Source of the DNA: Kordia zhangzhouensis | Lineage (GTDB): Bacteria; Bacteroidota; Bacteroidia; Flavobacteriales; Flavobacteriaceae | Direction of reading: 5' to 3' | Assembly: GCF_001005305.1 (NCBI RefSeq) | Contig: NZ_LBMH01000004.1 | Location: 372,001 to 436,000, forward strand | Length of the DNA: 64,000 nucleotides | Program-made: the position numbers and the translations under genes | In this document: positions 1-64,000 of the stretch, piece by piece | Layout of the letters: each line of letters begins with the position of its first letter | How positions within the stretch are numbered: the stretch's first letter is position 1 | Notes under the pieces: model-generated | Told to the model about the DNA's origin: nothing | What the model saw: only the letters and a program-made list of their open reading frames with translations | The model's database searches: none

Positions 1-2
1 AT

Positions 3-623
3 GATGAACTGGTTCAGATTATTGAACAGCGGTCTATTTTTAAATATGCTAATGAACAAGGCTTAACAAACATTTTCGCTAATTCATATACCGATGGATT
101 TTTCCATTCAAACAATACCTCAAGATATAGTGTTACGACGCGGAGTGTACTAGCTGCCAATAATCGATTCAACACTATGGATGACTTAATGAAAGGAAAA
201 GCCGTTCATTGGGATATCACAAACAGTACATTACAAGAGCTTCCAAACAATCGCGTACCAGAAGTAAGCCCTTATCAAGCAGGAATCAATTTAAAAAACC
301 TTACAGACGACTATGACTTGGTTGTATTTGAATGTTTTTTGCCTGACTTGATTGGTCATCGAAAGGATATGGAAAAAGCACGCTGGTTTTTTGAACTATT
401 CGATGAATTTTTGCGAGGAATATTGTATAACAAACAAGATAATATTCATATATTGATAAGCAGCGATCATGGAAATATAGAAGACCTGTCTTTTGGAGGT
501 CATAGTATGAATGAAGTCCCATTGTTAGTCATTGGTAAACAAGCACTTCAATTTCAAAATGTATCAAGAATAGACGAGATATTTGACGCTATATTTTCAA
601 AACTATTTCATGTTAAAAATTAA
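3..623 (+). CDS. Alkaline-phosphatase-fold metalloenzyme, C-terminal part (cut by window start)
   Basis: The reading frame is open from base 3 with no start in view, so the N-terminus lies outside the window; the ATG at 177 is internal. The visible 206 residues include SSDHGNIEDLSFGGHS followed by NEVPLLVIG. That is the metal-binding DHGN/E region and the later His of the alkaline phosphatase / cofactor-independent phosphoglycerate mutase / phosphopentomutase superfamily. The family hydrolyses or transfers phosphate or sulfate esters at a two-metal site; the actual substrate cannot be read from this fragment. It ends 19 bases before the phosphopantetheinyl transferase gene, so the two are probably cotranscribed. 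Fold assignment is fairly sure; function is open. Confidence 0.7.
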   Translation, partial: DELVQIIEQRSIFKYANEQGLTNIFANSYTDGFFHSNNTSRYSVTTRSVLAANNRFNTMDDLMKGKAVHWDITNSTLQELPNNRVPEVSPYQAGINLKNLTDDYDLVVFECFLPDLIGHRKDMEKARWFFELFDEFLRGILYNKQDNIHILISSDHGNIEDLSFGGHSMNEVPLLVIGKQALQFQNVSRIDEIFDAIFSKLFHVKN

Positions 624-642
624 TTTCTAAGTCATAATAAGT

Positions 643-1284
643 TTGGTTGATATCTTTTTCACATCTTTCAAAGAACCTTTAGATGACACTGTGTATTCGG
701 AGTTTTTGTCATTACTTCCAGAAGATTTACGGAAGCGCAACGCTCGATTCATGCGATGGCAAGATAGGCATGCTAATCTCTTTGGAAAACTACTTTTGAT
801 AGAAGCTTTAAAACATCATAATATCAATACCAATATATGGAATTTAATTACATATGGAAAACATAAGCGACCGTATTTGACACTTCCTACGTATGATTTT
901 AATATTTCGCATTCGGGAGATTATGTAATTTGTGCAATAAGTAAAAACATCCAATTAGGTGTTGATATAGAAGAAAACCGAGCAAGAAGGTTCAATCATT
1001 TCGATAATGTAATGACAAAAAAACAGTGGAAAGATATTCAAAGCTCTAACAATCCTATAAGAACATTTTATAAATACTGGACTATCAAAGAAAGTGTAAT
1101 CAAAGCAGATGGAAGAGGGTTTTACATTCCGTTAGATCAACTTGAAATAAGAGACAATACGGTTCAATTTGAAGACAGACTCTGGTTTTTAAACAATCTA
1201 GATTTTGCCGAAGGATACAGTGCAGCTATTGCTACGAGTAAATTGACGACATTCAAAACACATGAGCTAAATTTTTACGAATAA
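643..1284 (+). CDS. 4'-phosphopantetheinyl transferase, Sfp/AcpT type
   Basis: A 213-residue protein with the two hallmark motifs of the Sfp-type family: GVDIEEN (Mg-binding Asp108 and Glu110) and WTIKESVIKADGRG (Glu150, Lys154). The enzyme moves the 4'-phosphopantetheine arm of coenzyme A onto the conserved Ser of carrier domains, converting apo-PCP and apo-ACP to the holo form. The window holds 15 such carrier domains downstream, so this enzyme is the natural activator of the synthetase, though it may also serve fatty acid synthesis. The start is TTG at 643: an in-frame stop lies at 628-630 and no ATG lies between, and the protein begins at the point expected for the family. It is closely linked to the upstream metalloenzyme gene and followed by a strong terminator, so it is not part of the NRPS operon itself. 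Confidence 0.9.
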   Translation: MVDIFFTSFKEPLDDTVYSEFLSLLPEDLRKRNARFMRWQDRHANLFGKLLLIEALKHHNINTNIWNLITYGKHKRPYLTLPTYDFNISHSGDYVICAISKNIQLGVDIEENRARRFNHFDNVMTKKQWKDIQSSNNPIRTFYKYWTIKESVIKADGRGFYIPLDQLEIRDNTVQFEDRLWFLNNLDFAEGYSAAIATSKLTTFKTHELNFYE

Positions 1285-1306
1285 AAACCTATGTAAAATG
1301 TATATA

Positions 1307-1333
1307 AAAGCGTACCAGAGGTACGCTTTTTTT
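1307..1333 (+). terminator. Rho-independent terminator after the phosphopantetheinyl transferase gene
   Basis: A perfect 10-bp stem (AAAGCGTACC at 1307-1316, GGTACGCTTT at 1320-1329) with loop AGA is followed directly by more T residues to 1333. It lies 22 bases after the stop codon of the phosphopantetheinyl transferase gene. Confidence 0.9.
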
Positions 1334-1577
1334 AGTTGAAAACAATTGAAAACAAAGAAGGTTGACATAAGCTATATATGAAAATTCAAATTCTAGGAAA
1401 AATATAGAATGCCTAAAACTTTGTAACAGAAACACTTGTGATTTTATAGATAAATTAATAATGACTTTATTTTAAGTTGGCCTATAAAAACTTTATTTTT
1501 GAGAGGCATGGAATACTATCTTCTGACGAAAGAATTACATGTTAAATTCAAAGGGAAATTTAGTGAAAAAGTAAAAC
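1334..1577. other. Intergenic stretch with no gene seen
   Basis: About 240 AT-rich bases between the terminator and the first operator copy. I see no convincing open frame. A TATTTTTG string at 1494-1501 matches the Bacteroidetes -7 consensus TAnnTTTG, but the nearest upstream TTG (1477-1479) is spaced too closely for a good -33 element, so it is only a weak promoter candidate. Confidence 0.4.
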
Positions 1578-1623
1578 CTACCCTTTTGTGTAGCGAATCA
1601 TTCTGTACACAATATTAATTTTG
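1578..1623 (+). promoter_or_regulatory. Operator copy 1 and -7 element: promoter of the ThiF-like gene
   Basis: Palindrome CTACCCTTTTGTGTAG at 1578-1593 (one mismatch between the 6-base arms, TTTT spacer), followed by CGA. Exactly 22 nt later comes TAATTTTG at 1616-1623, a full match to the Bacteroidetes -7 consensus TAnnTTTG. The position expected for a -33 TTG holds CGAA instead, which suggests an activator-dependent promoter. The palindrome centre lies about 42 bases upstream of the likely transcription start (near 1627). The same arrangement recurs before the acyltransferase gene and the NRPS operon. The bound protein is inferred to be the LuxR-type regulator encoded at 2395-3153. Confidence 0.75.
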
Positions 1624-1639
1624 AATAAAAATCATCAAA

Positions 1640-2398
1640 ATGGAAGATAGATACTCCAGAAATAGAATCTACGTAACGCAAGAAGAACAAAAAATCATCA
1701 AAGAATATCCTATAATTTTAGGAGGTTCTGGTATTGGAAGTGCCATTGCTGAATGCGCTTTGCGATTAGGTTTTGAAAATATCACAATCATTGATGGAGA
1801 TCAAGTGGAAAAGTCAAACTTGAATCGCCAAAATTATACTGAAAATGATATTGGTGTAGACAAAACAGAGGCTATTAAGAAAAGATTATTGGCGATAAAT
1901 GCAAATGCTAATATAAAGGTACACAGTACGTTTTTAACAGTCGAGAACGCAGAAAGCTACATTAAAGGTCACAAAATTGCAATCAACGCTTTAGATTTTA
2001 CAACGGAAGTTCCTTTAATTTTTGATAAACTATGTCAAGAAAATAATATTCCTGTATTACATCCTTATAATCTAGGTTGGGGCGGATTAGTAACTGTCAT
2101 CACACCAAAAGGGTTGTTGTTGGACAGTATCAAGAAGACCGATGGAGGCGAAGATTTTAATGAGGTGAATATGGTAGAATACGCCTCAAATTATTTAAAG
2201 TTTTGGGGAACTCCTCACTTGTGGATTGATGAAATTATTCAAAAATACAAAGAAGAAAAAGAACAACTCCCACCACCACAATTATCAATTGCTTCGTGGA
2301 CTGTTGCCGCAATGTGTACGCACATAGCGTTTAATATAGCCACCGAAAAAGAGTATAAAAAATTCCCTGAATTCTATTTATCTACAATTCTAAACTAA
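1640..2398 (+). CDS. ThiF/MoeB-family E1-like adenylyltransferase
   Basis: A 252-residue protein with the Rossmann ATP-binding loop GGSGIG (residues 28-33), then IDGDQVEKSNLNRQ and the NDIGVDKTEA segment, all typical of the E1/ThiF/MoeB superfamily, which adenylates the C-terminal carboxylate of a small protein or of a peptide or other acid. It has only three scattered Cys residues and lacks the paired CxxC zinc motifs of classical ThiF and MoeB. The C-terminal half (HPYNLGWGG onward) is not one I can place. It has its own operator-type promoter, shared in design with the acyltransferase and NRPS promoters, so it is probably part of that regulon. Its stop codon overlaps the convergent regulator gene by 4 bases. 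The substrate is unknown; modification of a signal molecule or of the peptide product are both possible. Confidence 0.75.
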   Translation: MEDRYSRNRIYVTQEEQKIIKEYPIILGGSGIGSAIAECALRLGFENITIIDGDQVEKSNLNRQNYTENDIGVDKTEAIKKRLLAINANANIKVHSTFLTVENAESYIKGHKIAINALDFTTEVPLIFDKLCQENNIPVLHPYNLGWGGLVTVITPKGLLLDSIKKTDGGEDFNEVNMVEYASNYLKFWGTPHLWIDEIIQKYKEEKEQLPPPQLSIASWTVAAMCTHIAFNIATEKEYKKFPEFYLSTILN

Positions 2399-3153
2399 AT
2401 TAATTTATTATTCGTAGCATACGCAATCGCTTCCGAAATATTAACAACATCCAGCTTTTCGAAAAGTTTTCGTCGGTGAAACTTTACAGTATCGGGTGAT
2501 ACAAAAATGGATTCGGCGATTTCATTAATGGTATAACCTCTCGTAGAGAAGAGAAGAATTTCCTTTTCTCGATTGGTTAAGGTAATTTGCTCTGTTGTTT
2601 TCCAAAAATCACCTTCCAAATCGTATTTAAATATTTTATTATCTCCTTTTTTATAAATAGCGATATTTCCAGAATTTTGCTCAGCAGAAAGCGAAATAAT
2701 ACATAATGCTTTCCATATTTTTCCCTCATTAGTTAAAAACATAGGCGTCAATTTCTGATTAATCAAGATAGTTTTTCCTTCCTGGTTTTTTAAATGATAA
2801 TCATAAGAAATTGTGTAGTTTTTTCGTTCTTCAATAGGAATTCGCTCGTAAAACTCAAAGCCCGCTTCATTAATTTTTAACAACAAATTCAAGTCAGCTT
2901 CAATTACATATTTAAAGTAAAAAGCATACCCCATTTCTTGTACTTCTTCAGCGGTGTGACCACATAAAAATAATGGATTGTCAGATACGTATTCAAAACC
3001 TTTTTGTTGGTAGTCAATGATGTAGATGCTCTTATAAGTAGTTCTGGCAAAAGCTCTAATCGGTTCTAAATAGTTAGCAGTTTTCTGCTGATCGTTACTA
3101 GAAATATTGTTTACAGTATTTCTAAACGAAAAAAAGTCATTAACATCGCTCAT
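2395..3153 (-). CDS. PAS-domain LuxR-family transcriptional regulator
   Basis: A 252-residue protein. Residues about 35-150 look like a PAS sensor fold (GFEYVSDNPLFLCGHT near its start), not an acyl-homoserine-lactone domain. Residues about 190-252 form a LuxR/GerE helix-turn-helix: LTNREKEILLFSTRGYTINE, then IAESIFVSPDTVKFHRRKLF, with the expected LT-REKE, I-V-VKFH and K-L pattern. It should be a cytoplasmic DNA-binding activator that senses a small ligand through its PAS domain. There is no receiver domain, so it is not a response regulator. It is convergent with the ThiF-like gene and divergent from the acyltransferase gene. Four copies of a 16-bp palindrome near three promoters around it make it the obvious candidate to bind them; this is inference. 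The ATG at 3151-3153 fits the family. Confidence 0.9.
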   Translation of the reverse strand: MSDVNDFFSFRNTVNNISSNDQQKTANYLEPIRAFARTTYKSIYIIDYQQKGFEYVSDNPLFLCGHTAEEVQEMGYAFYFKYVIEADLNLLLKINEAGFEFYERIPIEERKNYTISYDYHLKNQEGKTILINQKLTPMFLTNEGKIWKALCIISLSAEQNSGNIAIYKKGDNKIFKYDLEGDFWKTTEQITLTNREKEILLFSTRGYTINEIAESIFVSPDTVKFHRRKLFEKLDVVNISEAIAYATNNKLI

Positions 3154-3187
3154 AGTAAAGTTTTTTACACAACTTTAAACATGCACA

Positions 3188-3212
3188 CTATTTTACAGTA
3201 ACCATAAAATAG
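3188..3212. promoter_or_regulatory. Inverted repeat upstream of the PAS-LuxR gene
   Basis: CTATTTTA (3188-3195) and TAAAATAG (3205-3212) form a perfect 8-bp inverted repeat around a 9-base spacer, 35 bases upstream of the regulator's start codon. A second perfect 14-base palindrome, AATCTATATAGATT, lies at 3227-3240. Both sit where the regulator's own promoter should be. They do not match the CTACnC palindrome, so if they bind a protein it is probably another one. AT-rich palindromes arise easily by chance here. Confidence 0.4.
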
Positions 3213-3240
3213 AATAATTCCAATTCAATCTATATAGATT

Positions 3241-3708
3241 AAACTGAATGCATTATTAAAGCATCATTTCCCTTGTGTCCCTTTTTTGGGTGTTTCCTAA
3301 TTATTTGTTTCGCTTTTTTAGGTTAAGTCTCTTCTAGTTTTTAGTTATTAAAAAATAAAATACAAGGAGTTAATGAACTCCAGCAATACTATTTAAGTAT
3401 CATCTATTCTTTTTTTCATGGTACAATAGATGTTAATACTCTACAAAAATGATAGATCAAATAGTCTTCACGTTATAAACATTTAATCAACTTCTTCAAA
3501 ATTCCAAAAAATAAGGTGAGAAATCGGAGGCATTCATCTCACTTAGAACTTCTCTAAAGAATCTCATTTTCACAAATATATACATTGATGTTTAGATAAA
3601 CAATTAAACATTTTATAAAAGAGCTAAAATTATCATAAATAGCTTATTAACAGATTTTTAACGTTTAAAAATCCTTGCTAAAAACTGCATCTTTTTGACC
3701 TTTTATTT
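3241..3708. other. Long intergenic stretch with no gene seen
   Basis: This is the main part of a 690-base gap between the divergent regulator and acyltransferase genes. No open frame of useful length and no tRNA- or rRNA-like segment is visible. It ends in a terminator on the + strand that has no + strand gene upstream of it, so a short non-coding transcript is possible. A TAnnTTTG box is not clearly present on the + strand in this stretch. Confidence 0.4.
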
Positions 3709-3732
3709 AAGCCCTTTTTAGGGCTTTTTTTT
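3709..3732 (+). terminator. Rho-independent terminator upstream of the acyltransferase promoter
   Basis: AAGCCC (3709-3714) and GGGCTT (3721-3726) pair around loop TTTTTA, followed by six more T (3727-3732). The T tract is on the + strand only, so it acts on rightward transcription. The nearest upstream gene reads leftward, so it either ends an unannotated rightward transcript or shields the following promoter from read-through. Confidence 0.75.
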
Positions 3733-3746
3733 GACAGGAGAACTAC

Positions 3747-3762
3747 CTACACTTTTGTGTAG
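3747..3762 (+). promoter_or_regulatory. Operator copy 2 (perfect palindrome), distal site of the acyltransferase promoter
   Basis: CTACACTTTTGTGTAG is a perfect inverted repeat with 6-base arms and a TTTT spacer. It sits 38 bp (centre to centre) upstream of copy 3 and has no -7 element at the 22-nt spacing seen for the other copies, so it looks like an auxiliary upstream site. With its flank it reads ACCTACACTTTTGTGTAG, one base different from the 18 bases at copy 1. Confidence 0.75.
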
Positions 3763-3784
3763 TTTTCACTATATCAGCACATTA

Positions 3785-3830
3785 CTACACTTTAGTGTAA
3801 CGAGATAGGGCGTCTTGCCAGATAGTTTTG
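3785..3830 (+). promoter_or_regulatory. Operator copy 3 and -7 element: promoter of the acyltransferase gene
   Basis: CTACACTTTAGTGTAA at 3785-3800 (5 of 6 arm positions paired), then CGA, then after exactly 22 nt TAGTTTTG at 3823-3830, a full TAnnTTTG match. The end of the palindrome is 47 nt from the ATG at 3848; the matching distance at the ThiF-like gene is 46 nt. The predicted start of transcription, near 3834, excludes the TTG at 3815 as the translation start. Confidence 0.75.
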
Positions 3831-3847
3831 AATCAAACTTTTTAACC

Positions 3848-4534
3848 ATGAAACTTGAAAGAAACTATCTCGAAAACTTACAAAAAGGTCAATTATTAGA
3901 CCTTGCAAAATTTATCGTAACAGAAAACTTTAAACATCATTCCGACAATGTTTTGCCACAGGATTATACGAATGATGTAAATTCAATTCGCGATGAAGAA
4001 ATTAAATACGCAGAAAACTCTCAAATTTTTGTTGTAAAAAATGAAGACAATGACATCACGGGAGCAATTAGAGTATTAAAGTGGAACTATTCTGATATAT
4101 TGCCAATTCAGAAAATGTTCGGAATCAACCCATTACTTGCAATTACAGACTATGATGTAAACGAAATTTTCCATATTGGACGATTTGCTATTCAAAAAGG
4201 ATCAAAAGATGTAAACCTTTTTAAAAAATTAATGGTGTGTGCTATTGCTCCAGTTTGTGCCAATAAAGGAAACATTGCATTTGCAGAAATTGATAGCAAA
4301 TTATTACGTGTTCTTAGACTTTTAGGAATCAAAGCTTCTGTTATAGGAGAGTCAATTGAATATTTAGGTTCTGAGACAATTCCTGTAGCTTTTACATACG
4401 AAGGATTGATCGATTTCTTCAATAAGAACAAATCATTAGTAGCTCCAGAAAAACTGACCAACAACTTAGTGTCTACAAACCTACCTGAAAGTGTAGTTTC
4501 AGAAGAAGTAACATACAACTACTCTTTAGTGTAG
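3848..4534 (+). CDS. LuxI/FeeM-like N-acyltransferase (putative autoinducer or N-acyl-amino-acid synthase)
   Basis: A 228-residue protein with the linear pattern of the GNAT-related LuxI/FeeM group: ITGAIRVLKW (beta strand with the G-x-I-R turn), then EIFHIGRFAI (compare the E-x-S-R-F region of LuxI), then LLRVLRLLGIKASVIGES followed by IEYLGSETIPV, matching the C-terminal G-x-G-x-x-x-Y-x-G region. Enzymes of this group move an acyl chain from acyl-ACP or acyl-CoA to an amine and release a diffusible N-acyl product. The open frame also has a TTG at 3815, but the -7 element at 3823 and the spacing both favour ATG 3848. Two operator copies precede it and a fourth overlaps its last codons. Family membership is by motif order only. 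It could instead be a GNAT acyltransferase that modifies the peptide. Confidence 0.6.
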   Translation: MKLERNYLENLQKGQLLDLAKFIVTENFKHHSDNVLPQDYTNDVNSIRDEEIKYAENSQIFVVKNEDNDITGAIRVLKWNYSDILPIQKMFGINPLLAITDYDVNEIFHIGRFAIQKGSKDVNLFKKLMVCAIAPVCANKGNIAFAEIDSKLLRVLRLLGIKASVIGESIEYLGSETIPVAFTYEGLIDFFNKNKSLVAPEKLTNNLVSTNLPESVVSEEVTYNYSLV

Positions 4535-4564
4535 CGACCACAAGCGCGTTAGCTTGTACATTTA
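4519..4564 (+). promoter_or_regulatory. Operator copy 4 and -7 element: probable promoter of the antiterminator/NRPS operon
   Basis: CTACTCTTTAGTGTAG at 4519-4534 (one arm mismatch) overlaps the last codons and stop of the acyltransferase gene and is followed by CGA. After exactly 22 nt comes TACATTTA at 4557-4564, matching TAnnTTTG at all but the last base. This is the same geometry as at the ThiF-like and acyltransferase promoters. Within the spacer, ACAAGC (4540-4545) and GCTTGT (4552-4557) form an inverted repeat that could act on transcripts reading through from upstream. Confidence 0.7.
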
Positions 4565-4570
4565 TATTAT

Positions 4571-4696
4571 CAATTAAAAAGCATACCCGAAGACCTTCAA
4601 AAGTCAATTTTGACGAAGGAATTCAAAATTATTTAATACTAACGAAAAAGCTTCATGGGACTGAGGGAAGCGAAGCTGTATCAAAAAACTAACACT
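4571..4696 (+). promoter_or_regulatory. Leader RNA of the NRPS operon with two hairpins
   Basis: If transcription starts near 4571, the leader to the antiterminator ATG is about 125 nt. It holds two possible stem-loops: CCTTC (4594-4598) with GAAGG (4615-4619) enclosing an inner GTCA/TGAC stem, and AGCTTC (4649-4654) with GAAGCT (4672-4677). Paralogues of NusG such as LoaP are known to act through RNA structure in the leader of their own operon, so these are candidate recruitment elements. Stability was not computed. Confidence 0.45.
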
Positions 4697-5218
4697 ATGA
4701 AAACTACTTCTAAATGGCATGTACTTTACGTAAACTACCGCTGGGAAAAGAAAGTTCACGAACGTATTCAAGAAGCAGGTGTAGAATCTTTTTTGCCACT
4801 TGCTAAAACTGTGAGAGTTTGGAGCGATCGCAAGAAAGTTCTTTTAGAGCCTTTGTTTAAATCGTATGTATTTGTAAACGTTAAATCGCCTATGGATTTC
4901 CATAAAGCATTATCTGTTGACGGAGCTTGCGCGTATGTGCAATTTGGAAGAGAATATGCTATAGTGAGAGATCACGAAATTGAACAGATTAAGCTCTTAG
5001 TGGGAGATGATGAAATATTAGATTTAACTGCCTGTACAGAATTGCCAGCTGTCGGCGAAGAGAGACGAATTATTTGCGGCGCTTTAGAAGGATTAAAATG
5101 TGAAGTGCTAAAAGCAAAAAATGCCAATAAAATTTTAGTTAGAATAGATTCCCTTCAACAAAACTTAGTTGCCACTATACCATCTTATTATTTAGATAAA
5201 AAAGCATTAACAGCATAA
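4697..5218 (+). CDS. NusG-like operon-specific transcription antiterminator (UpxY/LoaP type)
   Basis: A 173-residue protein starting KTTSKWHVLYVNYRWEKKV after the Met, the NGN-domain opening of NusG paralogues, followed by ESFLPLAKTVRVWSDRKK and PLFKSYVFV, and by a short KOW-like tail (CGALEGLKCEVLKAKN). Proteins of this kind bind RNA polymerase at one operon and let it read through pauses and terminators over tens of kilobases; UpxY members serve Bacteroides capsule operons and LoaP a Bacillus polyketide operon. Here it is the first gene before a synthetase operon of at least 59 kb, 13 bases ahead of the first NRPS gene. The frame opens at ATG 4655, but ATG 4697 places the conserved WHVLYV segment at the N-terminus as in the family, so I use 4697. 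Confidence 0.9.
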   Translation: MKTTSKWHVLYVNYRWEKKVHERIQEAGVESFLPLAKTVRVWSDRKKVLLEPLFKSYVFVNVKSPMDFHKALSVDGACAYVQFGREYAIVRDHEIEQIKLLVGDDEILDLTACTELPAVGEERRIICGALEGLKCEVLKAKNANKILVRIDSLQQNLVATIPSYYLDKKALTA

Positions 5219-5231
5219 CAGTGTACAAACC

Positions 5232-8200
5232 ATGAATACAATAGAACAGAAACTTACTACCGATTACTGGATTCAAAAAACTAAGAACAGTACTCCAATT
5301 GCAGAAGAAACATTTGTACCGGCTACCACTAGTCGTGTACAAATTTCTGGTGATGAATTAGCATACTTTGCTAAAATTACATCTCAAAATCCAATGGCTG
5401 AATATACTATACTTTTTGCCATGTATAGTGTACTTACGCAACGATATTTTGAAACTTCTGATTTTATCTTCACGACCAAGCTTGGACAAAAAGAAACTCC
5501 TCTTTTGTTCAAACAACCAAATTTAAATGATAAAGTTTTCAAGACTCTTTTACAAGAAACGAAAACGGAAATTCAAGAAACATATAAATACACGCAATTT
5601 GGAGCTGATTTTAAGTTGAAAGACCAATTCAAAAACTATACTGCATTTGGATTTAGTTATGGTGAAACGACTTATAACTTGCCATTTATGCTTCACGTAG
5701 CAAAACTAAATGAAGGGTTAGAAATTTGGGTTTCATTTTCAGAAGATTTTACAAAAGAAGCAATTGCGACTCATTTTGTACAGAATGTAAAACAATGGAT
5801 TGTTAATCTTGAAAAAAATATTGCTGCTAAAGTAGCAGCAATTGCAATTGTATCAGAAGAAGAAGAGCAGTTAATTGTACAAGGTTTTAATGACACAGCT
5901 TTAGATTTTCCTCTTAATCAAACAATTGTAGACTTGTTTGAAAAACAAGCAGCAGAAACACCTAATAATACAGCAATTGTTGTTGGAGACCGAACATTTA
6001 CTTATGCAGAAGTAAACAAAGAAGCAAATCGATTAGCGCACTATTTAATTGAAACATACAACATTAATATTGCAGATTTTATCGGTGTAAAATTAGAAAG
6101 AGATGAAAAGTTAGTAATCTCTTTGTTGGCTGTATTAAAAACAGGAGCTGCATATGTGCCAATTGATAAGAACTATCCACAGGAGCGAATTGAATATATT
6201 GAAAAAGACAGTAATTGTCGATTGGTTATTGATGAAAACTTACCATATTTCCAAAATACACAAGAAACATATGCTGATACAAATATAGGTGTAGAGAAAG
6301 ATGCAGATGAATTGGCGTATATCATTTACACTTCAGGAACTACAGGAAATCCAAAAGGTGTAATGATTACCCATAGAAATGCGGTTGCTATGATTTATTG
6401 GGCTTTTGCTGAATTTGCAAATACCAATCATGAAATTGTATATGCGGTTACATCTCACTGTTTTGATCTTTCTGTATATGAAATATTCTACACGTTAGCT
6501 ACAGGGAAAAAAATACGTGTATTGCAAAATGCATTAGAGATTCCATACTTCATTGAAAAAGATGAAAATATCTTGATTAATACAGTGCCTTCTAGCATGC
6601 GTAACTTGTTAGATAAGGAATGTAGCTTGCAAAATGTAGTAGCAATTAACTTAGCAGGAGAGCCATTTCCAGTAGATATTGCCAATAGACTTTTAGATAC
6701 GACTACAGCTGAGATCCGCAACTTGTACGGTCCGTCAGAAGATACTACATATAGTACATACTATCAACTATCTAAAGGAAATGATTACAGTACTATTCCT
6801 GTTGGAAAACCTTTATTAAATACACAAGCGTATATTTTAGATCCAAACTACCAATTAGTGCCTGTTGGAGTAGAAGGTAGGTTATATCTTTCTGGATTAG
6901 GTGTAACAAAAGGATACCTGAAAAGACCAGAATTGACAGATGAAAAATACGTGATCAATCCGTTCAATACGGCTGAACGTATGTATGATACAGGTGATCA
7001 GGCGAAATGGATGCCTGATGGAAATATTGCTTTCTTGGGAAGAAAAGATCATCAAGTAAAGCTTAGAGGATTTAGAATAGAGTTAGAAGAAATAGAAACG
7101 GCAATCCAACGTTCTTCCGAAGCAATTCAGCAAGTAGTAACTATCGTAAAAACACATTTAAACGAAGAAGTACTGGTTGCTTATTACACTGCTACGCAAG
7201 AAGTTGATAAAGCGGAATTAAGAGCAACGCTAACATCAAAATTACCAGGCTATATGGTGCCAAGTTATTTTATAGCGTTGCCAAAAATTCCTCTAACGCC
7301 AAACGGGAAGTTAGATAGAAAAGCATTACCAGAAATTGATGCGTCTAAAGTAGTTAAGGAAAACTATGTAGCGCCGAGAAATCAAACAGAGGAAACCTTG
7401 GTGAAAATTTGGGAAGACATTCTTGGTGTACAGGAAATTGGCATCAAAGATCATTTCTTTGAATTGGGAGGACATAGTTTAATGATCTCGCAAATGATTA
7501 ATAGAGTTCACAAAGACATGGATAAGCGTATTCCATTCAAGATTTTCTATACCAATCCAACCGTAGAGAGTTTATCACAATCTTTACTTGACGAAACATT
7601 TACTAAAATTGAAGCTGCCCCACAAGCAGAAGCGTATGATTTGTCACCATCACAAACACGTTTTTGGTTATTGCAAAAAATTCAAGGGAAATCAAAAGAG
7701 TTTAATATCTATAACTCGTTCAAAATGCAGGATGATTTAGATCATTCTATGTTTGAAGAGGCATTCAATATTTTTATTGATCGTCATGAAGTATTACGAA
7801 CTGCATTTGTAGAAGTAGATGGATTACCAAAACAACAAATACAACCATTTGCACCAGTAGTAGTTCCTTTTTATGAAGTGACAAATGCTGAAACAATTAA
7901 AGAAGCTGTTTTTGATCATGCTTTTGATTTTGAAGAAGGAGCATTGTACGAAATTGCTATAGCAAAAGATGCTACAGGAACATATCTGTTTTTCAATATG
8001 CACCATATTATTGGAGATGGTTGGTCATTGGAAATTATTTCGAAGGAGCTCATGGAAATTTATGATGCGATTGTAAATGGAAAAGCTCCTAACTTAACAC
8101 CAATTACAATACATTATAAAGATTATGCAAACTGGCAAAATCAATTATTGGAAAGCCCAGAATTAAAAGCACAAAAGGAATATTGGGAAGAAAAACTAGC

Positions 8201-10796
8201 GGGAGACATTCCTTATATACAATTGCCAACAGATTTTACACCAAAAGCGAAGAAGGCTGATAGTAAATCTGCTTTTTATACAGTGTATTTGGATGCCACA
8301 ATGCAAGAAAACATTAAAAAACTAACCTCTCAGTATAAGATTAGTGCGTTTTCTGTATTTGCAGCGGCGCTTAAAGTATTAATCAATCGTTTAACAGCTA
8401 CAGAAGATGTGGTAATCGGAATACCTGCAGCCAATAGAAATCATTACCAATTAAAGGATATGATAGGATGTTTCTTAAACACATTGATGTTACGAGATAC
8501 ATTACAAACCAATGTTACTTTTGAAGAGTTCCTTTTACAAGTAAATACAACATTAACAGAAGCATTAAGCAATCAGAATTATCCATTTGAATATGTATTA
8601 GAAGACATTAAAGCTGCTAAAGAACGTGATCGTTTTCCAATCAGTCCAGTGTTTTTGAATATGTTAGACTTTGATGCTAACAATCAAGCAACTATTGAAG
8701 ACTTTACACCAAAAAGCGGCATGTTACATACACCACCTAAGTTTGACTTTGAATGTTATTTAAAAAGTTATGCGAATGGTTTTGTTATGAATTGTGTATA
8801 TAATGAACAACTTTTTACACAAACAACTATTGCAAGTTGGATGGAAGCTCTAACGAGTATTATAGCTCAAGCAGTTAAAAATACAGCTATTCAAATCAGT
8901 CAGCTTTCTCTATTTGAAACGTTTACAGTTTCTGTAAAAGAAGAAAAACCAACCAATGATTTTGAAGTATTTGCAAGTGAAGATGTTACCAAAACAATTG
9001 TAGCACGTTTTGAAGCTCAAGTTGATAAATATCCAGCTAAAATTGCGGTTCATGCTAAAGGAAAAGATACAACATATCAAGAGTTAAATAATCATGCAAA
9101 TGTCTTGGCGAGAGCTATTTTAGAAAAAAATACGGCAAATGCAGTTGGTTTATTGCTTACGCATGATGAAAGTTGTGTGACAGGAATGTTAGCAACCTTA
9201 AAATCAGGCAATGCATATGTTCCTATTGATGTAAATAATCCAAATAGTAGAATTCAATTCATATTAAATGATGCTCGTTGTAATGTGTTGGTATGTAATA
9301 ATGAAACGTATGCCAAAGCTCTAGAGATTCAACAGCAAATGTCAAATTTATGTGTAATCAATAGTGAAACTATTAACACACAGGTTGATACCTCAAACTT
9401 ACAGATTAACATTGACCCGTTAAATGAAGCATATATATTATATACTTCTGGATCTACAGGAAAGCCAAAAGGAGTTATTCAAAATCATAAAAATGTGTTG
9501 CATTACATTCGTGTGTACACGAACAATGTTCATATTTCTAAAGAAGATAACTTAAGTGTATTCTCTACCTATACATTTGATGCTTCTGTAAAAGATATAT
9601 ACGGAGCAATTTTAAATGGAGCTACTGTTAGCATGTTTGCAGTTGCCACCGAAGGATTAGAATCGTTGGCAGAATGGTTAAAAACACAAAATGTAACCAT
9701 TATTCATATGGTGCCAACTGTGTACAGATATTTCATGAGAAGTCTTGGAGAAACAATACTTTCTACGGTTCGTTTGGTAGACTTGGGAGGAGAAGCATGT
9801 TATTCTTCAGATATTGAATTATTCAAAAACCATTTCCCAAAAGATGCATTTTTAGTGAATGATTATGGTCCGACTGAAGCAACCATTGTTTCTCAAAAAT
9901 TTATCTCTCATAATTCTAATATTACAACTAAAAATGTTCCATTAGGAACATCCGTAACAGAAACAGAAGTATTTCTTTTAGATGAAAATAATCAGAAACT
10001 AGGAGTATACGGAATAGGAGAAATCACTTTCAAGAGCAACTATTTATCACTAGGATATTTAAACAGAGAAGAACTTACACAAAAAGTATTCATTACAGAT
10101 GAAGAAGGAAATCGTATGTATCGCTCAGGAGATATTGGAAGATTATTACCAAGCGGAGAAATTGAATTCTTACAACGAAAAGATACACAAGTAAAACTTA
10201 ATGGAGTTCGTATCGAGTTGTCTGAAATTGAATATCAATTAGAAAAAGTTCCTGCAATTTCAAAAGCCATTGTAATGTTGAAGGAATTGCATGCAAATAT
10301 GCACATTACAGCATATATCCAAAAGGAGTTTGATATCACAAATGAGGAAATTAATAAAGCGTTAAAAGAATCATTACCAGCATACATGTTGCCTTCTGTG
10401 TTCATTGCGGTAGAAGAATTTCCTCTAACGCGGACAGGAAAAATTGATCGAAAATCACTTCCATCGTTACGTTTCTCGGATGTAAAAGCAACAGCTTATG
10501 TAGCTCCATCGACGGAAGTCGAAGAAAAATTGGTATCGCTATGGGCAGAAACTTTACAACTAAAAGAAGCTGTTATTGGCGTAGAAGATAACTTCTTTGA
10601 ATTAGGCGGAAACAGTTTGCAAGCAGTAATCTTAATCAATAAAGTAAATAAATTCTTTGAAACGTTCCTAACGATTGAGTATTTGTATGACACGTTAACC
10701 ATTCGCGCTTTAGCAGAATTGATTGAATTTTCAATTCAACAAAAGCATATGGACATCATCAACCAAGATGTAGATCAAGACGAATTTATTCTCTAA
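5232..10796 (+). CDS. NRPS, modules 1-2: partial C-A-PCP-C-A-PCP
   Basis: 1854 residues. Residues 1-205 match only the C-terminal lobe of a condensation domain (from TDYW onward, with no HHxxxDG), so this is a natural starter or a truncated module. A1 follows (core YTSGTTGNPKG at 366; NLYGPSEDTT), then PCP1 (LGGHS, Ser749), a full C domain (HHIIGDG at 924), A2 (YTSGSTGKPKG at 1404; NDYGPTEAT) and PCP2 (LGGNS, Ser1795). Specificity residues read by eye against GrsA: A1 D-L-Y-N-N-A-L-T-Y-K, which from memory resembles small-residue (Ala) codes; A2 D-A-K-H-D-G-D-I-V-K, which I cannot assign. The subunit ends in an acidic-hydrophobic tail (DQDEFIL) suited to docking with the TubC-type domain of the next protein, 40 bases downstream. 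Confidence 0.93.
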   Translation: MNTIEQKLTTDYWIQKTKNSTPIAEETFVPATTSRVQISGDELAYFAKITSQNPMAEYTILFAMYSVLTQRYFETSDFIFTTKLGQKETPLLFKQPNLNDKVFKTLLQETKTEIQETYKYTQFGADFKLKDQFKNYTAFGFSYGETTYNLPFMLHVAKLNEGLEIWVSFSEDFTKEAIATHFVQNVKQWIVNLEKNIAAKVAAIAIVSEEEEQLIVQGFNDTALDFPLNQTIVDLFEKQAAETPNNTAIVVGDRTFTYAEVNKEANRLAHYLIETYNINIADFIGVKLERDEKLVISLLAVLKTGAAYVPIDKNYPQERIEYIEKDSNCRLVIDENLPYFQNTQETYADTNIGVEKDADELAYIIYTSGTTGNPKGVMITHRNAVAMIYWAFAEFANTNHEIVYAVTSHCFDLSVYEIFYTLATGKKIRVLQNALEIPYFIEKDENILINTVPSSMRNLLDKECSLQNVVAINLAGEPFPVDIANRLLDTTTAEIRNLYGPSEDTTYSTYYQLSKGNDYSTIPVGKPLLNTQAYILDPNYQLVPVGVEGRLYLSGLGVTKGYLKRPELTDEKYVINPFNTAERMYDTGDQAKWMPDGNIAFLGRKDHQVKLRGFRIELEEIETAIQRSSEAIQQVVTIVKTHLNEEVLVAYYTATQEVDKAELRATLTSKLPGYMVPSYFIALPKIPLTPNGKLDRKALPEIDASKVVKENYVAPRNQTEETLVKIWEDILGVQEIGIKDHFFELGGHSLMISQMINRVHKDMDKRIPFKIFYTNPTVESLSQSLLDETFTKIEAAPQAEAYDLSPSQTRFWLLQKIQGKSKEFNIYNSFKMQDDLDHSMFEEAFNIFIDRHEVLRTAFVEVDGLPKQQIQPFAPVVVPFYEVTNAETIKEAVFDHAFDFEEGALYEIAIAKDATGTYLFFNMHHIIGDGWSLEIISKELMEIYDAIVNGKAPNLTPITIHYKDYANWQNQLLESPELKAQKEYWEEKLAGDIPYIQLPTDFTPKAKKADSKSAFYTVYLDATMQENIKKLTSQYKISAFSVFAAALKVLINRLTATEDVVIGIPAANRNHYQLKDMIGCFLNTLMLRDTLQTNVTFEEFLLQVNTTLTEALSNQNYPFEYVLEDIKAAKERDRFPISPVFLNMLDFDANNQATIEDFTPKSGMLHTPPKFDFECYLKSYANGFVMNCVYNEQLFTQTTIASWMEALTSIIAQAVKNTAIQISQLSLFETFTVSVKEEKPTNDFEVFASEDVTKTIVARFEAQVDKYPAKIAVHAKGKDTTYQELNNHANVLARAILEKNTANAVGLLLTHDESCVTGMLATLKSGNAYVPIDVNNPNSRIQFILNDARCNVLVCNNETYAKALEIQQQMSNLCVINSETINTQVDTSNLQINIDPLNEAYILYTSGSTGKPKGVIQNHKNVLHYIRVYTNNVHISKEDNLSVFSTYTFDASVKDIYGAILNGATVSMFAVATEGLESLAEWLKTQNVTIIHMVPTVYRYFMRSLGETILSTVRLVDLGGEACYSSDIELFKNHFPKDAFLVNDYGPTEATIVSQKFISHNSNITTKNVPLGTSVTETEVFLLDENNQKLGVYGIGEITFKSNYLSLGYLNREELTQKVFITDEEGNRMYRSGDIGRLLPSGEIEFLQRKDTQVKLNGVRIELSEIEYQLEKVPAISKAIVMLKELHANMHITAYIQKEFDITNEEINKALKESLPAYMLPSVFIAVEEFPLTRTGKIDRKSLPSLRFSDVKATAYVAPSTEVEEKLVSLWAETLQLKEAVIGVEDNFFELGGNSLQAVILINKVNKFFETFLTIEYLYDTLTIRALAELIEFSIQQKHMDIINQDVDQDEFIL

Positions 10797-10836
10797 ATCT
10801 AAAGAACAATAAAAAATTCTTTAAAAACCAAAGACC

Positions 10837-13800
10837 TTGAAAAAATCACTTTTACATAAATTAAATTTTCGTGGTGTTAAACTAAATTTTGTGAATGGTC
10901 AGTTAAAAGTCAATGCGCCAAAAGGTGCATTGACTGATGACCTACTTCAAGAAATTAAGGAAAATAAGGAATACTTACTCAAATTAGTAGCTTCTAATAC
11001 AAGTATTCCAAAAGCAGCACTTCAGGAAAATTATCCGGTTACACCTGCACAACAACGTTTGTGGATTATGAGCAATTTTGATGGAGGAAATCAAGCTTAT
11101 AATATCACAAATGAGTTGGAACTAGTAGGAGATCTTGACGTACCAATGTTTTCAAAAGCATTTGAATTGCTTGTAAAAAAACATGAAAGCTTACGTACTT
11201 ACTTTACCCAAACTACCACTGGCGAATTACGTCAAAATATAACAGATGAGGAAGCGGTTCATACGGTAGTGGAAATTCATGATATTCGTAAGTGTCCAGA
11301 TCGAAAAGAAGAAATTCTTCAAGCACATTATCAACACAATTTCAACTTATCGCAAGCACCATTGTTTAAGTTGCAAGTAGTAAGAACTACTGATATAAAT
11401 TTCCTAGTTCTATTCAATTTGCATCACATTATTGGCGATGGTTGGTCATTAGAATTGATTTCAAAAGAGTTGGTAGAAACATACAATGCACTAAAAAAGG
11501 GAGAAACTGTTTCTTCAAAAAGTTCAGCAATACAGTACAAAGATTATGCTGTTTGGTTAACAGAAGAAGCACAACAGCAGCAATTATTGCAATCAAAAAA
11601 CTATTGGTTGAACCGTTTTTCAGCATCACAACCAACATTGGAGTTGCCAACAGTAAAAAAACGTCCAGCAATCAAAACGTACCATGGAGCAACAGTAAAT
11701 TACACATTCTCTTCCAAATTCAAAACTTCGGTACAAAACTATTGTTCCGAAAAAGGAGTTAGTTTGTTCATGACATTAATGGCAGGAATTAACGGTGTTT
11801 TTTATCGCTATACAAACGCTACAGACATTGTATTAGGAACAACTGTTGCAGGAAGGGAACATCCAGACGTTGAAAACCAAATAGGTTTATTTATCAATAC
11901 ATTACCAATTCGAACTACATTTAATGCAACTAAAGGGTTTAATGCTTTGGTCAACGAACAAAAATCTACTTTAGTAGATGCGTACAAACATCAATCCTAT
12001 CCTTTTGATGAATTGGTAGATCAGTTGGATTTACAAATGGAATTGTCGCGTTCGGCTTTGTTTGATGTAATGGTCATTCTACAAAATCAAAAAACGGTAC
12101 TTAGTAATATTCCTGAAATGGCAGGTAATATTCGGCTAAAACCTTATCAAAAACAAACACAATTCAGTCAATTTGACATTACATTTTCATTTATTGAGAC
12201 AAATAATGAATTGCAATTGGCTTTAAACTATAATACAGACATCTATACGGAAGAATTTATACGAAATTTAATTCAACATTTGGATCAATTTATTCAGAAC
12301 GGAATAGCAAATGATACCCAACCACTCTATGCAATTGATTACCTATCTACTCAAGAAACTTTAGAATTGACGAAAGGATTCAACAATACTGAGCTGGTTT
12401 ACGACCAAACACAAACGTTGGTTTCACTCTTTCAAAATATGGTTAAAAATGAATCTCGTGAAATTGCAGTTGTTGCTGGAAATGTAAACTTGACATATCA
12501 GGAATTGGATGAATTATCTGATCGTATGGCAACTTTTCTATTGAAAGAATTTGAGATACAAACTGGCGATCGTATTGCCATCCAATTGGAAAGAAATGAA
12601 TGGTTACCAATATCATTATTAGCTATTCTTAAAACGGGAGCAGCTTATGTTCCCGTTGATCCAAATTTTCCGGAAGAACGTAAACAATATATTTTATCAA
12701 ATAGTAACTGTAAACTGACAATTGATGCGAATACAATAGCGCAGTTTGGAAGCTATACAGATGATTCAATTACTTTAAAATCAGTTGTTTTGCCAAGTGA
12801 TACTTGTTATGTAATATACACTTCAGGTTCTACAGGGAAGCCAAAAGGAGTAATGTTATCGCACCAAAATGTAACTTCATTCTTAGCAAATACCGAAACT
12901 GCATTAGGGTTTTCTGGTAGCAAAACGGTAGCTGCAACTACCAATGTAGTATTTGACATCTCTGTTTTAGAAATCTTTGGAACACTGTGTACAGGAAGAA
13001 CCTTAGTGCTGTTTTCTTATGACAAATTAATGTCGACAAAATTATTTTTAGAAAAATTACATGCTGAAAAAGTAGAAGTGTTGCAATTAACACCTTCTCG
13101 GTTTAGTCTAATTGCAGATCAAATAGATGCGAAAACTTTTCCAGCATTGAAAACAATTTTAATTGGAGGAGAGCCTTTTTCAAAAAATGTATTTGAAAAT
13201 AGAAAAAAATACAAGGACATTAAAGTACTCAATGTATATGGACCAACAGAAACGACAATATGGAGTACGGTCGCTTCTATCCATGAGGCTGATTCACTTC
13301 ACGTAGGAGAGCCATTGGCTAATGAAGAAATATACATTTTGTCAGATCAATTACAATTGCAACCCAAATGGACTACTGGAGAGCTTTGTATAAGCGGACA
13401 TGGCGTAGCGCAAGGATACTTAAACAATAAAGAACTTACGGAAGAAAAATTCATTCCACATCCATATAAAAAAGATGAATATCTATATAAAACTGGAGAT
13501 GTTGCCCGTTGGATAGAAGGAGGCAATATTGAATTGTTAGGAAGAAAGGATGATCAAATCAAGTGGAATGGATATCGTATAGAGTTGGGAGAAATTGAAA
13601 GTGCAATACTCAAAGAACCTTCTGTAGACAATGCAGCAGTTTTATTAAACGTTACTGAAACTCAAAAACAATTGGTTGCTTATGTGGTTGCTAGTGAATC
13701 ATTGGAAGCAAGTACATTAAGAGACTTCTTAAAATCGGTTTTGCCACATTATATGATTCCTTCACATTATGTGCAACTAGAACAATTACCATTAAATGCT

Positions 13801-14154
13801 AATGGAAAAATAGATCGTAAAGAATTACAAAAAATACAACCAGAACAAGTAGTTTCAGAAACAGCGTACCAAGCACCGAGAAACGAATTAGAAAACACAC
13901 TTGTTGAAATTTGGGAAACTATTTTCAAACGTGAAGCTATTGGAATATATGATAATTTCTTTGATCTTGGAGGACATAGTTTATTGGCAATCAAAATTGT
14001 ATCTGAAATACAAAAAAGACTTCAGGTTCAAATTGAGTTAACAGATTTATTCCTAGAACCAACCATTGAAAAGCTAGCTCAGGAAATAGAGGACAAATCA
14101 TGGCAACATCAAGCAATTCAAGAAGAATTGGTTTCTGACAGGGTCACTATCTAA
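10837..14154 (+). CDS. NRPS, module 3: docking-C-A-PCP, glycine-type
   Basis: 1105 residues with a TTG start at 10837, the only start between an in-frame stop at 10822 and the docking domain. Residues 1-55 are a TubC-type docking domain (HKLNFRGVKLNFVNGQLKV, then KGALTDDLLQEIKENKEYLL). The C domain carries HHIIGDG at 196; the A domain has YTSGSTGKPKG at 661, NVYGPTETTIW and YKTGDVARW; the PCP has LGGHS with Ser1048. Specificity residues D-I-L-Q-L-G-V-I-W-K differ from the published glycine code DILQLGLIWK at one position, so Gly is a good prediction. It is followed by a 132-base gap with two strong hairpins and then the CmlA-like gene. Confidence 0.93.
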   Translation: MKKSLLHKLNFRGVKLNFVNGQLKVNAPKGALTDDLLQEIKENKEYLLKLVASNTSIPKAALQENYPVTPAQQRLWIMSNFDGGNQAYNITNELELVGDLDVPMFSKAFELLVKKHESLRTYFTQTTTGELRQNITDEEAVHTVVEIHDIRKCPDRKEEILQAHYQHNFNLSQAPLFKLQVVRTTDINFLVLFNLHHIIGDGWSLELISKELVETYNALKKGETVSSKSSAIQYKDYAVWLTEEAQQQQLLQSKNYWLNRFSASQPTLELPTVKKRPAIKTYHGATVNYTFSSKFKTSVQNYCSEKGVSLFMTLMAGINGVFYRYTNATDIVLGTTVAGREHPDVENQIGLFINTLPIRTTFNATKGFNALVNEQKSTLVDAYKHQSYPFDELVDQLDLQMELSRSALFDVMVILQNQKTVLSNIPEMAGNIRLKPYQKQTQFSQFDITFSFIETNNELQLALNYNTDIYTEEFIRNLIQHLDQFIQNGIANDTQPLYAIDYLSTQETLELTKGFNNTELVYDQTQTLVSLFQNMVKNESREIAVVAGNVNLTYQELDELSDRMATFLLKEFEIQTGDRIAIQLERNEWLPISLLAILKTGAAYVPVDPNFPEERKQYILSNSNCKLTIDANTIAQFGSYTDDSITLKSVVLPSDTCYVIYTSGSTGKPKGVMLSHQNVTSFLANTETALGFSGSKTVAATTNVVFDISVLEIFGTLCTGRTLVLFSYDKLMSTKLFLEKLHAEKVEVLQLTPSRFSLIADQIDAKTFPALKTILIGGEPFSKNVFENRKKYKDIKVLNVYGPTETTIWSTVASIHEADSLHVGEPLANEEIYILSDQLQLQPKWTTGELCISGHGVAQGYLNNKELTEEKFIPHPYKKDEYLYKTGDVARWIEGGNIELLGRKDDQIKWNGYRIELGEIESAILKEPSVDNAAVLLNVTETQKQLVAYVVASESLEASTLRDFLKSVLPHYMIPSHYVQLEQLPLNANGKIDRKELQKIQPEQVVSETAYQAPRNELENTLVEIWETIFKREAIGIYDNFFDLGGHSLLAIKIVSEIQKRLQVQIELTDLFLEPTIEKLAQEIEDKSWQHQAIQEELVSDRVTI

Positions 14155-14166
14155 AAAATGATCAAC

Positions 14167-14193
14167 ACTGTATTTATCCCTAACAAATACAGT
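14167..14193 (+). other. Intra-operon hairpin 1 before the CmlA-like gene
   Basis: ACTGTATTT (14167-14175) pairs perfectly with AAATACAGT (14185-14193) around a 9-base loop. No T tract follows, so it is not a standard terminator. It lies 13 bases after the upstream NRPS stop codon. Confidence 0.6.
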
Positions 14194-14231
14194 TTATATA
14201 CACCTTATTCACTAATTATTTTTTAAAACCT

Positions 14232-14258
14232 ATCTATCGGATTTTGTATCCGATAGAT
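14232..14258 (+). other. Intra-operon hairpin 2 before the CmlA-like gene
   Basis: A perfect 11-bp stem, ATCTATCGGAT (14232-14242) with ATCCGATAGAT (14248-14258), and a 5-base loop TTTGT. No T tract follows. It ends 28 bases before the start codon at 14287, so it may protect or process the mRNA or tune translation. Confidence 0.65.
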
Positions 14259-14286
14259 CAACTAATTCATATAAAGAAGAAATCTT

Positions 14287-15885
14287 ATGGAACAGCAAAA
14301 TTATTACTTAAAACTAAATGTAGCATTAGAAGCACTTATTGACAGATGGTATGCATGGTCGCACTTGGTTTCTCCTGCAACTGCAGCGATGAATATCAAA
14401 GAAAGACACTTAAAAATCATGCAGTCGTATATTAAAAGCCCAAAAACGCATGCAGCAGCCGTAAAAAGGCCAGAAATGTTAGGAGGTCCTTTTATTGATT
14501 ATGAAGGTGGAAGAGTAGATGAAATTAAAGATTTATATGAAGATACGATAGTAAAGCGTAAAAAAATGCTCGAATTATACGAGTCTATCCACGAATTAAA
14601 TACAATGTTGCAAAAAAATGCAATCGGATATTCGTTGGATCCATTGTATAAAGAAGTTCCAGAATCATTACAAGGAATGGTTGAATTATATTATGATTTG
14701 AACAACCGACCAAATTTCCGCTTTTTCGAATCTTTACTATACAATAGCGAGTTTTATGACGAATCTACACAATCAGTATCATTACAATTAGTTGATGCTG
14801 ATGATGCACGTTCATTCGTATTGAGTACGCCACGTTTGGATGATGAAAATTTAATTCATCTTGATATACGATTTAAGGATGCATTGATTGATGAATTGTT
14901 CAGAATGAAAAGAACGCCAGGAAGCTATACAGACATCATGAAAAAGCTGAACGTAAAGCCAGAGCAAGAAGAATTATTCAAATCCTTTTTTACGACAGAA
15001 GCTCCAAAGAAATACGAACGATATACAGGAAGCGGAATTAGAACACGTTACTTTGGTCATGCTTGTGTATTAGTAGAAACGAGTGAAACTTCTATTTTGG
15101 TGGATCCTGTAATTAGTTATGATGGATACGAAACAGATGTAAATCGCTACACAATTAATGATTTACCAGAAGAAATCGATTATGTATTAATCACGCACAA
15201 TCATCAAGATCACGTATTACTTGAAACCTTATTGCAGCTTCGTCATAGCATCAAACAAATTGTAGTACCATCATCAGGAAAAGGTGATGTACAAGATCCG
15301 TCGTTAAAATTAATGTTCAACGCAATTGGATTTGACAATGTGATTGAATTAGACGATATGGAAACTATCACTTTAGATCGTTGTACCATTACAGGATTAC
15401 CATTCATTGGAGAACATTCAGATATTGATATCCGTTCAAAATTATGTTACCATGTAGAGCTTCATAACAAGTTCAGAGTGCTTTTCGCTGCCGATTCGTG
15501 CAATGTTGAGCCAAAAGTATACGAGCGCATTCATCAATTGGTAGGAGACATCGATGTATTATTCTTAGGAATGGAATGTGATGGAGCTCCATTAAGTTGG
15601 TTGTATGGTCCATTAATGTTTGAAAAACTACCTCGTGAAATGGATCAATCAAGAAGACTCGCAGGATGCGATTACAAACAAGGAGAAGCTTTAGTAGACA
15701 TTTTTAGTCCTAAAAATGTCTTTGTATATGCTATGGGATTAGAACCATGGTTAGTTTTTATCAGTTCATTAAAATATACAGATGAATCAAAACCAATTGT
15801 AGAATCAAACAGATTGGTAGACGAATGTCGTAGCAGAGGAATCGATGCAGAACGATTATTCGGAGAAAAAACAATAGAATACTAA
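14287..15885 (+). CDS. CmlA-like diiron beta-hydroxylase (metallo-beta-lactamase fold)
   Basis: 532 residues, the same length I recall for CmlA of chloramphenicol biosynthesis. The C-terminal half is a metallo-beta-lactamase fold with THNHQDH (His304, His306, Asp308, His309), and Glu376 in GEHSD where hydrolytic lactamase-fold enzymes usually carry His; Asp403 lies in FAADS. One residue of offset aligns these ligands with those of CmlA, which uses a carboxylate-bridged diiron site to beta-hydroxylate an aromatic amino acid held on a PCP. The N-terminal 240 residues fit the CmlA N-terminal domain. The gene lies directly before the module with an aromatic (Phe/Tyr-like) specificity code, the natural substrate here. 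A plain hydrolase is the main alternative but is less likely given the Glu ligand and the two-domain length. Confidence 0.82.
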   Translation: MEQQNYYLKLNVALEALIDRWYAWSHLVSPATAAMNIKERHLKIMQSYIKSPKTHAAAVKRPEMLGGPFIDYEGGRVDEIKDLYEDTIVKRKKMLELYESIHELNTMLQKNAIGYSLDPLYKEVPESLQGMVELYYDLNNRPNFRFFESLLYNSEFYDESTQSVSLQLVDADDARSFVLSTPRLDDENLIHLDIRFKDALIDELFRMKRTPGSYTDIMKKLNVKPEQEELFKSFFTTEAPKKYERYTGSGIRTRYFGHACVLVETSETSILVDPVISYDGYETDVNRYTINDLPEEIDYVLITHNHQDHVLLETLLQLRHSIKQIVVPSSGKGDVQDPSLKLMFNAIGFDNVIELDDMETITLDRCTITGLPFIGEHSDIDIRSKLCYHVELHNKFRVLFAADSCNVEPKVYERIHQLVGDIDVLFLGMECDGAPLSWLYGPLMFEKLPREMDQSRRLAGCDYKQGEALVDIFSPKNVFVYAMGLEPWLVFISSLKYTDESKPIVESNRLVDECRSRGIDAERLFGEKTIEY

Positions 15886-15915
15886 TAAACACAATTTGCA
15901 CATCAGTTACACGTC

Positions 15916-18900
15916 ATGGAAAAAATAAAAGAAATACTTCGTCAGCTTAAAAAAGAGCAGGTACAATTAGTCTTAAAAGGAGATAATATTGAAGTTGTAT
16001 CTTACAATAACAAATTGACTCCGGCGCAAATCAATCTTATCAAATCTAACAAAGAAGAAATCATTTCGTACCTAAAACAAACAGATGTTAAGGATGATTT
16101 GAATTCAATACCTGTTTTAGACAAAGCCAAAAGTTATCGTTTATCTGATGCGCAAAAAAGAATGTGGATTATGTGTCAGTTAGAGTCTTCATCTGTAGCA
16201 TACAACATGCCGTTGCAAATGCCACTAGATGGAGACTATGACATTGAATTGTTTACACAAGCAATTGATGCGGTAATTGACCGTCATGAAATATTGCGTA
16301 CCGTTTTTAGAGAAGATGAAAATGGAGAAATCAAACAATGGGTTTTGGATCGTGATGCTTTGAACTTTAAAGTAGATCACTATGCACTGCAAAATGAAGA
16401 AAATCCAACGGCGGTAGCACAAACAATCATTGAAAACGATACGTACAAACCTTTTGATTTTGCTAATGGACCGCTAATTCGCGCTAGTATTTTCCAAATT
16501 GCCGAAAATAAATACATTTTTTACTATAACATGCATCACATCATTAGTGATGGTTGGTCATTGAATGTATTGGCAAATGATGTGGTACATTATTACACGA
16601 GTTTTACTTCAAATTCAGTACCTGCATTACCAGCATTAAAAATACATTACAAAGATTATAGTGCTTGGAAATTAGACAAACAACAAAGTGGAGCAGACGC
16701 AAAAGATAAATCATATTGGACAAAAAAGTTAGGAGGAGAACTAACACTATTAGATTTGCCTCGTCAAAAAAATCGTCCTAGATACAAGACGAATAATGGA
16801 AATAGCTTACAAACATATTTATCTGCTGAAATCGTACAAAAACTCAATCAGTACAATCAAGATTCACAAGGAAGTTTATTTATCGGGATTCTTTCAACAT
16901 TAAATGTACTCTTACATAAATACACCAATAAGAAAGATATTATTATTGGTTCACCAATTGCAGGAAGAGACCATCCAGAATTACAAAACCAAATAGGATA
17001 TTATGTGAACAGTATCGCATTGCGTAATCAGGTAAATCCTTCTCAAAACTTTGCGTCATTCTATTCAGCAGTAAAAGAAACCGTTTTTGAAGGTTTCAAA
17101 CATCAATCGTATCCGTTTGATCGTTTAGTAGAAGATCTAAACGTGCCGTACGATATGAGTAGAACTCCAATTTTTGATGTTTCTCTCACATTGCACGAAA
17201 CCATTCATGGGTTAGACACAAATACATGTGTTGATGAAATTACAGAAAAGAAAGGAACAGTAAGTAAAAATGATATTGAATTCCATTTTCAACAAATAGA
17301 AGATGTAATCTTATTTAAGGTAAATTACAATTCAGATTTATATACTAGTGAAACGCTTACAATGTTTATGAAGCATTTTAAGCAGTTAATAACAAATGTG
17401 TTAGAAAATCCGAATACACCTATAGACGAATTACACTACTTAAATGAAGAAGAACAAAAACAACTCGTCTATGATTTTAATGCAATTACTCTCGACTATG
17501 ATCGTAAGGCAACTTTACTAAGTGAATTTAATAAACAAGTTGAAGAAAATCCTGAAGTTATAGCCGTTGTTTTCAATCAAACAAAACTTACGTACAAGGA
17601 ATTGGATGCTTTATCCAATCAATTAGCAAGATGTTTAGTAGAAGAATATGGAGTCAATAAAGGTGATTTTGTCGGAATTCATTTAGATAGAAGTGAAATG
17701 TTTCTTGTATCTATCTTGGCGATTTTAAAAGCAGGAGCAGCATACGTGCCAATTGACCCTGCATATCCAAACGATCGCAAAGAGTACATGATTGATGATG
17801 CAGGAATCTCTTTACTTATAAGTAGTACAAACTATATGTTTGACTTGGATTTCTACGAAGAAACCATGTTGGCAATAGATGTAGAATTTGAAGCAGATTC
17901 TTTCAGTAAGGAAGCGTTAGGAGTAGATGTACAATCAACGGATACTGCGTATATCATTTACACATCAGGATCTACTGGAAAACCCAAAGGTGTATTAGTT
18001 CCTCACAAAGGAATTGTAAACACAGCATTGGCAAGTATTCATGCAATGCATTTGGATGAATGTACACGTAGTTTACAATTTGCTTCGTTTTCATTTGATG
18101 CTTCTGCATTCGAAATATTCAATGCGTTATTAGCGGGTTCTAGTCTATACATTGCCGATGAAAAAGAACGCAAAACACCTGAATTTCTTGCAGAATACAT
18201 TGAAGAGAATGCTATAGAAACAGCTACATTACCACCATCGTACTTCAAGTTCATGGATACTGACAAACTAAAAAGTGTCAAAGTGCTAATTACAGCCGGA
18301 GAACCACCAGTATTTGAGCAAGTAAAAAAGTTTTTGGCTAATGGAGGAATGTTTTTCAATGCGTACGGACCTACAGAAACTAGCGTATGTAGTTCGGCAT
18401 ACAAAATGACGATTGATACTATTTCAGACGAAACCATTCCTATTGGTTTTCCAATTCCAAATGCACAAATGTATGTATTGGATGAAAACAACAACCTAGT
18501 TGCTCCAGGGATTACAGGAGAAATATGTATTGGAGGTTTAGGATTGGCAGATGGTTACTTGAATAGAGAAGAACTTACTGCAGAAAAATTCATTGACAAT
18601 CCATTTAGAACAGGTGAAAAACTCTACAAAACGGGCGATCTAGGAATGGTATTGCCTAACGGAACTATAGAATTTCAAGGTCGTAAGGACGATCAAGTAA
18701 AAATTAGAGGACATCGTATAGAATTAGGTGAAATTAGTGCTAAGCTTGAAGCCAAAGAAGATATTGAAGAAGTTGTATTACTCGTAAACGAATCTGAAGA
18801 TGAAAAACTATTGGCAGCTTACATCGTCGCTACCCAACCACAAAAAGTATCCGAATTACGTCACTACTTACTCCAAAGTTTGCCAGAATATATGGTGCCA

Positions 18901-21900
18901 AACCACTTCATACAAGTTGGGGCAATTCCATTAACAGTAAATGGTAAAATTGATAAAAAACTACTATTACAATTAGGAACTGACAAAGTAACCGATGAAA
19001 AAGAATTTATAGCACCTCGTACGGAAGTAGAAAAGAGGATTGCTGAGATTTGGGCAGAAAGTTTAAAAGTAGACAAAGTAAGTGCAGATGACGATTTCTT
19101 TTTACTTGGAGGACAAAGCTTAAAAGCAACGGCACTTATCAGTACATATGAGCGTGAATTTCAGGTACGTATCAGTTTAAAGCAATTATTTGAAAACACT
19201 ACTGTTGAAGCTCATGCAAAACTAATTGAAAATGGTCAAAGCGAAACTTTTACAAATATTCCAAAAATAGCAGCAGCCGAAAGCTATGAAATTTCAGATG
19301 CACAACGTAGATTATGGGTGCTGAGCCGTTTTGATGGGGCTTCTGTTGCATACAATATTCCATTTTCAATAGAATTAGACATAGAAAACAAAGCAGCGTT
19401 CAAGCAAGCTATTTTTACTGCGATTGAACGACACGAAATTTTACGAACAGTTTTCAAAAAAGACGCTAATGGAGAAGTAAAACAATGGATATTACCTGTT
19501 GAGGCGCTCAACTTTGAAATCAATGAAATAGATTTTTCATCAAAAAAAGAGCAGTCGGAAGCTATAAAAGCATACATGGCACAAGATGCATTTGAACCAT
19601 TTGATCTTGAAAATGGACCATTAATGCGAGCTAGCTTGTTGAAAGTAGCTGATTCACAATACGTATTCTATTGCAATATGCATCACATTATTAGTGATGG
19701 TTGGTCAATGGAAGTATTAATGAAAAATGTTCAAACGTATTATACAACTCTATTGAATGGAAAAGAAATAGAAGAAAAAGCATTACCAATTCAATACAAA
19801 GATTATGCAGCATGGCATTTAAATCAGATTGCTACTGATACATTTTCAAAAGAGAAAAAATATTGGACGCACAAGTTACAGGGAACAATTCCTGCAATCA
19901 ATTTGCCAACTCAAAAACAGCGTCCGCAAATCAAAACGTATAATGGAAAGATTTTAAAAACAGCGATCAATACACAAACTACAGAAGCCATTCGTGATTT
20001 TATTGCGACTAATGGAGGAAGTTTATTTACGTTTGCTCTTGCTGGATTTAATGCAATGATTCATCGATATACTGGCGAAAAAGATATAACAATTGGAACA
20101 CCAGTAGCAGGAAGAAATCATGCAGATTTGCAAAATCAGATAGGGTTTTATGTAAACACATTAGCATTGCGAAATGAAGTTCATGCTGAAGAAGATTTCT
20201 TAACATTTTACAATCGAATCAAAACAGATACAATTACTGATTTAGACAATCAAATGTATCCGTTCGATCGTTTGGTAGAAGACTTAGAAACAACTATTGA
20301 CACGTCTAGAAGTGCCATATTTGACATCATGTTGATTGTTCAAAATATTGGAGATGTTACTCAAGGAAACAAAAACTTTATTGAAAACAGTGATGATATA
20401 GTAACACTAGGAGATACGCGTGCCAAGTTTGATTTATCACTTACGTTAGAAGAGCGTACAGATACAATTGAAGTTCATGTTACATACAATACCGATGTTT
20501 ATGAGCAAGAGTTAATAGCGCAATTTATCAAGCATTTTAAAACATTTGTACATAAAGCAATCGCAACAACAGATGCAAAAATCAACGAAATTGAATTTAT
20601 CAGTGATACTGAAAAAGTTCAACTATTAGAAAATGGTTTTGGAGAAATTGTTGCAAATGTAAGTGATACCACATTCGTAGATATGTTTTCTGCACAAGTT
20701 GAAAAAACACCAGAAAATATAGCACTTCGTTTCAAAGGAAATGAACTTACTTACAGAGAATTGGATCAACTTTCAAGCAAATTTGCACATTACATCACTC
20801 AACAATATCAGATTACAGAAAATGCTCTAGTAGGGTTTGAATTGGAACGAAGTGATTGGACAATTGTTTGTATGCTTGGAATCATGAAAACAGGTGCTGC
20901 GTATGTTCCTGTAGATACAAATTATCCAGAAAAACGTAAAAAATTCATTCAAGAAGATAGCGCATATGAACTCTGTGTAACAGAACATATAATTGCAGAT
21001 TTTGTAGCAGCCAAGGATGCCTATGCAGATACATTTGAATCGTTAGCAAAACCAGAAAAATTGGTATACATGATTTATACTTCAGGATCAACAGGAAATC
21101 CAAAAGGAGTAAAAATAACGCATGCATCTCTAGCAAACTATCTCAATTGGTCAAAATCATATTATACTGAAAACGTAACATATCAACCTGATTTTGGATT
21201 ATTTACATCTTTATCATTTGATTTAACGGTAACTAGCATATATGTACCATTGCTACAAGGAGGCACACTTACTGTTTTTGAAGCATCTATGGAAGTATCA
21301 GAAACACTAAAAGCGTACATGGAACAAAATATAGCATGTATCAAACTTACACCAGCACACATTAGCTTGTTAGACAGTTTATCAATTGAAAAAACCAATG
21401 TACAATTGGCTATTGTGGGTGGAGATGCGTTGCTTGGTCAACACGTGGAAACGTTACAAAAGTTAAATCCGAACATGCGAATTATCAATGAATATGGTCC
21501 AACAGAAACGACTGTAGGATGTTGCGTAGAAGAAGTAACTAACAAAAACGATATTACCATTGGACAATCTATTTGGAATACACAAACTTATGTGTTGAAT
21601 GAGGCCAATATATTACAACCTCAAGGCGTATTGGGAGAACTGTGTATTAGTGGAAAAGGAGTATCTGAAGGATATAACAATCAAACCTTACTTACGTTAG
21701 AAAAATTCGTAACACATCCTTTCCAAGAAGATGGAATTGTATACAAAACAGGTGATTTGGTAAAACAATTGCCTGATGGCCGTTTACAATACGTTGGCAG
21801 AAAAGACAACCAAGTTAAAATTCGAGGAAATCGTATCGAATTGGGCGCAATTGAGAGCCAACTATTGGAAAAGGATAGTATTCAAGAAGCTGTAGTTACT

Positions 21901-22440
21901 GTATGTGTTGATACAAAAGAAGAAAAGCAACTAGTTGCATATGTAGTTTCTAGTACGCAGGAAAACATTGCAGACATTCGTGCGCATCTGGCGGCAAATT
22001 TACCAACCTATATGTTACCTGAAGCATTTGTTCAATTAGAAAAAATGCCGCTAACAGTAAATGGTAAAATTGACAAGCGAGCATTGCCAGATCCAATGGA
22101 AAATAGTTTGCAAGTAACAACTGCGTACGAAGCGCCAACCAATGAAATGCAAGAAACACTTGCGACATTGATTGCAGGAGAATTAAACAAAGAACAAAGT
22201 ACTGTAGGAATTCAAGACAATTTCTTTGATTTAGGAATCAACTCTATGAAACTATTGCGAATCTTAGAAGCGTTCAACACAAAATATCAACTATCTGTTA
22301 AGCCAGTATCTATGTTTCAATATCCAAACATTAAAAGTTTTGTGAACAGTTTGGATACACAAAAAGAAACAGCGCAAGTCATTTCTAAAGAAGAAGAAAA
22401 TATTGCTGAAGCTGTTGATGAATTAATAGATCTACTATAA
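15916..22440 (+). CDS. NRPS, modules 4-5: docking-C-A-PCP-C-A-PCP, aromatic then Asn
   Basis: 2174 residues. TubC-type docking domain at 1-58; C (HHIISDG at 207); A1 (YTSGSTGKPKG at 682; NAYGPTETS); PCP1 (LGGQS, Ser1068); C (HHIISDG at 1256); A2 (YTSGSTGNPKG at 1721; NEYGPTETT); PCP2 (LGINS, Ser2110). Specificity residues: A1 D-A-F-T-I-A-A-V-C-K, close to the GrsA Phe code DAWTIAAICK and to Tyr code DASTVAAVCK; A2 D-L-T-K-I-G-E-V-G-K, one change from the published Asn code DLTKLGEVGK. PCP2 has LGINS instead of LGGxS and hands its chain to the polyketide synthase that follows. The C-terminal tail ends EAVDELIDLL. The beta-hydroxylase gene upstream is best matched to module 4. Confidence 0.93.
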   Translation: MEKIKEILRQLKKEQVQLVLKGDNIEVVSYNNKLTPAQINLIKSNKEEIISYLKQTDVKDDLNSIPVLDKAKSYRLSDAQKRMWIMCQLESSSVAYNMPLQMPLDGDYDIELFTQAIDAVIDRHEILRTVFREDENGEIKQWVLDRDALNFKVDHYALQNEENPTAVAQTIIENDTYKPFDFANGPLIRASIFQIAENKYIFYYNMHHIISDGWSLNVLANDVVHYYTSFTSNSVPALPALKIHYKDYSAWKLDKQQSGADAKDKSYWTKKLGGELTLLDLPRQKNRPRYKTNNGNSLQTYLSAEIVQKLNQYNQDSQGSLFIGILSTLNVLLHKYTNKKDIIIGSPIAGRDHPELQNQIGYYVNSIALRNQVNPSQNFASFYSAVKETVFEGFKHQSYPFDRLVEDLNVPYDMSRTPIFDVSLTLHETIHGLDTNTCVDEITEKKGTVSKNDIEFHFQQIEDVILFKVNYNSDLYTSETLTMFMKHFKQLITNVLENPNTPIDELHYLNEEEQKQLVYDFNAITLDYDRKATLLSEFNKQVEENPEVIAVVFNQTKLTYKELDALSNQLARCLVEEYGVNKGDFVGIHLDRSEMFLVSILAILKAGAAYVPIDPAYPNDRKEYMIDDAGISLLISSTNYMFDLDFYEETMLAIDVEFEADSFSKEALGVDVQSTDTAYIIYTSGSTGKPKGVLVPHKGIVNTALASIHAMHLDECTRSLQFASFSFDASAFEIFNALLAGSSLYIADEKERKTPEFLAEYIEENAIETATLPPSYFKFMDTDKLKSVKVLITAGEPPVFEQVKKFLANGGMFFNAYGPTETSVCSSAYKMTIDTISDETIPIGFPIPNAQMYVLDENNNLVAPGITGEICIGGLGLADGYLNREELTAEKFIDNPFRTGEKLYKTGDLGMVLPNGTIEFQGRKDDQVKIRGHRIELGEISAKLEAKEDIEEVVLLVNESEDEKLLAAYIVATQPQKVSELRHYLLQSLPEYMVPNHFIQVGAIPLTVNGKIDKKLLLQLGTDKVTDEKEFIAPRTEVEKRIAEIWAESLKVDKVSADDDFFLLGGQSLKATALISTYEREFQVRISLKQLFENTTVEAHAKLIENGQSETFTNIPKIAAAESYEISDAQRRLWVLSRFDGASVAYNIPFSIELDIENKAAFKQAIFTAIERHEILRTVFKKDANGEVKQWILPVEALNFEINEIDFSSKKEQSEAIKAYMAQDAFEPFDLENGPLMRASLLKVADSQYVFYCNMHHIISDGWSMEVLMKNVQTYYTTLLNGKEIEEKALPIQYKDYAAWHLNQIATDTFSKEKKYWTHKLQGTIPAINLPTQKQRPQIKTYNGKILKTAINTQTTEAIRDFIATNGGSLFTFALAGFNAMIHRYTGEKDITIGTPVAGRNHADLQNQIGFYVNTLALRNEVHAEEDFLTFYNRIKTDTITDLDNQMYPFDRLVEDLETTIDTSRSAIFDIMLIVQNIGDVTQGNKNFIENSDDIVTLGDTRAKFDLSLTLEERTDTIEVHVTYNTDVYEQELIAQFIKHFKTFVHKAIATTDAKINEIEFISDTEKVQLLENGFGEIVANVSDTTFVDMFSAQVEKTPENIALRFKGNELTYRELDQLSSKFAHYITQQYQITENALVGFELERSDWTIVCMLGIMKTGAAYVPVDTNYPEKRKKFIQEDSAYELCVTEHIIADFVAAKDAYADTFESLAKPEKLVYMIYTSGSTGNPKGVKITHASLANYLNWSKSYYTENVTYQPDFGLFTSLSFDLTVTSIYVPLLQGGTLTVFEASMEVSETLKAYMEQNIACIKLTPAHISLLDSLSIEKTNVQLAIVGGDALLGQHVETLQKLNPNMRIINEYGPTETTVGCCVEEVTNKNDITIGQSIWNTQTYVLNEANILQPQGVLGELCISGKGVSEGYNNQTLLTLEKFVTHPFQEDGIVYKTGDLVKQLPDGRLQYVGRKDNQVKIRGNRIELGAIESQLLEKDSIQEAVVTVCVDTKEEKQLVAYVVSSTQENIADIRAHLAANLPTYMLPEAFVQLEKMPLTVNGKIDKRALPDPMENSLQVTTAYEAPTNEMQETLATLIAGELNKEQSTVGIQDNFFDLGINSMKLLRILEAFNTKYQLSVKPVSMFQYPNIKSFVNSLDTQKETAQVISKEEENIAEAVDELIDLL

Positions 22441-22470
22441 AACCTACAAACTAGCACAAAACAAAACTAT

Positions 22471-22512
22471 TACAATTCTTGTCGTATTGAAATACATACG
22501 ACAGGAATTGTA
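22471..22512 (+). other. Long intra-operon hairpin before the PKS gene
   Basis: A 17-bp stem with one G-U pair (arms 22471-22487 and 22496-22512) and an 8-base loop TGAAATAC. It lies between the NRPS stop at 22440 and the PKS start at 22532. No T tract follows, so simple termination is unlikely. Confidence 0.7.
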
Positions 22513-22531
22513 TTAAACCGTATGAACACTC

Positions 22532-25500
22532 ATGAAAAAAGAAATTAGAAAAAAAGATATTGCCATTGTTGGATTTGCAGGAAGATTTCACGACTCAAAA
22601 AATGTTCGTGAATTCTGGAATAATCTGGCAGAAGGGAAAGAATTATTAAAACGTTTCAATGAAGAAGAGCTCTTACAAAGAGGAGTGGATGCTTCTACAT
22701 TAAACAATCCAGATTTTGTACCTGTTGAATCTATAGTAGAAAAAGCGGAAAGCTTTGATTACTCATTTTTTGGATATACCAAAGATGAAGCAAATGCTAT
22801 GGATCCACAAATTCGAATGATGCACGAATTGGTTTGGACAGCTTTAGAAGATGCAGGATATAATCCGGATACTTTCACAGGTAAAGTTGGTGCATTTCTT
22901 TCAGCTTCAGAACATACCAATTGGTTGGCACATACAGCGACGGTCAATTCTGAAAATGTAAATCCTTTCTTCTTATCACAATTGAGAAACAAAGATTTTA
23001 TCAGTTCGTTAATTTCTTACAGCTTAAACCTAAAAGGACCGAGTTATCATACGGCGACTGCGTGTTCTAGTTCGTTGGTTTCTACACACATTGCATGTAG
23101 AAGTTTATTATTAAGAGAGTGTTCCGTTGCTTTGGCAGGAGGTGTTAGTTTAATGACGCAACCAAGTACAGGATATTTATATCAAGAAGGAATGATTGTT
23201 GCAAAAGATGGTCATTGCCGTGCTTTCGATGCAGAAGCCTCAGGGTGTATCAAAGGAAATGGAGGAGGAGTTGTGGTGCTTAAGCGCATGGAAGATGCTA
23301 TCAGAGACAAAGATCATATCTATGCAATTATTCGTGGAACGGCTACCAATAATGATGGAAAAGAAAAAGCAGGATATACTGCGCCAAGTGTTGATGGACA
23401 AGCAAACTGTATCAAACTAGCACAAAATTTTGGAGGTGTACCGTACGAGTCAATTTCATACATTGAAACACATGGAACAGCTACACGTTTAGGAGATCCA
23501 ATTGAAATTTCTGCATTAAATAAAGCCTTCAATAACGATACAAATCATACTTGTGCGATAGGCTCTTTAAAATCAAACATGGGACATTTGGATGTTGCTG
23601 CTGGTGTTGCAGGTTTAATAAAAGCTTCATTAGCATTAAAGAACAAAAAAATTCCTGCATCATTAAACTATACTTCACCCAATCCATTAATCGATTTTAG
23701 TGCAGGACCTTTTAGTGTGAATACTGAATTGACCAATTGGGAACGAATCAACGAAGAACCATTACGTGCAGGCGTAAGCAGTTTCGGAATTGGAGGAACC
23801 AATGCACATGCTGTAATTGAAGAATTTTTACCAGAAAAAACAGCTATTTCAAAAAAAGAGTTTCAAATATTTCCAATTGCTGCCAAAAGTGAGTCTGCTT
23901 TGGAAAATTATCAAAGAGAACTCACTGAATTTATACAAAAAACAGAGGAAAATATAGCAGATGTTGCATACACTCAATCGGTTGGGCGTAAAGGATTTGC
24001 AAACAGAACTTTCTTAATCGCAAACACTACCGATAGCACATTGGTAGAAGCATTACAAGAAATTAAAGTTGCAAAAGAAGATGCCTCAACAGTATTTATG
24101 TTTCCTGGTCAAGGAAATCAATATTATGGAATGCTCAAAGATGTGTATGAAAAAGAGCCTTTTATCAAAGAAATAATAGATTACGGATTAGATACTTTAC
24201 AACAATTAACAGGAGAAAATTATCGTGAAATAATTGGTTACAAAGAAGGAGCTGATCGTGAGTTAATCAATAATACAAAATATACACAACCTATTCTTTT
24301 CTTGGTAGAATACGCCTTGGCAAAATATCTAATGCATTTAGGAGTGCAACCTTCGCAAATGATTGGGCACAGTTTAGGTGAATATGTTGCAGCCTGTATT
24401 GCAGGTGTATTTTCTTTTGAAGATGGATTGAAAATCTTAGTAAAAAGAGCATTGTTGATGAGCCAATTGGAAGAAGGAACAATGTTGGCAATAGGTGTTT
24501 CTGTAGAAGAAATCCAATCCTTACTTACTCGAGGAATTGACGTAGCTGCGGTAAATACTAGCAATACTTGCATCGTTTCAGGAGACAACGACCACATTAA
24601 CATTTTCAAGGAAATTTTAGAAGACAGAGAAATTCCTTTCTCTGAACTCAAAACATCACATGCGTTTCATTCATACATGATGGACGATATGTTGGAAGAA
24701 TTTGAAGCAGAATTAAAAGCAATATCATTGCAAGTTCCTACAATTTCATTCATCTCTAATTTAACAGGGAAAGAAATTACAACAGAAGAAGCAACAGCAA
24801 CAAATTATTGGGTACAACATTTACGTGAAACAGTACGATTTGCAGAAGGCTTGAACGCTATCAAAATACCAGAAACAAGTATTTTTGTGGAGGTTGGACC
24901 AGGAAAATCCATGCGCTCGTTCTGTAAGCAAAACCAACGAACTAGAAATAGTGAAACAGTTGGTACGATGCGTCATATAAAAGAAACACAATCTGATACA
25001 TTAGAACTAACAAAAGCTCTTGGAAATTTATGGTGCAATGGTATTCAAATTGATTGGGAACGTTATTATGAGCATGAAACACGTTGTAAAGTTTCAATAC
25101 CAACATATCAATTTGATTATTACGCTTTTGATTTTACTGTAGATCCTTTTTCAGACATATTCTCAAAAAAGTTTTCAGAAAAAACAGTATATCCTTACAA
25201 AGATTGGTTTTATCATAAAAGTTGGAAAAAATCGGTTCTTACTACAGAAAACCAATTTGATGCAAAAGATGGAATATTATTATTTACCGAAAAAAATGCA
25301 CTGTCAAATGTCTTAAAAAAGAATTTCATCACAGAAAAACAACATGTGTATGAAGTATACAAAGGCAAGCGTTTTGAAAATTTTGACGAATTACAATTTG
25401 GAATTCTTCCTAACGAAGAAACAGAATATACCCAACTTTTTAACACCTTGGCTGCGCAAAATATTACTTGCGGGCATATAGTGTATAATTGGAACTTCAA

Positions 25501-26944
25501 AGGAAAATCACAGGAAGCAATTACCAACGGATTCAAACCGTTATTGCATGTTTGCAAAGCATTGATTAACTATCAACCAGAAGTTCGAAAAAAATTGACC
25601 ATTGTCACAGATTTTGGAAACAATGTTATTGGAACTGAACAACAAAACATAATTGCTACAACGGTCTCAACAATTGGAAGTGTATTAGCGCAAGAAAATG
25701 CAAATATTGTTACACAAACAATTGATGTTGATATAGATAAAACTTGCCCAGAACTTCTAAAATCTATTTGTGATGAGCTTAATTACAATAAAATTCAAAG
25801 CAATGTAGCTTATCGAAATGGTCAGCGATGGGTTGATTTTTATGAAAATCTACCAATTGTAGAAAAGCCAACTACAAATATTAAGGCAGAAAATGTTTAT
25901 CTCATTACAGGCGGTTTAGGATTTTTAGGAAGAACTCTAGCAGCACATTTAACGCAAAAGTTTGATGCGAAAGTAGTGTTAACAGGAAGACAAGAATTGC
26001 CAGAAAAGGCACAATGGGATTCGTATGAACTAAATGATGACTCTGCAGTAGCGAAAAAAGTAAGAATACTCCAAGAGCTAACAAAAGAAGGAAAACAAGT
26101 ACACTACTATGCTGTTGATTTAACCAATGAAGAAGCGCTTGCGGAAACCATTGCAAAAATAGAAACAAATGTTGGTGCGATTTCTGGAATCATTCATGCA
26201 GCAGGAAATATTGACAATCAAACATTCAAATTCATTGAAAATATTGATGATGAAAGTATCCAAGCTCAGTTTAATCCAAAAATACAAGCCACACAAAATA
26301 TAGCTAATGTATTTGAAAATAAGCCATTAGATTTTGTTTGGTTAGCGTCTAGTTTGGCATCAATATTAGGAGGATTATCCTATGGAGCGTATGCAACTGC
26401 CAATCGTTTTATGGATGCATTTGTACAAGATCGTACAAACTGGATTGCTGTGAATTTGGACGGACTTGGAAAAGGAGCTATGGAAACGTACCAAATTGTA
26501 GATGTATTTGAACAAACAGTACATTACAAATCGCTTCGTCAATGTGTAGTGTCAATGAAAAATCCAAACGCAATTCTTGAAGCACAGTTCAAATCGAAGG
26601 CAATTGAAGAAACCATTGAACGTAACGTAAAAACAGCAGCAAAGAAAGCGAACTATGTAGCTCCTCAAACGGAAACGGAAACAAGTTTAGCTAAAATTTG
26701 GGAAGACTTTTTCGGGTACGATCATATCAGTATAACAGAAAATTTCTTTGAATTAGGCGGTGATTCCTTAAAAGCAATGACGCTTATAAAACGAATTCAC
26801 AAGCATTATAATGTTGAAATAAGTTTACTAGACTTTTTCTCAAAACCAACAATTCAAGAGCTATCAGCTGAAATTGATATTACCCTGCAAATCAGCAAAC
26901 CAACCATAGAAAACGAAAAAAGAACCAACGTAATAAAAATATAA
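22532..26944 (+). CDS. Type I polyketide synthase module: KS-AT-KR-ACP
   Basis: 1470 residues. The ketosynthase triad is Cys178 (TATACSSSL), His314 (ETHGTAT) and His352 (SNMGHLD). The acyltransferase has GHSLGEY with Ser614 and HAFH at 710-713, the pattern of malonyl-CoA-specific AT domains. The ketoreductase has an NADPH loop TGGLGFLG at 1126-1133 and an active-site Tyr1287 in YATAN; no dehydratase or enoylreductase is seen. The ACP has LGGDS with Ser1412. One round should add two carbons to the Asn-bearing chain and leave a beta-hydroxyl, giving a statine-like gamma-amino-beta-hydroxy acid unit. There is no TubC docking domain at its N-terminus. Its tail (EKRTNVIKI) precedes the docking-domain NRPS 4 bases downstream. 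KR stereotype cannot be read safely. Confidence 0.93.
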   Translation: MKKEIRKKDIAIVGFAGRFHDSKNVREFWNNLAEGKELLKRFNEEELLQRGVDASTLNNPDFVPVESIVEKAESFDYSFFGYTKDEANAMDPQIRMMHELVWTALEDAGYNPDTFTGKVGAFLSASEHTNWLAHTATVNSENVNPFFLSQLRNKDFISSLISYSLNLKGPSYHTATACSSSLVSTHIACRSLLLRECSVALAGGVSLMTQPSTGYLYQEGMIVAKDGHCRAFDAEASGCIKGNGGGVVVLKRMEDAIRDKDHIYAIIRGTATNNDGKEKAGYTAPSVDGQANCIKLAQNFGGVPYESISYIETHGTATRLGDPIEISALNKAFNNDTNHTCAIGSLKSNMGHLDVAAGVAGLIKASLALKNKKIPASLNYTSPNPLIDFSAGPFSVNTELTNWERINEEPLRAGVSSFGIGGTNAHAVIEEFLPEKTAISKKEFQIFPIAAKSESALENYQRELTEFIQKTEENIADVAYTQSVGRKGFANRTFLIANTTDSTLVEALQEIKVAKEDASTVFMFPGQGNQYYGMLKDVYEKEPFIKEIIDYGLDTLQQLTGENYREIIGYKEGADRELINNTKYTQPILFLVEYALAKYLMHLGVQPSQMIGHSLGEYVAACIAGVFSFEDGLKILVKRALLMSQLEEGTMLAIGVSVEEIQSLLTRGIDVAAVNTSNTCIVSGDNDHINIFKEILEDREIPFSELKTSHAFHSYMMDDMLEEFEAELKAISLQVPTISFISNLTGKEITTEEATATNYWVQHLRETVRFAEGLNAIKIPETSIFVEVGPGKSMRSFCKQNQRTRNSETVGTMRHIKETQSDTLELTKALGNLWCNGIQIDWERYYEHETRCKVSIPTYQFDYYAFDFTVDPFSDIFSKKFSEKTVYPYKDWFYHKSWKKSVLTTENQFDAKDGILLFTEKNALSNVLKKNFITEKQHVYEVYKGKRFENFDELQFGILPNEETEYTQLFNTLAAQNITCGHIVYNWNFKGKSQEAITNGFKPLLHVCKALINYQPEVRKKLTIVTDFGNNVIGTEQQNIIATTVSTIGSVLAQENANIVTQTIDVDIDKTCPELLKSICDELNYNKIQSNVAYRNGQRWVDFYENLPIVEKPTTNIKAENVYLITGGLGFLGRTLAAHLTQKFDAKVVLTGRQELPEKAQWDSYELNDDSAVAKKVRILQELTKEGKQVHYYAVDLTNEEALAETIAKIETNVGAISGIIHAAGNIDNQTFKFIENIDDESIQAQFNPKIQATQNIANVFENKPLDFVWLASSLASILGGLSYGAYATANRFMDAFVQDRTNWIAVNLDGLGKGAMETYQIVDVFEQTVHYKSLRQCVVSMKNPNAILEAQFKSKAIEETIERNVKTAAKKANYVAPQTETETSLAKIWEDFFGYDHISITENFFELGGDSLKAMTLIKRIHKHYNVEISLLDFFSKPTIQELSAEIDITLQISKPTIENEKRTNVIKI

Positions 26945-26948
26945 AAAG

Positions 26949-29900
26949 ATGTTACAGCTTATAAATAAACTCAAAGAAGCTAATATTGACGTATTAGTAA
27001 AGGGAAATGATCTGGAATTACATTTTGATCAAGCTGAGATCAGTCAAGAACTGTTGCAAGAGTTGAAAGAAAACAAGCAGGAATTGATTCAATTCTTGAA
27101 AAAATATAGTACAACTTCAGAAAGCAACGAGATCAAAACTGTAGAAAAAGCTGAAAACTACGACTTATCTGATGCTCAAAAAAGGTTGTGGATTTTAAGT
27201 CAAACCGATGAAGCGTCAACAGCCTACAACATGCCAACATACAAGCATGTTGATCGTGTTGACGATATAGAGAGCTTTGAAAAAGCATTGAAAGCCGTTG
27301 TTGAAAGACACGAAATTTTGCGTACGGTATTCAAAAAAGATGCAAATGACACTATCAAACAATGGGTGTTACCTGCGTCAGCTATCAATTGTACAATCGA
27401 TCAAAAAGATTTTAGCAATGAACAGACTCCTGAAGCTGCGGCATTTGCCTATTCAGGGAAAGATGCATTCAAACCATTCGACTTAGAAAATGGGCCATTA
27501 TTCAGAGTGAGTTTACTTAAAGTAGCTGACAATCATACGATTTTATATTACAACATGCATCACATTATTAGTGATGGTTGGTCTATGGATGTGCTGGCAA
27601 AAGATTTAATGGCATATTACCAAGCATTTAAAGCAAATACAACACCAAATTTACCAGAACTCAATATACAATACAAAGACTATGCAGCTTGGCAATTAGC
27701 ACAATTGGAAGAAGCATCTTTACAAGAAGATAAAACCTATTGGATGAACCAATTGGCGGGTGATTTACCAGTTTTAGACCTGCCAAGCAATCAAACGCGT
27801 CCACTAGTAAAAACGTTTAATGGACGTAGTGCGAGCACATATATCAATGCAGAAATAGTTGAGAAATTAAGAGCGTACACCCAAAAAGAAAAAGGAAGTC
27901 TTTTTATCGGATTAATAGCAGCAATCAATGTGTTGCTACAAAAATACACTGGGCAAAAAGATATCATTTTAGGAACAGCAACGGCTGGACGTGATCATGC
28001 AGATTTAGAAGATCAAATTGGGTTTTATGTAAATACATTAGCGTTACGAAATCAACTAGATGAAAAAGCATCATTCAGTACATTTTTTAAGCAAGTAAAA
28101 GAGACTACGTTAACTGCTTACAAACATCAAATGTATCCATTTGATAGATTGGTAAGTGATTTGAATGTAATGCGCGATACTTCTAGAAGTGTCATATTTG
28201 ATGTTATGATTACCAACCAAAACATTGGTGATCGTTCAAAAAAAGCAGTAGCCAGCAAAGTAGATACTGAAACAATTGTTGATCTTGGAGAATGCATGGC
28301 AAAATTAGATATTTCTATCACTTTTGAAGAAGTAGGTGATTTGCTATCGATGGTAACTATATACAATTCAGATGTATACAATAGTACTGTGATTGAAAAG
28401 TTCATGAGAAGCTTCAAAACGTTACTTAACGAAATTGTAACAGATCCTACACAAGCAATCAATGAACTTAAATACATTTCAGGAACTGAAGAAGCAATTT
28501 TACTTAATAAATTCAATCAGACACAGATAGCTTATGATACGCCAGAAACATTTATAGAAATGTTTCAACAACAAGTTGAAAAAACACCTAAAAATATAGC
28601 CTTATCATTTAAAGGTAAAGAGATTACTTATCAAGAATTAGACGTAAAATCTAATCAATTGGCTAACTGTTTACAACACAATTTAGCCGTTAAAAAAGGA
28701 GATGTAGTAGGTGTGCAAATGGATCATAGCGAGTGGTTAATGTACTCGGTATTAGCAATCTTGAAAGTAGGTGCTACCTATGTACCAATCAATCCTGAAT
28801 TACCAGAAGAAAGCAAAGTACACATAGCAGAAGACACCGGAATGGAATTGTTACTTTCTTCTGCTTATTATGCATTTGAATTAAATTATTTTGAAGGGAA
28901 TAAATTCATCGTTGATTTAGAGTTTACAGCAACTGACTTTGCAGAAACTTTTGAAACCTCAGTAAATAAAAATGACATTGCATATTCTATCTATACTTCA
29001 GGATCTACAGGAAAGCCAAAAGGAGTATTAATTGCAAACGAATCATTTGTAAACTACCTAAATTGGGCAAAATCGTACTATAAAACAGAAGAGTTACAAA
29101 ATTTTGACTTTGGATTCTTTACGTCAATATCATTCGATTTGACAATTACTAGTATGTTTTTACCATTAGTATCAGGAAGTACTGTCCATATCTTTAGTAA
29201 AAGCAGTAATATTTTAGATACATTAAAAACGTATTTTACCAGTAAAATTTCATGTGTAAAATTGACACCAGCTCACATCAGTTTGCTAAAAAACTTAGAT
29301 GTTGACACGACACAAGTTGAAATGGCAATTGTTGGTGGAGAAGCATTGCAGAATCATCATGTAGAAATTCTACGTTCGTTGAATCCTGCAATGAAAATCT
29401 ACAATGAATATGGACCAACAGAAGCAACGGTAGGATGTGTAGTATGTGAAATTAAAGACGTAGATGAAAAAATATTAATCGGATCACCTATTGCCAATAC
29501 AGAAATATACATTCTAGACGAGCACCAAAATTTGGTTGCACAAGGAGTTGAGGGTGAAATGTATATTGGAGGAAAAGGATTGGCAAAAGGATACTTAAAT
29601 AGACCAGCGTTAACCGCAGAAAAGTTTGTTCAGAGTCCTTTCAATCCTACAAAAACTCTATACAAAACAGGAGATATTGCTAAATGGCAAAATGATGGCT
29701 CTATTGATTATATTGGACGAGTTGACAATCAGGTAAAAATCAAAGGATACCGTATTGAACTTGGTGAAATAGAAGCAAAAATTGTTGCAAAAGAAGCTAT
29801 TAAACAAGCGGTAGTAACTGTATTAGATTACAACGACGAACAGGTAATTGCAGCTTATGTAGTAGCAAACACTCAAACAGAAACAGTTGACAAAGTTGCA

Positions 29901-32900
29901 TTACGTGAGGCGTTAAGTAAAGAATTACCGTTCTACATGATTCCTAACTATTTCATTGAATTAGGAAGAATTCCGTTGACATCAAATGGTAAAGTTGCTG
30001 TAACACAATTGCCAGGGATCAGTGAAAAAGATATCATCAAAGAAACATACGTAGCACCATCAACAGAAGAAGAAAAAATATTGGCGTCTGTATGGCAAGA
30101 TGTTTTAGGTAGAGAGAAAATAAGTATAAAAGACAATTTCTACAATTTAGGAGGTGATTCGATTAAGTCTATTCAAATAGGTTCACGATTGAATCAATTA
30201 GGATACAAACTAGGAGTAGAACACATGCTAAAAAATCCTGTATTGGAAGATCTAGCAAAATATGTGCAAGTCAACTCAAAAGTAGTCGATCAATCTCTTG
30301 TATCTGGAGAAGTTGCATTAACGCCAATTCAACACTTTTTCTTTAATGAACCTTCTATACCAGTTGTAGAACATTTCAATCAAACAGTAGTTTTAAAAAG
30401 TGAAACGGCTGTAAATACAAATGTACTTTCCAACTGTATCAAAACATTGGTAGCGCATCATGACGCTTTGCGAATGGTTTACAAAAAAGAAGGAGATACG
30501 TGGCAACAAACGAACAATAAAATGTCAGACAATGCGTATGAAGTTCAATTTTTTGACCTGACTTCTACAGAGAACGCATTGGATGAAATGCATCGAATTG
30601 GTTCTGAAATTCAGTCTACAATTGACTTAGAAAACGGACCCTTATTTAGAGTAGGACATTTTAGATTGACTGATGGTGATCGTTTTGCACTTATCATTCA
30701 TCACTTAGTGGTAGATGGAGTTTCTTGGAGAATCATTTTAGAAGACTTTACAACAGCTTTTGAAGCATTCTCACAAGGGCAAACACCAGAATTACCACTT
30801 AAAACAGATTCATTTCAACAATGGAGTTCAAAATTACAAGTATATGCAGTTAGCGATACAATGCAAAAAGAACGCGCATACTGGGAAGCTGTTTGCAATC
30901 AGGAAATTACACCAATTCCAGTAAATGAAGAAGTAGAAACAGCAATCTTTAACTACAACAAAACAGTCTCTTTTGAACTAGATAAAAACATTACAGAGTT
31001 ACTACTTTCAAAAGTCCATACGGTATTCAATACAGAAATTAATGATGTATTACTAACCTCATTAGGGCTAGCAATCAAAAATACTTTCGGGCTTGACAAG
31101 GCAGTCGTAAAGATGGAAGGTCATGGTAGAGAAAATATCATTGACAATATAGATATTAACCGAACAGTAGGATGGTTCACATCGGTATATCCTTTTGTAT
31201 TAAATGTATCTAATTGTAATGATGATAAAAATGCAATAGTACAAGTAAAAGAAGAACTTCGTAACATTCCAAACAAAGGAATTGGTTACGGAATTTTAAA
31301 ATATCTTACAAACGACTTTACCGCAAGTTTACAACCATCAATTGTATTCAATTATTTAGGAGATTTTGGAGCGACTCAAGAAAAATTTGAAGACAAAAAA
31401 CTGCGTCAAGCCTCAGAAAGTATTGGAGCAAGTATTGCAAAAGAAAACGGAAGTGATGTCCCGCTAAATATGTACGGTATGATTGCCGCTGGACAGTTAC
31501 AAATTTCTTTAGATTACCAAGAAGATACATTACCAGCAGAAAAAGTAGCGTTATTCATGAAAAATTTCAAAACAAAACTATCTGAAATTATCTATGAATT
31601 GTCTAAAGAAAATACAAGCTACCTAACGCCTTCTGATGTTACGTACAAAGGATTATCAAGAGAAATCCTTTCAGAATTGAATCGTGAAAATACCTTAGAA
31701 GATGTTTACGAACTTTCGCCTTTACAACAAGGAATGTACTATCACTGGAAAGCTGATAGTTCAACAACTCAGTATTTTGAACAATTAACGTATAGGTTAA
31801 AAACCAATGTATTACCTGTTGAAGCAGTTGCAAAAGCATACCAAGAATTGGTAGATAGACACACTATTCTTCGCACAAGTTTTACAGAAAAATACGGAGA
31901 CACCTTATTACAAATTGTTCATAAAAAAGTAACAGGCGTCTTTGAGTTTGAATCGTTTGAAACAACAACTGCGCAAGAAATAGAAACATACGTTAAGCAA
32001 GCAAAAGAAGCTGATACTCGTAAAGGATTCGATCTTAGTAATCCTTCACAAATGCGCCTAACATTATTACAACTTGCTGATAATACCTATGAGTTTATTT
32101 GGAGTTTCCATCACATCTTAATGGATGGTTGGTGCGTAAGTATGTTGATTAATGAATTCTATCAATTGTTAAATGGAATCATAAACAACCAATCGGTTTC
32201 ATTGGCAAAACCATTACCATACTCTGATTACATTAAATGGTTAGAAAATGTTGACAAAGAAAAATCATTAAGTTACTGGGATACCTATACAGCGGGCTAT
32301 TCAGACATTGCAAAAGTACCATTTGAACGTTTACAACAAGACGAAACAGAGTTTGCGAAAACTGCTGAAATTGTAACACTTAAAGACGATACATTCCAGA
32401 AGATAAAACAAATTTGTAGCGAACTAGAAATTACGCAAAACACCTTTATACAAGGAGTTTGGGGATATTTATTATCACGCTATAACAATACAAAAGATGT
32501 TATTTTTGGAACTATTGTTTCAGGAAGACCAACAGATTTGATTGGAGTGGAAAACATGATTGGATTGTTTATCAATACCATTCCTGTTCGTGTACAATAC
32601 ACTGAAAATGATACACCAGAAACCTTATTAAAACAGCTTCAAGTAGCTGCTGCCGAAGGAAACGCACATCATTATGTGGGACTTTCAGAAATATTGGCGC
32701 GTCAAACATCAATTGAAAACTTTATCAACCATATTCTTGTATTTGAAAACTATCCATTACAAGATACAATCAAAGAAGAATTGGAAAGTTCTACCTCGGC
32801 TGCAATTCAGTTAGAAGTAGAAGCAATGGATGTATCAGAGCAAAGTAATTATGATTTTGAAATAGTTGTAGTACCTGAGCAAGAAGCTTTAAGTGTGAAT

Positions 32901-34835
32901 TTTGAATTCAATGCTACCAAATACGATACAGCATTGATTAAAAAATTAGCTAATCACTTTACCAACACAGTAACAGCTTTTTGTGAAAATGCTACACAAT
33001 CATTAACCAATATCAATTACCTTACAAAAGAAGAAGAAACGGTAGTTCTAGAAGTATTTAACGATTCTAAAACCTTATACCCATCAAATACTACGGTAAA
33101 TACATTGTTTACAGAACAAGCAAAAGTAGTACCAACTAATATTGCGGTTTCTTATCAAGACAAACAGCTTACGTATGAAGCACTAGAGAGAAAGTCCAAT
33201 CAATTTGCAAACTTCTTGCAAAGTACCTATCAAGTTGACAAAGGAGATGTAGTTGCAATTCTGTTAGAAAGAAGTGAAAACTTACCAGTAGTTATTTTAG
33301 GAACGTTAAAAGCTGGAGCTACATACTTACCATTAGATCCTTCGTATCCTGAAGAACGACTTGCTTTTGTACAAAAGGATAGTAATTTCAAAGTAGCTGT
33401 AAATGAAGCTGTTGTTGTTGAATTTTTAAATGCAGAATCACTAAGCGAGGAAATACAAGTACCAATCCATACAACTGCCGATGATGTTGCTTATATCATG
33501 TATACATCAGGTTCTACAGGAACGCCAAAAGCAGTAATGATTCCACACAGAAGTGTGGTACGTTTGGTACAATCAACCAACTATTTCAATTTTGAAGCAT
33601 CTGACAAATTAATCTCTACTGGAGCTTTTTCGTTTGATGCAACCACCTTTGAATATTGGGGAATGTTACTCAATGGAGGAGAGCTTATTCTTTGCGATCA
33701 AGAAGTACTATTACAAACCGATGCATTGCAAAAAGAAATTAGCACTAGAGGTGTCAATGTAATGTGGTTTACTGCTGGTTGGGGAAATCAACTGATTGAT
33801 GATCAAATAGAAATTTTCAACGGACTAGAAACAGTATTACTTGGAGGAGAAAAGCTATCTCCAAAACATATTCAGAAACTAAGAGCAAAATATCCAGCAT
33901 TACAAATCATTAATGGATATGGTCCTACTGAGAATACAACTTTCTCATTGACCTATGACATTAGTGAAGTTACAGATATTATCCCAATAGGAACGCCTAT
34001 TAGCAATAGTACAGCGTATATTTTGGATGATTACCAACAGCTACAGCCTGTTGGCGTAGTTGGAGAAATTTACTTAGGTGGAGATGGTTTGGCAAAAGGA
34101 TATCTGAATGATCCAGAAAAAACTGCAGAGAAATTCATCGAAAATCCATACAAAAAAGGAGAGCGTATCTACAAATCAGGAGATTTAGGAATGTGGCTTT
34201 CTGATGGAAACATTCTCTACATGGGTAGAAATGATAACCAAGTTAAAATCAGAGGACACCGAATTGAACTCGGAGAGATTGAAAAAGCATTGGAAACATT
34301 CGATACAATTACACAAGTAGCAGTTACTGTAAAAACAGCTGAAAAAGACAAGGCGATTGTGGCGTACGTGCTTCCAGAAAATGAGAGCATAGACAAAGAA
34401 GTACTTAAAAATACACTTAAAGAAATACTTCCAGCTTACATGATTCCTAATCATTTTGTAGAAGTAACTGAAATGCCTCTGAATGCTAATGGAAAAGTAG
34501 ATTACAAATCATTACCAGACCTGAAAGAAGCAGACATGATTCGCACAGAATATGTAGAAGCTTCTACAGAAACAGAAAAACAATTAGTTACTATTTGGAA
34601 AAACTTATTGCAGCTTGATAAAGTAGGTATTAAAGACAATTTCTTTGATGTTGGTGGACATAGTATCAAGGCTATCAAAATGAGCCATGATATCAGTACA
34701 GTATTCGGATTAGAAGTAACCATCAAGAATATCTTTGTGTATCCTACTATTGAACAATTGGCAGCACAAATTGACATTGCCAAAAAACAACAAGAAGCAA
34801 TTACTTCTAAAGAATTAAAAGAAATAGAAATATGA
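26949..34835 (+). CDS. NRPS, modules 6-7: docking-C-A-PCP-E-C-A-PCP, D-Asn then Val
   Basis: 2628 residues. TubC-type docking domain 1-58; C (HHIISDG at 204); A1 (YTSGSTGKPKG at 682; NEYGPTEAT); PCP1 (LGGDS, Ser1071, the form usual before epimerisation domains); E domain (HHLVVDGVSWR at 1251; GWFTSVYP; NYLG); C (YELSPLQQGM start, typical of C domains that accept a D-residue; HHILMDG at 1721); A2 (YTSGSTGTPKA at 2185; NGYGPTENTT); PCP2 (VGGHS, Ser2572). Specificity residues: A1 D-L-T-K-I-G-E-V-G-K (Asn); A2 D-A-F-W-L-G-G-T-F-K, one change from the published Val code DAFWIGGTFK. Expected: chain transfer to Asn, epimerisation to D-Asn, then Val. Its stop overlaps the next gene by ATGA. Confidence 0.94.
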   Translation: MLQLINKLKEANIDVLVKGNDLELHFDQAEISQELLQELKENKQELIQFLKKYSTTSESNEIKTVEKAENYDLSDAQKRLWILSQTDEASTAYNMPTYKHVDRVDDIESFEKALKAVVERHEILRTVFKKDANDTIKQWVLPASAINCTIDQKDFSNEQTPEAAAFAYSGKDAFKPFDLENGPLFRVSLLKVADNHTILYYNMHHIISDGWSMDVLAKDLMAYYQAFKANTTPNLPELNIQYKDYAAWQLAQLEEASLQEDKTYWMNQLAGDLPVLDLPSNQTRPLVKTFNGRSASTYINAEIVEKLRAYTQKEKGSLFIGLIAAINVLLQKYTGQKDIILGTATAGRDHADLEDQIGFYVNTLALRNQLDEKASFSTFFKQVKETTLTAYKHQMYPFDRLVSDLNVMRDTSRSVIFDVMITNQNIGDRSKKAVASKVDTETIVDLGECMAKLDISITFEEVGDLLSMVTIYNSDVYNSTVIEKFMRSFKTLLNEIVTDPTQAINELKYISGTEEAILLNKFNQTQIAYDTPETFIEMFQQQVEKTPKNIALSFKGKEITYQELDVKSNQLANCLQHNLAVKKGDVVGVQMDHSEWLMYSVLAILKVGATYVPINPELPEESKVHIAEDTGMELLLSSAYYAFELNYFEGNKFIVDLEFTATDFAETFETSVNKNDIAYSIYTSGSTGKPKGVLIANESFVNYLNWAKSYYKTEELQNFDFGFFTSISFDLTITSMFLPLVSGSTVHIFSKSSNILDTLKTYFTSKISCVKLTPAHISLLKNLDVDTTQVEMAIVGGEALQNHHVEILRSLNPAMKIYNEYGPTEATVGCVVCEIKDVDEKILIGSPIANTEIYILDEHQNLVAQGVEGEMYIGGKGLAKGYLNRPALTAEKFVQSPFNPTKTLYKTGDIAKWQNDGSIDYIGRVDNQVKIKGYRIELGEIEAKIVAKEAIKQAVVTVLDYNDEQVIAAYVVANTQTETVDKVALREALSKELPFYMIPNYFIELGRIPLTSNGKVAVTQLPGISEKDIIKETYVAPSTEEEKILASVWQDVLGREKISIKDNFYNLGGDSIKSIQIGSRLNQLGYKLGVEHMLKNPVLEDLAKYVQVNSKVVDQSLVSGEVALTPIQHFFFNEPSIPVVEHFNQTVVLKSETAVNTNVLSNCIKTLVAHHDALRMVYKKEGDTWQQTNNKMSDNAYEVQFFDLTSTENALDEMHRIGSEIQSTIDLENGPLFRVGHFRLTDGDRFALIIHHLVVDGVSWRIILEDFTTAFEAFSQGQTPELPLKTDSFQQWSSKLQVYAVSDTMQKERAYWEAVCNQEITPIPVNEEVETAIFNYNKTVSFELDKNITELLLSKVHTVFNTEINDVLLTSLGLAIKNTFGLDKAVVKMEGHGRENIIDNIDINRTVGWFTSVYPFVLNVSNCNDDKNAIVQVKEELRNIPNKGIGYGILKYLTNDFTASLQPSIVFNYLGDFGATQEKFEDKKLRQASESIGASIAKENGSDVPLNMYGMIAAGQLQISLDYQEDTLPAEKVALFMKNFKTKLSEIIYELSKENTSYLTPSDVTYKGLSREILSELNRENTLEDVYELSPLQQGMYYHWKADSSTTQYFEQLTYRLKTNVLPVEAVAKAYQELVDRHTILRTSFTEKYGDTLLQIVHKKVTGVFEFESFETTTAQEIETYVKQAKEADTRKGFDLSNPSQMRLTLLQLADNTYEFIWSFHHILMDGWCVSMLINEFYQLLNGIINNQSVSLAKPLPYSDYIKWLENVDKEKSLSYWDTYTAGYSDIAKVPFERLQQDETEFAKTAEIVTLKDDTFQKIKQICSELEITQNTFIQGVWGYLLSRYNNTKDVIFGTIVSGRPTDLIGVENMIGLFINTIPVRVQYTENDTPETLLKQLQVAAAEGNAHHYVGLSEILARQTSIENFINHILVFENYPLQDTIKEELESSTSAAIQLEVEAMDVSEQSNYDFEIVVVPEQEALSVNFEFNATKYDTALIKKLANHFTNTVTAFCENATQSLTNINYLTKEEETVVLEVFNDSKTLYPSNTTVNTLFTEQAKVVPTNIAVSYQDKQLTYEALERKSNQFANFLQSTYQVDKGDVVAILLERSENLPVVILGTLKAGATYLPLDPSYPEERLAFVQKDSNFKVAVNEAVVVEFLNAESLSEEIQVPIHTTADDVAYIMYTSGSTGTPKAVMIPHRSVVRLVQSTNYFNFEASDKLISTGAFSFDATTFEYWGMLLNGGELILCDQEVLLQTDALQKEISTRGVNVMWFTAGWGNQLIDDQIEIFNGLETVLLGGEKLSPKHIQKLRAKYPALQIINGYGPTENTTFSLTYDISEVTDIIPIGTPISNSTAYILDDYQQLQPVGVVGEIYLGGDGLAKGYLNDPEKTAEKFIENPYKKGERIYKSGDLGMWLSDGNILYMGRNDNQVKIRGHRIELGEIEKALETFDTITQVAVTVKTAEKDKAIVAYVLPENESIDKEVLKNTLKEILPAYMIPNHFVEVTEMPLNANGKVDYKSLPDLKEADMIRTEYVEASTETEKQLVTIWKNLLQLDKVGIKDNFFDVGGHSIKAIKMSHDISTVFGLEVTIKNIFVYPTIEQLAAQIDIAKKQQEAITSKELKEIEI

Positions 34836-37800
34836 TCGATTTTATAAAAAATCTTTCTGAGCAAGGCATATATCTCCACTTAAAGGAAGGAAAACTCAAG
34901 CTTTCCTTTGAGGGAGATATCAGTCCTGAAATTTTACAATCGGTAAAAGCAAAGAAAGAAGAAATCATTGCATACCTTCAAGACCATAGCTTGGGTGCTG
35001 CTACAGAAGATTCGATCCCTACGATTCAAACGGAAGACAATAGCTACCCAATCTCTGATGCACAACGCAGATTATGGGTGTTGAGTCAATTTGATGGCGG
35101 ATCGTCAGTGTACAACATTCCCTTAAGTGTAACGTTGAGTGGAAACTATGACATTGCAAACTTCAAAAAAGCAGTTGTAGCAGTCATTGATCGTCACGAA
35201 ATATTGCGTACGGTTTTTAAAGAAGATGCAGAAGGAGAAATCAAACAATGGGTAGTAAATAGAGAAGATATCCATTTTGATATTCAATATGTAGATTTTA
35301 GAAGTGAAACCAACCAAGCAAAAGCAGTTGAAACATACATTGCAAATGATTCTTTTGTTGAATTTGATTTAGAAAATGGGCCGTTGTTACGAGCAACTCT
35401 TATTCAAACGAATACGCAAGAATATGTGTTTTATTACAACATGCATCATATCATTAGTGATGGTTGGTCAATGGAAATCATTAAACGTGATATTTTAGCA
35501 TATTATGAAGCGTTTACAAGTGGTCAAACACCAACATTAGATTCGTTAGCAATTCAATACAAAGATTATGCTTCGTGGCAATTAGAACAACTAGAAACGG
35601 CAAACTATAACAAGCATAAAGATTTTTGGTGTCAAAGCTTATCTGGAAAATTACCAGTATTGGATATTCCAACAACAAAGCTCAGACCAAAAGTGCAAAC
35701 GTATAATGGACTATTACTTAATACATTCATTAATCGAAAAACAACCAAACTTGTTAAAGAATATGCCCAGAAAAATGGAGGAAGCCTATTTGTAAGTTTG
35801 TTAGCAGCTTTCAAAGTATTGATTTATAAATACACAAATCAAAAAGATATAATTATTGGAAGCCCTGTAGCAGGAAGAGAACATAAAAATTTACAAGATC
35901 AAATTGGTTTTTATGTAAACACTTTGGCTTTGCGAAACCAGGTAAATCCTTCGGAAAGTTTTAACGAGTTTCACCAACGAGTACAACAAAATACATTAGA
36001 AGCCTATAACCATCAAATGTATCCTTTTGATCGATTGGTTGACGATTTAAAAATTAAAAAAGATGTCAGTCGAGGAGCTATTTTTGATGTAATGGTTGTA
36101 CTTCAAAACAATGGAGAAAGTCAGATAAAGATGGACTTTACCGACGAGCAGTTGGACAAAGTTTTGGAAATTGGTCAAACCAGAGCAAAATTTGATCTTT
36201 CGGTTACTTTTGAAGAAATGGATGGTACGATTCTCTTTGACTTAGAATACAATTCTGATATTTATGAAAAAGAGATGATTGAACGTATGATGCAACACTA
36301 CAAACAATTGTTGCAGGCATTATTAACACAATCAGCCTTACCAATCTCTGATGCAGAGTACCTATCTCAAGAAGAAAAAGTTATACTAGCAGAAGAATTT
36401 AATAATAACAAAGCAGTATATCCAACAAATCAAACCATTGTAGATGCTTTTCAGGCACAAGCCAAGAAAACACCCAACAACATTGCTTTGGTATTTGAAA
36501 ATCGCCAGCTTACCTATAAAGAATTAGATGAAAAATCAAATCAGTTAGCACATTTCTTACTAGATAGATTTGAAATTGAAACAGAAGATTTTATTTCTAT
36601 ACAGCAAGAACGAAGCGAATGGATGATTATTTCCATATTAGCGGTGCTAAAAACGGGAGCAGCATATGTTCCGGTACAACCTGATTATCCACAAGAACGT
36701 ATCGAGTACATCAAAAATGATACTCAATGCAAAGCAATTATAGACGAATCGTTGCTTGCAGCGTTTGAAAAACAGCAGTATGCAACGTCAAAAGTAGTAT
36801 CGCAAGTACAAGCAAATAACTTAGCGTACATTATTTATACTTCTGGAAGTACAGGAACGCCAAAAGGTGTGATGATTGAGCATAAAACGGTCATTAACCT
36901 AGCGTTTGCACAAATTCAAGAATTTGGAATTACTACCGAGGAAAACATATTGCAATCATCAAGTATAACTTTTGATGCTTCTGTAGAACAAATTTTCATT
37001 GCTTTACTCAGCGGAGCAAAACTTACAATAGCTAGCAAAGCATTGTTGCTTGATACAGAGGCTTTATCAGCTTATATTGAAAGAAATAAAATAACTCATA
37101 TTCATAGTGTTCCAAGCTTTTTAAAGTTAATTCCTAGAAAAAATTACTCAGCACTTAAGCGAGTTATTTCTGGAGGAGACAATTGTTCACTAGAACTAGC
37201 TAGATCTTGGGCAAGTGATAAAGTAAAGTTTTACAACGAATATGGTCCTACAGAAACCACAGTAACAGCTATAGAATCATTTTACACAGATGATTTGGTA
37301 AACAGGCGAGGAAACATGCCTATCGGAAAACCGTTGCCTAATTATGCAGTTTATATTTTAGACGAATTTATGCATATGACACCTGCAGAGATTATTGGTG
37401 AAATATGTATAAGTGGAGATGTATTGGCTAGAGGTTATTTGAATCTTCCTGAAATTACTGCTGAAAAATTTGTAGACAATCCATTTCAACCAGGAAAAAA
37501 ATTATACAAAACAGGAGACCTTGGAAAATGGAATAGCAATGGTACCATTGAATTCATTGGTAGAAAAGACAATCAAGTTAAAGTAAGAGGATATCGTATT
37601 GAACTTGGTGAAATTGAACACGTTTTAAGTCAAATAGAAGCTATTTCATCAAATGTTGTAGTTGTCAAAGAAAATGAAGCTTCCGAAAAAGAACTGGTAG
37701 CATATTTTACGGCTTCAACAGAGTTTACCTCTGAAGAATTACGCAATGAACTTAGTAAAAAATTGCCAAGCTATATGCTGCCTGCCTATTATGTGCAACT

Positions 37801-39562
37801 AGAAGAACTTCCATTAACAGCAACAGGAAAAGTAGACAGGAAAAATCTTCCTGATCCAGAAAACTTACAAATTTCTAATGGAGCAGAATACATTGCACCA
37901 AGAAACGAAATGGAAGAAACGTTGGTACGAATATGGCAGGAAATATTGCAAGTTGACAAAATCGGTGTTCTAGATGACTTTTTCTTATTGGGAGCAAATA
38001 GCTTAAAATCTATTCGTTTGGTCAATATGTACAAAAAAGTATTTGGAGTAAAAGTATCACTAAAAGACATTTTTAGTCATTCCACCATTGCTTCACATAC
38101 ATCATTAATCAAATCGTCCAAAAAAGAACAATTTGTTCAAATAGAAAAAATAGCAACGCAAGAAAGTTATCCAATATCATTTGAGCAAAAACGAATTTGG
38201 TTGCTTTCGCAAGATGACAAAACATCTATTGCCTACAATATGCCAACCACGTTGGAATTTGAAGGAGAAATGAACATGGAAACGTTCCAAAAAGCAGTTT
38301 GGTCCGTACTAGAAAAACATGAAGCCTTGCGTACTATTTTTAAAGAAGAACAGCAAGGTGATGTAAAACAGTGGATTATTCCAATAGAAGAATTCAAATT
38401 TAAAATTGATTATAAAGATTTACGACTAGAAGAAAACAAACAACTAGACGTAGAAACATACTTGAAAGAACAATTTTATACGCCTTTCGACATACAAAAT
38501 GGTCCGTTGGTTCGTGTTGGATTCTTGCAATTAGCCGAAAACAAGTTCATTCTATACTACTGTATGCATCACTTGATAAATGATGGTGCATCTATGGAAA
38601 TATTAGGAGATGAAATTTCAAATTATTACGAACAAATTGAAGAAGGAAAACAAATTGATGAAGCTCCATTGCGCATTCAATACAAAGATTACGTAGCATG
38701 GCAGTTGAAAATGTTTGAATCAGATGCTGTTAAAGAGGTATCAGAATTCTGGAAACAAGCATTTCAAAATGAAGTTCCTAAAGTGAAATTTCCATTTGAA
38801 AAAAGAAGACCAGAAACATTCCAACCAAATGGAAACATCATTCAGTTTGATATTTCAAGAGAACTGACAAATGGTTTACGAAACATTACAGAAACGGAAG
38901 AAGGGAGTATGTATATTTCGTTTGTATTTGCAGTTAATACATTGCTGTATCAATACTTAGGAAACCAAAATATTATGGTGGGTTCTTCATTTTCAACTCG
39001 AACTCATGAAGAGCTAAGTAATCAAATAGGTTTCTATATCAACAATTTGCCAGTTGTAGCCAAAGCAGAAGCTTGCTATACACTCAAAGAATACTATGAA
39101 CAAATAAAAAATACGGTATTAACTATCAATTCAAATTCATGGTATCCGTTGGAAAAAGTGATTGAAGATGCCAATTATATGTATGATGCTTCTTATTCGG
39201 GGTTGTTCAATGTATTGGTAGAATATCATAGTAAAAATACAACTTCAGCCACGTCAGAAGCGGAAGTAGTTTACAATGAAACAGAGTATACGTACAATGT
39301 ACCATGTCAATTTGATCTTTCGTTAGAGTTCTTTGAAAACGATCAAAAAATTACGTGTGTACTAACATATAACAACACCGTATATGACGAATCACACATT
39401 GAACTATTTAAAGATAGATTCTTAACAATAATTGAAAAGCTAACCTCATCATCAACTGATTATCAAACAACAACGTTAGCAGAAGTAACAATGGAAGAAA
39501 CTTTAGAACCTACCATAGATCTTTCGGACATGTTGCTTACCTCATTAGAAGAAAATTTCTAA
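34832..39562 (+). CDS. NRPS, module 8 plus detached C domain: docking-C-A-PCP-C
   Basis: 1576 residues. TubC-type docking domain 1-55; C (HHIISDG at 205); A (YTSGSTGTPKG at 669; NEYGPTETT); PCP (LGANS, Ser1057, with Ala in place of the second Gly); then a complete C domain (HHLINDG at 1246) that ends the protein. The final C domain has no A domain of its own, so it must act with the A-PCP of the protein encoded at 41035, which starts with only half a C domain. Specificity residues D-A-E-H-I-G-E-V-T-K: Glu at 239 and 322 suggests a basic residue such as Lys or Orn, but I know no exact match. The start is ATG 34832, translationally coupled to the preceding stop. Confidence 0.93.
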   Translation: MIDFIKNLSEQGIYLHLKEGKLKLSFEGDISPEILQSVKAKKEEIIAYLQDHSLGAATEDSIPTIQTEDNSYPISDAQRRLWVLSQFDGGSSVYNIPLSVTLSGNYDIANFKKAVVAVIDRHEILRTVFKEDAEGEIKQWVVNREDIHFDIQYVDFRSETNQAKAVETYIANDSFVEFDLENGPLLRATLIQTNTQEYVFYYNMHHIISDGWSMEIIKRDILAYYEAFTSGQTPTLDSLAIQYKDYASWQLEQLETANYNKHKDFWCQSLSGKLPVLDIPTTKLRPKVQTYNGLLLNTFINRKTTKLVKEYAQKNGGSLFVSLLAAFKVLIYKYTNQKDIIIGSPVAGREHKNLQDQIGFYVNTLALRNQVNPSESFNEFHQRVQQNTLEAYNHQMYPFDRLVDDLKIKKDVSRGAIFDVMVVLQNNGESQIKMDFTDEQLDKVLEIGQTRAKFDLSVTFEEMDGTILFDLEYNSDIYEKEMIERMMQHYKQLLQALLTQSALPISDAEYLSQEEKVILAEEFNNNKAVYPTNQTIVDAFQAQAKKTPNNIALVFENRQLTYKELDEKSNQLAHFLLDRFEIETEDFISIQQERSEWMIISILAVLKTGAAYVPVQPDYPQERIEYIKNDTQCKAIIDESLLAAFEKQQYATSKVVSQVQANNLAYIIYTSGSTGTPKGVMIEHKTVINLAFAQIQEFGITTEENILQSSSITFDASVEQIFIALLSGAKLTIASKALLLDTEALSAYIERNKITHIHSVPSFLKLIPRKNYSALKRVISGGDNCSLELARSWASDKVKFYNEYGPTETTVTAIESFYTDDLVNRRGNMPIGKPLPNYAVYILDEFMHMTPAEIIGEICISGDVLARGYLNLPEITAEKFVDNPFQPGKKLYKTGDLGKWNSNGTIEFIGRKDNQVKVRGYRIELGEIEHVLSQIEAISSNVVVVKENEASEKELVAYFTASTEFTSEELRNELSKKLPSYMLPAYYVQLEELPLTATGKVDRKNLPDPENLQISNGAEYIAPRNEMEETLVRIWQEILQVDKIGVLDDFFLLGANSLKSIRLVNMYKKVFGVKVSLKDIFSHSTIASHTSLIKSSKKEQFVQIEKIATQESYPISFEQKRIWLLSQDDKTSIAYNMPTTLEFEGEMNMETFQKAVWSVLEKHEALRTIFKEEQQGDVKQWIIPIEEFKFKIDYKDLRLEENKQLDVETYLKEQFYTPFDIQNGPLVRVGFLQLAENKFILYYCMHHLINDGASMEILGDEISNYYEQIEEGKQIDEAPLRIQYKDYVAWQLKMFESDAVKEVSEFWKQAFQNEVPKVKFPFEKRRPETFQPNGNIIQFDISRELTNGLRNITETEEGSMYISFVFAVNTLLYQYLGNQNIMVGSSFSTRTHEELSNQIGFYINNLPVVAKAEACYTLKEYYEQIKNTVLTINSNSWYPLEKVIEDANYMYDASYSGLFNVLVEYHSKNTTSATSEAEVVYNETEYTYNVPCQFDLSLEFFENDQKITCVLTYNNTVYDESHIELFKDRFLTIIEKLTSSSTDYQTTTLAEVTMEETLEPTIDLSDMLLTSLEENF

Positions 39563-39590
39563 AAAAACAAAACTTACTAAAAATTGATAC

Positions 39591-39609
39591 TGTCATTATG
39601 CTAATGACA
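39591..39609 (+). other. Intra-operon hairpin before the aminotransferase gene
   Basis: TGTCATT (39591-39597) pairs with AATGACA (39603-39609) around a 5-base loop. A second, imperfect stem, GATTCTCTTTT with AAAGAAAGAATC, follows at about 39612-39640. No clean T tract follows either. This is the third long gap in the operon, and like the other two it precedes a non-NRPS gene. Confidence 0.55.
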
Positions 39610-39674
39610 CGGATTCTCTTTTCCTAAAAAGAAAGAATCACAAACTAATAATTAATAACAAAAGCTTTATCATT

Positions 39675-41033
39675 ATGATTAAACCATTAATTCATTCGAT
39701 GGCTGTGTGTCCTGATATGACGAAAACATATCCGAAAATTACACATGGAAAAGGGATTTACCTTTATGACGACAAAGGTAAGCGATATTTAGACGGTTCT
39801 TCAGGTTCTTCTTCTGTGTCCAATATTGGTCATGGTAGAGAAGAAATGGTGGAGATTATGGCTGATCAAATATCAAAAGTAACCGTATTACCAACACATG
39901 CTTTTAATAGCGATGTAGTAGAAAGTTATTTAAAAGAATTGACAGATTTTGCTCCAGAAGGATTCACCAAAGCGTGGACTGTAATGAGTGGAACAGAAGC
40001 TGTAGAAAATGCAATCAAACTAGCCTTACAATATCATCAATTACGAGGTGATAATACCCGCTATAAAATCATTTCTCGTTGGAATACTTATCACGGAAAC
40101 TCAGTATTTACACTAGATGTAGGCGGAATGAAAATGCGTCGCGGATTATATGAGCAATGGTTGCACAACTTCCCACACATTTCACCAGCATACAGTTACC
40201 GTCGACCAGCGCACTTAAACGAAGCGGAATATGTACAAGAACTATTAGAAGAGTTTGAAAATACAATCATAAAAACAGGGCCAGAAACGGTTGCTGCCTT
40301 TATTGCAGAACCAGTTATTGCTGCTGCAATGGGAGCAGTACCACCGCCACCAAACTATTTTAAAGGAATCAAGTATATCTGTGAAAAATACGGAATTCTG
40401 TACATCTCTGATGAAATTCTTTCTGGTTTTGGAAGAACTGGAGAAAACTTTGGAATCAACAACTTCGGGATTACACCAGATATTATAGCAGCAGGAAAAG
40501 GAATTAGCGGAGGGTATTTCCCATTATCAGCTGTAATTGCTTCTGACAAAGTGGTGCAACCACTCGTAGACACCAAAACGGCTTTCTTAGGCGGACATAC
40601 ATTTGCTTGTAACCCAATGGGAGCACGAGTAGGAAGTAAAGTCTTAGAAATCATGGAACGCGAACAACTGGTTGCTCGATCAAAACGCATGGGTACATTA
40701 TTCATGGAAAAACTAAAATCATTATACGAGTTTGACATAGTAGGTGATGTACGCGGTGTAGGATTGCAATGTGGAATAGAACTCGTTCAAGACAGAATAA
40801 CAAAAACACCATTCCCAGCAAGTATGAAACTATCTAAAGTAATTGGTGAAAAAGCAATTCAAAAAGGAGTGGTTTTATACCCTGGAAGCGGATCTGTAAA
40901 TGGAGTAGATGGCGATCATATTTTGGTAACGCCACCACTCACTATCAATGAAGAACAAATAGACGAAATCGTAGATGTAATGAGAGACTGCTTGAAAGAA
41001 GTGGTTTCTGAATCTAAAAAATTAACAGCATAA
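39675..41033 (+). CDS. Class III PLP-dependent aminotransferase
   Basis: 452 residues of the acetylornithine/omega-amino-acid aminotransferase class: MSGTEAVENAIKLA near residue 107, SDEILSGFGRTG with cofactor-binding Asp246, and the PLP lysine Lys275 in AAGKGISGG. Members move an amino group between a terminal (omega) amine or aldehyde and a keto acid. It sits one base upstream of the NRPS whose specificity residues resemble the 2,4-diaminobutyrate code, so a role in making Dab from aspartate semialdehyde is the simplest reading. The sequence does not settle this: other omega-transaminases look alike, and it might act on a bound chain. Cytosolic, with no signal peptide. Confidence 0.88.
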   Translation: MIKPLIHSMAVCPDMTKTYPKITHGKGIYLYDDKGKRYLDGSSGSSSVSNIGHGREEMVEIMADQISKVTVLPTHAFNSDVVESYLKELTDFAPEGFTKAWTVMSGTEAVENAIKLALQYHQLRGDNTRYKIISRWNTYHGNSVFTLDVGGMKMRRGLYEQWLHNFPHISPAYSYRRPAHLNEAEYVQELLEEFENTIIKTGPETVAAFIAEPVIAAAMGAVPPPPNYFKGIKYICEKYGILYISDEILSGFGRTGENFGINNFGITPDIIAAGKGISGGYFPLSAVIASDKVVQPLVDTKTAFLGGHTFACNPMGARVGSKVLEIMEREQLVARSKRMGTLFMEKLKSLYEFDIVGDVRGVGLQCGIELVQDRITKTPFPASMKLSKVIGEKAIQKGVVLYPGSGSVNGVDGDHILVTPPLTINEEQIDEIVDVMRDCLKEVVSESKKLTA

Positions 41034-41034
41034 A

Positions 41035-44000
41035 ATGGACAGAGAGGGAATTTTAAAGCAGGCTAGAACAGAAGAGTTTTGGTTAAACAATATGCAAGAA
41101 ATTGCAGCGCTTAATGCGTCTTCTTTCTTTGGAGGAATTCAACTAAAGGAGGAAAAGGGCAACACATGTTTAAAAATTGAACTAAACAGTGAAAACGTTG
41201 CAAAAGTTAAAGAACTGTGCAATCATTCAGAAGTCTTAGTATATAACTATTTTTTGAATGTTATTAGTAAGTTATTAATTGATTATAAAGAAGTCCCTTT
41301 TTTCCTTTCTCCTTTAAGTCAATTTCCACAATTTAAAGACAGCAATAAGATTTTCTTTATCAAACCTGTAATAAATTCAGAAGAAAACTTCAAACAAGTG
41401 TTCTCATCTCAAAAAGCAAAGATTGTGCAACAACTATCAAATGCACTTTCTTGGGATGAAATTGACTCGTTAATTGAAGATAAAAGTACACTGAATAACC
41501 TCTCTCAATTTGGTTTTGTGGTTAATTCCAAAGAAGTAGCAACAGAACTCGAGGCGCACGTACATACGCTTTTTCAAATCGTTTTGACAGAGAAAAATCC
41601 GTATTTGAAGATTCAACTAAACGGAGAAATGTATGCTCCAAGAGTTCTGGAGTTATTTGGAGAAAACTTCAATACATTAGTAAATGAAGTATTGAGTAAA
41701 ACTTATGAGCCGCTTGCTCAATTGCAAAGCAGTAGCTCTACAGAACAAGCCATTTTACAGGAAATTAATCTGCCTCGTACTTACTTCTCATTAGAAAAAA
41801 ATACACTTGAATGTATAGACGAGCAAGCAACCTTGTATGGGAATAAAGTAGCTGTACAACACAATAATGAAACCATTACTTATGGAAATCTTGTAGCAAA
41901 ATCCAATCAAATAGCTAGATTTTTAGTAGAAAGATACGAAGCTAAAAAAGACATGCTCTTTGGAGTAATGATGCCACGTTCCATCAATATGGTTAAAGCA
42001 ATTTTAGGTGTATGGAAAGCGGGAAGTGCATATGTGCCAGTAGGAACAGAACTTCCAGATGATAACTTATTACAAATCATTGAAAATTCACAATTCAAAG
42101 CAATCATTACAGATGATGAAACAGTAGTACAGCAACTAAAAAGAGTTGCAGAGCACGTACCTGTTATTCATTTGAAAAAAGATACTTCGATTATTGAAAC
42201 ATACGCTACAACATCTTTACCAATATCAATTAACGATAATGATTTAGCCTATGTAATTTATACAAGTGGTTCAACAGGAAAGCCAAAAGGAGTGATGATT
42301 GAACATGTGGGAATGTTAAATCATATTGGGGCAAAGTTGACTGAAATGAATATTCATAAAGACAGTATTGTTGCGCAAAATGCACCACATACTTTTGATA
42401 TTTCCATTTGGCAATTATTCGCACCGCTTGTCATAGGAGCAACAGGCGTAATCTATGATAATGAAACGATTATCGATATTAAAGAATTTGTGGCCAAACT
42501 AGAAGAAGATCAAATTACAATTCTTGAATTAGTGCCTTCCTATTTGTTGGAAATGTTATACCACATTGAACAACAAGATAAAAATTGCCAGTTGGCGTTA
42601 ACGATTTTAATTCTCAATGCAGAAACATTGACTAAATCAATGGTAGAGCGTTGGTTACAATTATATCCTAAAATTCCAATTGTAAATACATATGGAGCTA
42701 CTGAAGTGTCAGATGATACATCACACTATATCATGAAAGAAGTGCCTGATAGTTACTCCGTTCCAGTAATGACCTATCCAATTCAAAATTTTGAAGTTCA
42801 CATTGTTGATGAAAACTTTAAGAAAGTTCCAATTGGAGTACAAGGAGAAATTTTATTGGCAGGAATCTGTGTAGGACGTGGTTATTTTAATGATCCTGAA
42901 CGCACCAAAAAAGCATATTTAAAAGGACCAATCAAAGGAGTTACCAATTGCGAACGAGTATACAAAACAGGTGATCTTGGGCGCTTTATGCCAGATGGTA
43001 CCATGGAATTTGTGGGCAGAAATGACAATCAAGTCAAAATTTCTGGACACAGAATTGAACTTGATGCAATTGAAAATATCACAGCAGGAATAGAAGGAAT
43101 CAAAAATGCAAAAGCAGTAGCACATACAGACAAACAATTCATAGCACTGTATTACTTGGCTGATAAAGTGATTGAAAAATCTATTATAGAACAAACAATC
43201 TTACAAAAATTGCCAAAGTATATGTTGCCATCTGCTATTGTGCATATGACAAATTTCCCATTGACCACCAATGGAAAAATCAATAAAAAAGCATTACCAG
43301 ACCCTTTACAATATTTACAAAGAGACGTTGCAAGCTATGTAGCACCAGAAACTGAAGTAGAGAAAAAGATTGCGGTGATTTGGCAAGAAATTCTAAATGT
43401 AGAAACAGTTGGACTAAACGATCACTTTTTTGAACTTGGAGGGCATAGTTTAAAGTTGATGCGTTTAAAGAACGAGTATCATAAAGAATTCTCTGTAAAT
43501 ATTAAGATTAAAGAATTCTTTGAAAATCCAACACTAAGTGCTCATGCACAACTGATTGACAGCGCTGAAAATGACACTTATGTAGAAATTAAACCAATAC
43601 CAAAAGCAGACAGTTACCCAGTTTCTAACGGACAAAAACGTTTATGGATTGTAAGTCAAATACCAAACGCTTCTTCCGCTTATAATATGCCTTATAAAGT
43701 ATATCTGGATGGAAATTACAATGTAGTAAATCTTGAAAAAGCAATCTTTGCTACAATTGATAGACATGAAACATTACGAACAGTATTTACAATCAATGAA
43801 AAAGGAGAACTTAGACAGGTTATACTGGCTCCCGAAGCATTAAACTTTACAATCACACGATTAGATTTTAGAGAAATAAAAGATGTTCATGGAGCTGTTG
43901 ATGACTATATTTCGCATGATACACATCAAACATTTGATCTTGAAAATGGACCACTATTCAGAGCCACATTAATTCAAACATCAGATGATTCCTATGTGTT

Positions 44001-45000
44001 TTATTACAATATTCATCATATCATTGGAGATGGTTGGTCTACAAAAGTATTGGTAGATGATGTATTACATTATTACAAACTATTTCAAGGAGAAACGACT
44101 GAAACAGTACCAGAACTACCAATTCAATATAAAGAGTATGTGAGTTGGGAACAACAACAAATTACTAGTGGGAAATTTAAAAAACACCAATCATATTGGA
44201 CACAAAAATTTTCTGGAAAACTAACAACCATCACATTTCCTGAACAGAAAAACCGCCCATTAACACGTACATACGAAGGTCATGCGCTCGGAATTTACCT
44301 TTCAGCAGAACGATCGGAAGCACTTAAAACATTTTGTGATGCAAATGGAGGAAGTCTATTCATGGGAATGCTAGCCGCATGGAATATATTAATTCATAAA
44401 TACACGAATGTAACAGATATCATCATAGGAACACCAGTTGTAGGAAGAGAACATCAGAACTTGAAAAATCAAATTGGGTTCTATATGAATACACTAGCGC
44501 TTCGAAATACTCTCGATCCAAATGATGATTTCAAAACAGTTTTCGAAAATGTAAAAAAGAATACGCTTGAAAGTTATGATCATCAAATGTATCCTTTTGA
44601 TGCAATTGTTGATGCAGTAGGCGTGCAAACAGAGCGCAATCGAAATCCGTTGTACGATATCATGTTTTCTTTCCATAACATCGAAGAAAGAGAAAAACCA
44701 ACCAATGAATCTATTGGGAATACAGTAATGGATTTAGGCTACGTAAAAGCAAAAATTGACTTATTAATCAATGCTATGGAAGTAGGCGACCAATTGTACT
44801 TGGAGATTAATTACGATAGTGAATTATTTGAGATTGAAATGATGAAACGTTTACTCAAAAACTACGATCAATTACTCTCAGAAGTACTCTCAAAACCTAC
44901 AGAAAGTATACAAAATATTAGCTATCAAGCAGAGTCGATTAAACAATTCAAAAAGAACAATCTTTTAAAACTAAAAAGTATAAAAGCCAACACGATATGA
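41035..45000 (+). CDS. NRPS, module 9 plus detached C domain: partial C-A-PCP-C, diaminobutyrate-like
   Basis: 1321 residues. Residues 1-235 correspond to the C-terminal lobe of a C domain only (from EEFW onward, no HHxxxDG), cut at the same point as the NRPS at 5232. Then A (YTSGSTGKPKG at 409; YGATE at 553 in place of YGPTE), PCP (LGGHS, Ser805) and a complete C domain (HHIIGDG at 994) ending the protein. Specificity residues D-I-W-E-I-N-T-D-D-K resemble the published Dab code DIWELTADDK at 7 of 10 positions. The C domain needed for this module is the last domain of the 34832 protein. The C domain at its own end serves the next NRPS. The C-terminal tail is basic, unlike the acidic tails elsewhere. 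Its stop overlaps the hydroxylase start (ATGA). Confidence 0.92.
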   Translation: MDREGILKQARTEEFWLNNMQEIAALNASSFFGGIQLKEEKGNTCLKIELNSENVAKVKELCNHSEVLVYNYFLNVISKLLIDYKEVPFFLSPLSQFPQFKDSNKIFFIKPVINSEENFKQVFSSQKAKIVQQLSNALSWDEIDSLIEDKSTLNNLSQFGFVVNSKEVATELEAHVHTLFQIVLTEKNPYLKIQLNGEMYAPRVLELFGENFNTLVNEVLSKTYEPLAQLQSSSSTEQAILQEINLPRTYFSLEKNTLECIDEQATLYGNKVAVQHNNETITYGNLVAKSNQIARFLVERYEAKKDMLFGVMMPRSINMVKAILGVWKAGSAYVPVGTELPDDNLLQIIENSQFKAIITDDETVVQQLKRVAEHVPVIHLKKDTSIIETYATTSLPISINDNDLAYVIYTSGSTGKPKGVMIEHVGMLNHIGAKLTEMNIHKDSIVAQNAPHTFDISIWQLFAPLVIGATGVIYDNETIIDIKEFVAKLEEDQITILELVPSYLLEMLYHIEQQDKNCQLALTILILNAETLTKSMVERWLQLYPKIPIVNTYGATEVSDDTSHYIMKEVPDSYSVPVMTYPIQNFEVHIVDENFKKVPIGVQGEILLAGICVGRGYFNDPERTKKAYLKGPIKGVTNCERVYKTGDLGRFMPDGTMEFVGRNDNQVKISGHRIELDAIENITAGIEGIKNAKAVAHTDKQFIALYYLADKVIEKSIIEQTILQKLPKYMLPSAIVHMTNFPLTTNGKINKKALPDPLQYLQRDVASYVAPETEVEKKIAVIWQEILNVETVGLNDHFFELGGHSLKLMRLKNEYHKEFSVNIKIKEFFENPTLSAHAQLIDSAENDTYVEIKPIPKADSYPVSNGQKRLWIVSQIPNASSAYNMPYKVYLDGNYNVVNLEKAIFATIDRHETLRTVFTINEKGELRQVILAPEALNFTITRLDFREIKDVHGAVDDYISHDTHQTFDLENGPLFRATLIQTSDDSYVFYYNIHHIIGDGWSTKVLVDDVLHYYKLFQGETTETVPELPIQYKEYVSWEQQQITSGKFKKHQSYWTQKFSGKLTTITFPEQKNRPLTRTYEGHALGIYLSAERSEALKTFCDANGGSLFMGMLAAWNILIHKYTNVTDIIIGTPVVGREHQNLKNQIGFYMNTLALRNTLDPNDDFKTVFENVKKNTLESYDHQMYPFDAIVDAVGVQTERNRNPLYDIMFSFHNIEEREKPTNESIGNTVMDLGYVKAKIDLLINAMEVGDQLYLEINYDSELFEIEMMKRLLKNYDQLLSEVLSKPTESIQNISYQAESIKQFKKNNLLKLKSIKANTI

Positions 45001-45989
45001 AAAATCAATTGTTAAAATTAAAGAACATGAGCGCTGTACAAACTATGAGCGCCGAAGTGGTGAAAACCTCTTTTCTAGATAATGGATTGAATTTTCCATT
45101 AGTGTTAGAATCCAACGGAAGTGATGTAATTCTTGAACAATGGATGGTTGACAACCGAACTGATTTTGAGCAAAAGCTCTTAAAATACGGAGGAATTCTA
45201 TGTAGAGGTTTCCAAATTGATACGGTAGAGAAATTTCAAAGTTTGATGGATAAATTTCCAAACGAATTATTGGATTATGCGTTTAGATCGTCTCCACGAT
45301 TTGAAATTACCAACAATGTATATGTTTCTACCACCTATCCACAAGATGAAATCATCAACATGCACAGTGAAAGCTCGTATGCACCAACTCATCCAAGTCG
45401 TATTGTGTTTTGTTGCATAATTCCTGCTGAAGAAAATGGACAAACACCAATAGCAGACAATCGGTTAATTCTCAATCACATGAGTGATGAGTTGAAACAG
45501 AAATTTACAGAAAAAGGCGTGCAATACAGACGTTACTTAAACAGTTTCATGGGATTAGGTTGGCAAGAAGTGTTTCAAACGGAAGACAAAGCTACTGTAG
45601 AAGCTGAATGCATTAAAAATGGAATGAATTATACTTGGGTAAGTGACAACGAATTAGTGCTTACGTGGACAAAAAAAGCCATTTGGGAACATCCAGTTAC
45701 TGGAGAATTGGCATGGTTTAATCATAGCTTATTCTTTAACAAGTATATGTTGCCTGAATCTATTCTCAATGCAGTAGAATCTGATGATCAACTACCTAAC
45801 AATACATTCTTTGGTGATGGAACGCCAATTTCAAAAGCGGAAATAGAAGAAATCAAATACGCATACGAAAAAGCAACTATCATGTTTCCTTGGGAAAAAG
45901 GAGATGTACTGTTCTTAGACAATATGTTAGCTTCTCACGGAAGAAACTCATACAAAGGAGAACGAAAAATCATCGTTTCGATGTCCTAA
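44997..45989 (+). CDS. SyrP-like Fe(II)/2-oxoglutarate-dependent beta-hydroxylase
   Basis: 330 residues of the TauD/SyrP dioxygenase family. Iron ligands are His123 and Glu125 (NMHSESSY) and His314 (ASHGRN), with Arg323 (GERKI) to bind 2-oxoglutarate. SyrP hydroxylates the beta-carbon of aspartate held on an NRPS carrier protein. The acidic ligand Glu125 is present, so this is a hydroxylase and not a halogenase of the SyrB2 kind, which has a small residue there. The gene overlaps the preceding stop by ATGA and is followed by an NRPS that activates Asn/Asp and starts with a catalytically degenerate C domain. That pairing matches the interface-domain partners described for siderophore beta-hydroxyaspartate enzymes. 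Most likely substrate: PCP-bound Asn or Asp of module 10. Confidence 0.87.
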   Translation: MKNQLLKLKNMSAVQTMSAEVVKTSFLDNGLNFPLVLESNGSDVILEQWMVDNRTDFEQKLLKYGGILCRGFQIDTVEKFQSLMDKFPNELLDYAFRSSPRFEITNNVYVSTTYPQDEIINMHSESSYAPTHPSRIVFCCIIPAEENGQTPIADNRLILNHMSDELKQKFTEKGVQYRRYLNSFMGLGWQEVFQTEDKATVEAECIKNGMNYTWVSDNELVLTWTKKAIWEHPVTGELAWFNHSLFFNKYMLPESILNAVESDDQLPNNTFFGDGTPISKAEIEEIKYAYEKATIMFPWEKGDVLFLDNMLASHGRNSYKGERKIIVSMS

Positions 45990-46039
45990 AAAAGTATTCG
46001 CATTCATTCAAAAAACAAATAACTACTAAAACTTACATT

Positions 46040-49000
46040 ATGGCTTCAAATGTCACAGAAAATATAGATGGATATGAATTTTCTGATAACCAGAAAAAAT
46101 TATGGAATGTTGGTAAAGACCAACTAGATGCATTTTACAATCAACTAGTAGTAAGCGTTACTGCAAACAAAACACTATCAGAAGTAGTAAAAAGTATTCA
46201 AACCATTATAGGAACACATGAAATATTCACATTCAGATCACATAACAACTATCAGTACTATTATCCTGTTCAATATCAGTACGATGCAACATTTTTAGAT
46301 TACATAGAAGTTGATGGCAATGCCCAAGATGCACAAAAAACAGTTGATGCATATTTGTCAAGACCATTTGATCCATCTGAAAATGCAGCAATTCGTTTTT
46401 GCTTTACAGTGCAAGGAGGTTTTGTACAAAAGGCTCATATCCGTTTATACAGTTTATGGGGTGATACCTATACGTTATTATTTTTGGCCAAAAGAATGAA
46501 TGCGCTTTTAGAAGCTACGCCAAATACAACGGATGAAAGTGACATTATTCCGTATATTAATTATGCAGCATGGCAAAATGATTTAATCAAAAACCCTGAA
46601 GATGATGCCAAAGCTTTTTGGAAAACCTACACCGATGAAAAAAGTAAAACGGTTATTCCTTTTCAAAAAGCAACACTTAGTTCATTTGCACCAAAGCGTA
46701 AGCAAATAACAGTGTTAAATGCAGAAGCCAAAAAGAAAATAGAAGCAAATTGTAACGCTAAAAACAGTACACTTTCTAGTGGGTTGTTATATCAATACCT
46801 AGCATTCTTAAGCACGTTTACTAATGAAAAACTAACCATAGGTTATGTGCAAAATGGACGTATATATGATGAACTACAAGGAACTTTAGGATTAGTCAAC
46901 AAAACCTTACCTGTAGTGCTAGATACAGCATCTATTATTACAAATAAAGATATTGAAGCTGTTAACCGTGAAGTAACACAAGTAAATAATTGGTCCGATT
47001 ACTATACAATTAAAAAAGATGATGCTCAACAATGCTTTAATTACTCGTTTGAATGTATTTCTGCAGAAGATTTAAATAGCGCTACAGCAGATGTATACTC
47101 GGTTCAAAACACATTTAGGGTAAAACTAAGTTGTATTGTTTATGCAAATTCAATTGCAATTGATCTTTACTACGATGCAGGGTATTATGGAGAAGCCGAT
47201 ATTAATGTGATAGAAGCACAATTAAAAAAACAGTTCTCAACAATAACGGAAGGCTTTGAAACAACCCGTGAATTGAGTGCCATTGAACAATCAATCATTG
47301 ATACTGCAAATGCTACATCAAATACATTTGAAACCTATCAAGCAATTACAGAATTGATTGATATACAAACATCAAAAAATCCTGAAGAAACCGCAATTGT
47401 ATATGATGGAAAACAATTAACATACAAACAACTACAGGAAAAAGTAAACAAGTTAGCCAACTGTATCGTAAACGAATATAAAATCAATAAAGGCGATGCC
47501 GTTTGTATTCTGTTGGAACGTTCTGAATCGTTTATCATTAGCATATTAAGTGTACTTAAAGCAGGAGCGTATTATGTTCCAATTAGTAAAGAATATCCGC
47601 AAGAACGTATTCAATTCATTATTGAAGATACAGCTTGTAAACTACTTCTTACTGATGAAGAAATTGAAGCAACAGCTCAAATTCAAGTACTGAATCCTTC
47701 AAAAGAAGAAAACTTTGCAGCTCAATCCACAACATTTGAAACAGTTGCGCAAAATTCAGATGTAGCGTATTGTATTTATACAAGTGGTTCAACTGGCAAT
47801 CCAAAAGGATGTTTGATTACGCATGAAAACCTACTCAATTATGTGTTGTGGGCAAATCAATACTACTTCACAGATGAATCTTTAGGAAATTGGGGATTTT
47901 TAACGGCAGTATCATTTGACCTAAGTGTTACAGCAATTTTTACCAGTTTGACAAGAGGAAAAATGCTCACAATTGAAAAAGAAGAAGGACATGTAGTCGA
48001 ATTGCTTAAAAAGAGTTTTGAAAACCCAGCAATCGATACGCTCAAATTGACACCTGCACATTTATCGTTATTGGCAGAGTTAGACATAGAAACAACAGCA
48101 GTTAAAATTATCATTTGCGGAGGTGAGCAGTTAACATCACATCAAGTACAAACAGTCAAATCAATTAGTGAAAACATAACGTTATTCAATGAATATGGCC
48201 CTACAGAAGGAACGGTAGGATGTATTACTAAAATTGCCAAAGTAGACGAAAAAATCTATATCGGAAAACCAATTGCAAACATGTCTGTAGCTATTGTAAA
48301 TAGTGACAATAAAGCTTGTGAAATAGGAGCAACTGGAGAAATCATTATCTCAGGAAAAGGAATCAGTAAAGGATACCTAAATAGAGAAGACCTTACAGCA
48401 GAGAAATTTGTAGCCGAGCTTGCAGGGAAAAAAGGAAACTATTATAAAACAGGCGATCTTGGCCGTTGGACAGCCACTGGAGAAATTGAATTTTTAGGAA
48501 GAAAAGATGATCAAGTAAAAATTCGTGGGTACCGAATCGAACTTGGTGAAATTGAAAAATATTTAGCTACACATCCAGCAATTGAAGAAGCAGTAGTAGT
48601 TGTACGTGAAAATGAAGAAGCTACCGAAAAAGAATTGGTAGCCTATGTGCGCTCTAAAGAAACATTAAATGCAGGAATGATTCAAGAATTTCTATCTACA
48701 AAAGTTCCAGAATACATGCTTCCTGAACACTATGTACAATTAGTAACATTCCCACTAACAGTCAATGGAAAAGTAGACAGAAAAGCATTACCAGAACCGT
48801 ATGGTATGAGCTTATCAAGTGGCGTAGAATACAAAGCACCAAGCACAGAAACCGAACATAAACTTGCGAATCTTTGGGAAGAAACACTCAAAAGAGAGCG
48901 CATTGGAGTAAATGATAATTTCTTCTTTATAGGAGGAAATAGTTTAAAAGCGATGAATGTAATCAATCACATTCATCAACAATTTGAAGTAAAACTACAG

Positions 49001-49129
49001 CTAAAAGACTTCTTTGAATCTGCAACAATCTCAGACATTGCTAAGCAAATTGACGCTTCGATTATGTTGCGAAATATCAAAGAAGAAATGAATTCTGATA
49101 AAGAATTTGAAAGTGAAATCACCTTATAA
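46040..49129 (+). CDS. NRPS, module 10: degenerate C (interface-like)-A-PCP, Asn-type
   Basis: 1029 residues from ATG 46040. The frame is open back to 45890, but that stretch overlaps the hydroxylase gene and looks unrelated. Residues 1-405 are a full-length condensation fold in which HHxxxDG has become YSLWGDT (137-143), so it cannot catalyse condensation in the usual way. The A domain has YTSGSTGNPKG at 580, NEYGPTEGT and YKTGDLGRW; the PCP has IGGNS with Ser968. Specificity residues D-L-T-K-I-G-E-V-G-K point to Asn (Asp possible). Working condensation must come from the C domain ending the 41035 protein, giving C, interface, A, PCP in order. The tail (EFESEITL) is acidic-hydrophobic, suited to the docking domain of the next protein. 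Confidence 0.9.
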   Translation: MASNVTENIDGYEFSDNQKKLWNVGKDQLDAFYNQLVVSVTANKTLSEVVKSIQTIIGTHEIFTFRSHNNYQYYYPVQYQYDATFLDYIEVDGNAQDAQKTVDAYLSRPFDPSENAAIRFCFTVQGGFVQKAHIRLYSLWGDTYTLLFLAKRMNALLEATPNTTDESDIIPYINYAAWQNDLIKNPEDDAKAFWKTYTDEKSKTVIPFQKATLSSFAPKRKQITVLNAEAKKKIEANCNAKNSTLSSGLLYQYLAFLSTFTNEKLTIGYVQNGRIYDELQGTLGLVNKTLPVVLDTASIITNKDIEAVNREVTQVNNWSDYYTIKKDDAQQCFNYSFECISAEDLNSATADVYSVQNTFRVKLSCIVYANSIAIDLYYDAGYYGEADINVIEAQLKKQFSTITEGFETTRELSAIEQSIIDTANATSNTFETYQAITELIDIQTSKNPEETAIVYDGKQLTYKQLQEKVNKLANCIVNEYKINKGDAVCILLERSESFIISILSVLKAGAYYVPISKEYPQERIQFIIEDTACKLLLTDEEIEATAQIQVLNPSKEENFAAQSTTFETVAQNSDVAYCIYTSGSTGNPKGCLITHENLLNYVLWANQYYFTDESLGNWGFLTAVSFDLSVTAIFTSLTRGKMLTIEKEEGHVVELLKKSFENPAIDTLKLTPAHLSLLAELDIETTAVKIIICGGEQLTSHQVQTVKSISENITLFNEYGPTEGTVGCITKIAKVDEKIYIGKPIANMSVAIVNSDNKACEIGATGEIIISGKGISKGYLNREDLTAEKFVAELAGKKGNYYKTGDLGRWTATGEIEFLGRKDDQVKIRGYRIELGEIEKYLATHPAIEEAVVVVRENEEATEKELVAYVRSKETLNAGMIQEFLSTKVPEYMLPEHYVQLVTFPLTVNGKVDRKALPEPYGMSLSSGVEYKAPSTETEHKLANLWEETLKRERIGVNDNFFFIGGNSLKAMNVINHIHQQFEVKLQLKDFFESATISDIAKQIDASIMLRNIKEEMNSDKEFESEITL

Positions 49130-49142
49130 AGCAGTACCAACC

Positions 49143-52100
49143 ATGTATACATTATTAAAAAAATTAATCGCGAATAACATTCACCTTTCCGTAGTCGACG
49201 GGAGCTTGAAAGTAAAATTTGATGGTAAAAAATTACCAGAAGATTTACTTTCAGAAATCAAAGACAACAAAGAAGCGTTGATTGCATACTTGGAACAACA
49301 AGATGCTGAAACCCACCAATCTATTGAAAAAGTGGCAGAAAGTGTCTCATATCCGTTATCGTCTGCTCAAAAAAGATTATGGATATTGCACAAAGTAGAT
49401 GAAGGTGCAGTAGCATACAATATGGCGGGACAAACAACGCTTGATGGAACTTATCACCTTGAAAACTTTGAAAAAGCAATCAAGGCAACGATTGCACATC
49501 ATGAAATTTTACGCACAGTTTTTAGAGAAGATGAAAATGAAGAAGCTAGACAATGGATTTTAACTCCAGAAGAAGTAAACTTTGCCATTTCTCATGTAGA
49601 TTTCAGAAACATTGATAGCGCAAAAATTCAAGAAAATGTAGCGACTTACATCCAAGAAGATGCAGTGAAACCGTTTGATTTTGAGAATGGGCCATTATTG
49701 CGTGCTTCAATGTTACAAACGGCAGACGATCAATTCGTGTTCTATTATAACATGCATCACATTATCAGTGATGGTGTATCAATGGATGTATTAGCCAAAA
49801 ACATTATAATGGCATACAACGCTATTGAAAGTGGACAAGAAGTGGTATTACCATCATTACGAATTCAATACAAAGATTATGCTGTATGGCAATTGGCTCA
49901 ATTAGAGAGTGCTACATCTCAAGCGGCTAAATCATATTGGTTAGAACAATTATCGGGTGAATTACCTACGTTGGATTTGCCAACAAACAAAAAACGTCCT
50001 ACAGTTCAAACTACAAATGGTAAAAACTTAGCGACTTATATTAATAAAGAAGTAGCTTCAAAATTAAAAGCGTATTGCCAAGCACAAAATGGAAGCTTAT
50101 TTATGGGATTGGTATCTGCACTAAATGTGCTTTTTTATAGATACACCAATCAAAATGATTTCATTATAGGAACGCCAGTTGCAGGAAGAGATCATACAGA
50201 TTTGGAAAATCAAATAGGGTTTTATGTAAATACGTTAGCGTTGCGAAATCAAGTAATTGCTAGCCAGTCATTTGCTGAGGTTTTTGCTGCGGTTAAAAAG
50301 AACACACTAAATGCATATTCACATCAAAATTATCCGTTTAATCAACTTATTCAAGATTTAAACTTAAAAAGAGATGTAAGTAGAAGTGCCATTTTTGATG
50401 TAATGGTAACCATGCATAACTTTGATAACAGCACAGTAAATCTTCAAGTAAATGAAAATGAGATTGATACGATTTTTGACTATGGTGCTGCACAAAGTAA
50501 ATTCGATTTAGAACTTAACTTTAAGGAAGTAGACGGTCACATATACATTGCCGTAATTTACAATGAAGATGTATATGAAAATGATACCATTCAAAACTTC
50601 ATAAAGCATTTTAAAACGTTACTAGAAGCCGTAGCCAATACTCCTCAACAAAAAGTAACTGAATTACCAATTCTTCCACAAGAAGAAGAAAGGGTATTAG
50701 CTAGCTTTAACGATACGAAAGTAGTATACGAAGACGCAACAACGGTAGTAGCATTATTTGCTCAACAAGTAACAGCAAACCCTAACAAAACGGCGTTGGT
50801 ATTTGAAGGAAAACAACTTTCTTACCAGGAGCTTGATGAACGATCTAATCAAATAGCACACTATATCACATCAAAAAATGTACAAAACACACTAATTCCA
50901 ATCTGTGTTGAACGTTCATTTGAAATGTTGATTGGAATTTTTGGAATTCTAAAATCAGGAAACGCATATGTGCCTGTTGACCCTACGTATCCGCAAGAAA
51001 GAATAGAGTATATTTTAGAAGATACCAATGCGTCATTTGTATTTGTAAACACTGCGTATACGTCATTTTTTGCAAATGTTGAAGTAATTGATTTAGATAC
51101 ATTTAATTACGAATCGTATCCAACAACTGCTGTTGATGTAGCTATCTCTTCAGAACAATTGGCATATTGTATCTATACATCAGGAACAACAGGAAAGCCA
51201 AAAGGAGTATTAAATGCACATGCAGGACTTACAAACCGTTTATTTTGGATGCGTGATGAATTAAATATCACTGCAAATTCAGTACTATTCCAAAAAACAC
51301 CGTATGTTTTTGATGTATCTGTTTGGGAATTAACCATGCCTTTTATTGTAGGATGTTCATTAATCATTGCACGTCCAGAAGGACACTTAGATCCATCATA
51401 TCTACAAGAAATCATAGCAAGTGAACAAGTAACACTAATTCACTTTGTACCTTCCATGCTACATGTATTTATGGAAGTAGCAGAAGCTGAAAAATTACAA
51501 AGTTTACAGCACATAGTATGTAGTGGAGAAGCTTTATCATCTACAGTAGTAGAAAAAACAAAGCAAACGCTACTTACTACCAAACTGTACAATCTATATG
51601 GGCCAACGGAAGCAGCGATTGATGTAACATCAATTGATTTAACAACGATTGATACCGTAAAAGAAGGTGTAAGCATTGGGAAACCAGTAGCCAATACGCA
51701 ATTATATATAGTAAATGAAGATTTGCAAAAACAACCGGTTGGAGTTGTTGGTGAATTGTTAATTGCTGGAATTCAAGTAGCAAAAGGATATGCCAACAAG
51801 CCAGAGTTGACCAACGAAAAATTCATTAACAACCCTTTCGGCGAAGGAAAAGTATATAAAACGGGCGACTTAGTTCGTTGGTTACCAAATGGTACAATTG
51901 ATTTCTTAGGAAGAAAAGATGATCAAGTAAAAATTCACGGATTCCGTATTGAATTAGGAGAAGTTACAAATGCATTAGAACAAGTAGAAACCATCAAACA
52001 AGCAGTGGTTGTTGTAGATGAAACATTTGGTAAAAAACGTTTATTTGGATATGTGGTTTCTGAAACGACTATTGAAAAAGAAACCATCAAACAACAACTG

Positions 52101-55100
52101 AAAAAACGATTGCCAGAATACATGATTCCTGCTGATTTTATGCAGTTGGAAACAATTCCTTTAACAATCAACGGAAAAGTAAATCGTAAGGCATTACCAA
52201 AACCTGCAATCACAGATGTTGAAACAACCAATTATGTTGCGCCACGCAACGAGCAAGAGGAAATTATTGCAAGTATTTGGCAAGAAGTATTAGGTGTTGA
52301 AAAAGTAGGTGTTTATGACAATTTCTTTGCTTTAGGAGGAGACTCTATTATTGCAATTCAATTTATCAGTAGAGCCAAAAAAATGGGGGTTTCCCTGAAG
52401 GTAAAAGATGTATTTGAGTTTCAAACTATTGAAGAATTAGCAGCTAACATTCAAGACGAAAAAACAATTAGTTCTGAACAAGGTATCTTAGAAGGTACAG
52501 TTGGATTAGTGCCAATACAACAATACTTCTTTGAAAAAGAATATACAGTTCAAGACCAATACAATCAGTCGTTATTAGTAACGCTTCCAAAACAAATTAC
52601 GCATACACAACTTACAGAAGCTGTTGTAGGTGTATATCAAAAACACGATGCGCTACGAATGCGTTTTGATTGGGAAGCAGATCAATATTTGGGTACTTAT
52701 CAAACAACAATTCCAACGGTTGCAATAGAAACGGTTATTTCAACAAACAATGTTTCAGAAGAAGTAACATCTATCTGTGCGTCATACCAAGAAAAACTTA
52801 GTATAACAGAAGGAAATGTTGTAAAATTTGTATTCATACAAACTCCAGAAAGTGAAACATACGATCGTCTATTTATTGTAGCGCATCACTTAGTAATTGA
52901 TGGTGTTTCTTGGAGAATTTTAGCAGAAGATTTAAGCAATAACTTGCAAAAAGTAAGCAAAGGAGAAACTGTTTTAGTAGATCAAAAAACAACTTCATTC
53001 AGACAATGGCAAGAACGATTAACAAGCTTTGCAAACAGTGAAGTCTTACAAGAAGAAGCTTCGTACTGGAAATCGATTGTAGATAGGGTTGAAGCATTAC
53101 CTCAAGACACTGACTTTGATGGAAAAACAACCTATCAAGAAGTAGATTCACATACAATTGAATTTTCAAAAGAGCTTACAAATAGTCTATTAAGAGAAAG
53201 TAACCAAGCATTTTCTACTGAGATAAATGACATACTAATAGCAGCATTGGCGATGTCATTTGCTCAATGGACAAAAAATAATAATGTTGTAATTGGTTTA
53301 GAAGGTCATGGTAGAGAAGAACTTTTTGAAGATGTTGACTTAACTGAAACAATAGGTTGGTTTACCTCTTTATATCCAGTACTTCTTCAAAATATAGAAG
53401 GAGACGTAGCAGCAACCATTGTACAAGCCAAAGAAAACCTAAAAGGTATTCCAAATAAAGGTATTGGTTATGGCGCGTTACGTTATTTAGCAGAAGATGA
53501 AGCAATCAAAGAAAGTTTGCGAAAAGATATAGAACAAGTAATTTTTAACTATCTCGGTCAGGCAGATCAAGGAAGTTCTGAAACTACATCGATATTCAAT
53601 TTTACAAATGAAGGCAAAGGAGAAGACATTCACCCTGCAAATGCGTACAATGGAAAAATAACCATAAATGGAGTCGTTACAAACGGAACTTTAAGCTTGC
53701 GTTGGGATTTTGATGCAAATCGTTTTACAAAAACGACCATTGAAACTCTAGCAGAAAATTACAAAGAAGCACTAGAAACTATTGTTGCATTTTGTAAAAC
53801 ACAAACGGAAACAATCAAAACTCCTGCAGATTATGGATTGAATGGATTGGTTTCTTTCAAAGATTTGAATGCATTCAAATCAACGATGAGCAATCAGGAA
53901 ATTGAAGACATCTATCAATTAAGTCCTATGCAAGAAGGAATCTTGTTTTACAGTATGTATAACAAGCAATCGAACGCTTATATCAACCAAATTAGCTTTG
54001 ATTTAACAGGAGAATTTAATATAGAATATTTCCGTAAAGCATGGGAAAACATTATTGAAAATCACAGTGTACTTCGTACGTCTTTTCACTTAGAAGGACT
54101 TAACATACCTGTACAATGTGTTCATAAAAATGTAGATTTGCCTTTAACGGTATTAGATTTTTCTGCAAAACCAGCTAATGAAATTGCAACAGCTGTAACA
54201 GCATACATTCAAGAAGATGCGAATACCGCATTTGAAATGGACAAAGCTCCGTTATTTAGACTTACTTTAATCAAACAAGCGGAACAAAGTATCAAGTTGA
54301 TATATTCAACACATCACATCATTTCAGATGGTTGGTCATCGCCAGTAATCTTTGGAGAATACTTAGAAAATTACAAAGCATTAACAGAAGGAAAATCATT
54401 AGTAGCAAGAGAAACAGACAATTATAAAGACTATATCTCGTACATTACTACTAAAAATAACGCAGAAGTTGTGCGTTACTGGAAAGAACAGTTGAGTGAG
54501 TTAACCACACCGAGCTTGCTTCCTTTTACTGATACAACTAAAAATCTAAATAAAACTTTCGGAAACACTAGTAGTGTTTTATCAAAAGGAAAAGATTATG
54601 TAGTAGCATTAGAAGCATTTGCAAAGAAAAATCGCTTAACAGTCAATACTATTGTTCAGGGAATTTGGGCGTACCTACTTTCTCAATATACAAACAATGA
54701 AACAGTTGTATTTGGTACGGTAATCTCTGGTAGACCTACCGAAATCAAAAATATTGAACAACGTTTAGGTTTATATATCAATACAATTCCTTTATGTACA
54801 TCTGTAAAAGAAAATACTAATGTAATTTCCTGGTTAACAGATATTCAGCAAAATTATGCAATCTCAAGAGAAGAATATGGTTTTTCTTCATTAGTTGATA
54901 TTCAAAAGCAAAGTGATGCTGCTAGAGAATTATTTGATAGTTTATTAGTCTTTGAAAATTATCCGTTAGACGCTATTGAAGAAGCAGAATCTGATGTTAG
55001 TATCAATAACTTAGAAACGAAACAACAGAACAACTATGTATTGACAATTTCTATTGGACATGTTGCTGAAACAGGGATGAATGTAGAATTTGAATACAAT

Positions 55101-58100
55101 TCTAACATACTCTCTACTGATATTATCACTATGATTAAAGGTCATTTTGATACATTATTAGAAACAATTGTTCGAAGCAATACAATTGCAGATTTAGAAT
55201 ATTTAAGTGAAGCAGAAACTACATTTTTACAAAAAACGGTTAACAATGCGACACCTGTAGAGGTATTACAACTTACGTTAGATGCATTCAAAGCGCAAGT
55301 TGCTAAAACGCCAGAACAGATTGCAACAGTATTCAGAGACGAACAACTAACTTATCAAGAGTTAGATGAGCAATCCAATCAATTGGCAAACTGCCTCGTA
55401 AATGTGCATGGAATCAAAAAAGGAGATGCTGTTGGTATCAAATTAGATCGTAGCAACTGGATGTTGATTTCAATCTTGGGAATCTTAAAAACAGGTGCAG
55501 CCTACGTACCAATTGATCCCGCATATGGTTCTTCAAGAGAAGAACATATTTTAAGTGATGCAAACTTACGCTTGCTAATTACTGAGTCTAACTATATGTT
55601 TGATATGTTTGACTATGAGGGTAATATGCTTACAGTTGATATCGATTTTGAAGCAGATGAGTTTTCTAAGGACTTTGAATTTACAGAGGTAACAGCAGAT
55701 ACGTTAGCGTATATGATTTATACTTCAGGTTCTACTGGAAAGCCAAAAGGAGTAATGATTCCACATGGGGCATTGGCAAACTATCTAGAGTGGGCAACCA
55801 AAGCATACTTAACTAGCAACAAATTAGCAAACTATGACTTTGGTTTGTATACATCATTATCGTTTGACCTAACTGTTACTAGTGTGTTTTTGCCAATTTT
55901 AAATGGAGGAACGTTACATATTTATGATCAAGGAGATATATCGCAAACATTAACAAACTATTTCAAAAGTGAAGCAACTTGTATCAAACTAACGCCAGCA
56001 CACATTACGCTACTAAAAGAGTTAGACATTCAAAAAAGTACAGTTCAAGTAGCCATTGTTGGAGGTGATGCTCTATTACCACATCATGTACGTACATTAC
56101 GAAATATTAATCCAGACATTAAAATTTATAATGAATACGGTCCAACGGAAGCAACAGTAGGATGTATGATTTTTGAAGTAACTTCTGAAGAAACGATAAG
56201 CATTGGAAAACCAATTCAGAACACAGAAATCTATGTGTTGAACAGAAATCATCAATTGGTAGCTAATGGTGTTTCAGGGGAGATTTGTGTAGGAGGAGCA
56301 GGATTAGCAAAAGGTTACATAAATCGTTCAGAATTAACCGCAGAAAAATTCATTCCTCATCCATTTAAAACAGGCGAAAGATTATATAAAACAGGAGATG
56401 TTGGCACATGGAACGCAGATGGAAACTTAGCTTATTTAGGACGAAAAGATGACCAAGTAAAAATTCGTGGGTATCGAATCGAATTAGGCGAAATTGAGCA
56501 ACAATTACTAAGCAAAGAAACCATACAAGAAGCGGTAGTATTAGTACATAGTTTAGAAAATGGCGACAAACAATTAGCAGCATACTTAGTGTTCAATGGA
56601 AAAGAAGAAACGGCAATGCATATCCGTAAATTCCTTTCGGAACGTTTGCCAGGATACATGATTCCAGCACACTTTGTTCCTGTAGATCGTATGCCACTAA
56701 CAGTGAATGGTAAAATTGACAAAGAACAATTACTAAGTCTAAAAGATATCAAACTTGATGGAGGTGCTGAATATGTAGCGCCACAAAACGAGATTGAAGA
56801 AGCGGTAGCTAAAATTTGGGAAGAGCACTTTGACGTAGATACAATTAGTGTTCGAGATGATTATTTCAATCTAGGAGGAGATTCCATCAAAATGATTCGT
56901 TGTATCAGTGTAATCAATAAAACATTCAATATTGAATTGCCTGTAGCAACATTCTACGAAAACCCTACAATTGAAGGTGTGGCAGCATTTATTGCTGAAA
57001 ATGAAAATGTAGAGCAAGGAGAAAATACAGATAAAATAGCAGTTGAAGCTGAAATAGCAAAAATTGCAGCAGCTGTATTAGCAGAACATCCAACACCAGA
57101 AAACGTAGAAAATGTATATCCAATCAGTGATGTACAGTTAGGAATGGTGCTTACAAGTCAATTAAGTAAAGAAAAAGACGAATTAGGAGTATATCATGAT
57201 CAATTCTTATTTCAATTAGGTACTGTTGACATTCCGTTATTAACGCGAGCAATGCAACTTATGGTACAAAAACATGAAACCTTGCGTACTTCGTATCATT
57301 TATACGAATACGATTATCAGGTTCAAATTATTCATAAAAGAGTACCTGTGCATATCGGATATGAAGACATCAGTCATCTATCAAAGGAAGAAAAAGAAAG
57401 CTTTATTGATAATTTCCTAGTGGAAGAGCGAACGCAACGTCCGTTTGACACAACGCAAGCACCTGTATGGAGAGTAAATGTTTTTCAAATTGCACCATCT
57501 GATATCATATTCGTATTACAATTTCATCATGCAATGATTGATGGTTGGGGACAAAGTAACTTAAAAGTAGAACTCTTTGAGATTTATGAAAAACTAGGAA
57601 AGTACAATGGTTATCAACCAGAATCACTACAATGTAGCATTCGTGACAGTGTACTATCAGATTTGTTAGAGCAACGCAAAGAAGAAAATAGTACGTTTTG
57701 GAAAAATACAATGGCGGGTTATAAGCGATTGGAAATTTTGACAAATACGCACTTTGACCGTCAATTATCAAAAACATATTCAGAAGAATTTACTACGCAA
57801 ATTCTTCAAAAATGTGAACGCGATCAAATCACTCCAAAAGGATTATTCTTTAGTGCATATATATATGTATTATCTCTATTAGCAAATGAAACCGATACAA
57901 CAATTGGTTTGGTAGCACATAGACGTCCGTTTGTAGAAGATGGCGACAAACTACTAGGTTGTTTCTTAAACTCGGTACCATTCCGATATGATATAGCAAA
58001 CACGGTTGATAAAACATGGTTAGAATATGTGCAAACTATCAATGATCAGTTAGATCAACTCAAAGGAAAAGATCGTTTTTCTTTAAATGCAATTGCAGAT

Positions 58101-60257
58101 TTAGTAGGAGAAAGTTCGCAAGGAAATCCATTCTTTGATATCTTATTCAACTATATTAACTTCCATGTATTGGAAGAATTGCATGAAAATGAAGAATTTA
58201 AAACGCAACAATCCAAACGAGAAGTCACTGATTTTGCTTTTGATAACTATGAAAGAACCAATACACATTTAGATTTTACGGCAGAACGTTCTGCTAAAAA
58301 TATCTCTATAACACTGACTCAAAGTCGTGCGTTTAAATCAGGTCACAGCCTAGAAGACATTGTAACGTATTACGAAAATTTCTTGGCAAACTATTTAGAG
58401 CGAGGAGAAGAAAATGTAAATGCGTATGCTATTTTCTCTGAAAAAGAACGTACCGAATTGATGAAAAATGCTAATGGCAAACAGCTAGCATTTAATCAAG
58501 AAGCTACAATTACAAGCACTTTTGATGCGCAAGTACAAAAAACGCCAAACAGTAGAGCGGTTGTTTTTCAAGAAAAATCAATAACGTATGAACAATTAGA
58601 CAAAGTTTCAAATGGATTTGCACAGTTCTTGTCGCAACAATATAACGTTGCCAAAGGCGATATCGTAGGAATTCAACTTGAACGCAGCGAATGGATGCCA
58701 ATAGCCATTTTAGCAACCTTAAAAACGGGAGCTGCCTATTTGCCTATTGATGTAGAATATCCTGCGGATAGAGTAGAATATATGCAACAAGACAGTAACA
58801 GTCGCTTGACCATTACTGAAGACTTGGTCGCAAAATTCATGAAACAGCGTTCTGATTATTCTGAACAAAAAATGAATCATGTGCGTCATGCAGATGACAC
58901 AGCATACATCATTTATACGTCTGGTTCAACAGGGAAGCCAAAAGGAGTAGTCATTCAAGATGGAAAAATTCTTAATACAATCTTAGCACAAGTAGAAGCT
59001 TTCAATTTACATGAGCAACGAAATGTATTACAATTTGCTTCATTCTCGTTTGATGCTTCTATCTGGGAAAGCTTTATGGCGTTGCTATCTGGATCAACAT
59101 TATTTATAATTAACGATACCTTACGTAAAGATCCAACAGCACTAGAAACGTATATCAACGAACAAAACATAGACATTGCAACACTTCCGCCTGCGTATGT
59201 AACACTAATGAACATACAGCGATTACAGGGATTAAAAACTTTAATTACTGCGGGAGAAGCACCAATCTATGAAGATGCAAAAGAATTCTTGGCCTTAGGA
59301 ACTGGTGAATATGTAAATGCGTACGGACCTACAGAAGTAAGTATTTGTGGTTCAACGCACCGAATTACTTCAGTAGAAGAACTAGAAAGCGGAAACATAT
59401 CAATTGGAAAACCAATTGCAAACGCATCTATTTACTTACTGAACGACTTGAATCGTTTACAACCACTTGGAAGCATTGGAGAAATTTGTATAGGTGGAGC
59501 AGGATTGGCAAAAGGATATCTAAATCGTCCAGAACTGACCAACGAAAAATTCATTCCGAACCCTTTCAAGGAAGGAGAATTGCTTTATAAAACAGGAGAT
59601 CTTGGAAAATGGTTACCTAATGGTTTACTGGAATTCCACGGGCGAAAAGATGATCAGGTCAAAATACGTGGTCACCGAATCGAATTGGGCGAAATAGAAT
59701 ATCGACTGTTAGAAAGAGCATCCATCAATGAGGCAGCTGCTATGGTCGTTAACGACGAAGATGGCAGCAAGCAATTGGTTGTATATTTTACCTCTTCCGC
59801 AGAAGAAATTCTATCTGAGTTAAGAGCTGAGTTACAAGGGAAATTGCCAGCATATATGATTCCAGATGGTTTTGTTCAATTAGAAACGATGCCATTAACA
59901 ATCAATGGTAAAATTGATAAAAAACAACTCTCAGAGATCAAAGGTACTGATCTTTCTGCTGTAGAATATGTAGCACCGAGAGACGAAATGGAACATAAAC
60001 TGGTAGCCTTATGGCAAGAAATTCTTAAAAAGGAGCGTATTGGCATTAAAGATTCTTTCTTCGAAATAGGAGGAAATAGTTTGAAAGCAATTCAGTTGAT
60101 TTCACGAATTCAAAAAGAATACCAAGTCAACTTTGAAATTGCCGGATTGTACGATACGCCTACTATTGAAGCACTCAAAGAAAAACTAGAAAACGTTCTT
60201 TGGGTGAACAACCAATTTATGGAAAACGAAGAAAACATAGAAAGTTTTTCATTCTAA
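49143..60257 (+). CDS. NRPS, modules 11-13: docking-C-A-PCP-E-C-A-PCP-C-A-PCP; D-Ser, Asn, Phe
   Basis: 3704 residues from ATG 49143, which begins the TubC-type docking domain; the frame also has an ATG at 49107 inside the previous gene. Order: docking 1-55; C (HHIISDG at 205); A1 (YTSGTTGKPKG at 678; NLYGPTEAA); PCP1 (LGGDS, Ser1068); E (HHLVIDGVSWR at 1248); C (YQLSPMQEGI start, D-accepting type; HHIISDG at 1724); A2 (YTSGSTGKPKG at 2193); PCP2 (LGGDS, Ser2581); C (YPISDVQLGM start; HHAMIDG at 2795); A3 (YTSGSTGKPKG at 3258); PCP3 (IGGNS, Ser3646). Specificity residues: A1 D-V-W-H-V-S-L-I-D-K (Ser, one change from DVWHLSLIDK); A2 D-L-T-K-I-G-E-V-G-K (Asn); A3 D-A-W-T-I-A-A-I-C-K, identical to the GrsA Phe code. 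Confidence 0.95.
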   Translation: MYTLLKKLIANNIHLSVVDGSLKVKFDGKKLPEDLLSEIKDNKEALIAYLEQQDAETHQSIEKVAESVSYPLSSAQKRLWILHKVDEGAVAYNMAGQTTLDGTYHLENFEKAIKATIAHHEILRTVFREDENEEARQWILTPEEVNFAISHVDFRNIDSAKIQENVATYIQEDAVKPFDFENGPLLRASMLQTADDQFVFYYNMHHIISDGVSMDVLAKNIIMAYNAIESGQEVVLPSLRIQYKDYAVWQLAQLESATSQAAKSYWLEQLSGELPTLDLPTNKKRPTVQTTNGKNLATYINKEVASKLKAYCQAQNGSLFMGLVSALNVLFYRYTNQNDFIIGTPVAGRDHTDLENQIGFYVNTLALRNQVIASQSFAEVFAAVKKNTLNAYSHQNYPFNQLIQDLNLKRDVSRSAIFDVMVTMHNFDNSTVNLQVNENEIDTIFDYGAAQSKFDLELNFKEVDGHIYIAVIYNEDVYENDTIQNFIKHFKTLLEAVANTPQQKVTELPILPQEEERVLASFNDTKVVYEDATTVVALFAQQVTANPNKTALVFEGKQLSYQELDERSNQIAHYITSKNVQNTLIPICVERSFEMLIGIFGILKSGNAYVPVDPTYPQERIEYILEDTNASFVFVNTAYTSFFANVEVIDLDTFNYESYPTTAVDVAISSEQLAYCIYTSGTTGKPKGVLNAHAGLTNRLFWMRDELNITANSVLFQKTPYVFDVSVWELTMPFIVGCSLIIARPEGHLDPSYLQEIIASEQVTLIHFVPSMLHVFMEVAEAEKLQSLQHIVCSGEALSSTVVEKTKQTLLTTKLYNLYGPTEAAIDVTSIDLTTIDTVKEGVSIGKPVANTQLYIVNEDLQKQPVGVVGELLIAGIQVAKGYANKPELTNEKFINNPFGEGKVYKTGDLVRWLPNGTIDFLGRKDDQVKIHGFRIELGEVTNALEQVETIKQAVVVVDETFGKKRLFGYVVSETTIEKETIKQQLKKRLPEYMIPADFMQLETIPLTINGKVNRKALPKPAITDVETTNYVAPRNEQEEIIASIWQEVLGVEKVGVYDNFFALGGDSIIAIQFISRAKKMGVSLKVKDVFEFQTIEELAANIQDEKTISSEQGILEGTVGLVPIQQYFFEKEYTVQDQYNQSLLVTLPKQITHTQLTEAVVGVYQKHDALRMRFDWEADQYLGTYQTTIPTVAIETVISTNNVSEEVTSICASYQEKLSITEGNVVKFVFIQTPESETYDRLFIVAHHLVIDGVSWRILAEDLSNNLQKVSKGETVLVDQKTTSFRQWQERLTSFANSEVLQEEASYWKSIVDRVEALPQDTDFDGKTTYQEVDSHTIEFSKELTNSLLRESNQAFSTEINDILIAALAMSFAQWTKNNNVVIGLEGHGREELFEDVDLTETIGWFTSLYPVLLQNIEGDVAATIVQAKENLKGIPNKGIGYGALRYLAEDEAIKESLRKDIEQVIFNYLGQADQGSSETTSIFNFTNEGKGEDIHPANAYNGKITINGVVTNGTLSLRWDFDANRFTKTTIETLAENYKEALETIVAFCKTQTETIKTPADYGLNGLVSFKDLNAFKSTMSNQEIEDIYQLSPMQEGILFYSMYNKQSNAYINQISFDLTGEFNIEYFRKAWENIIENHSVLRTSFHLEGLNIPVQCVHKNVDLPLTVLDFSAKPANEIATAVTAYIQEDANTAFEMDKAPLFRLTLIKQAEQSIKLIYSTHHIISDGWSSPVIFGEYLENYKALTEGKSLVARETDNYKDYISYITTKNNAEVVRYWKEQLSELTTPSLLPFTDTTKNLNKTFGNTSSVLSKGKDYVVALEAFAKKNRLTVNTIVQGIWAYLLSQYTNNETVVFGTVISGRPTEIKNIEQRLGLYINTIPLCTSVKENTNVISWLTDIQQNYAISREEYGFSSLVDIQKQSDAARELFDSLLVFENYPLDAIEEAESDVSINNLETKQQNNYVLTISIGHVAETGMNVEFEYNSNILSTDIITMIKGHFDTLLETIVRSNTIADLEYLSEAETTFLQKTVNNATPVEVLQLTLDAFKAQVAKTPEQIATVFRDEQLTYQELDEQSNQLANCLVNVHGIKKGDAVGIKLDRSNWMLISILGILKTGAAYVPIDPAYGSSREEHILSDANLRLLITESNYMFDMFDYEGNMLTVDIDFEADEFSKDFEFTEVTADTLAYMIYTSGSTGKPKGVMIPHGALANYLEWATKAYLTSNKLANYDFGLYTSLSFDLTVTSVFLPILNGGTLHIYDQGDISQTLTNYFKSEATCIKLTPAHITLLKELDIQKSTVQVAIVGGDALLPHHVRTLRNINPDIKIYNEYGPTEATVGCMIFEVTSEETISIGKPIQNTEIYVLNRNHQLVANGVSGEICVGGAGLAKGYINRSELTAEKFIPHPFKTGERLYKTGDVGTWNADGNLAYLGRKDDQVKIRGYRIELGEIEQQLLSKETIQEAVVLVHSLENGDKQLAAYLVFNGKEETAMHIRKFLSERLPGYMIPAHFVPVDRMPLTVNGKIDKEQLLSLKDIKLDGGAEYVAPQNEIEEAVAKIWEEHFDVDTISVRDDYFNLGGDSIKMIRCISVINKTFNIELPVATFYENPTIEGVAAFIAENENVEQGENTDKIAVEAEIAKIAAAVLAEHPTPENVENVYPISDVQLGMVLTSQLSKEKDELGVYHDQFLFQLGTVDIPLLTRAMQLMVQKHETLRTSYHLYEYDYQVQIIHKRVPVHIGYEDISHLSKEEKESFIDNFLVEERTQRPFDTTQAPVWRVNVFQIAPSDIIFVLQFHHAMIDGWGQSNLKVELFEIYEKLGKYNGYQPESLQCSIRDSVLSDLLEQRKEENSTFWKNTMAGYKRLEILTNTHFDRQLSKTYSEEFTTQILQKCERDQITPKGLFFSAYIYVLSLLANETDTTIGLVAHRRPFVEDGDKLLGCFLNSVPFRYDIANTVDKTWLEYVQTINDQLDQLKGKDRFSLNAIADLVGESSQGNPFFDILFNYINFHVLEELHENEEFKTQQSKREVTDFAFDNYERTNTHLDFTAERSAKNISITLTQSRAFKSGHSLEDIVTYYENFLANYLERGEENVNAYAIFSEKERTELMKNANGKQLAFNQEATITSTFDAQVQKTPNSRAVVFQEKSITYEQLDKVSNGFAQFLSQQYNVAKGDIVGIQLERSEWMPIAILATLKTGAAYLPIDVEYPADRVEYMQQDSNSRLTITEDLVAKFMKQRSDYSEQKMNHVRHADDTAYIIYTSGSTGKPKGVVIQDGKILNTILAQVEAFNLHEQRNVLQFASFSFDASIWESFMALLSGSTLFIINDTLRKDPTALETYINEQNIDIATLPPAYVTLMNIQRLQGLKTLITAGEAPIYEDAKEFLALGTGEYVNAYGPTEVSICGSTHRITSVEELESGNISIGKPIANASIYLLNDLNRLQPLGSIGEICIGGAGLAKGYLNRPELTNEKFIPNPFKEGELLYKTGDLGKWLPNGLLEFHGRKDDQVKIRGHRIELGEIEYRLLERASINEAAAMVVNDEDGSKQLVVYFTSSAEEILSELRAELQGKLPAYMIPDGFVQLETMPLTINGKIDKKQLSEIKGTDLSAVEYVAPRDEMEHKLVALWQEILKKERIGIKDSFFEIGGNSLKAIQLISRIQKEYQVNFEIAGLYDTPTIEALKEKLENVLWVNNQFMENEENIESFSF

Positions 60258-60276
60258 AACAACCAAAACGATCATC

Positions 60277-63200
60277 ATGGTTCAAACAATATTGCAAACA
60301 TTAAAAACACTCAATGTCAAAATTGATGTGGTCGATGAACGCTTAGACGTAAAGGCTCCGAAAGGAACTCTTACGGCTACGCTTATTGAAGATATTAAAT
60401 CTCATAAGCAAGCGCTAATTGATTTCATTAAAGAACACAAAGCGAGTAGTGCGAGTACTTTTGAGCGTATTCAACCTGTAGAGAAGCAGGCGGATTATCC
60501 ACTATCATCAGCACAAAGACGTCTGTGGATTTTGAGTCAGTTTGAAGAAGAATCAGTTGCGTATAATATGCCGCAACATCGTGAATTTTATGAAGATGTA
60601 CATCTTGAAAATTTTACGAAGGCTATTTTTCAAACAATCGAACGCCATGAGATCTTACGAACTGTTTTTAAGAAAAATGAACAAGGAGAAGTACGACAGT
60701 TTGTATGTAGTATGGAAGCATTGAACTTTCAAGTAACTCATAAAGATTTTTCATTCGAAGAAAATGCAGAACAAAAGGCAGCGCAATATATCAATAATGA
60801 TGCTGCGCTTCCTTTTGATCTTGCTAATGGACCATTATTGAGAGTAGCAATGCTAAAGGTTTCAGAGAGCAAAAGCATCTTTTATTACAATATGCATCAC
60901 ATTATTAGTGATGGATGGTCAATGAATGTGTTGACAAATGATGTTATTCATTTTTATGAAGCATTGCAAACCAACACCGCTTCTATGCTTGAACCACTCG
61001 AAATTCAATACAAGGATTTTGCTTTTTGGCAACAAAATCGATTGCAAAGTGAGGCTCAAAAAGCACATGCAGCTTATTGGAAAAAGCAATTTGCTGGAGA
61101 GTTACCAGTGTTGGACTTACCATCGCAACAAAAAAGACCGTTACTTAAAACTACGAATGGAAAAACAGTAGCTACTTATATAGATGCAACCACGACAACC
61201 GCTTTAAAAAGTTTTAGCAATCAACACGAAGGAAGTCTATTTATGGCTTTGATTACAGCAATGAATGCTATGTTTTTTAGATACACTTCACAAGATGATT
61301 TTATCATTGGAAGTCCTTCTGCGGGAAGAGATCATTTGCAACTTGAAAATCAAATAGGTTTTTATTTAAATACAATTGCACTTCGAAACAAAGTAGCAGA
61401 CAATGATACGCTAAGTTCGTTATTTACAAAAGTTCGCAACACAACATTTGAAGCGTACAAACATCAAGAGTATCCATTTGATCAACTAGTTGAAGAACTG
61501 AAGTTGAAAAGGGACAATAGTCGAAACCCAATATTTGATGTGATGTTATTACTGCAAAACTTTGCAGAGAATACCAATGTTGAAACTATTGAAAATGCTT
61601 CTGAAATTAGAGAGCTTGGAACAGGATTTTGTAAATACGATTTATTGTTTACATTCCAAGAAGTAGCTGATTGTTTATCAATGGAGGTAAATTACAATAC
61701 AGATGTATATGATGATGTATCCATTACAAACTTTATAAAACACTTCAAAGAGTTGCTTTCAACCGCGCTGGAAATGCCTGAGGTTTCAATTTCTACACTG
61801 AATTATGTATCTGAACAAGAAAAGAACACTTTACTAGAAACATTCAATGCAACTCAAAAGTCAGATTCATTAGGAACATTAGTCACATCGTTTGAAGCGC
61901 AAGTACAAAAAACTCCTCATGCAATAGCGATAGAATTTGAAAACACAAAATACACATATAACGAGCTTAACGAACAAAGCAATCAATTTGCCAGATTTTT
62001 ACAACAACAATATCAAAGTTCAGTAGGGAGTATTGCAGGAATTCGTTTAGAACGATCGGCAGATTATATGATTTACTTGTTAGGAGTATTAAAAACAAGA
62101 GCTTGTTGTGCACCGATTAATGTCAATATTCCAATTGAAAAATTAGCGCACATCACGCAAAACACAACGTATGTAATCACTGAAAAAGAATTAGAAAAAT
62201 TCAATCGTGAGAAAGAAACCTACAGTAAAGAAAATTTAGCAGAAACGTATAATATAGAAGACTTAGCGTATATAGTATATACTTCGGGATCAACAGGAGT
62301 TCCTAAAGGATGTATGTTACAACACAAAGGAATTGTCAATCATATTTACAGTAAGATTGATTTATTAAATCTTCATGCAGACACCGTTATTTGCCATACT
62401 TCTAAAATGTATTTTGTTGGCGGAATTTGGCAATTATGGACACCGTTATTTCTTGGAGGAAAAGTAATTCTTTCAACAATGGATGAATTGCAAAATATTC
62501 CTTCATTGATTGATACTGCTATTCAGAATAAAGTTGAAGTGCTAGAAGTAATTCCTTCGCAACTGAATGCCTTATTTGCCATTCAGGAAGAAGAAAAATT
62601 AAAAGCATTTAGAAAAATCATCCTTACAGGAGAAAAATTGACAGTAAGCTATGTGAACAAATTTTTTGACATTCATCCTACTATAGAACTTGTGAATACT
62701 TACGGACAATCTGAATGTTCTGATGTAACAACGTACTATGAAATGAATTCGAAAATAGCGCAAGGAAAAATTCTGATTGGGAAACCAATTCGAAATACGA
62801 AAATGTACGTATTAGATAAAAATCAGGAACTTTGTCCAATAGGAGTAGTTGGAGAATTGTGTACTTCAGGACTAGGAGTAAGCCCAGGCTATTTGAATCA
62901 ACCTGAATTAACGGCTAAAAGCTTTGTTAAAAATCCATTCAACTCACAGGAACGATTATATAAAACTGGCGATTTAGGAAGATGGCTTCCTGATGGAAAC
63001 TTGGAGATTCTTGGAAGAAAAGATCATCAAATCAGTATTCGAGGATATCGAATTGAAATGGGCGAAATTGAAAGTACGCTACAAAAATATGAAAGTGTAC
63101 GACGAGCTGTTGTCCAAGCCAAAGAAATGCAAGAAGGAGAAACATTACTCATAGCATATTTGGAAACTAAAAAAGGTTTTCATCTGCCAAGTTTACGTAG

Positions 63201-64000
63201 ATATTTAAAAGCTCAACTGCAAGAATATATGATTCCGTCATATTTTATTGTACTAGATGAATTGCCATTAACACCTAACGGAAAGATTGATAAAAAAGCA
63301 TTACCGCATCCGACTACAGTTGAACTTCAAACAGGAAACTTGTTTGTAGCACCACAAACGGAAACGGAAATACAACTAGTAACTATTCTACAACAAGTAT
63401 TGAATGTAGAAAAAATAAGTATAAAAGATGGTTTTTATGATCTTGGAGGTGATTCAATCAAATTAATACAGCTGTTACATGAGCTCAAAAAAATAGGCTA
63501 TCAAATTCGCCCTGAACAAATTTTAAAAGCAACAGATATTGAAGAAATTGCACAAAAATTAGCGGAAATAGGTATTTCAAAAGCGAACACGAAAACAGAT
63601 ACATTTTGCAGTGTTACGGCATTTACAGGAAAAGAAAACGAATTTGTAGCCATTTCTGAAAATCAGAAACACATGTTGAATTATCCAGCATCGCAGGCCA
63701 TTGTTGGTCCGTTTGTGTTGCCACAAGGAGTTGATGAAATTCTATCACAAGAAATACAAGCTTTTTTGCGCCATTTTCCAGAACTCAATATTGATTTTAT
63801 TGAAAAAGAAGGAGCAATCTATCAACAACAAAGAACTCATGCTGATGTACAGGTAGAAACAATCTATAAAGAAGCCAATATCACTAATGAAACACTAGAA
63901 ACTTGGCAAGAAGAAATGTCAACTCAAAAATTTGACATTTTACATGAACCTTCAATTCGTTTGCAAATCTTAAAAGACAGTACGAGTGATCAAACTTGGT
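60277..64000 (+). CDS. NRPS, module 14 (cut by window end): docking-C-A-PCP-C/E-like
   Basis: Open from ATG 60277 to the right edge, 1241 codons visible. TubC-type docking domain 1-57 (LKTLNVKIDVVDERLDV, KAPKGTLTATLIEDIKSHKQ); C (HHIISDG at 207); A (YTSGSTGVPKG at 668; YGQSE in place of YGPTE; YKTGDLGRW); PCP (LGGDS, Ser1060); then from about 1110 the start of another condensation-superfamily domain (ISENQKHMLNYP), whose type cannot be told. The A domain lacks the invariant Asp235 that holds the alpha-amino group of ordinary substrates: Val714 is there instead. Specificity residues V-G-W-E-I-T-T-D-V-K. Asp-to-Val at this position is known from beta-alanine codes, so a beta- or other non-alpha-amino acid is likely. 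It follows the previous NRPS by 19 bases. Confidence 0.92.
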   Translation, partial: MVQTILQTLKTLNVKIDVVDERLDVKAPKGTLTATLIEDIKSHKQALIDFIKEHKASSASTFERIQPVEKQADYPLSSAQRRLWILSQFEEESVAYNMPQHREFYEDVHLENFTKAIFQTIERHEILRTVFKKNEQGEVRQFVCSMEALNFQVTHKDFSFEENAEQKAAQYINNDAALPFDLANGPLLRVAMLKVSESKSIFYYNMHHIISDGWSMNVLTNDVIHFYEALQTNTASMLEPLEIQYKDFAFWQQNRLQSEAQKAHAAYWKKQFAGELPVLDLPSQQKRPLLKTTNGKTVATYIDATTTTALKSFSNQHEGSLFMALITAMNAMFFRYTSQDDFIIGSPSAGRDHLQLENQIGFYLNTIALRNKVADNDTLSSLFTKVRNTTFEAYKHQEYPFDQLVEELKLKRDNSRNPIFDVMLLLQNFAENTNVETIENASEIRELGTGFCKYDLLFTFQEVADCLSMEVNYNTDVYDDVSITNFIKHFKELLSTALEMPEVSISTLNYVSEQEKNTLLETFNATQKSDSLGTLVTSFEAQVQKTPHAIAIEFENTKYTYNELNEQSNQFARFLQQQYQSSVGSIAGIRLERSADYMIYLLGVLKTRACCAPINVNIPIEKLAHITQNTTYVITEKELEKFNREKETYSKENLAETYNIEDLAYIVYTSGSTGVPKGCMLQHKGIVNHIYSKIDLLNLHADTVICHTSKMYFVGGIWQLWTPLFLGGKVILSTMDELQNIPSLIDTAIQNKVEVLEVIPSQLNALFAIQEEEKLKAFRKIILTGEKLTVSYVNKFFDIHPTIELVNTYGQSECSDVTTYYEMNSKIAQGKILIGKPIRNTKMYVLDKNQELCPIGVVGELCTSGLGVSPGYLNQPELTAKSFVKNPFNSQERLYKTGDLGRWLPDGNLEILGRKDHQISIRGYRIEMGEIESTLQKYESVRRAVVQAKEMQEGETLLIAYLETKKGFHLPSLRRYLKAQLQEYMIPSYFIVLDELPLTPNGKIDKKALPHPTTVELQTGNLFVAPQTETEIQLVTILQQVLNVEKISIKDGFYDLGGDSIKLIQLLHELKKIGYQIRPEQILKATDIEEIAQKLAEIGISKANTKTDTFCSVTAFTGKENEFVAISENQKHMLNYPASQAIVGPFVLPQGVDEILSQEIQAFLRHFPELNIDFIEKEGAIYQQQRTHADVQVETIYKEANITNETLETWQEEMSTQKFDILHEPSIRLQILKDSTSDQTW

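Follow-up and report, generated by a model that had tools for sequence, protein, structure and literature searches.

What switches on a gene whose promoter lacks a -33 element, and why does one palindrome stand at the same distance before three such promoters? This question is raised by a locus of the marine bacterium Kordia zhangzhouensis within the 64,000-nt stretch of DNA analysed here as a whole (the window). The locus is read as an activator cassette that is autoinducing in the manner of quorum sensing and acts through class II promoters, a reading given a probability of roughly 0.72, in which the signal, the activation and the transcription starts are inferred. As the same switch precedes differing peptide-antibiotic-type clusters in many relatives, it may represent an undescribed cell-to-cell signalling system. 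Production of acyl-homoserine lactones (AHLs) has been reported in a member of the Bacteroidota, Tenacibaculum maritimum, to judge from the title of Romero 2010 cited in PMC5852596. In the searchable literature, which leaves out most subscription papers, no description was found either of a LuxI/LuxR-type gene pair in Bacteroidota or of this cassette.

Operators and promoter geometry

The original prediction placed four copies of a palindrome on the forward strand, and the coordinates of all four were verified. They comprise the proximal operator of promoter P1, CTACCCTTTTGTGTAG (1578..1593), kept before thiF in 22 loci; the distal operator of P2 (3747..3762), 38 bp before the proximal one; and the proximal operators of P2, CTACACTTTAGTGTAA (3785..3800), and P3, CTACTCTTTAGTGTAG (4519..4534), both with conserved footprints. 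A weaker fifth copy, CTACCTGAAAGTGTAG (4481..4496, forward strand), lies within the acyltransferase gene, 38 bp before the fourth, in parallel with the second copy relative to the third, and is taken as a degenerate distal operator of P3. The stop codon of the acyltransferase gene is the TAG of CTACTCTTTAGTGTAG. The operator core is CTAC-N8-GTAG, an imperfect palindrome because its centre is variable (TTTT, TTTA, AAAA). The CGA proposed as a shared flanking feature is not conserved among relatives and was dropped.

Exactly 22 nt after the copies at 1578, 3785 and 4519, as predicted, stand the forward-strand -7 boxes of P1, TAATTTTG (1616..1623), P2, TAGTTTTG (3823..3830), and P3, TACATTTA (4557..4564), all of the form TAnnTTTR. 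The stricter form TAnnTTTG, which is the Bacteroidota -7 consensus (PMC9723704 and PMC7366714), had been claimed for all three; it holds for TAATTTTG and TAGTTTTG, and TACATTTA differs by one base. With the -7 box placed at -12 to -5 (PMC9723704), transcription is predicted to start at 1628, 3835 and 4569, respectively. The noted lack of a -33 element was borne out, as TTG was not found 15-25 nt before the box at any of the three promoters, which thus do without the TTTG at about -33 that serves as a criterion for the Bacteroidota primary sigma factor. Likewise, F. johnsoniae data yielded no -33 motif (PMC7366714). Relative to the predicted, unmeasured starts, each of the three palindromes is centred at -42.5, the class II position that had been proposed. 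Chance agreement on one spacing in three of four sites is improbable, as originally argued (p about 5e-8 to 5e-6 from local base rates). The operator-to-promoter logic at the three promoters is well supported, and it provides, from sequence and with unusual clarity, an activator-to-promoter geometry for the Bacteroidota promoter, as well as a ready reporter design.

The scan of the own and related genomes that accompanied the original prediction as a check was carried out, and no randomly scattered motif was found. Across the own 4.03-Mb genome, CTACNCTTTWGTGTA is matched exactly by the four window copies alone; one mismatch adds three further places, none of them having a perfect -7 box at the 22-nt distance. 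Allowing three mismatches, the genome-wide frequency equals that of a reversed control. A genome-wide regulon was ruled out, as strict matches occur at the cassette only and looser ones are no commoner than in the reversed-pattern control. In the genus genomes, full-model matches with 0-1 mismatch are, among the matches listed, all at the cassette, and none was found in genus genomes without the regulator. An unlinked site before a 59-aa double-glycine peptide (L005, G000:C2:93683), considered as a possible fourth target, is degenerate; it is similarly weak in the regulator-bearing relative L215 and absent from other relatives.

The regulator and its related loci

Between P1 and P2, on the reverse strand, lies the gene of a PAS-LuxR (GerE) regulator (2395..3153), the inferred operator-binding activator. 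Its C-terminal GerE helix-turn-helix scores 56 bits against PF00196 (cut-off 23.5). Its N-terminal part adopts a PAS sensor fold in an AF2 model (pLDDT 86), with 3clo and VqmA as the best matches, followed by PAS domains; the assignment as PAS is based on fold prediction, as no PAS Pfam family matched the sequence. The LuxR family was found in 39 of 346 genomes of the order, and nearly all close relatives of the regulator are accompanied by operator sites.

Conservation was assessed in 50 loci from Kordia, Aquimarina, Flavobacterium, Tenacibaculum and a second family, containing 143 sites. A -7 box follows at spacing 22 in 84 of these sites, with one case each at 21 and 23, and at spacing 60 in 41, which are the copies located 38 bp upstream; the background rate is 0.0017 per position. 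Operator pairs 38 bp apart number 40 in the 50 loci, the second copy usually being present upstream, and on this comparison the tandem arrangement of putative operators is part of the design. Related sequences are not independent, and the comparative evidence therefore rests not on p-values but on the contrast between the spacer, with 31-33% identity among relatives, and the site (75-90%) and box (76-85%). Coding constraint behind the P3 site was ruled out, because the site is retained in loci where the acyltransferase frame terminates earlier (L056, L057, L058, L064 and L153).

The recognition helix offers a further link between protein and site. Asp221 pairs with CTAC..GTAG in most sites, whereas Ser221 (L075, L174-L178) and Ala221 (L141) pair with CTAT or CTAA..ATAG at unchanged spacing; this covariation has a basis of two switches only. 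Perfect operator-plus-box combinations were not found for family regulators with a KYYRR helix (L165-L168, L173) or for remote PAS-LuxR homologues (L181, L183-L185). Co-occurrence across the order, phylogenetic footprinting and helix/operator covariation uphold both the claimed regulon of three promoters, for which there are no expression data, and the neighbouring LuxR-type protein as its binder, for which there are no binding data. Its use of the palindrome sites is thus an inference, though a highly probable one. Operator and spacing are also kept in regulator loci without acyltransferase (L074, L157-L161, L172), and therefore the regulator can use another or no partner signal.

Candidate synthase and known systems

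The candidate signal synthase is a LuxI/FeeM-like GNAT acyltransferase (3848..4534, forward strand), so named on its fold, weak profiles and adjacency to LuxR. In fold comparison it scores Z 14.5 with FeeM, 14.2 with TofI, 14.1 with BjaI and 14.0 with LasI; the criterion of an AHL-synthase fold is met (TofI, BjaI, LasI and RpaI, Z 13.7-14.2), and TofI and BjaI are the top Foldseek matches. Ordinary GNATs are lower by just 1-2 Z, and the distinction is modest because generic ones reach 13.2. Profiles are less informative. The FeeM profile PF21926 gives 17.7 bits, under its cut-off of 27, and is the only recurrent Pfam match, again weak, in six of 12 relatives; exosort_acyl also matches weakly and under cut-off. 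LuxI PF00765 has no match in the own genome (E<=1) and none for the protein, and an assignment as AHL synthase by Pfam was rejected. A profile search of solved-structure sequences returned nothing, even at E 10, so that only fold comparison gave the link.

The acyltransferase occurs in 22 of 346 genomes of the order, all 22 of which carry LuxR (Fisher p about 2e-24) with the pair adjacent, and one genome has three copies, each adjoining its own LuxR paralogue. None was found on plasmids in PLSDB, and outside Flavobacteriales a phylum sample of 395 genomes gave one short marginal match only. That its product is the signal of the LuxR protein is inferred, as is ligand binding, and is only slightly favoured. 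Genes downstream of the cassette vary by locus, including NRPS, LanB/LanC lanthipeptide, radical SAM, C39 exporter and double-glycine precursor genes, and therefore the constant part is regulatory.

Several traits recall LuxI/LuxR AHL quorum sensing, namely adjacent, co-occurring receptor and synthase-like genes (22/22 genomes), a receptor operator before the synthase-like gene with its palindrome at -42.5 like a class II lux box, an acyltransferase whose nearest folds are those of AHL synthases and FeeM, and control of neighbouring biosynthetic genes. However, the receptor has a PAS sensor domain instead of an autoinducer-binding domain, the acyltransferase lacks a PF00765 match, a Bacteroidota -7 promoter and a ThiF partner are used, and the site is a 16-bp CTAC-N8-GTAG in tandem 38 bp apart rather than a 20-bp lux box. 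VqmA, the Vibrio PAS-GerE receptor for DPO, shares domain order and predicted fold with the regulator, but only about 17% identity, and belongs to another phylum with other targets; no dedicated GNAT synthase is known to adjoin it. FeeM-type long-chain N-acyl amino acid synthases are among the best structural matches (Z 14.5), but the cassette enzyme falls under the Pfam cut-off and is tied to a LuxR regulator. As with LuxR solos, part of the regulator family has no synthase gene while its operators are conserved; solos, according to PMC4338825, carry an autoinducer-binding domain, whereas the cassette family has PAS domains and divergent target promoters.

Proposed mechanism, alternatives and the P3 operon

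In the proposed mechanism, a PAS-LuxR dimer at -42.5 would substitute for the absent -33 element as a class II activator and recruit RNA polymerase to the bare TAnnTTTR -7 box, assisted at P2 and P3 by a second dimer at -80.5; binding, and activation rather than repression, are inferred. P2 would drive the LuxI/FeeM-like acyltransferase, whose acyl product, possibly an N-acyl amino acid or a similar amide, would serve as the signal; its binding to the PAS domain, likewise inferred, would give positive feedback. P3 would then turn on the neighbouring biosynthetic operon, and P1 the ThiF-like enzyme, which may modify the signal. The more specific claim of a Bacteroidota-native quorum-sensing system, in which a LuxI/FeeM-like acyltransferase makes an undescribed acyl signal and forms, with its PAS-LuxR receptor, a portable cassette activating the adjacent peptide or NRPS cluster, is given even odds.

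The main competing explanation accepts the promoters and regards the acyltransferase as a building-block or tailoring enzyme, with the PAS domain sensing a redox, metabolite or envelope signal in ordinary cluster-situated regulation without cell-cell signalling. It is a possible but less favoured account, helped by the operators kept in LuxR loci without acyltransferase, by the missing curated family match to AHL synthases and by the acyl amino acids that FeeM-type enzymes yield, which are possible end products. However, this one acyltransferase is found with clusters of unrelated chemistry (those for NRPS products, lanthipeptides, and radical-SAM and C39-exported peptides), and it adjoins LuxR under a LuxR operator, as would be expected of a signal synthase and not of a tailoring enzyme. 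Repression by LuxR at these sites, or their occupation by a different conserved DNA-binding protein, is quite unlikely. Without expression data it can still be entertained, and AraC-like and Crp-like genes lie downstream in some loci; yet many loci, this one included, lack them, a -42.5 position without a -33 element suits activation, and operator bases shift together with the LuxR recognition helix. Least credible is that nonfunctional AT-rich palindromes arose by chance or were copied along with the locus. The loci are indeed related by descent and the 3-mismatch pattern is genome-wide as frequent as its reversed control, but locus comparison already contradicts this: site, box and the distance between them have been retained across a spacer that is now only 31-33% identical, strict matches are restricted to the cassette, and the P3 site persists where the coding frame stops before it.

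On the quorum-sensing-like reading, the cassette supplies concrete candidates for synthase, receptor and operator that can be tested in Kordia, Tenacibaculum and Flavobacterium, which are culturable. Moreover, operator + 22 nt + TAnnTTTR is a genome-mining handle marking lanthipeptide, radical-SAM and NRPS clusters, and the operator handle may let silent clusters be turned on.

The gene driven by P1 encodes a ThiF/E1-like adenylyltransferase (1640..2398, forward strand; Pfam ThiF 114 bits) and is an optional cassette member, missing beside LuxR in several loci. The P3 leader contains a two-hairpin RNA element (4651..4677, forward strand) conserved by covariation, with 23 matches in 60 genomes, most of them near upxY, versus one in a reversed-pattern control; with its AUGUGACU loop it has no Rfam match. 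It is likely the loading site of the UpxY-family (RfaH/NusG-like) antiterminator (NF033644, 126.5 bits, NCBIfam cut-off 100), whose gene (4697..5218, forward strand) is the first of the P3 operon. As in UpxY/RfaH/LoaP systems, the leader element is placed like the dfn hairpin of LoaP (PMC12691694), but it consists of two small hairpins instead of a UNCG hairpin. The antiterminator, which is the operon's own, would serve a transcript of ~55 kb. Downstream, open reading frames define an NRPS/PKS operon (5232..60257, forward strand), and the UpxY-NRPS order is repeated in L063 and L064.

Probable operators and their comparative footprint

The four palindromes of the original prediction (copies 1-4 at 1578-1593, 3747-3762, 3785-3800 and 4519-4534) are correctly placed, and a genome-wide scan revealed no further exact copy in the 4.03-Mb genome. 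Copies 1, 3 and 4 stand exactly 22 nt before TAATTTTG, TAGTTTTG and TACATTTA, respectively, at the predicted promoters of thiF (P1; gene at 1640-2398), the acyltransferase gene (P2; 3848-4534) and the UpxY/NRPS operon (P3; 4697 onwards). The -7 box has been mapped to -12 to -5 in F. psychrophilum (PMC9723704). With the boxes placed in this manner, the palindrome centre falls at -42.5 from the predicted start at all three promoters, and the proposed absence of a -33 TTG was borne out, no TTG lying 15-25 nt before the box. The lux box is positioned at -42.5. A fifth, weaker copy (4481-4496) precedes copy 4 by 38 bp, the spacing also found between copies 2 and 3. Directly ahead of both the P1 and the P2 region are terminator-like hairpins followed by T runs (1305-1335 and 3707-3736), which would insulate the regulated promoters.

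Loci around the LuxR and acyltransferase genes were compared across Kordia, Aquimarina, Flavobacterium, Tenacibaculum and a second family of the order. In 50 loci, near-duplicates excluded, a TANNTTTR box (background 0.00165 per position) follows 84 of 143 sites at exactly 22 nt and 41, the upstream copies, at 60 nt; 21 and 23 nt occur once each. The spacing within pairs is 38 bp in 40 cases, with three pairs at 39 and a single one at 37. Compared pairwise, the sites are 75-90% identical, the boxes 76-85% and the spacers 31-33%; the first two values are partly built in, as rows were chosen by site and box patterns, which leaves the spacing distribution unaffected. The consensus is CTAC-N8-GTAG, and the CGA noted after copies 1, 3 and 4 is not conserved across these loci. 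In most loci with P3, its operator (4519-4534) forms the last codons and TAG stop of the acyltransferase gene. Since the site persists in five loci where that gene stops earlier (L056, L057, L058, L064 and L153), the constraint acts on DNA. Genomes of the genus without the regulator gave no full-model match with 0-1 mismatch among the matches listed.

Elsewhere in the same genome, a degenerate operator CTAAACTTTAGTGTAA, 22 nt and TAGCTTTC precede a 59-aa double-glycine peptide ORF (L005 1501-1748; G000:C2:93683). A similar weak site precedes its orthologue in genome G005 (L215), not in G004 or G006.

The regulator and the acyltransferase

The gene accompanying the sites is that of a LuxR-type regulator (2395-3153, minus strand); binding itself is inferred. 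Among 346 genomes of the order, 39 have a member of its family and 22 have the acyltransferase. Each of these 22 carries both genes, adjacent to each other; in one genome, each of three acyltransferase copies adjoins its own LuxR paralogue. Second-family loci with the regulator and without the acyltransferase mostly retain operator, 22 nt and box, ahead of the transcript that diverges from LuxR. In 55/59 loci the recognition helix has Asp at residue 221, alongside operator C4/G13 in 52/61 scored sites. With Ser221 (L075, L174-L178) or Ala221 (L141), the operator becomes CTAT or CTAA ... ATAG at unchanged 22-nt spacing, and a 39%-identical paralogue (L179) retains both Asp and CTAC. As an argument from sequence for LuxR binding, this covariation is strong but not final, because only two evolutionary switches are involved.

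A second clade of the regulator, found in the other family and carrying Ser221 (L174-L178, L182), has operator CTATACRAAAGTATAG 22 nt before TATTTTTA; no acyltransferase was found nearby in the locus examined (L075). Genome G360 carries three paralogous acyltransferase-LuxR cassettes (L139, L140, L141), the third with altered recognition helix and operators, and thereby provides a naturally occurring test of how specific signal and DNA recognition are.

The predicted structure of the regulator (pLDDT 86) comprises PAS and GerE domains; the nearest solved structures are 3clo, a Bacteroides LuxR-type protein, and VqmA, a Vibrio quorum receptor. For the acyltransferase, the model (pLDDT 82) shows a GNAT, best matched by FeeM (Z 14.5), TofI (14.2), BjaI (14.1) and LasI (14.0), with ordinary GNATs from 13.2 down. 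Its sequence gave only sub-threshold profile matches (FeeM and exosortase-associated acyltransferase) and none to the AHL-synthase profile; the nearest named match is 83% identical, from a Kordia MAG. By predicted fold it looks like a LuxI/FeeM enzyme, without membership in either family being established.

The activator-cassette model has demonstrated support from sequence, spacing, conservation, linkage and covariation, and from folds by prediction. The PAS-LuxR protein would activate three class II promoters, through paired operators at P2 and P3, and one promoter would feed back on the probable acyl-signal synthase; binding, activation, transcription starts and signal are inferred. No description of this cassette was found in the open literature searched, and one elsewhere is not excluded.

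Downstream genes and the P3 leader

P1 precedes thiF in 22 loci, P2 the acyltransferase gene or the gene divergent from LuxR in 43, and P3 the next operon in 19. The cassette is followed by UpxY and NRPS genes here and in L063, L064, L055 and L056, by lanthipeptide genes LanB/LanC (L143) or LanC (L153, L059), by radical SAM genes (L139), with a C39 exporter in L062, by AraC-like, Crp-like and C39-exporter clusters (e.g. L071), or in some loci by TonB/OMP genes. Double-glycine precursor-like peptides often lie directly downstream of P3. A constant regulator and acyltransferase before variable chemistry is the prediction of a signalling cassette, not of a tailoring enzyme. Judged by eye from translations, a phosphopantetheinyl transferase gene (655-1284) immediately precedes P1, and the genes of the NRPS operon (5232-60257) include PKS-like (22532-26944), MBL-fold-like (14287-15885), aminotransferase-like (39675-41033) and dioxygenase-like (44997-45989) ones.

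UpxY-type P3 leaders contain a conserved element (4651-4677 here) of two small hairpins with a AUGUGACU-like loop, which shows compensatory changes and has no match in Rfam. The pattern occurred 23 times in 60 genomes, in most cases 20-90 nt upstream of upxY, versus once in a reversed control. LoaP depends on an RNA of this kind, known as the dfn hairpin (PMC12691694); by analogy, the element is plausibly its counterpart for UpxY in Flavobacteriaceae and a candidate loading site. It is also present in L053-L058, L063, L064 and about a dozen more upxY leaders (L188-L208).
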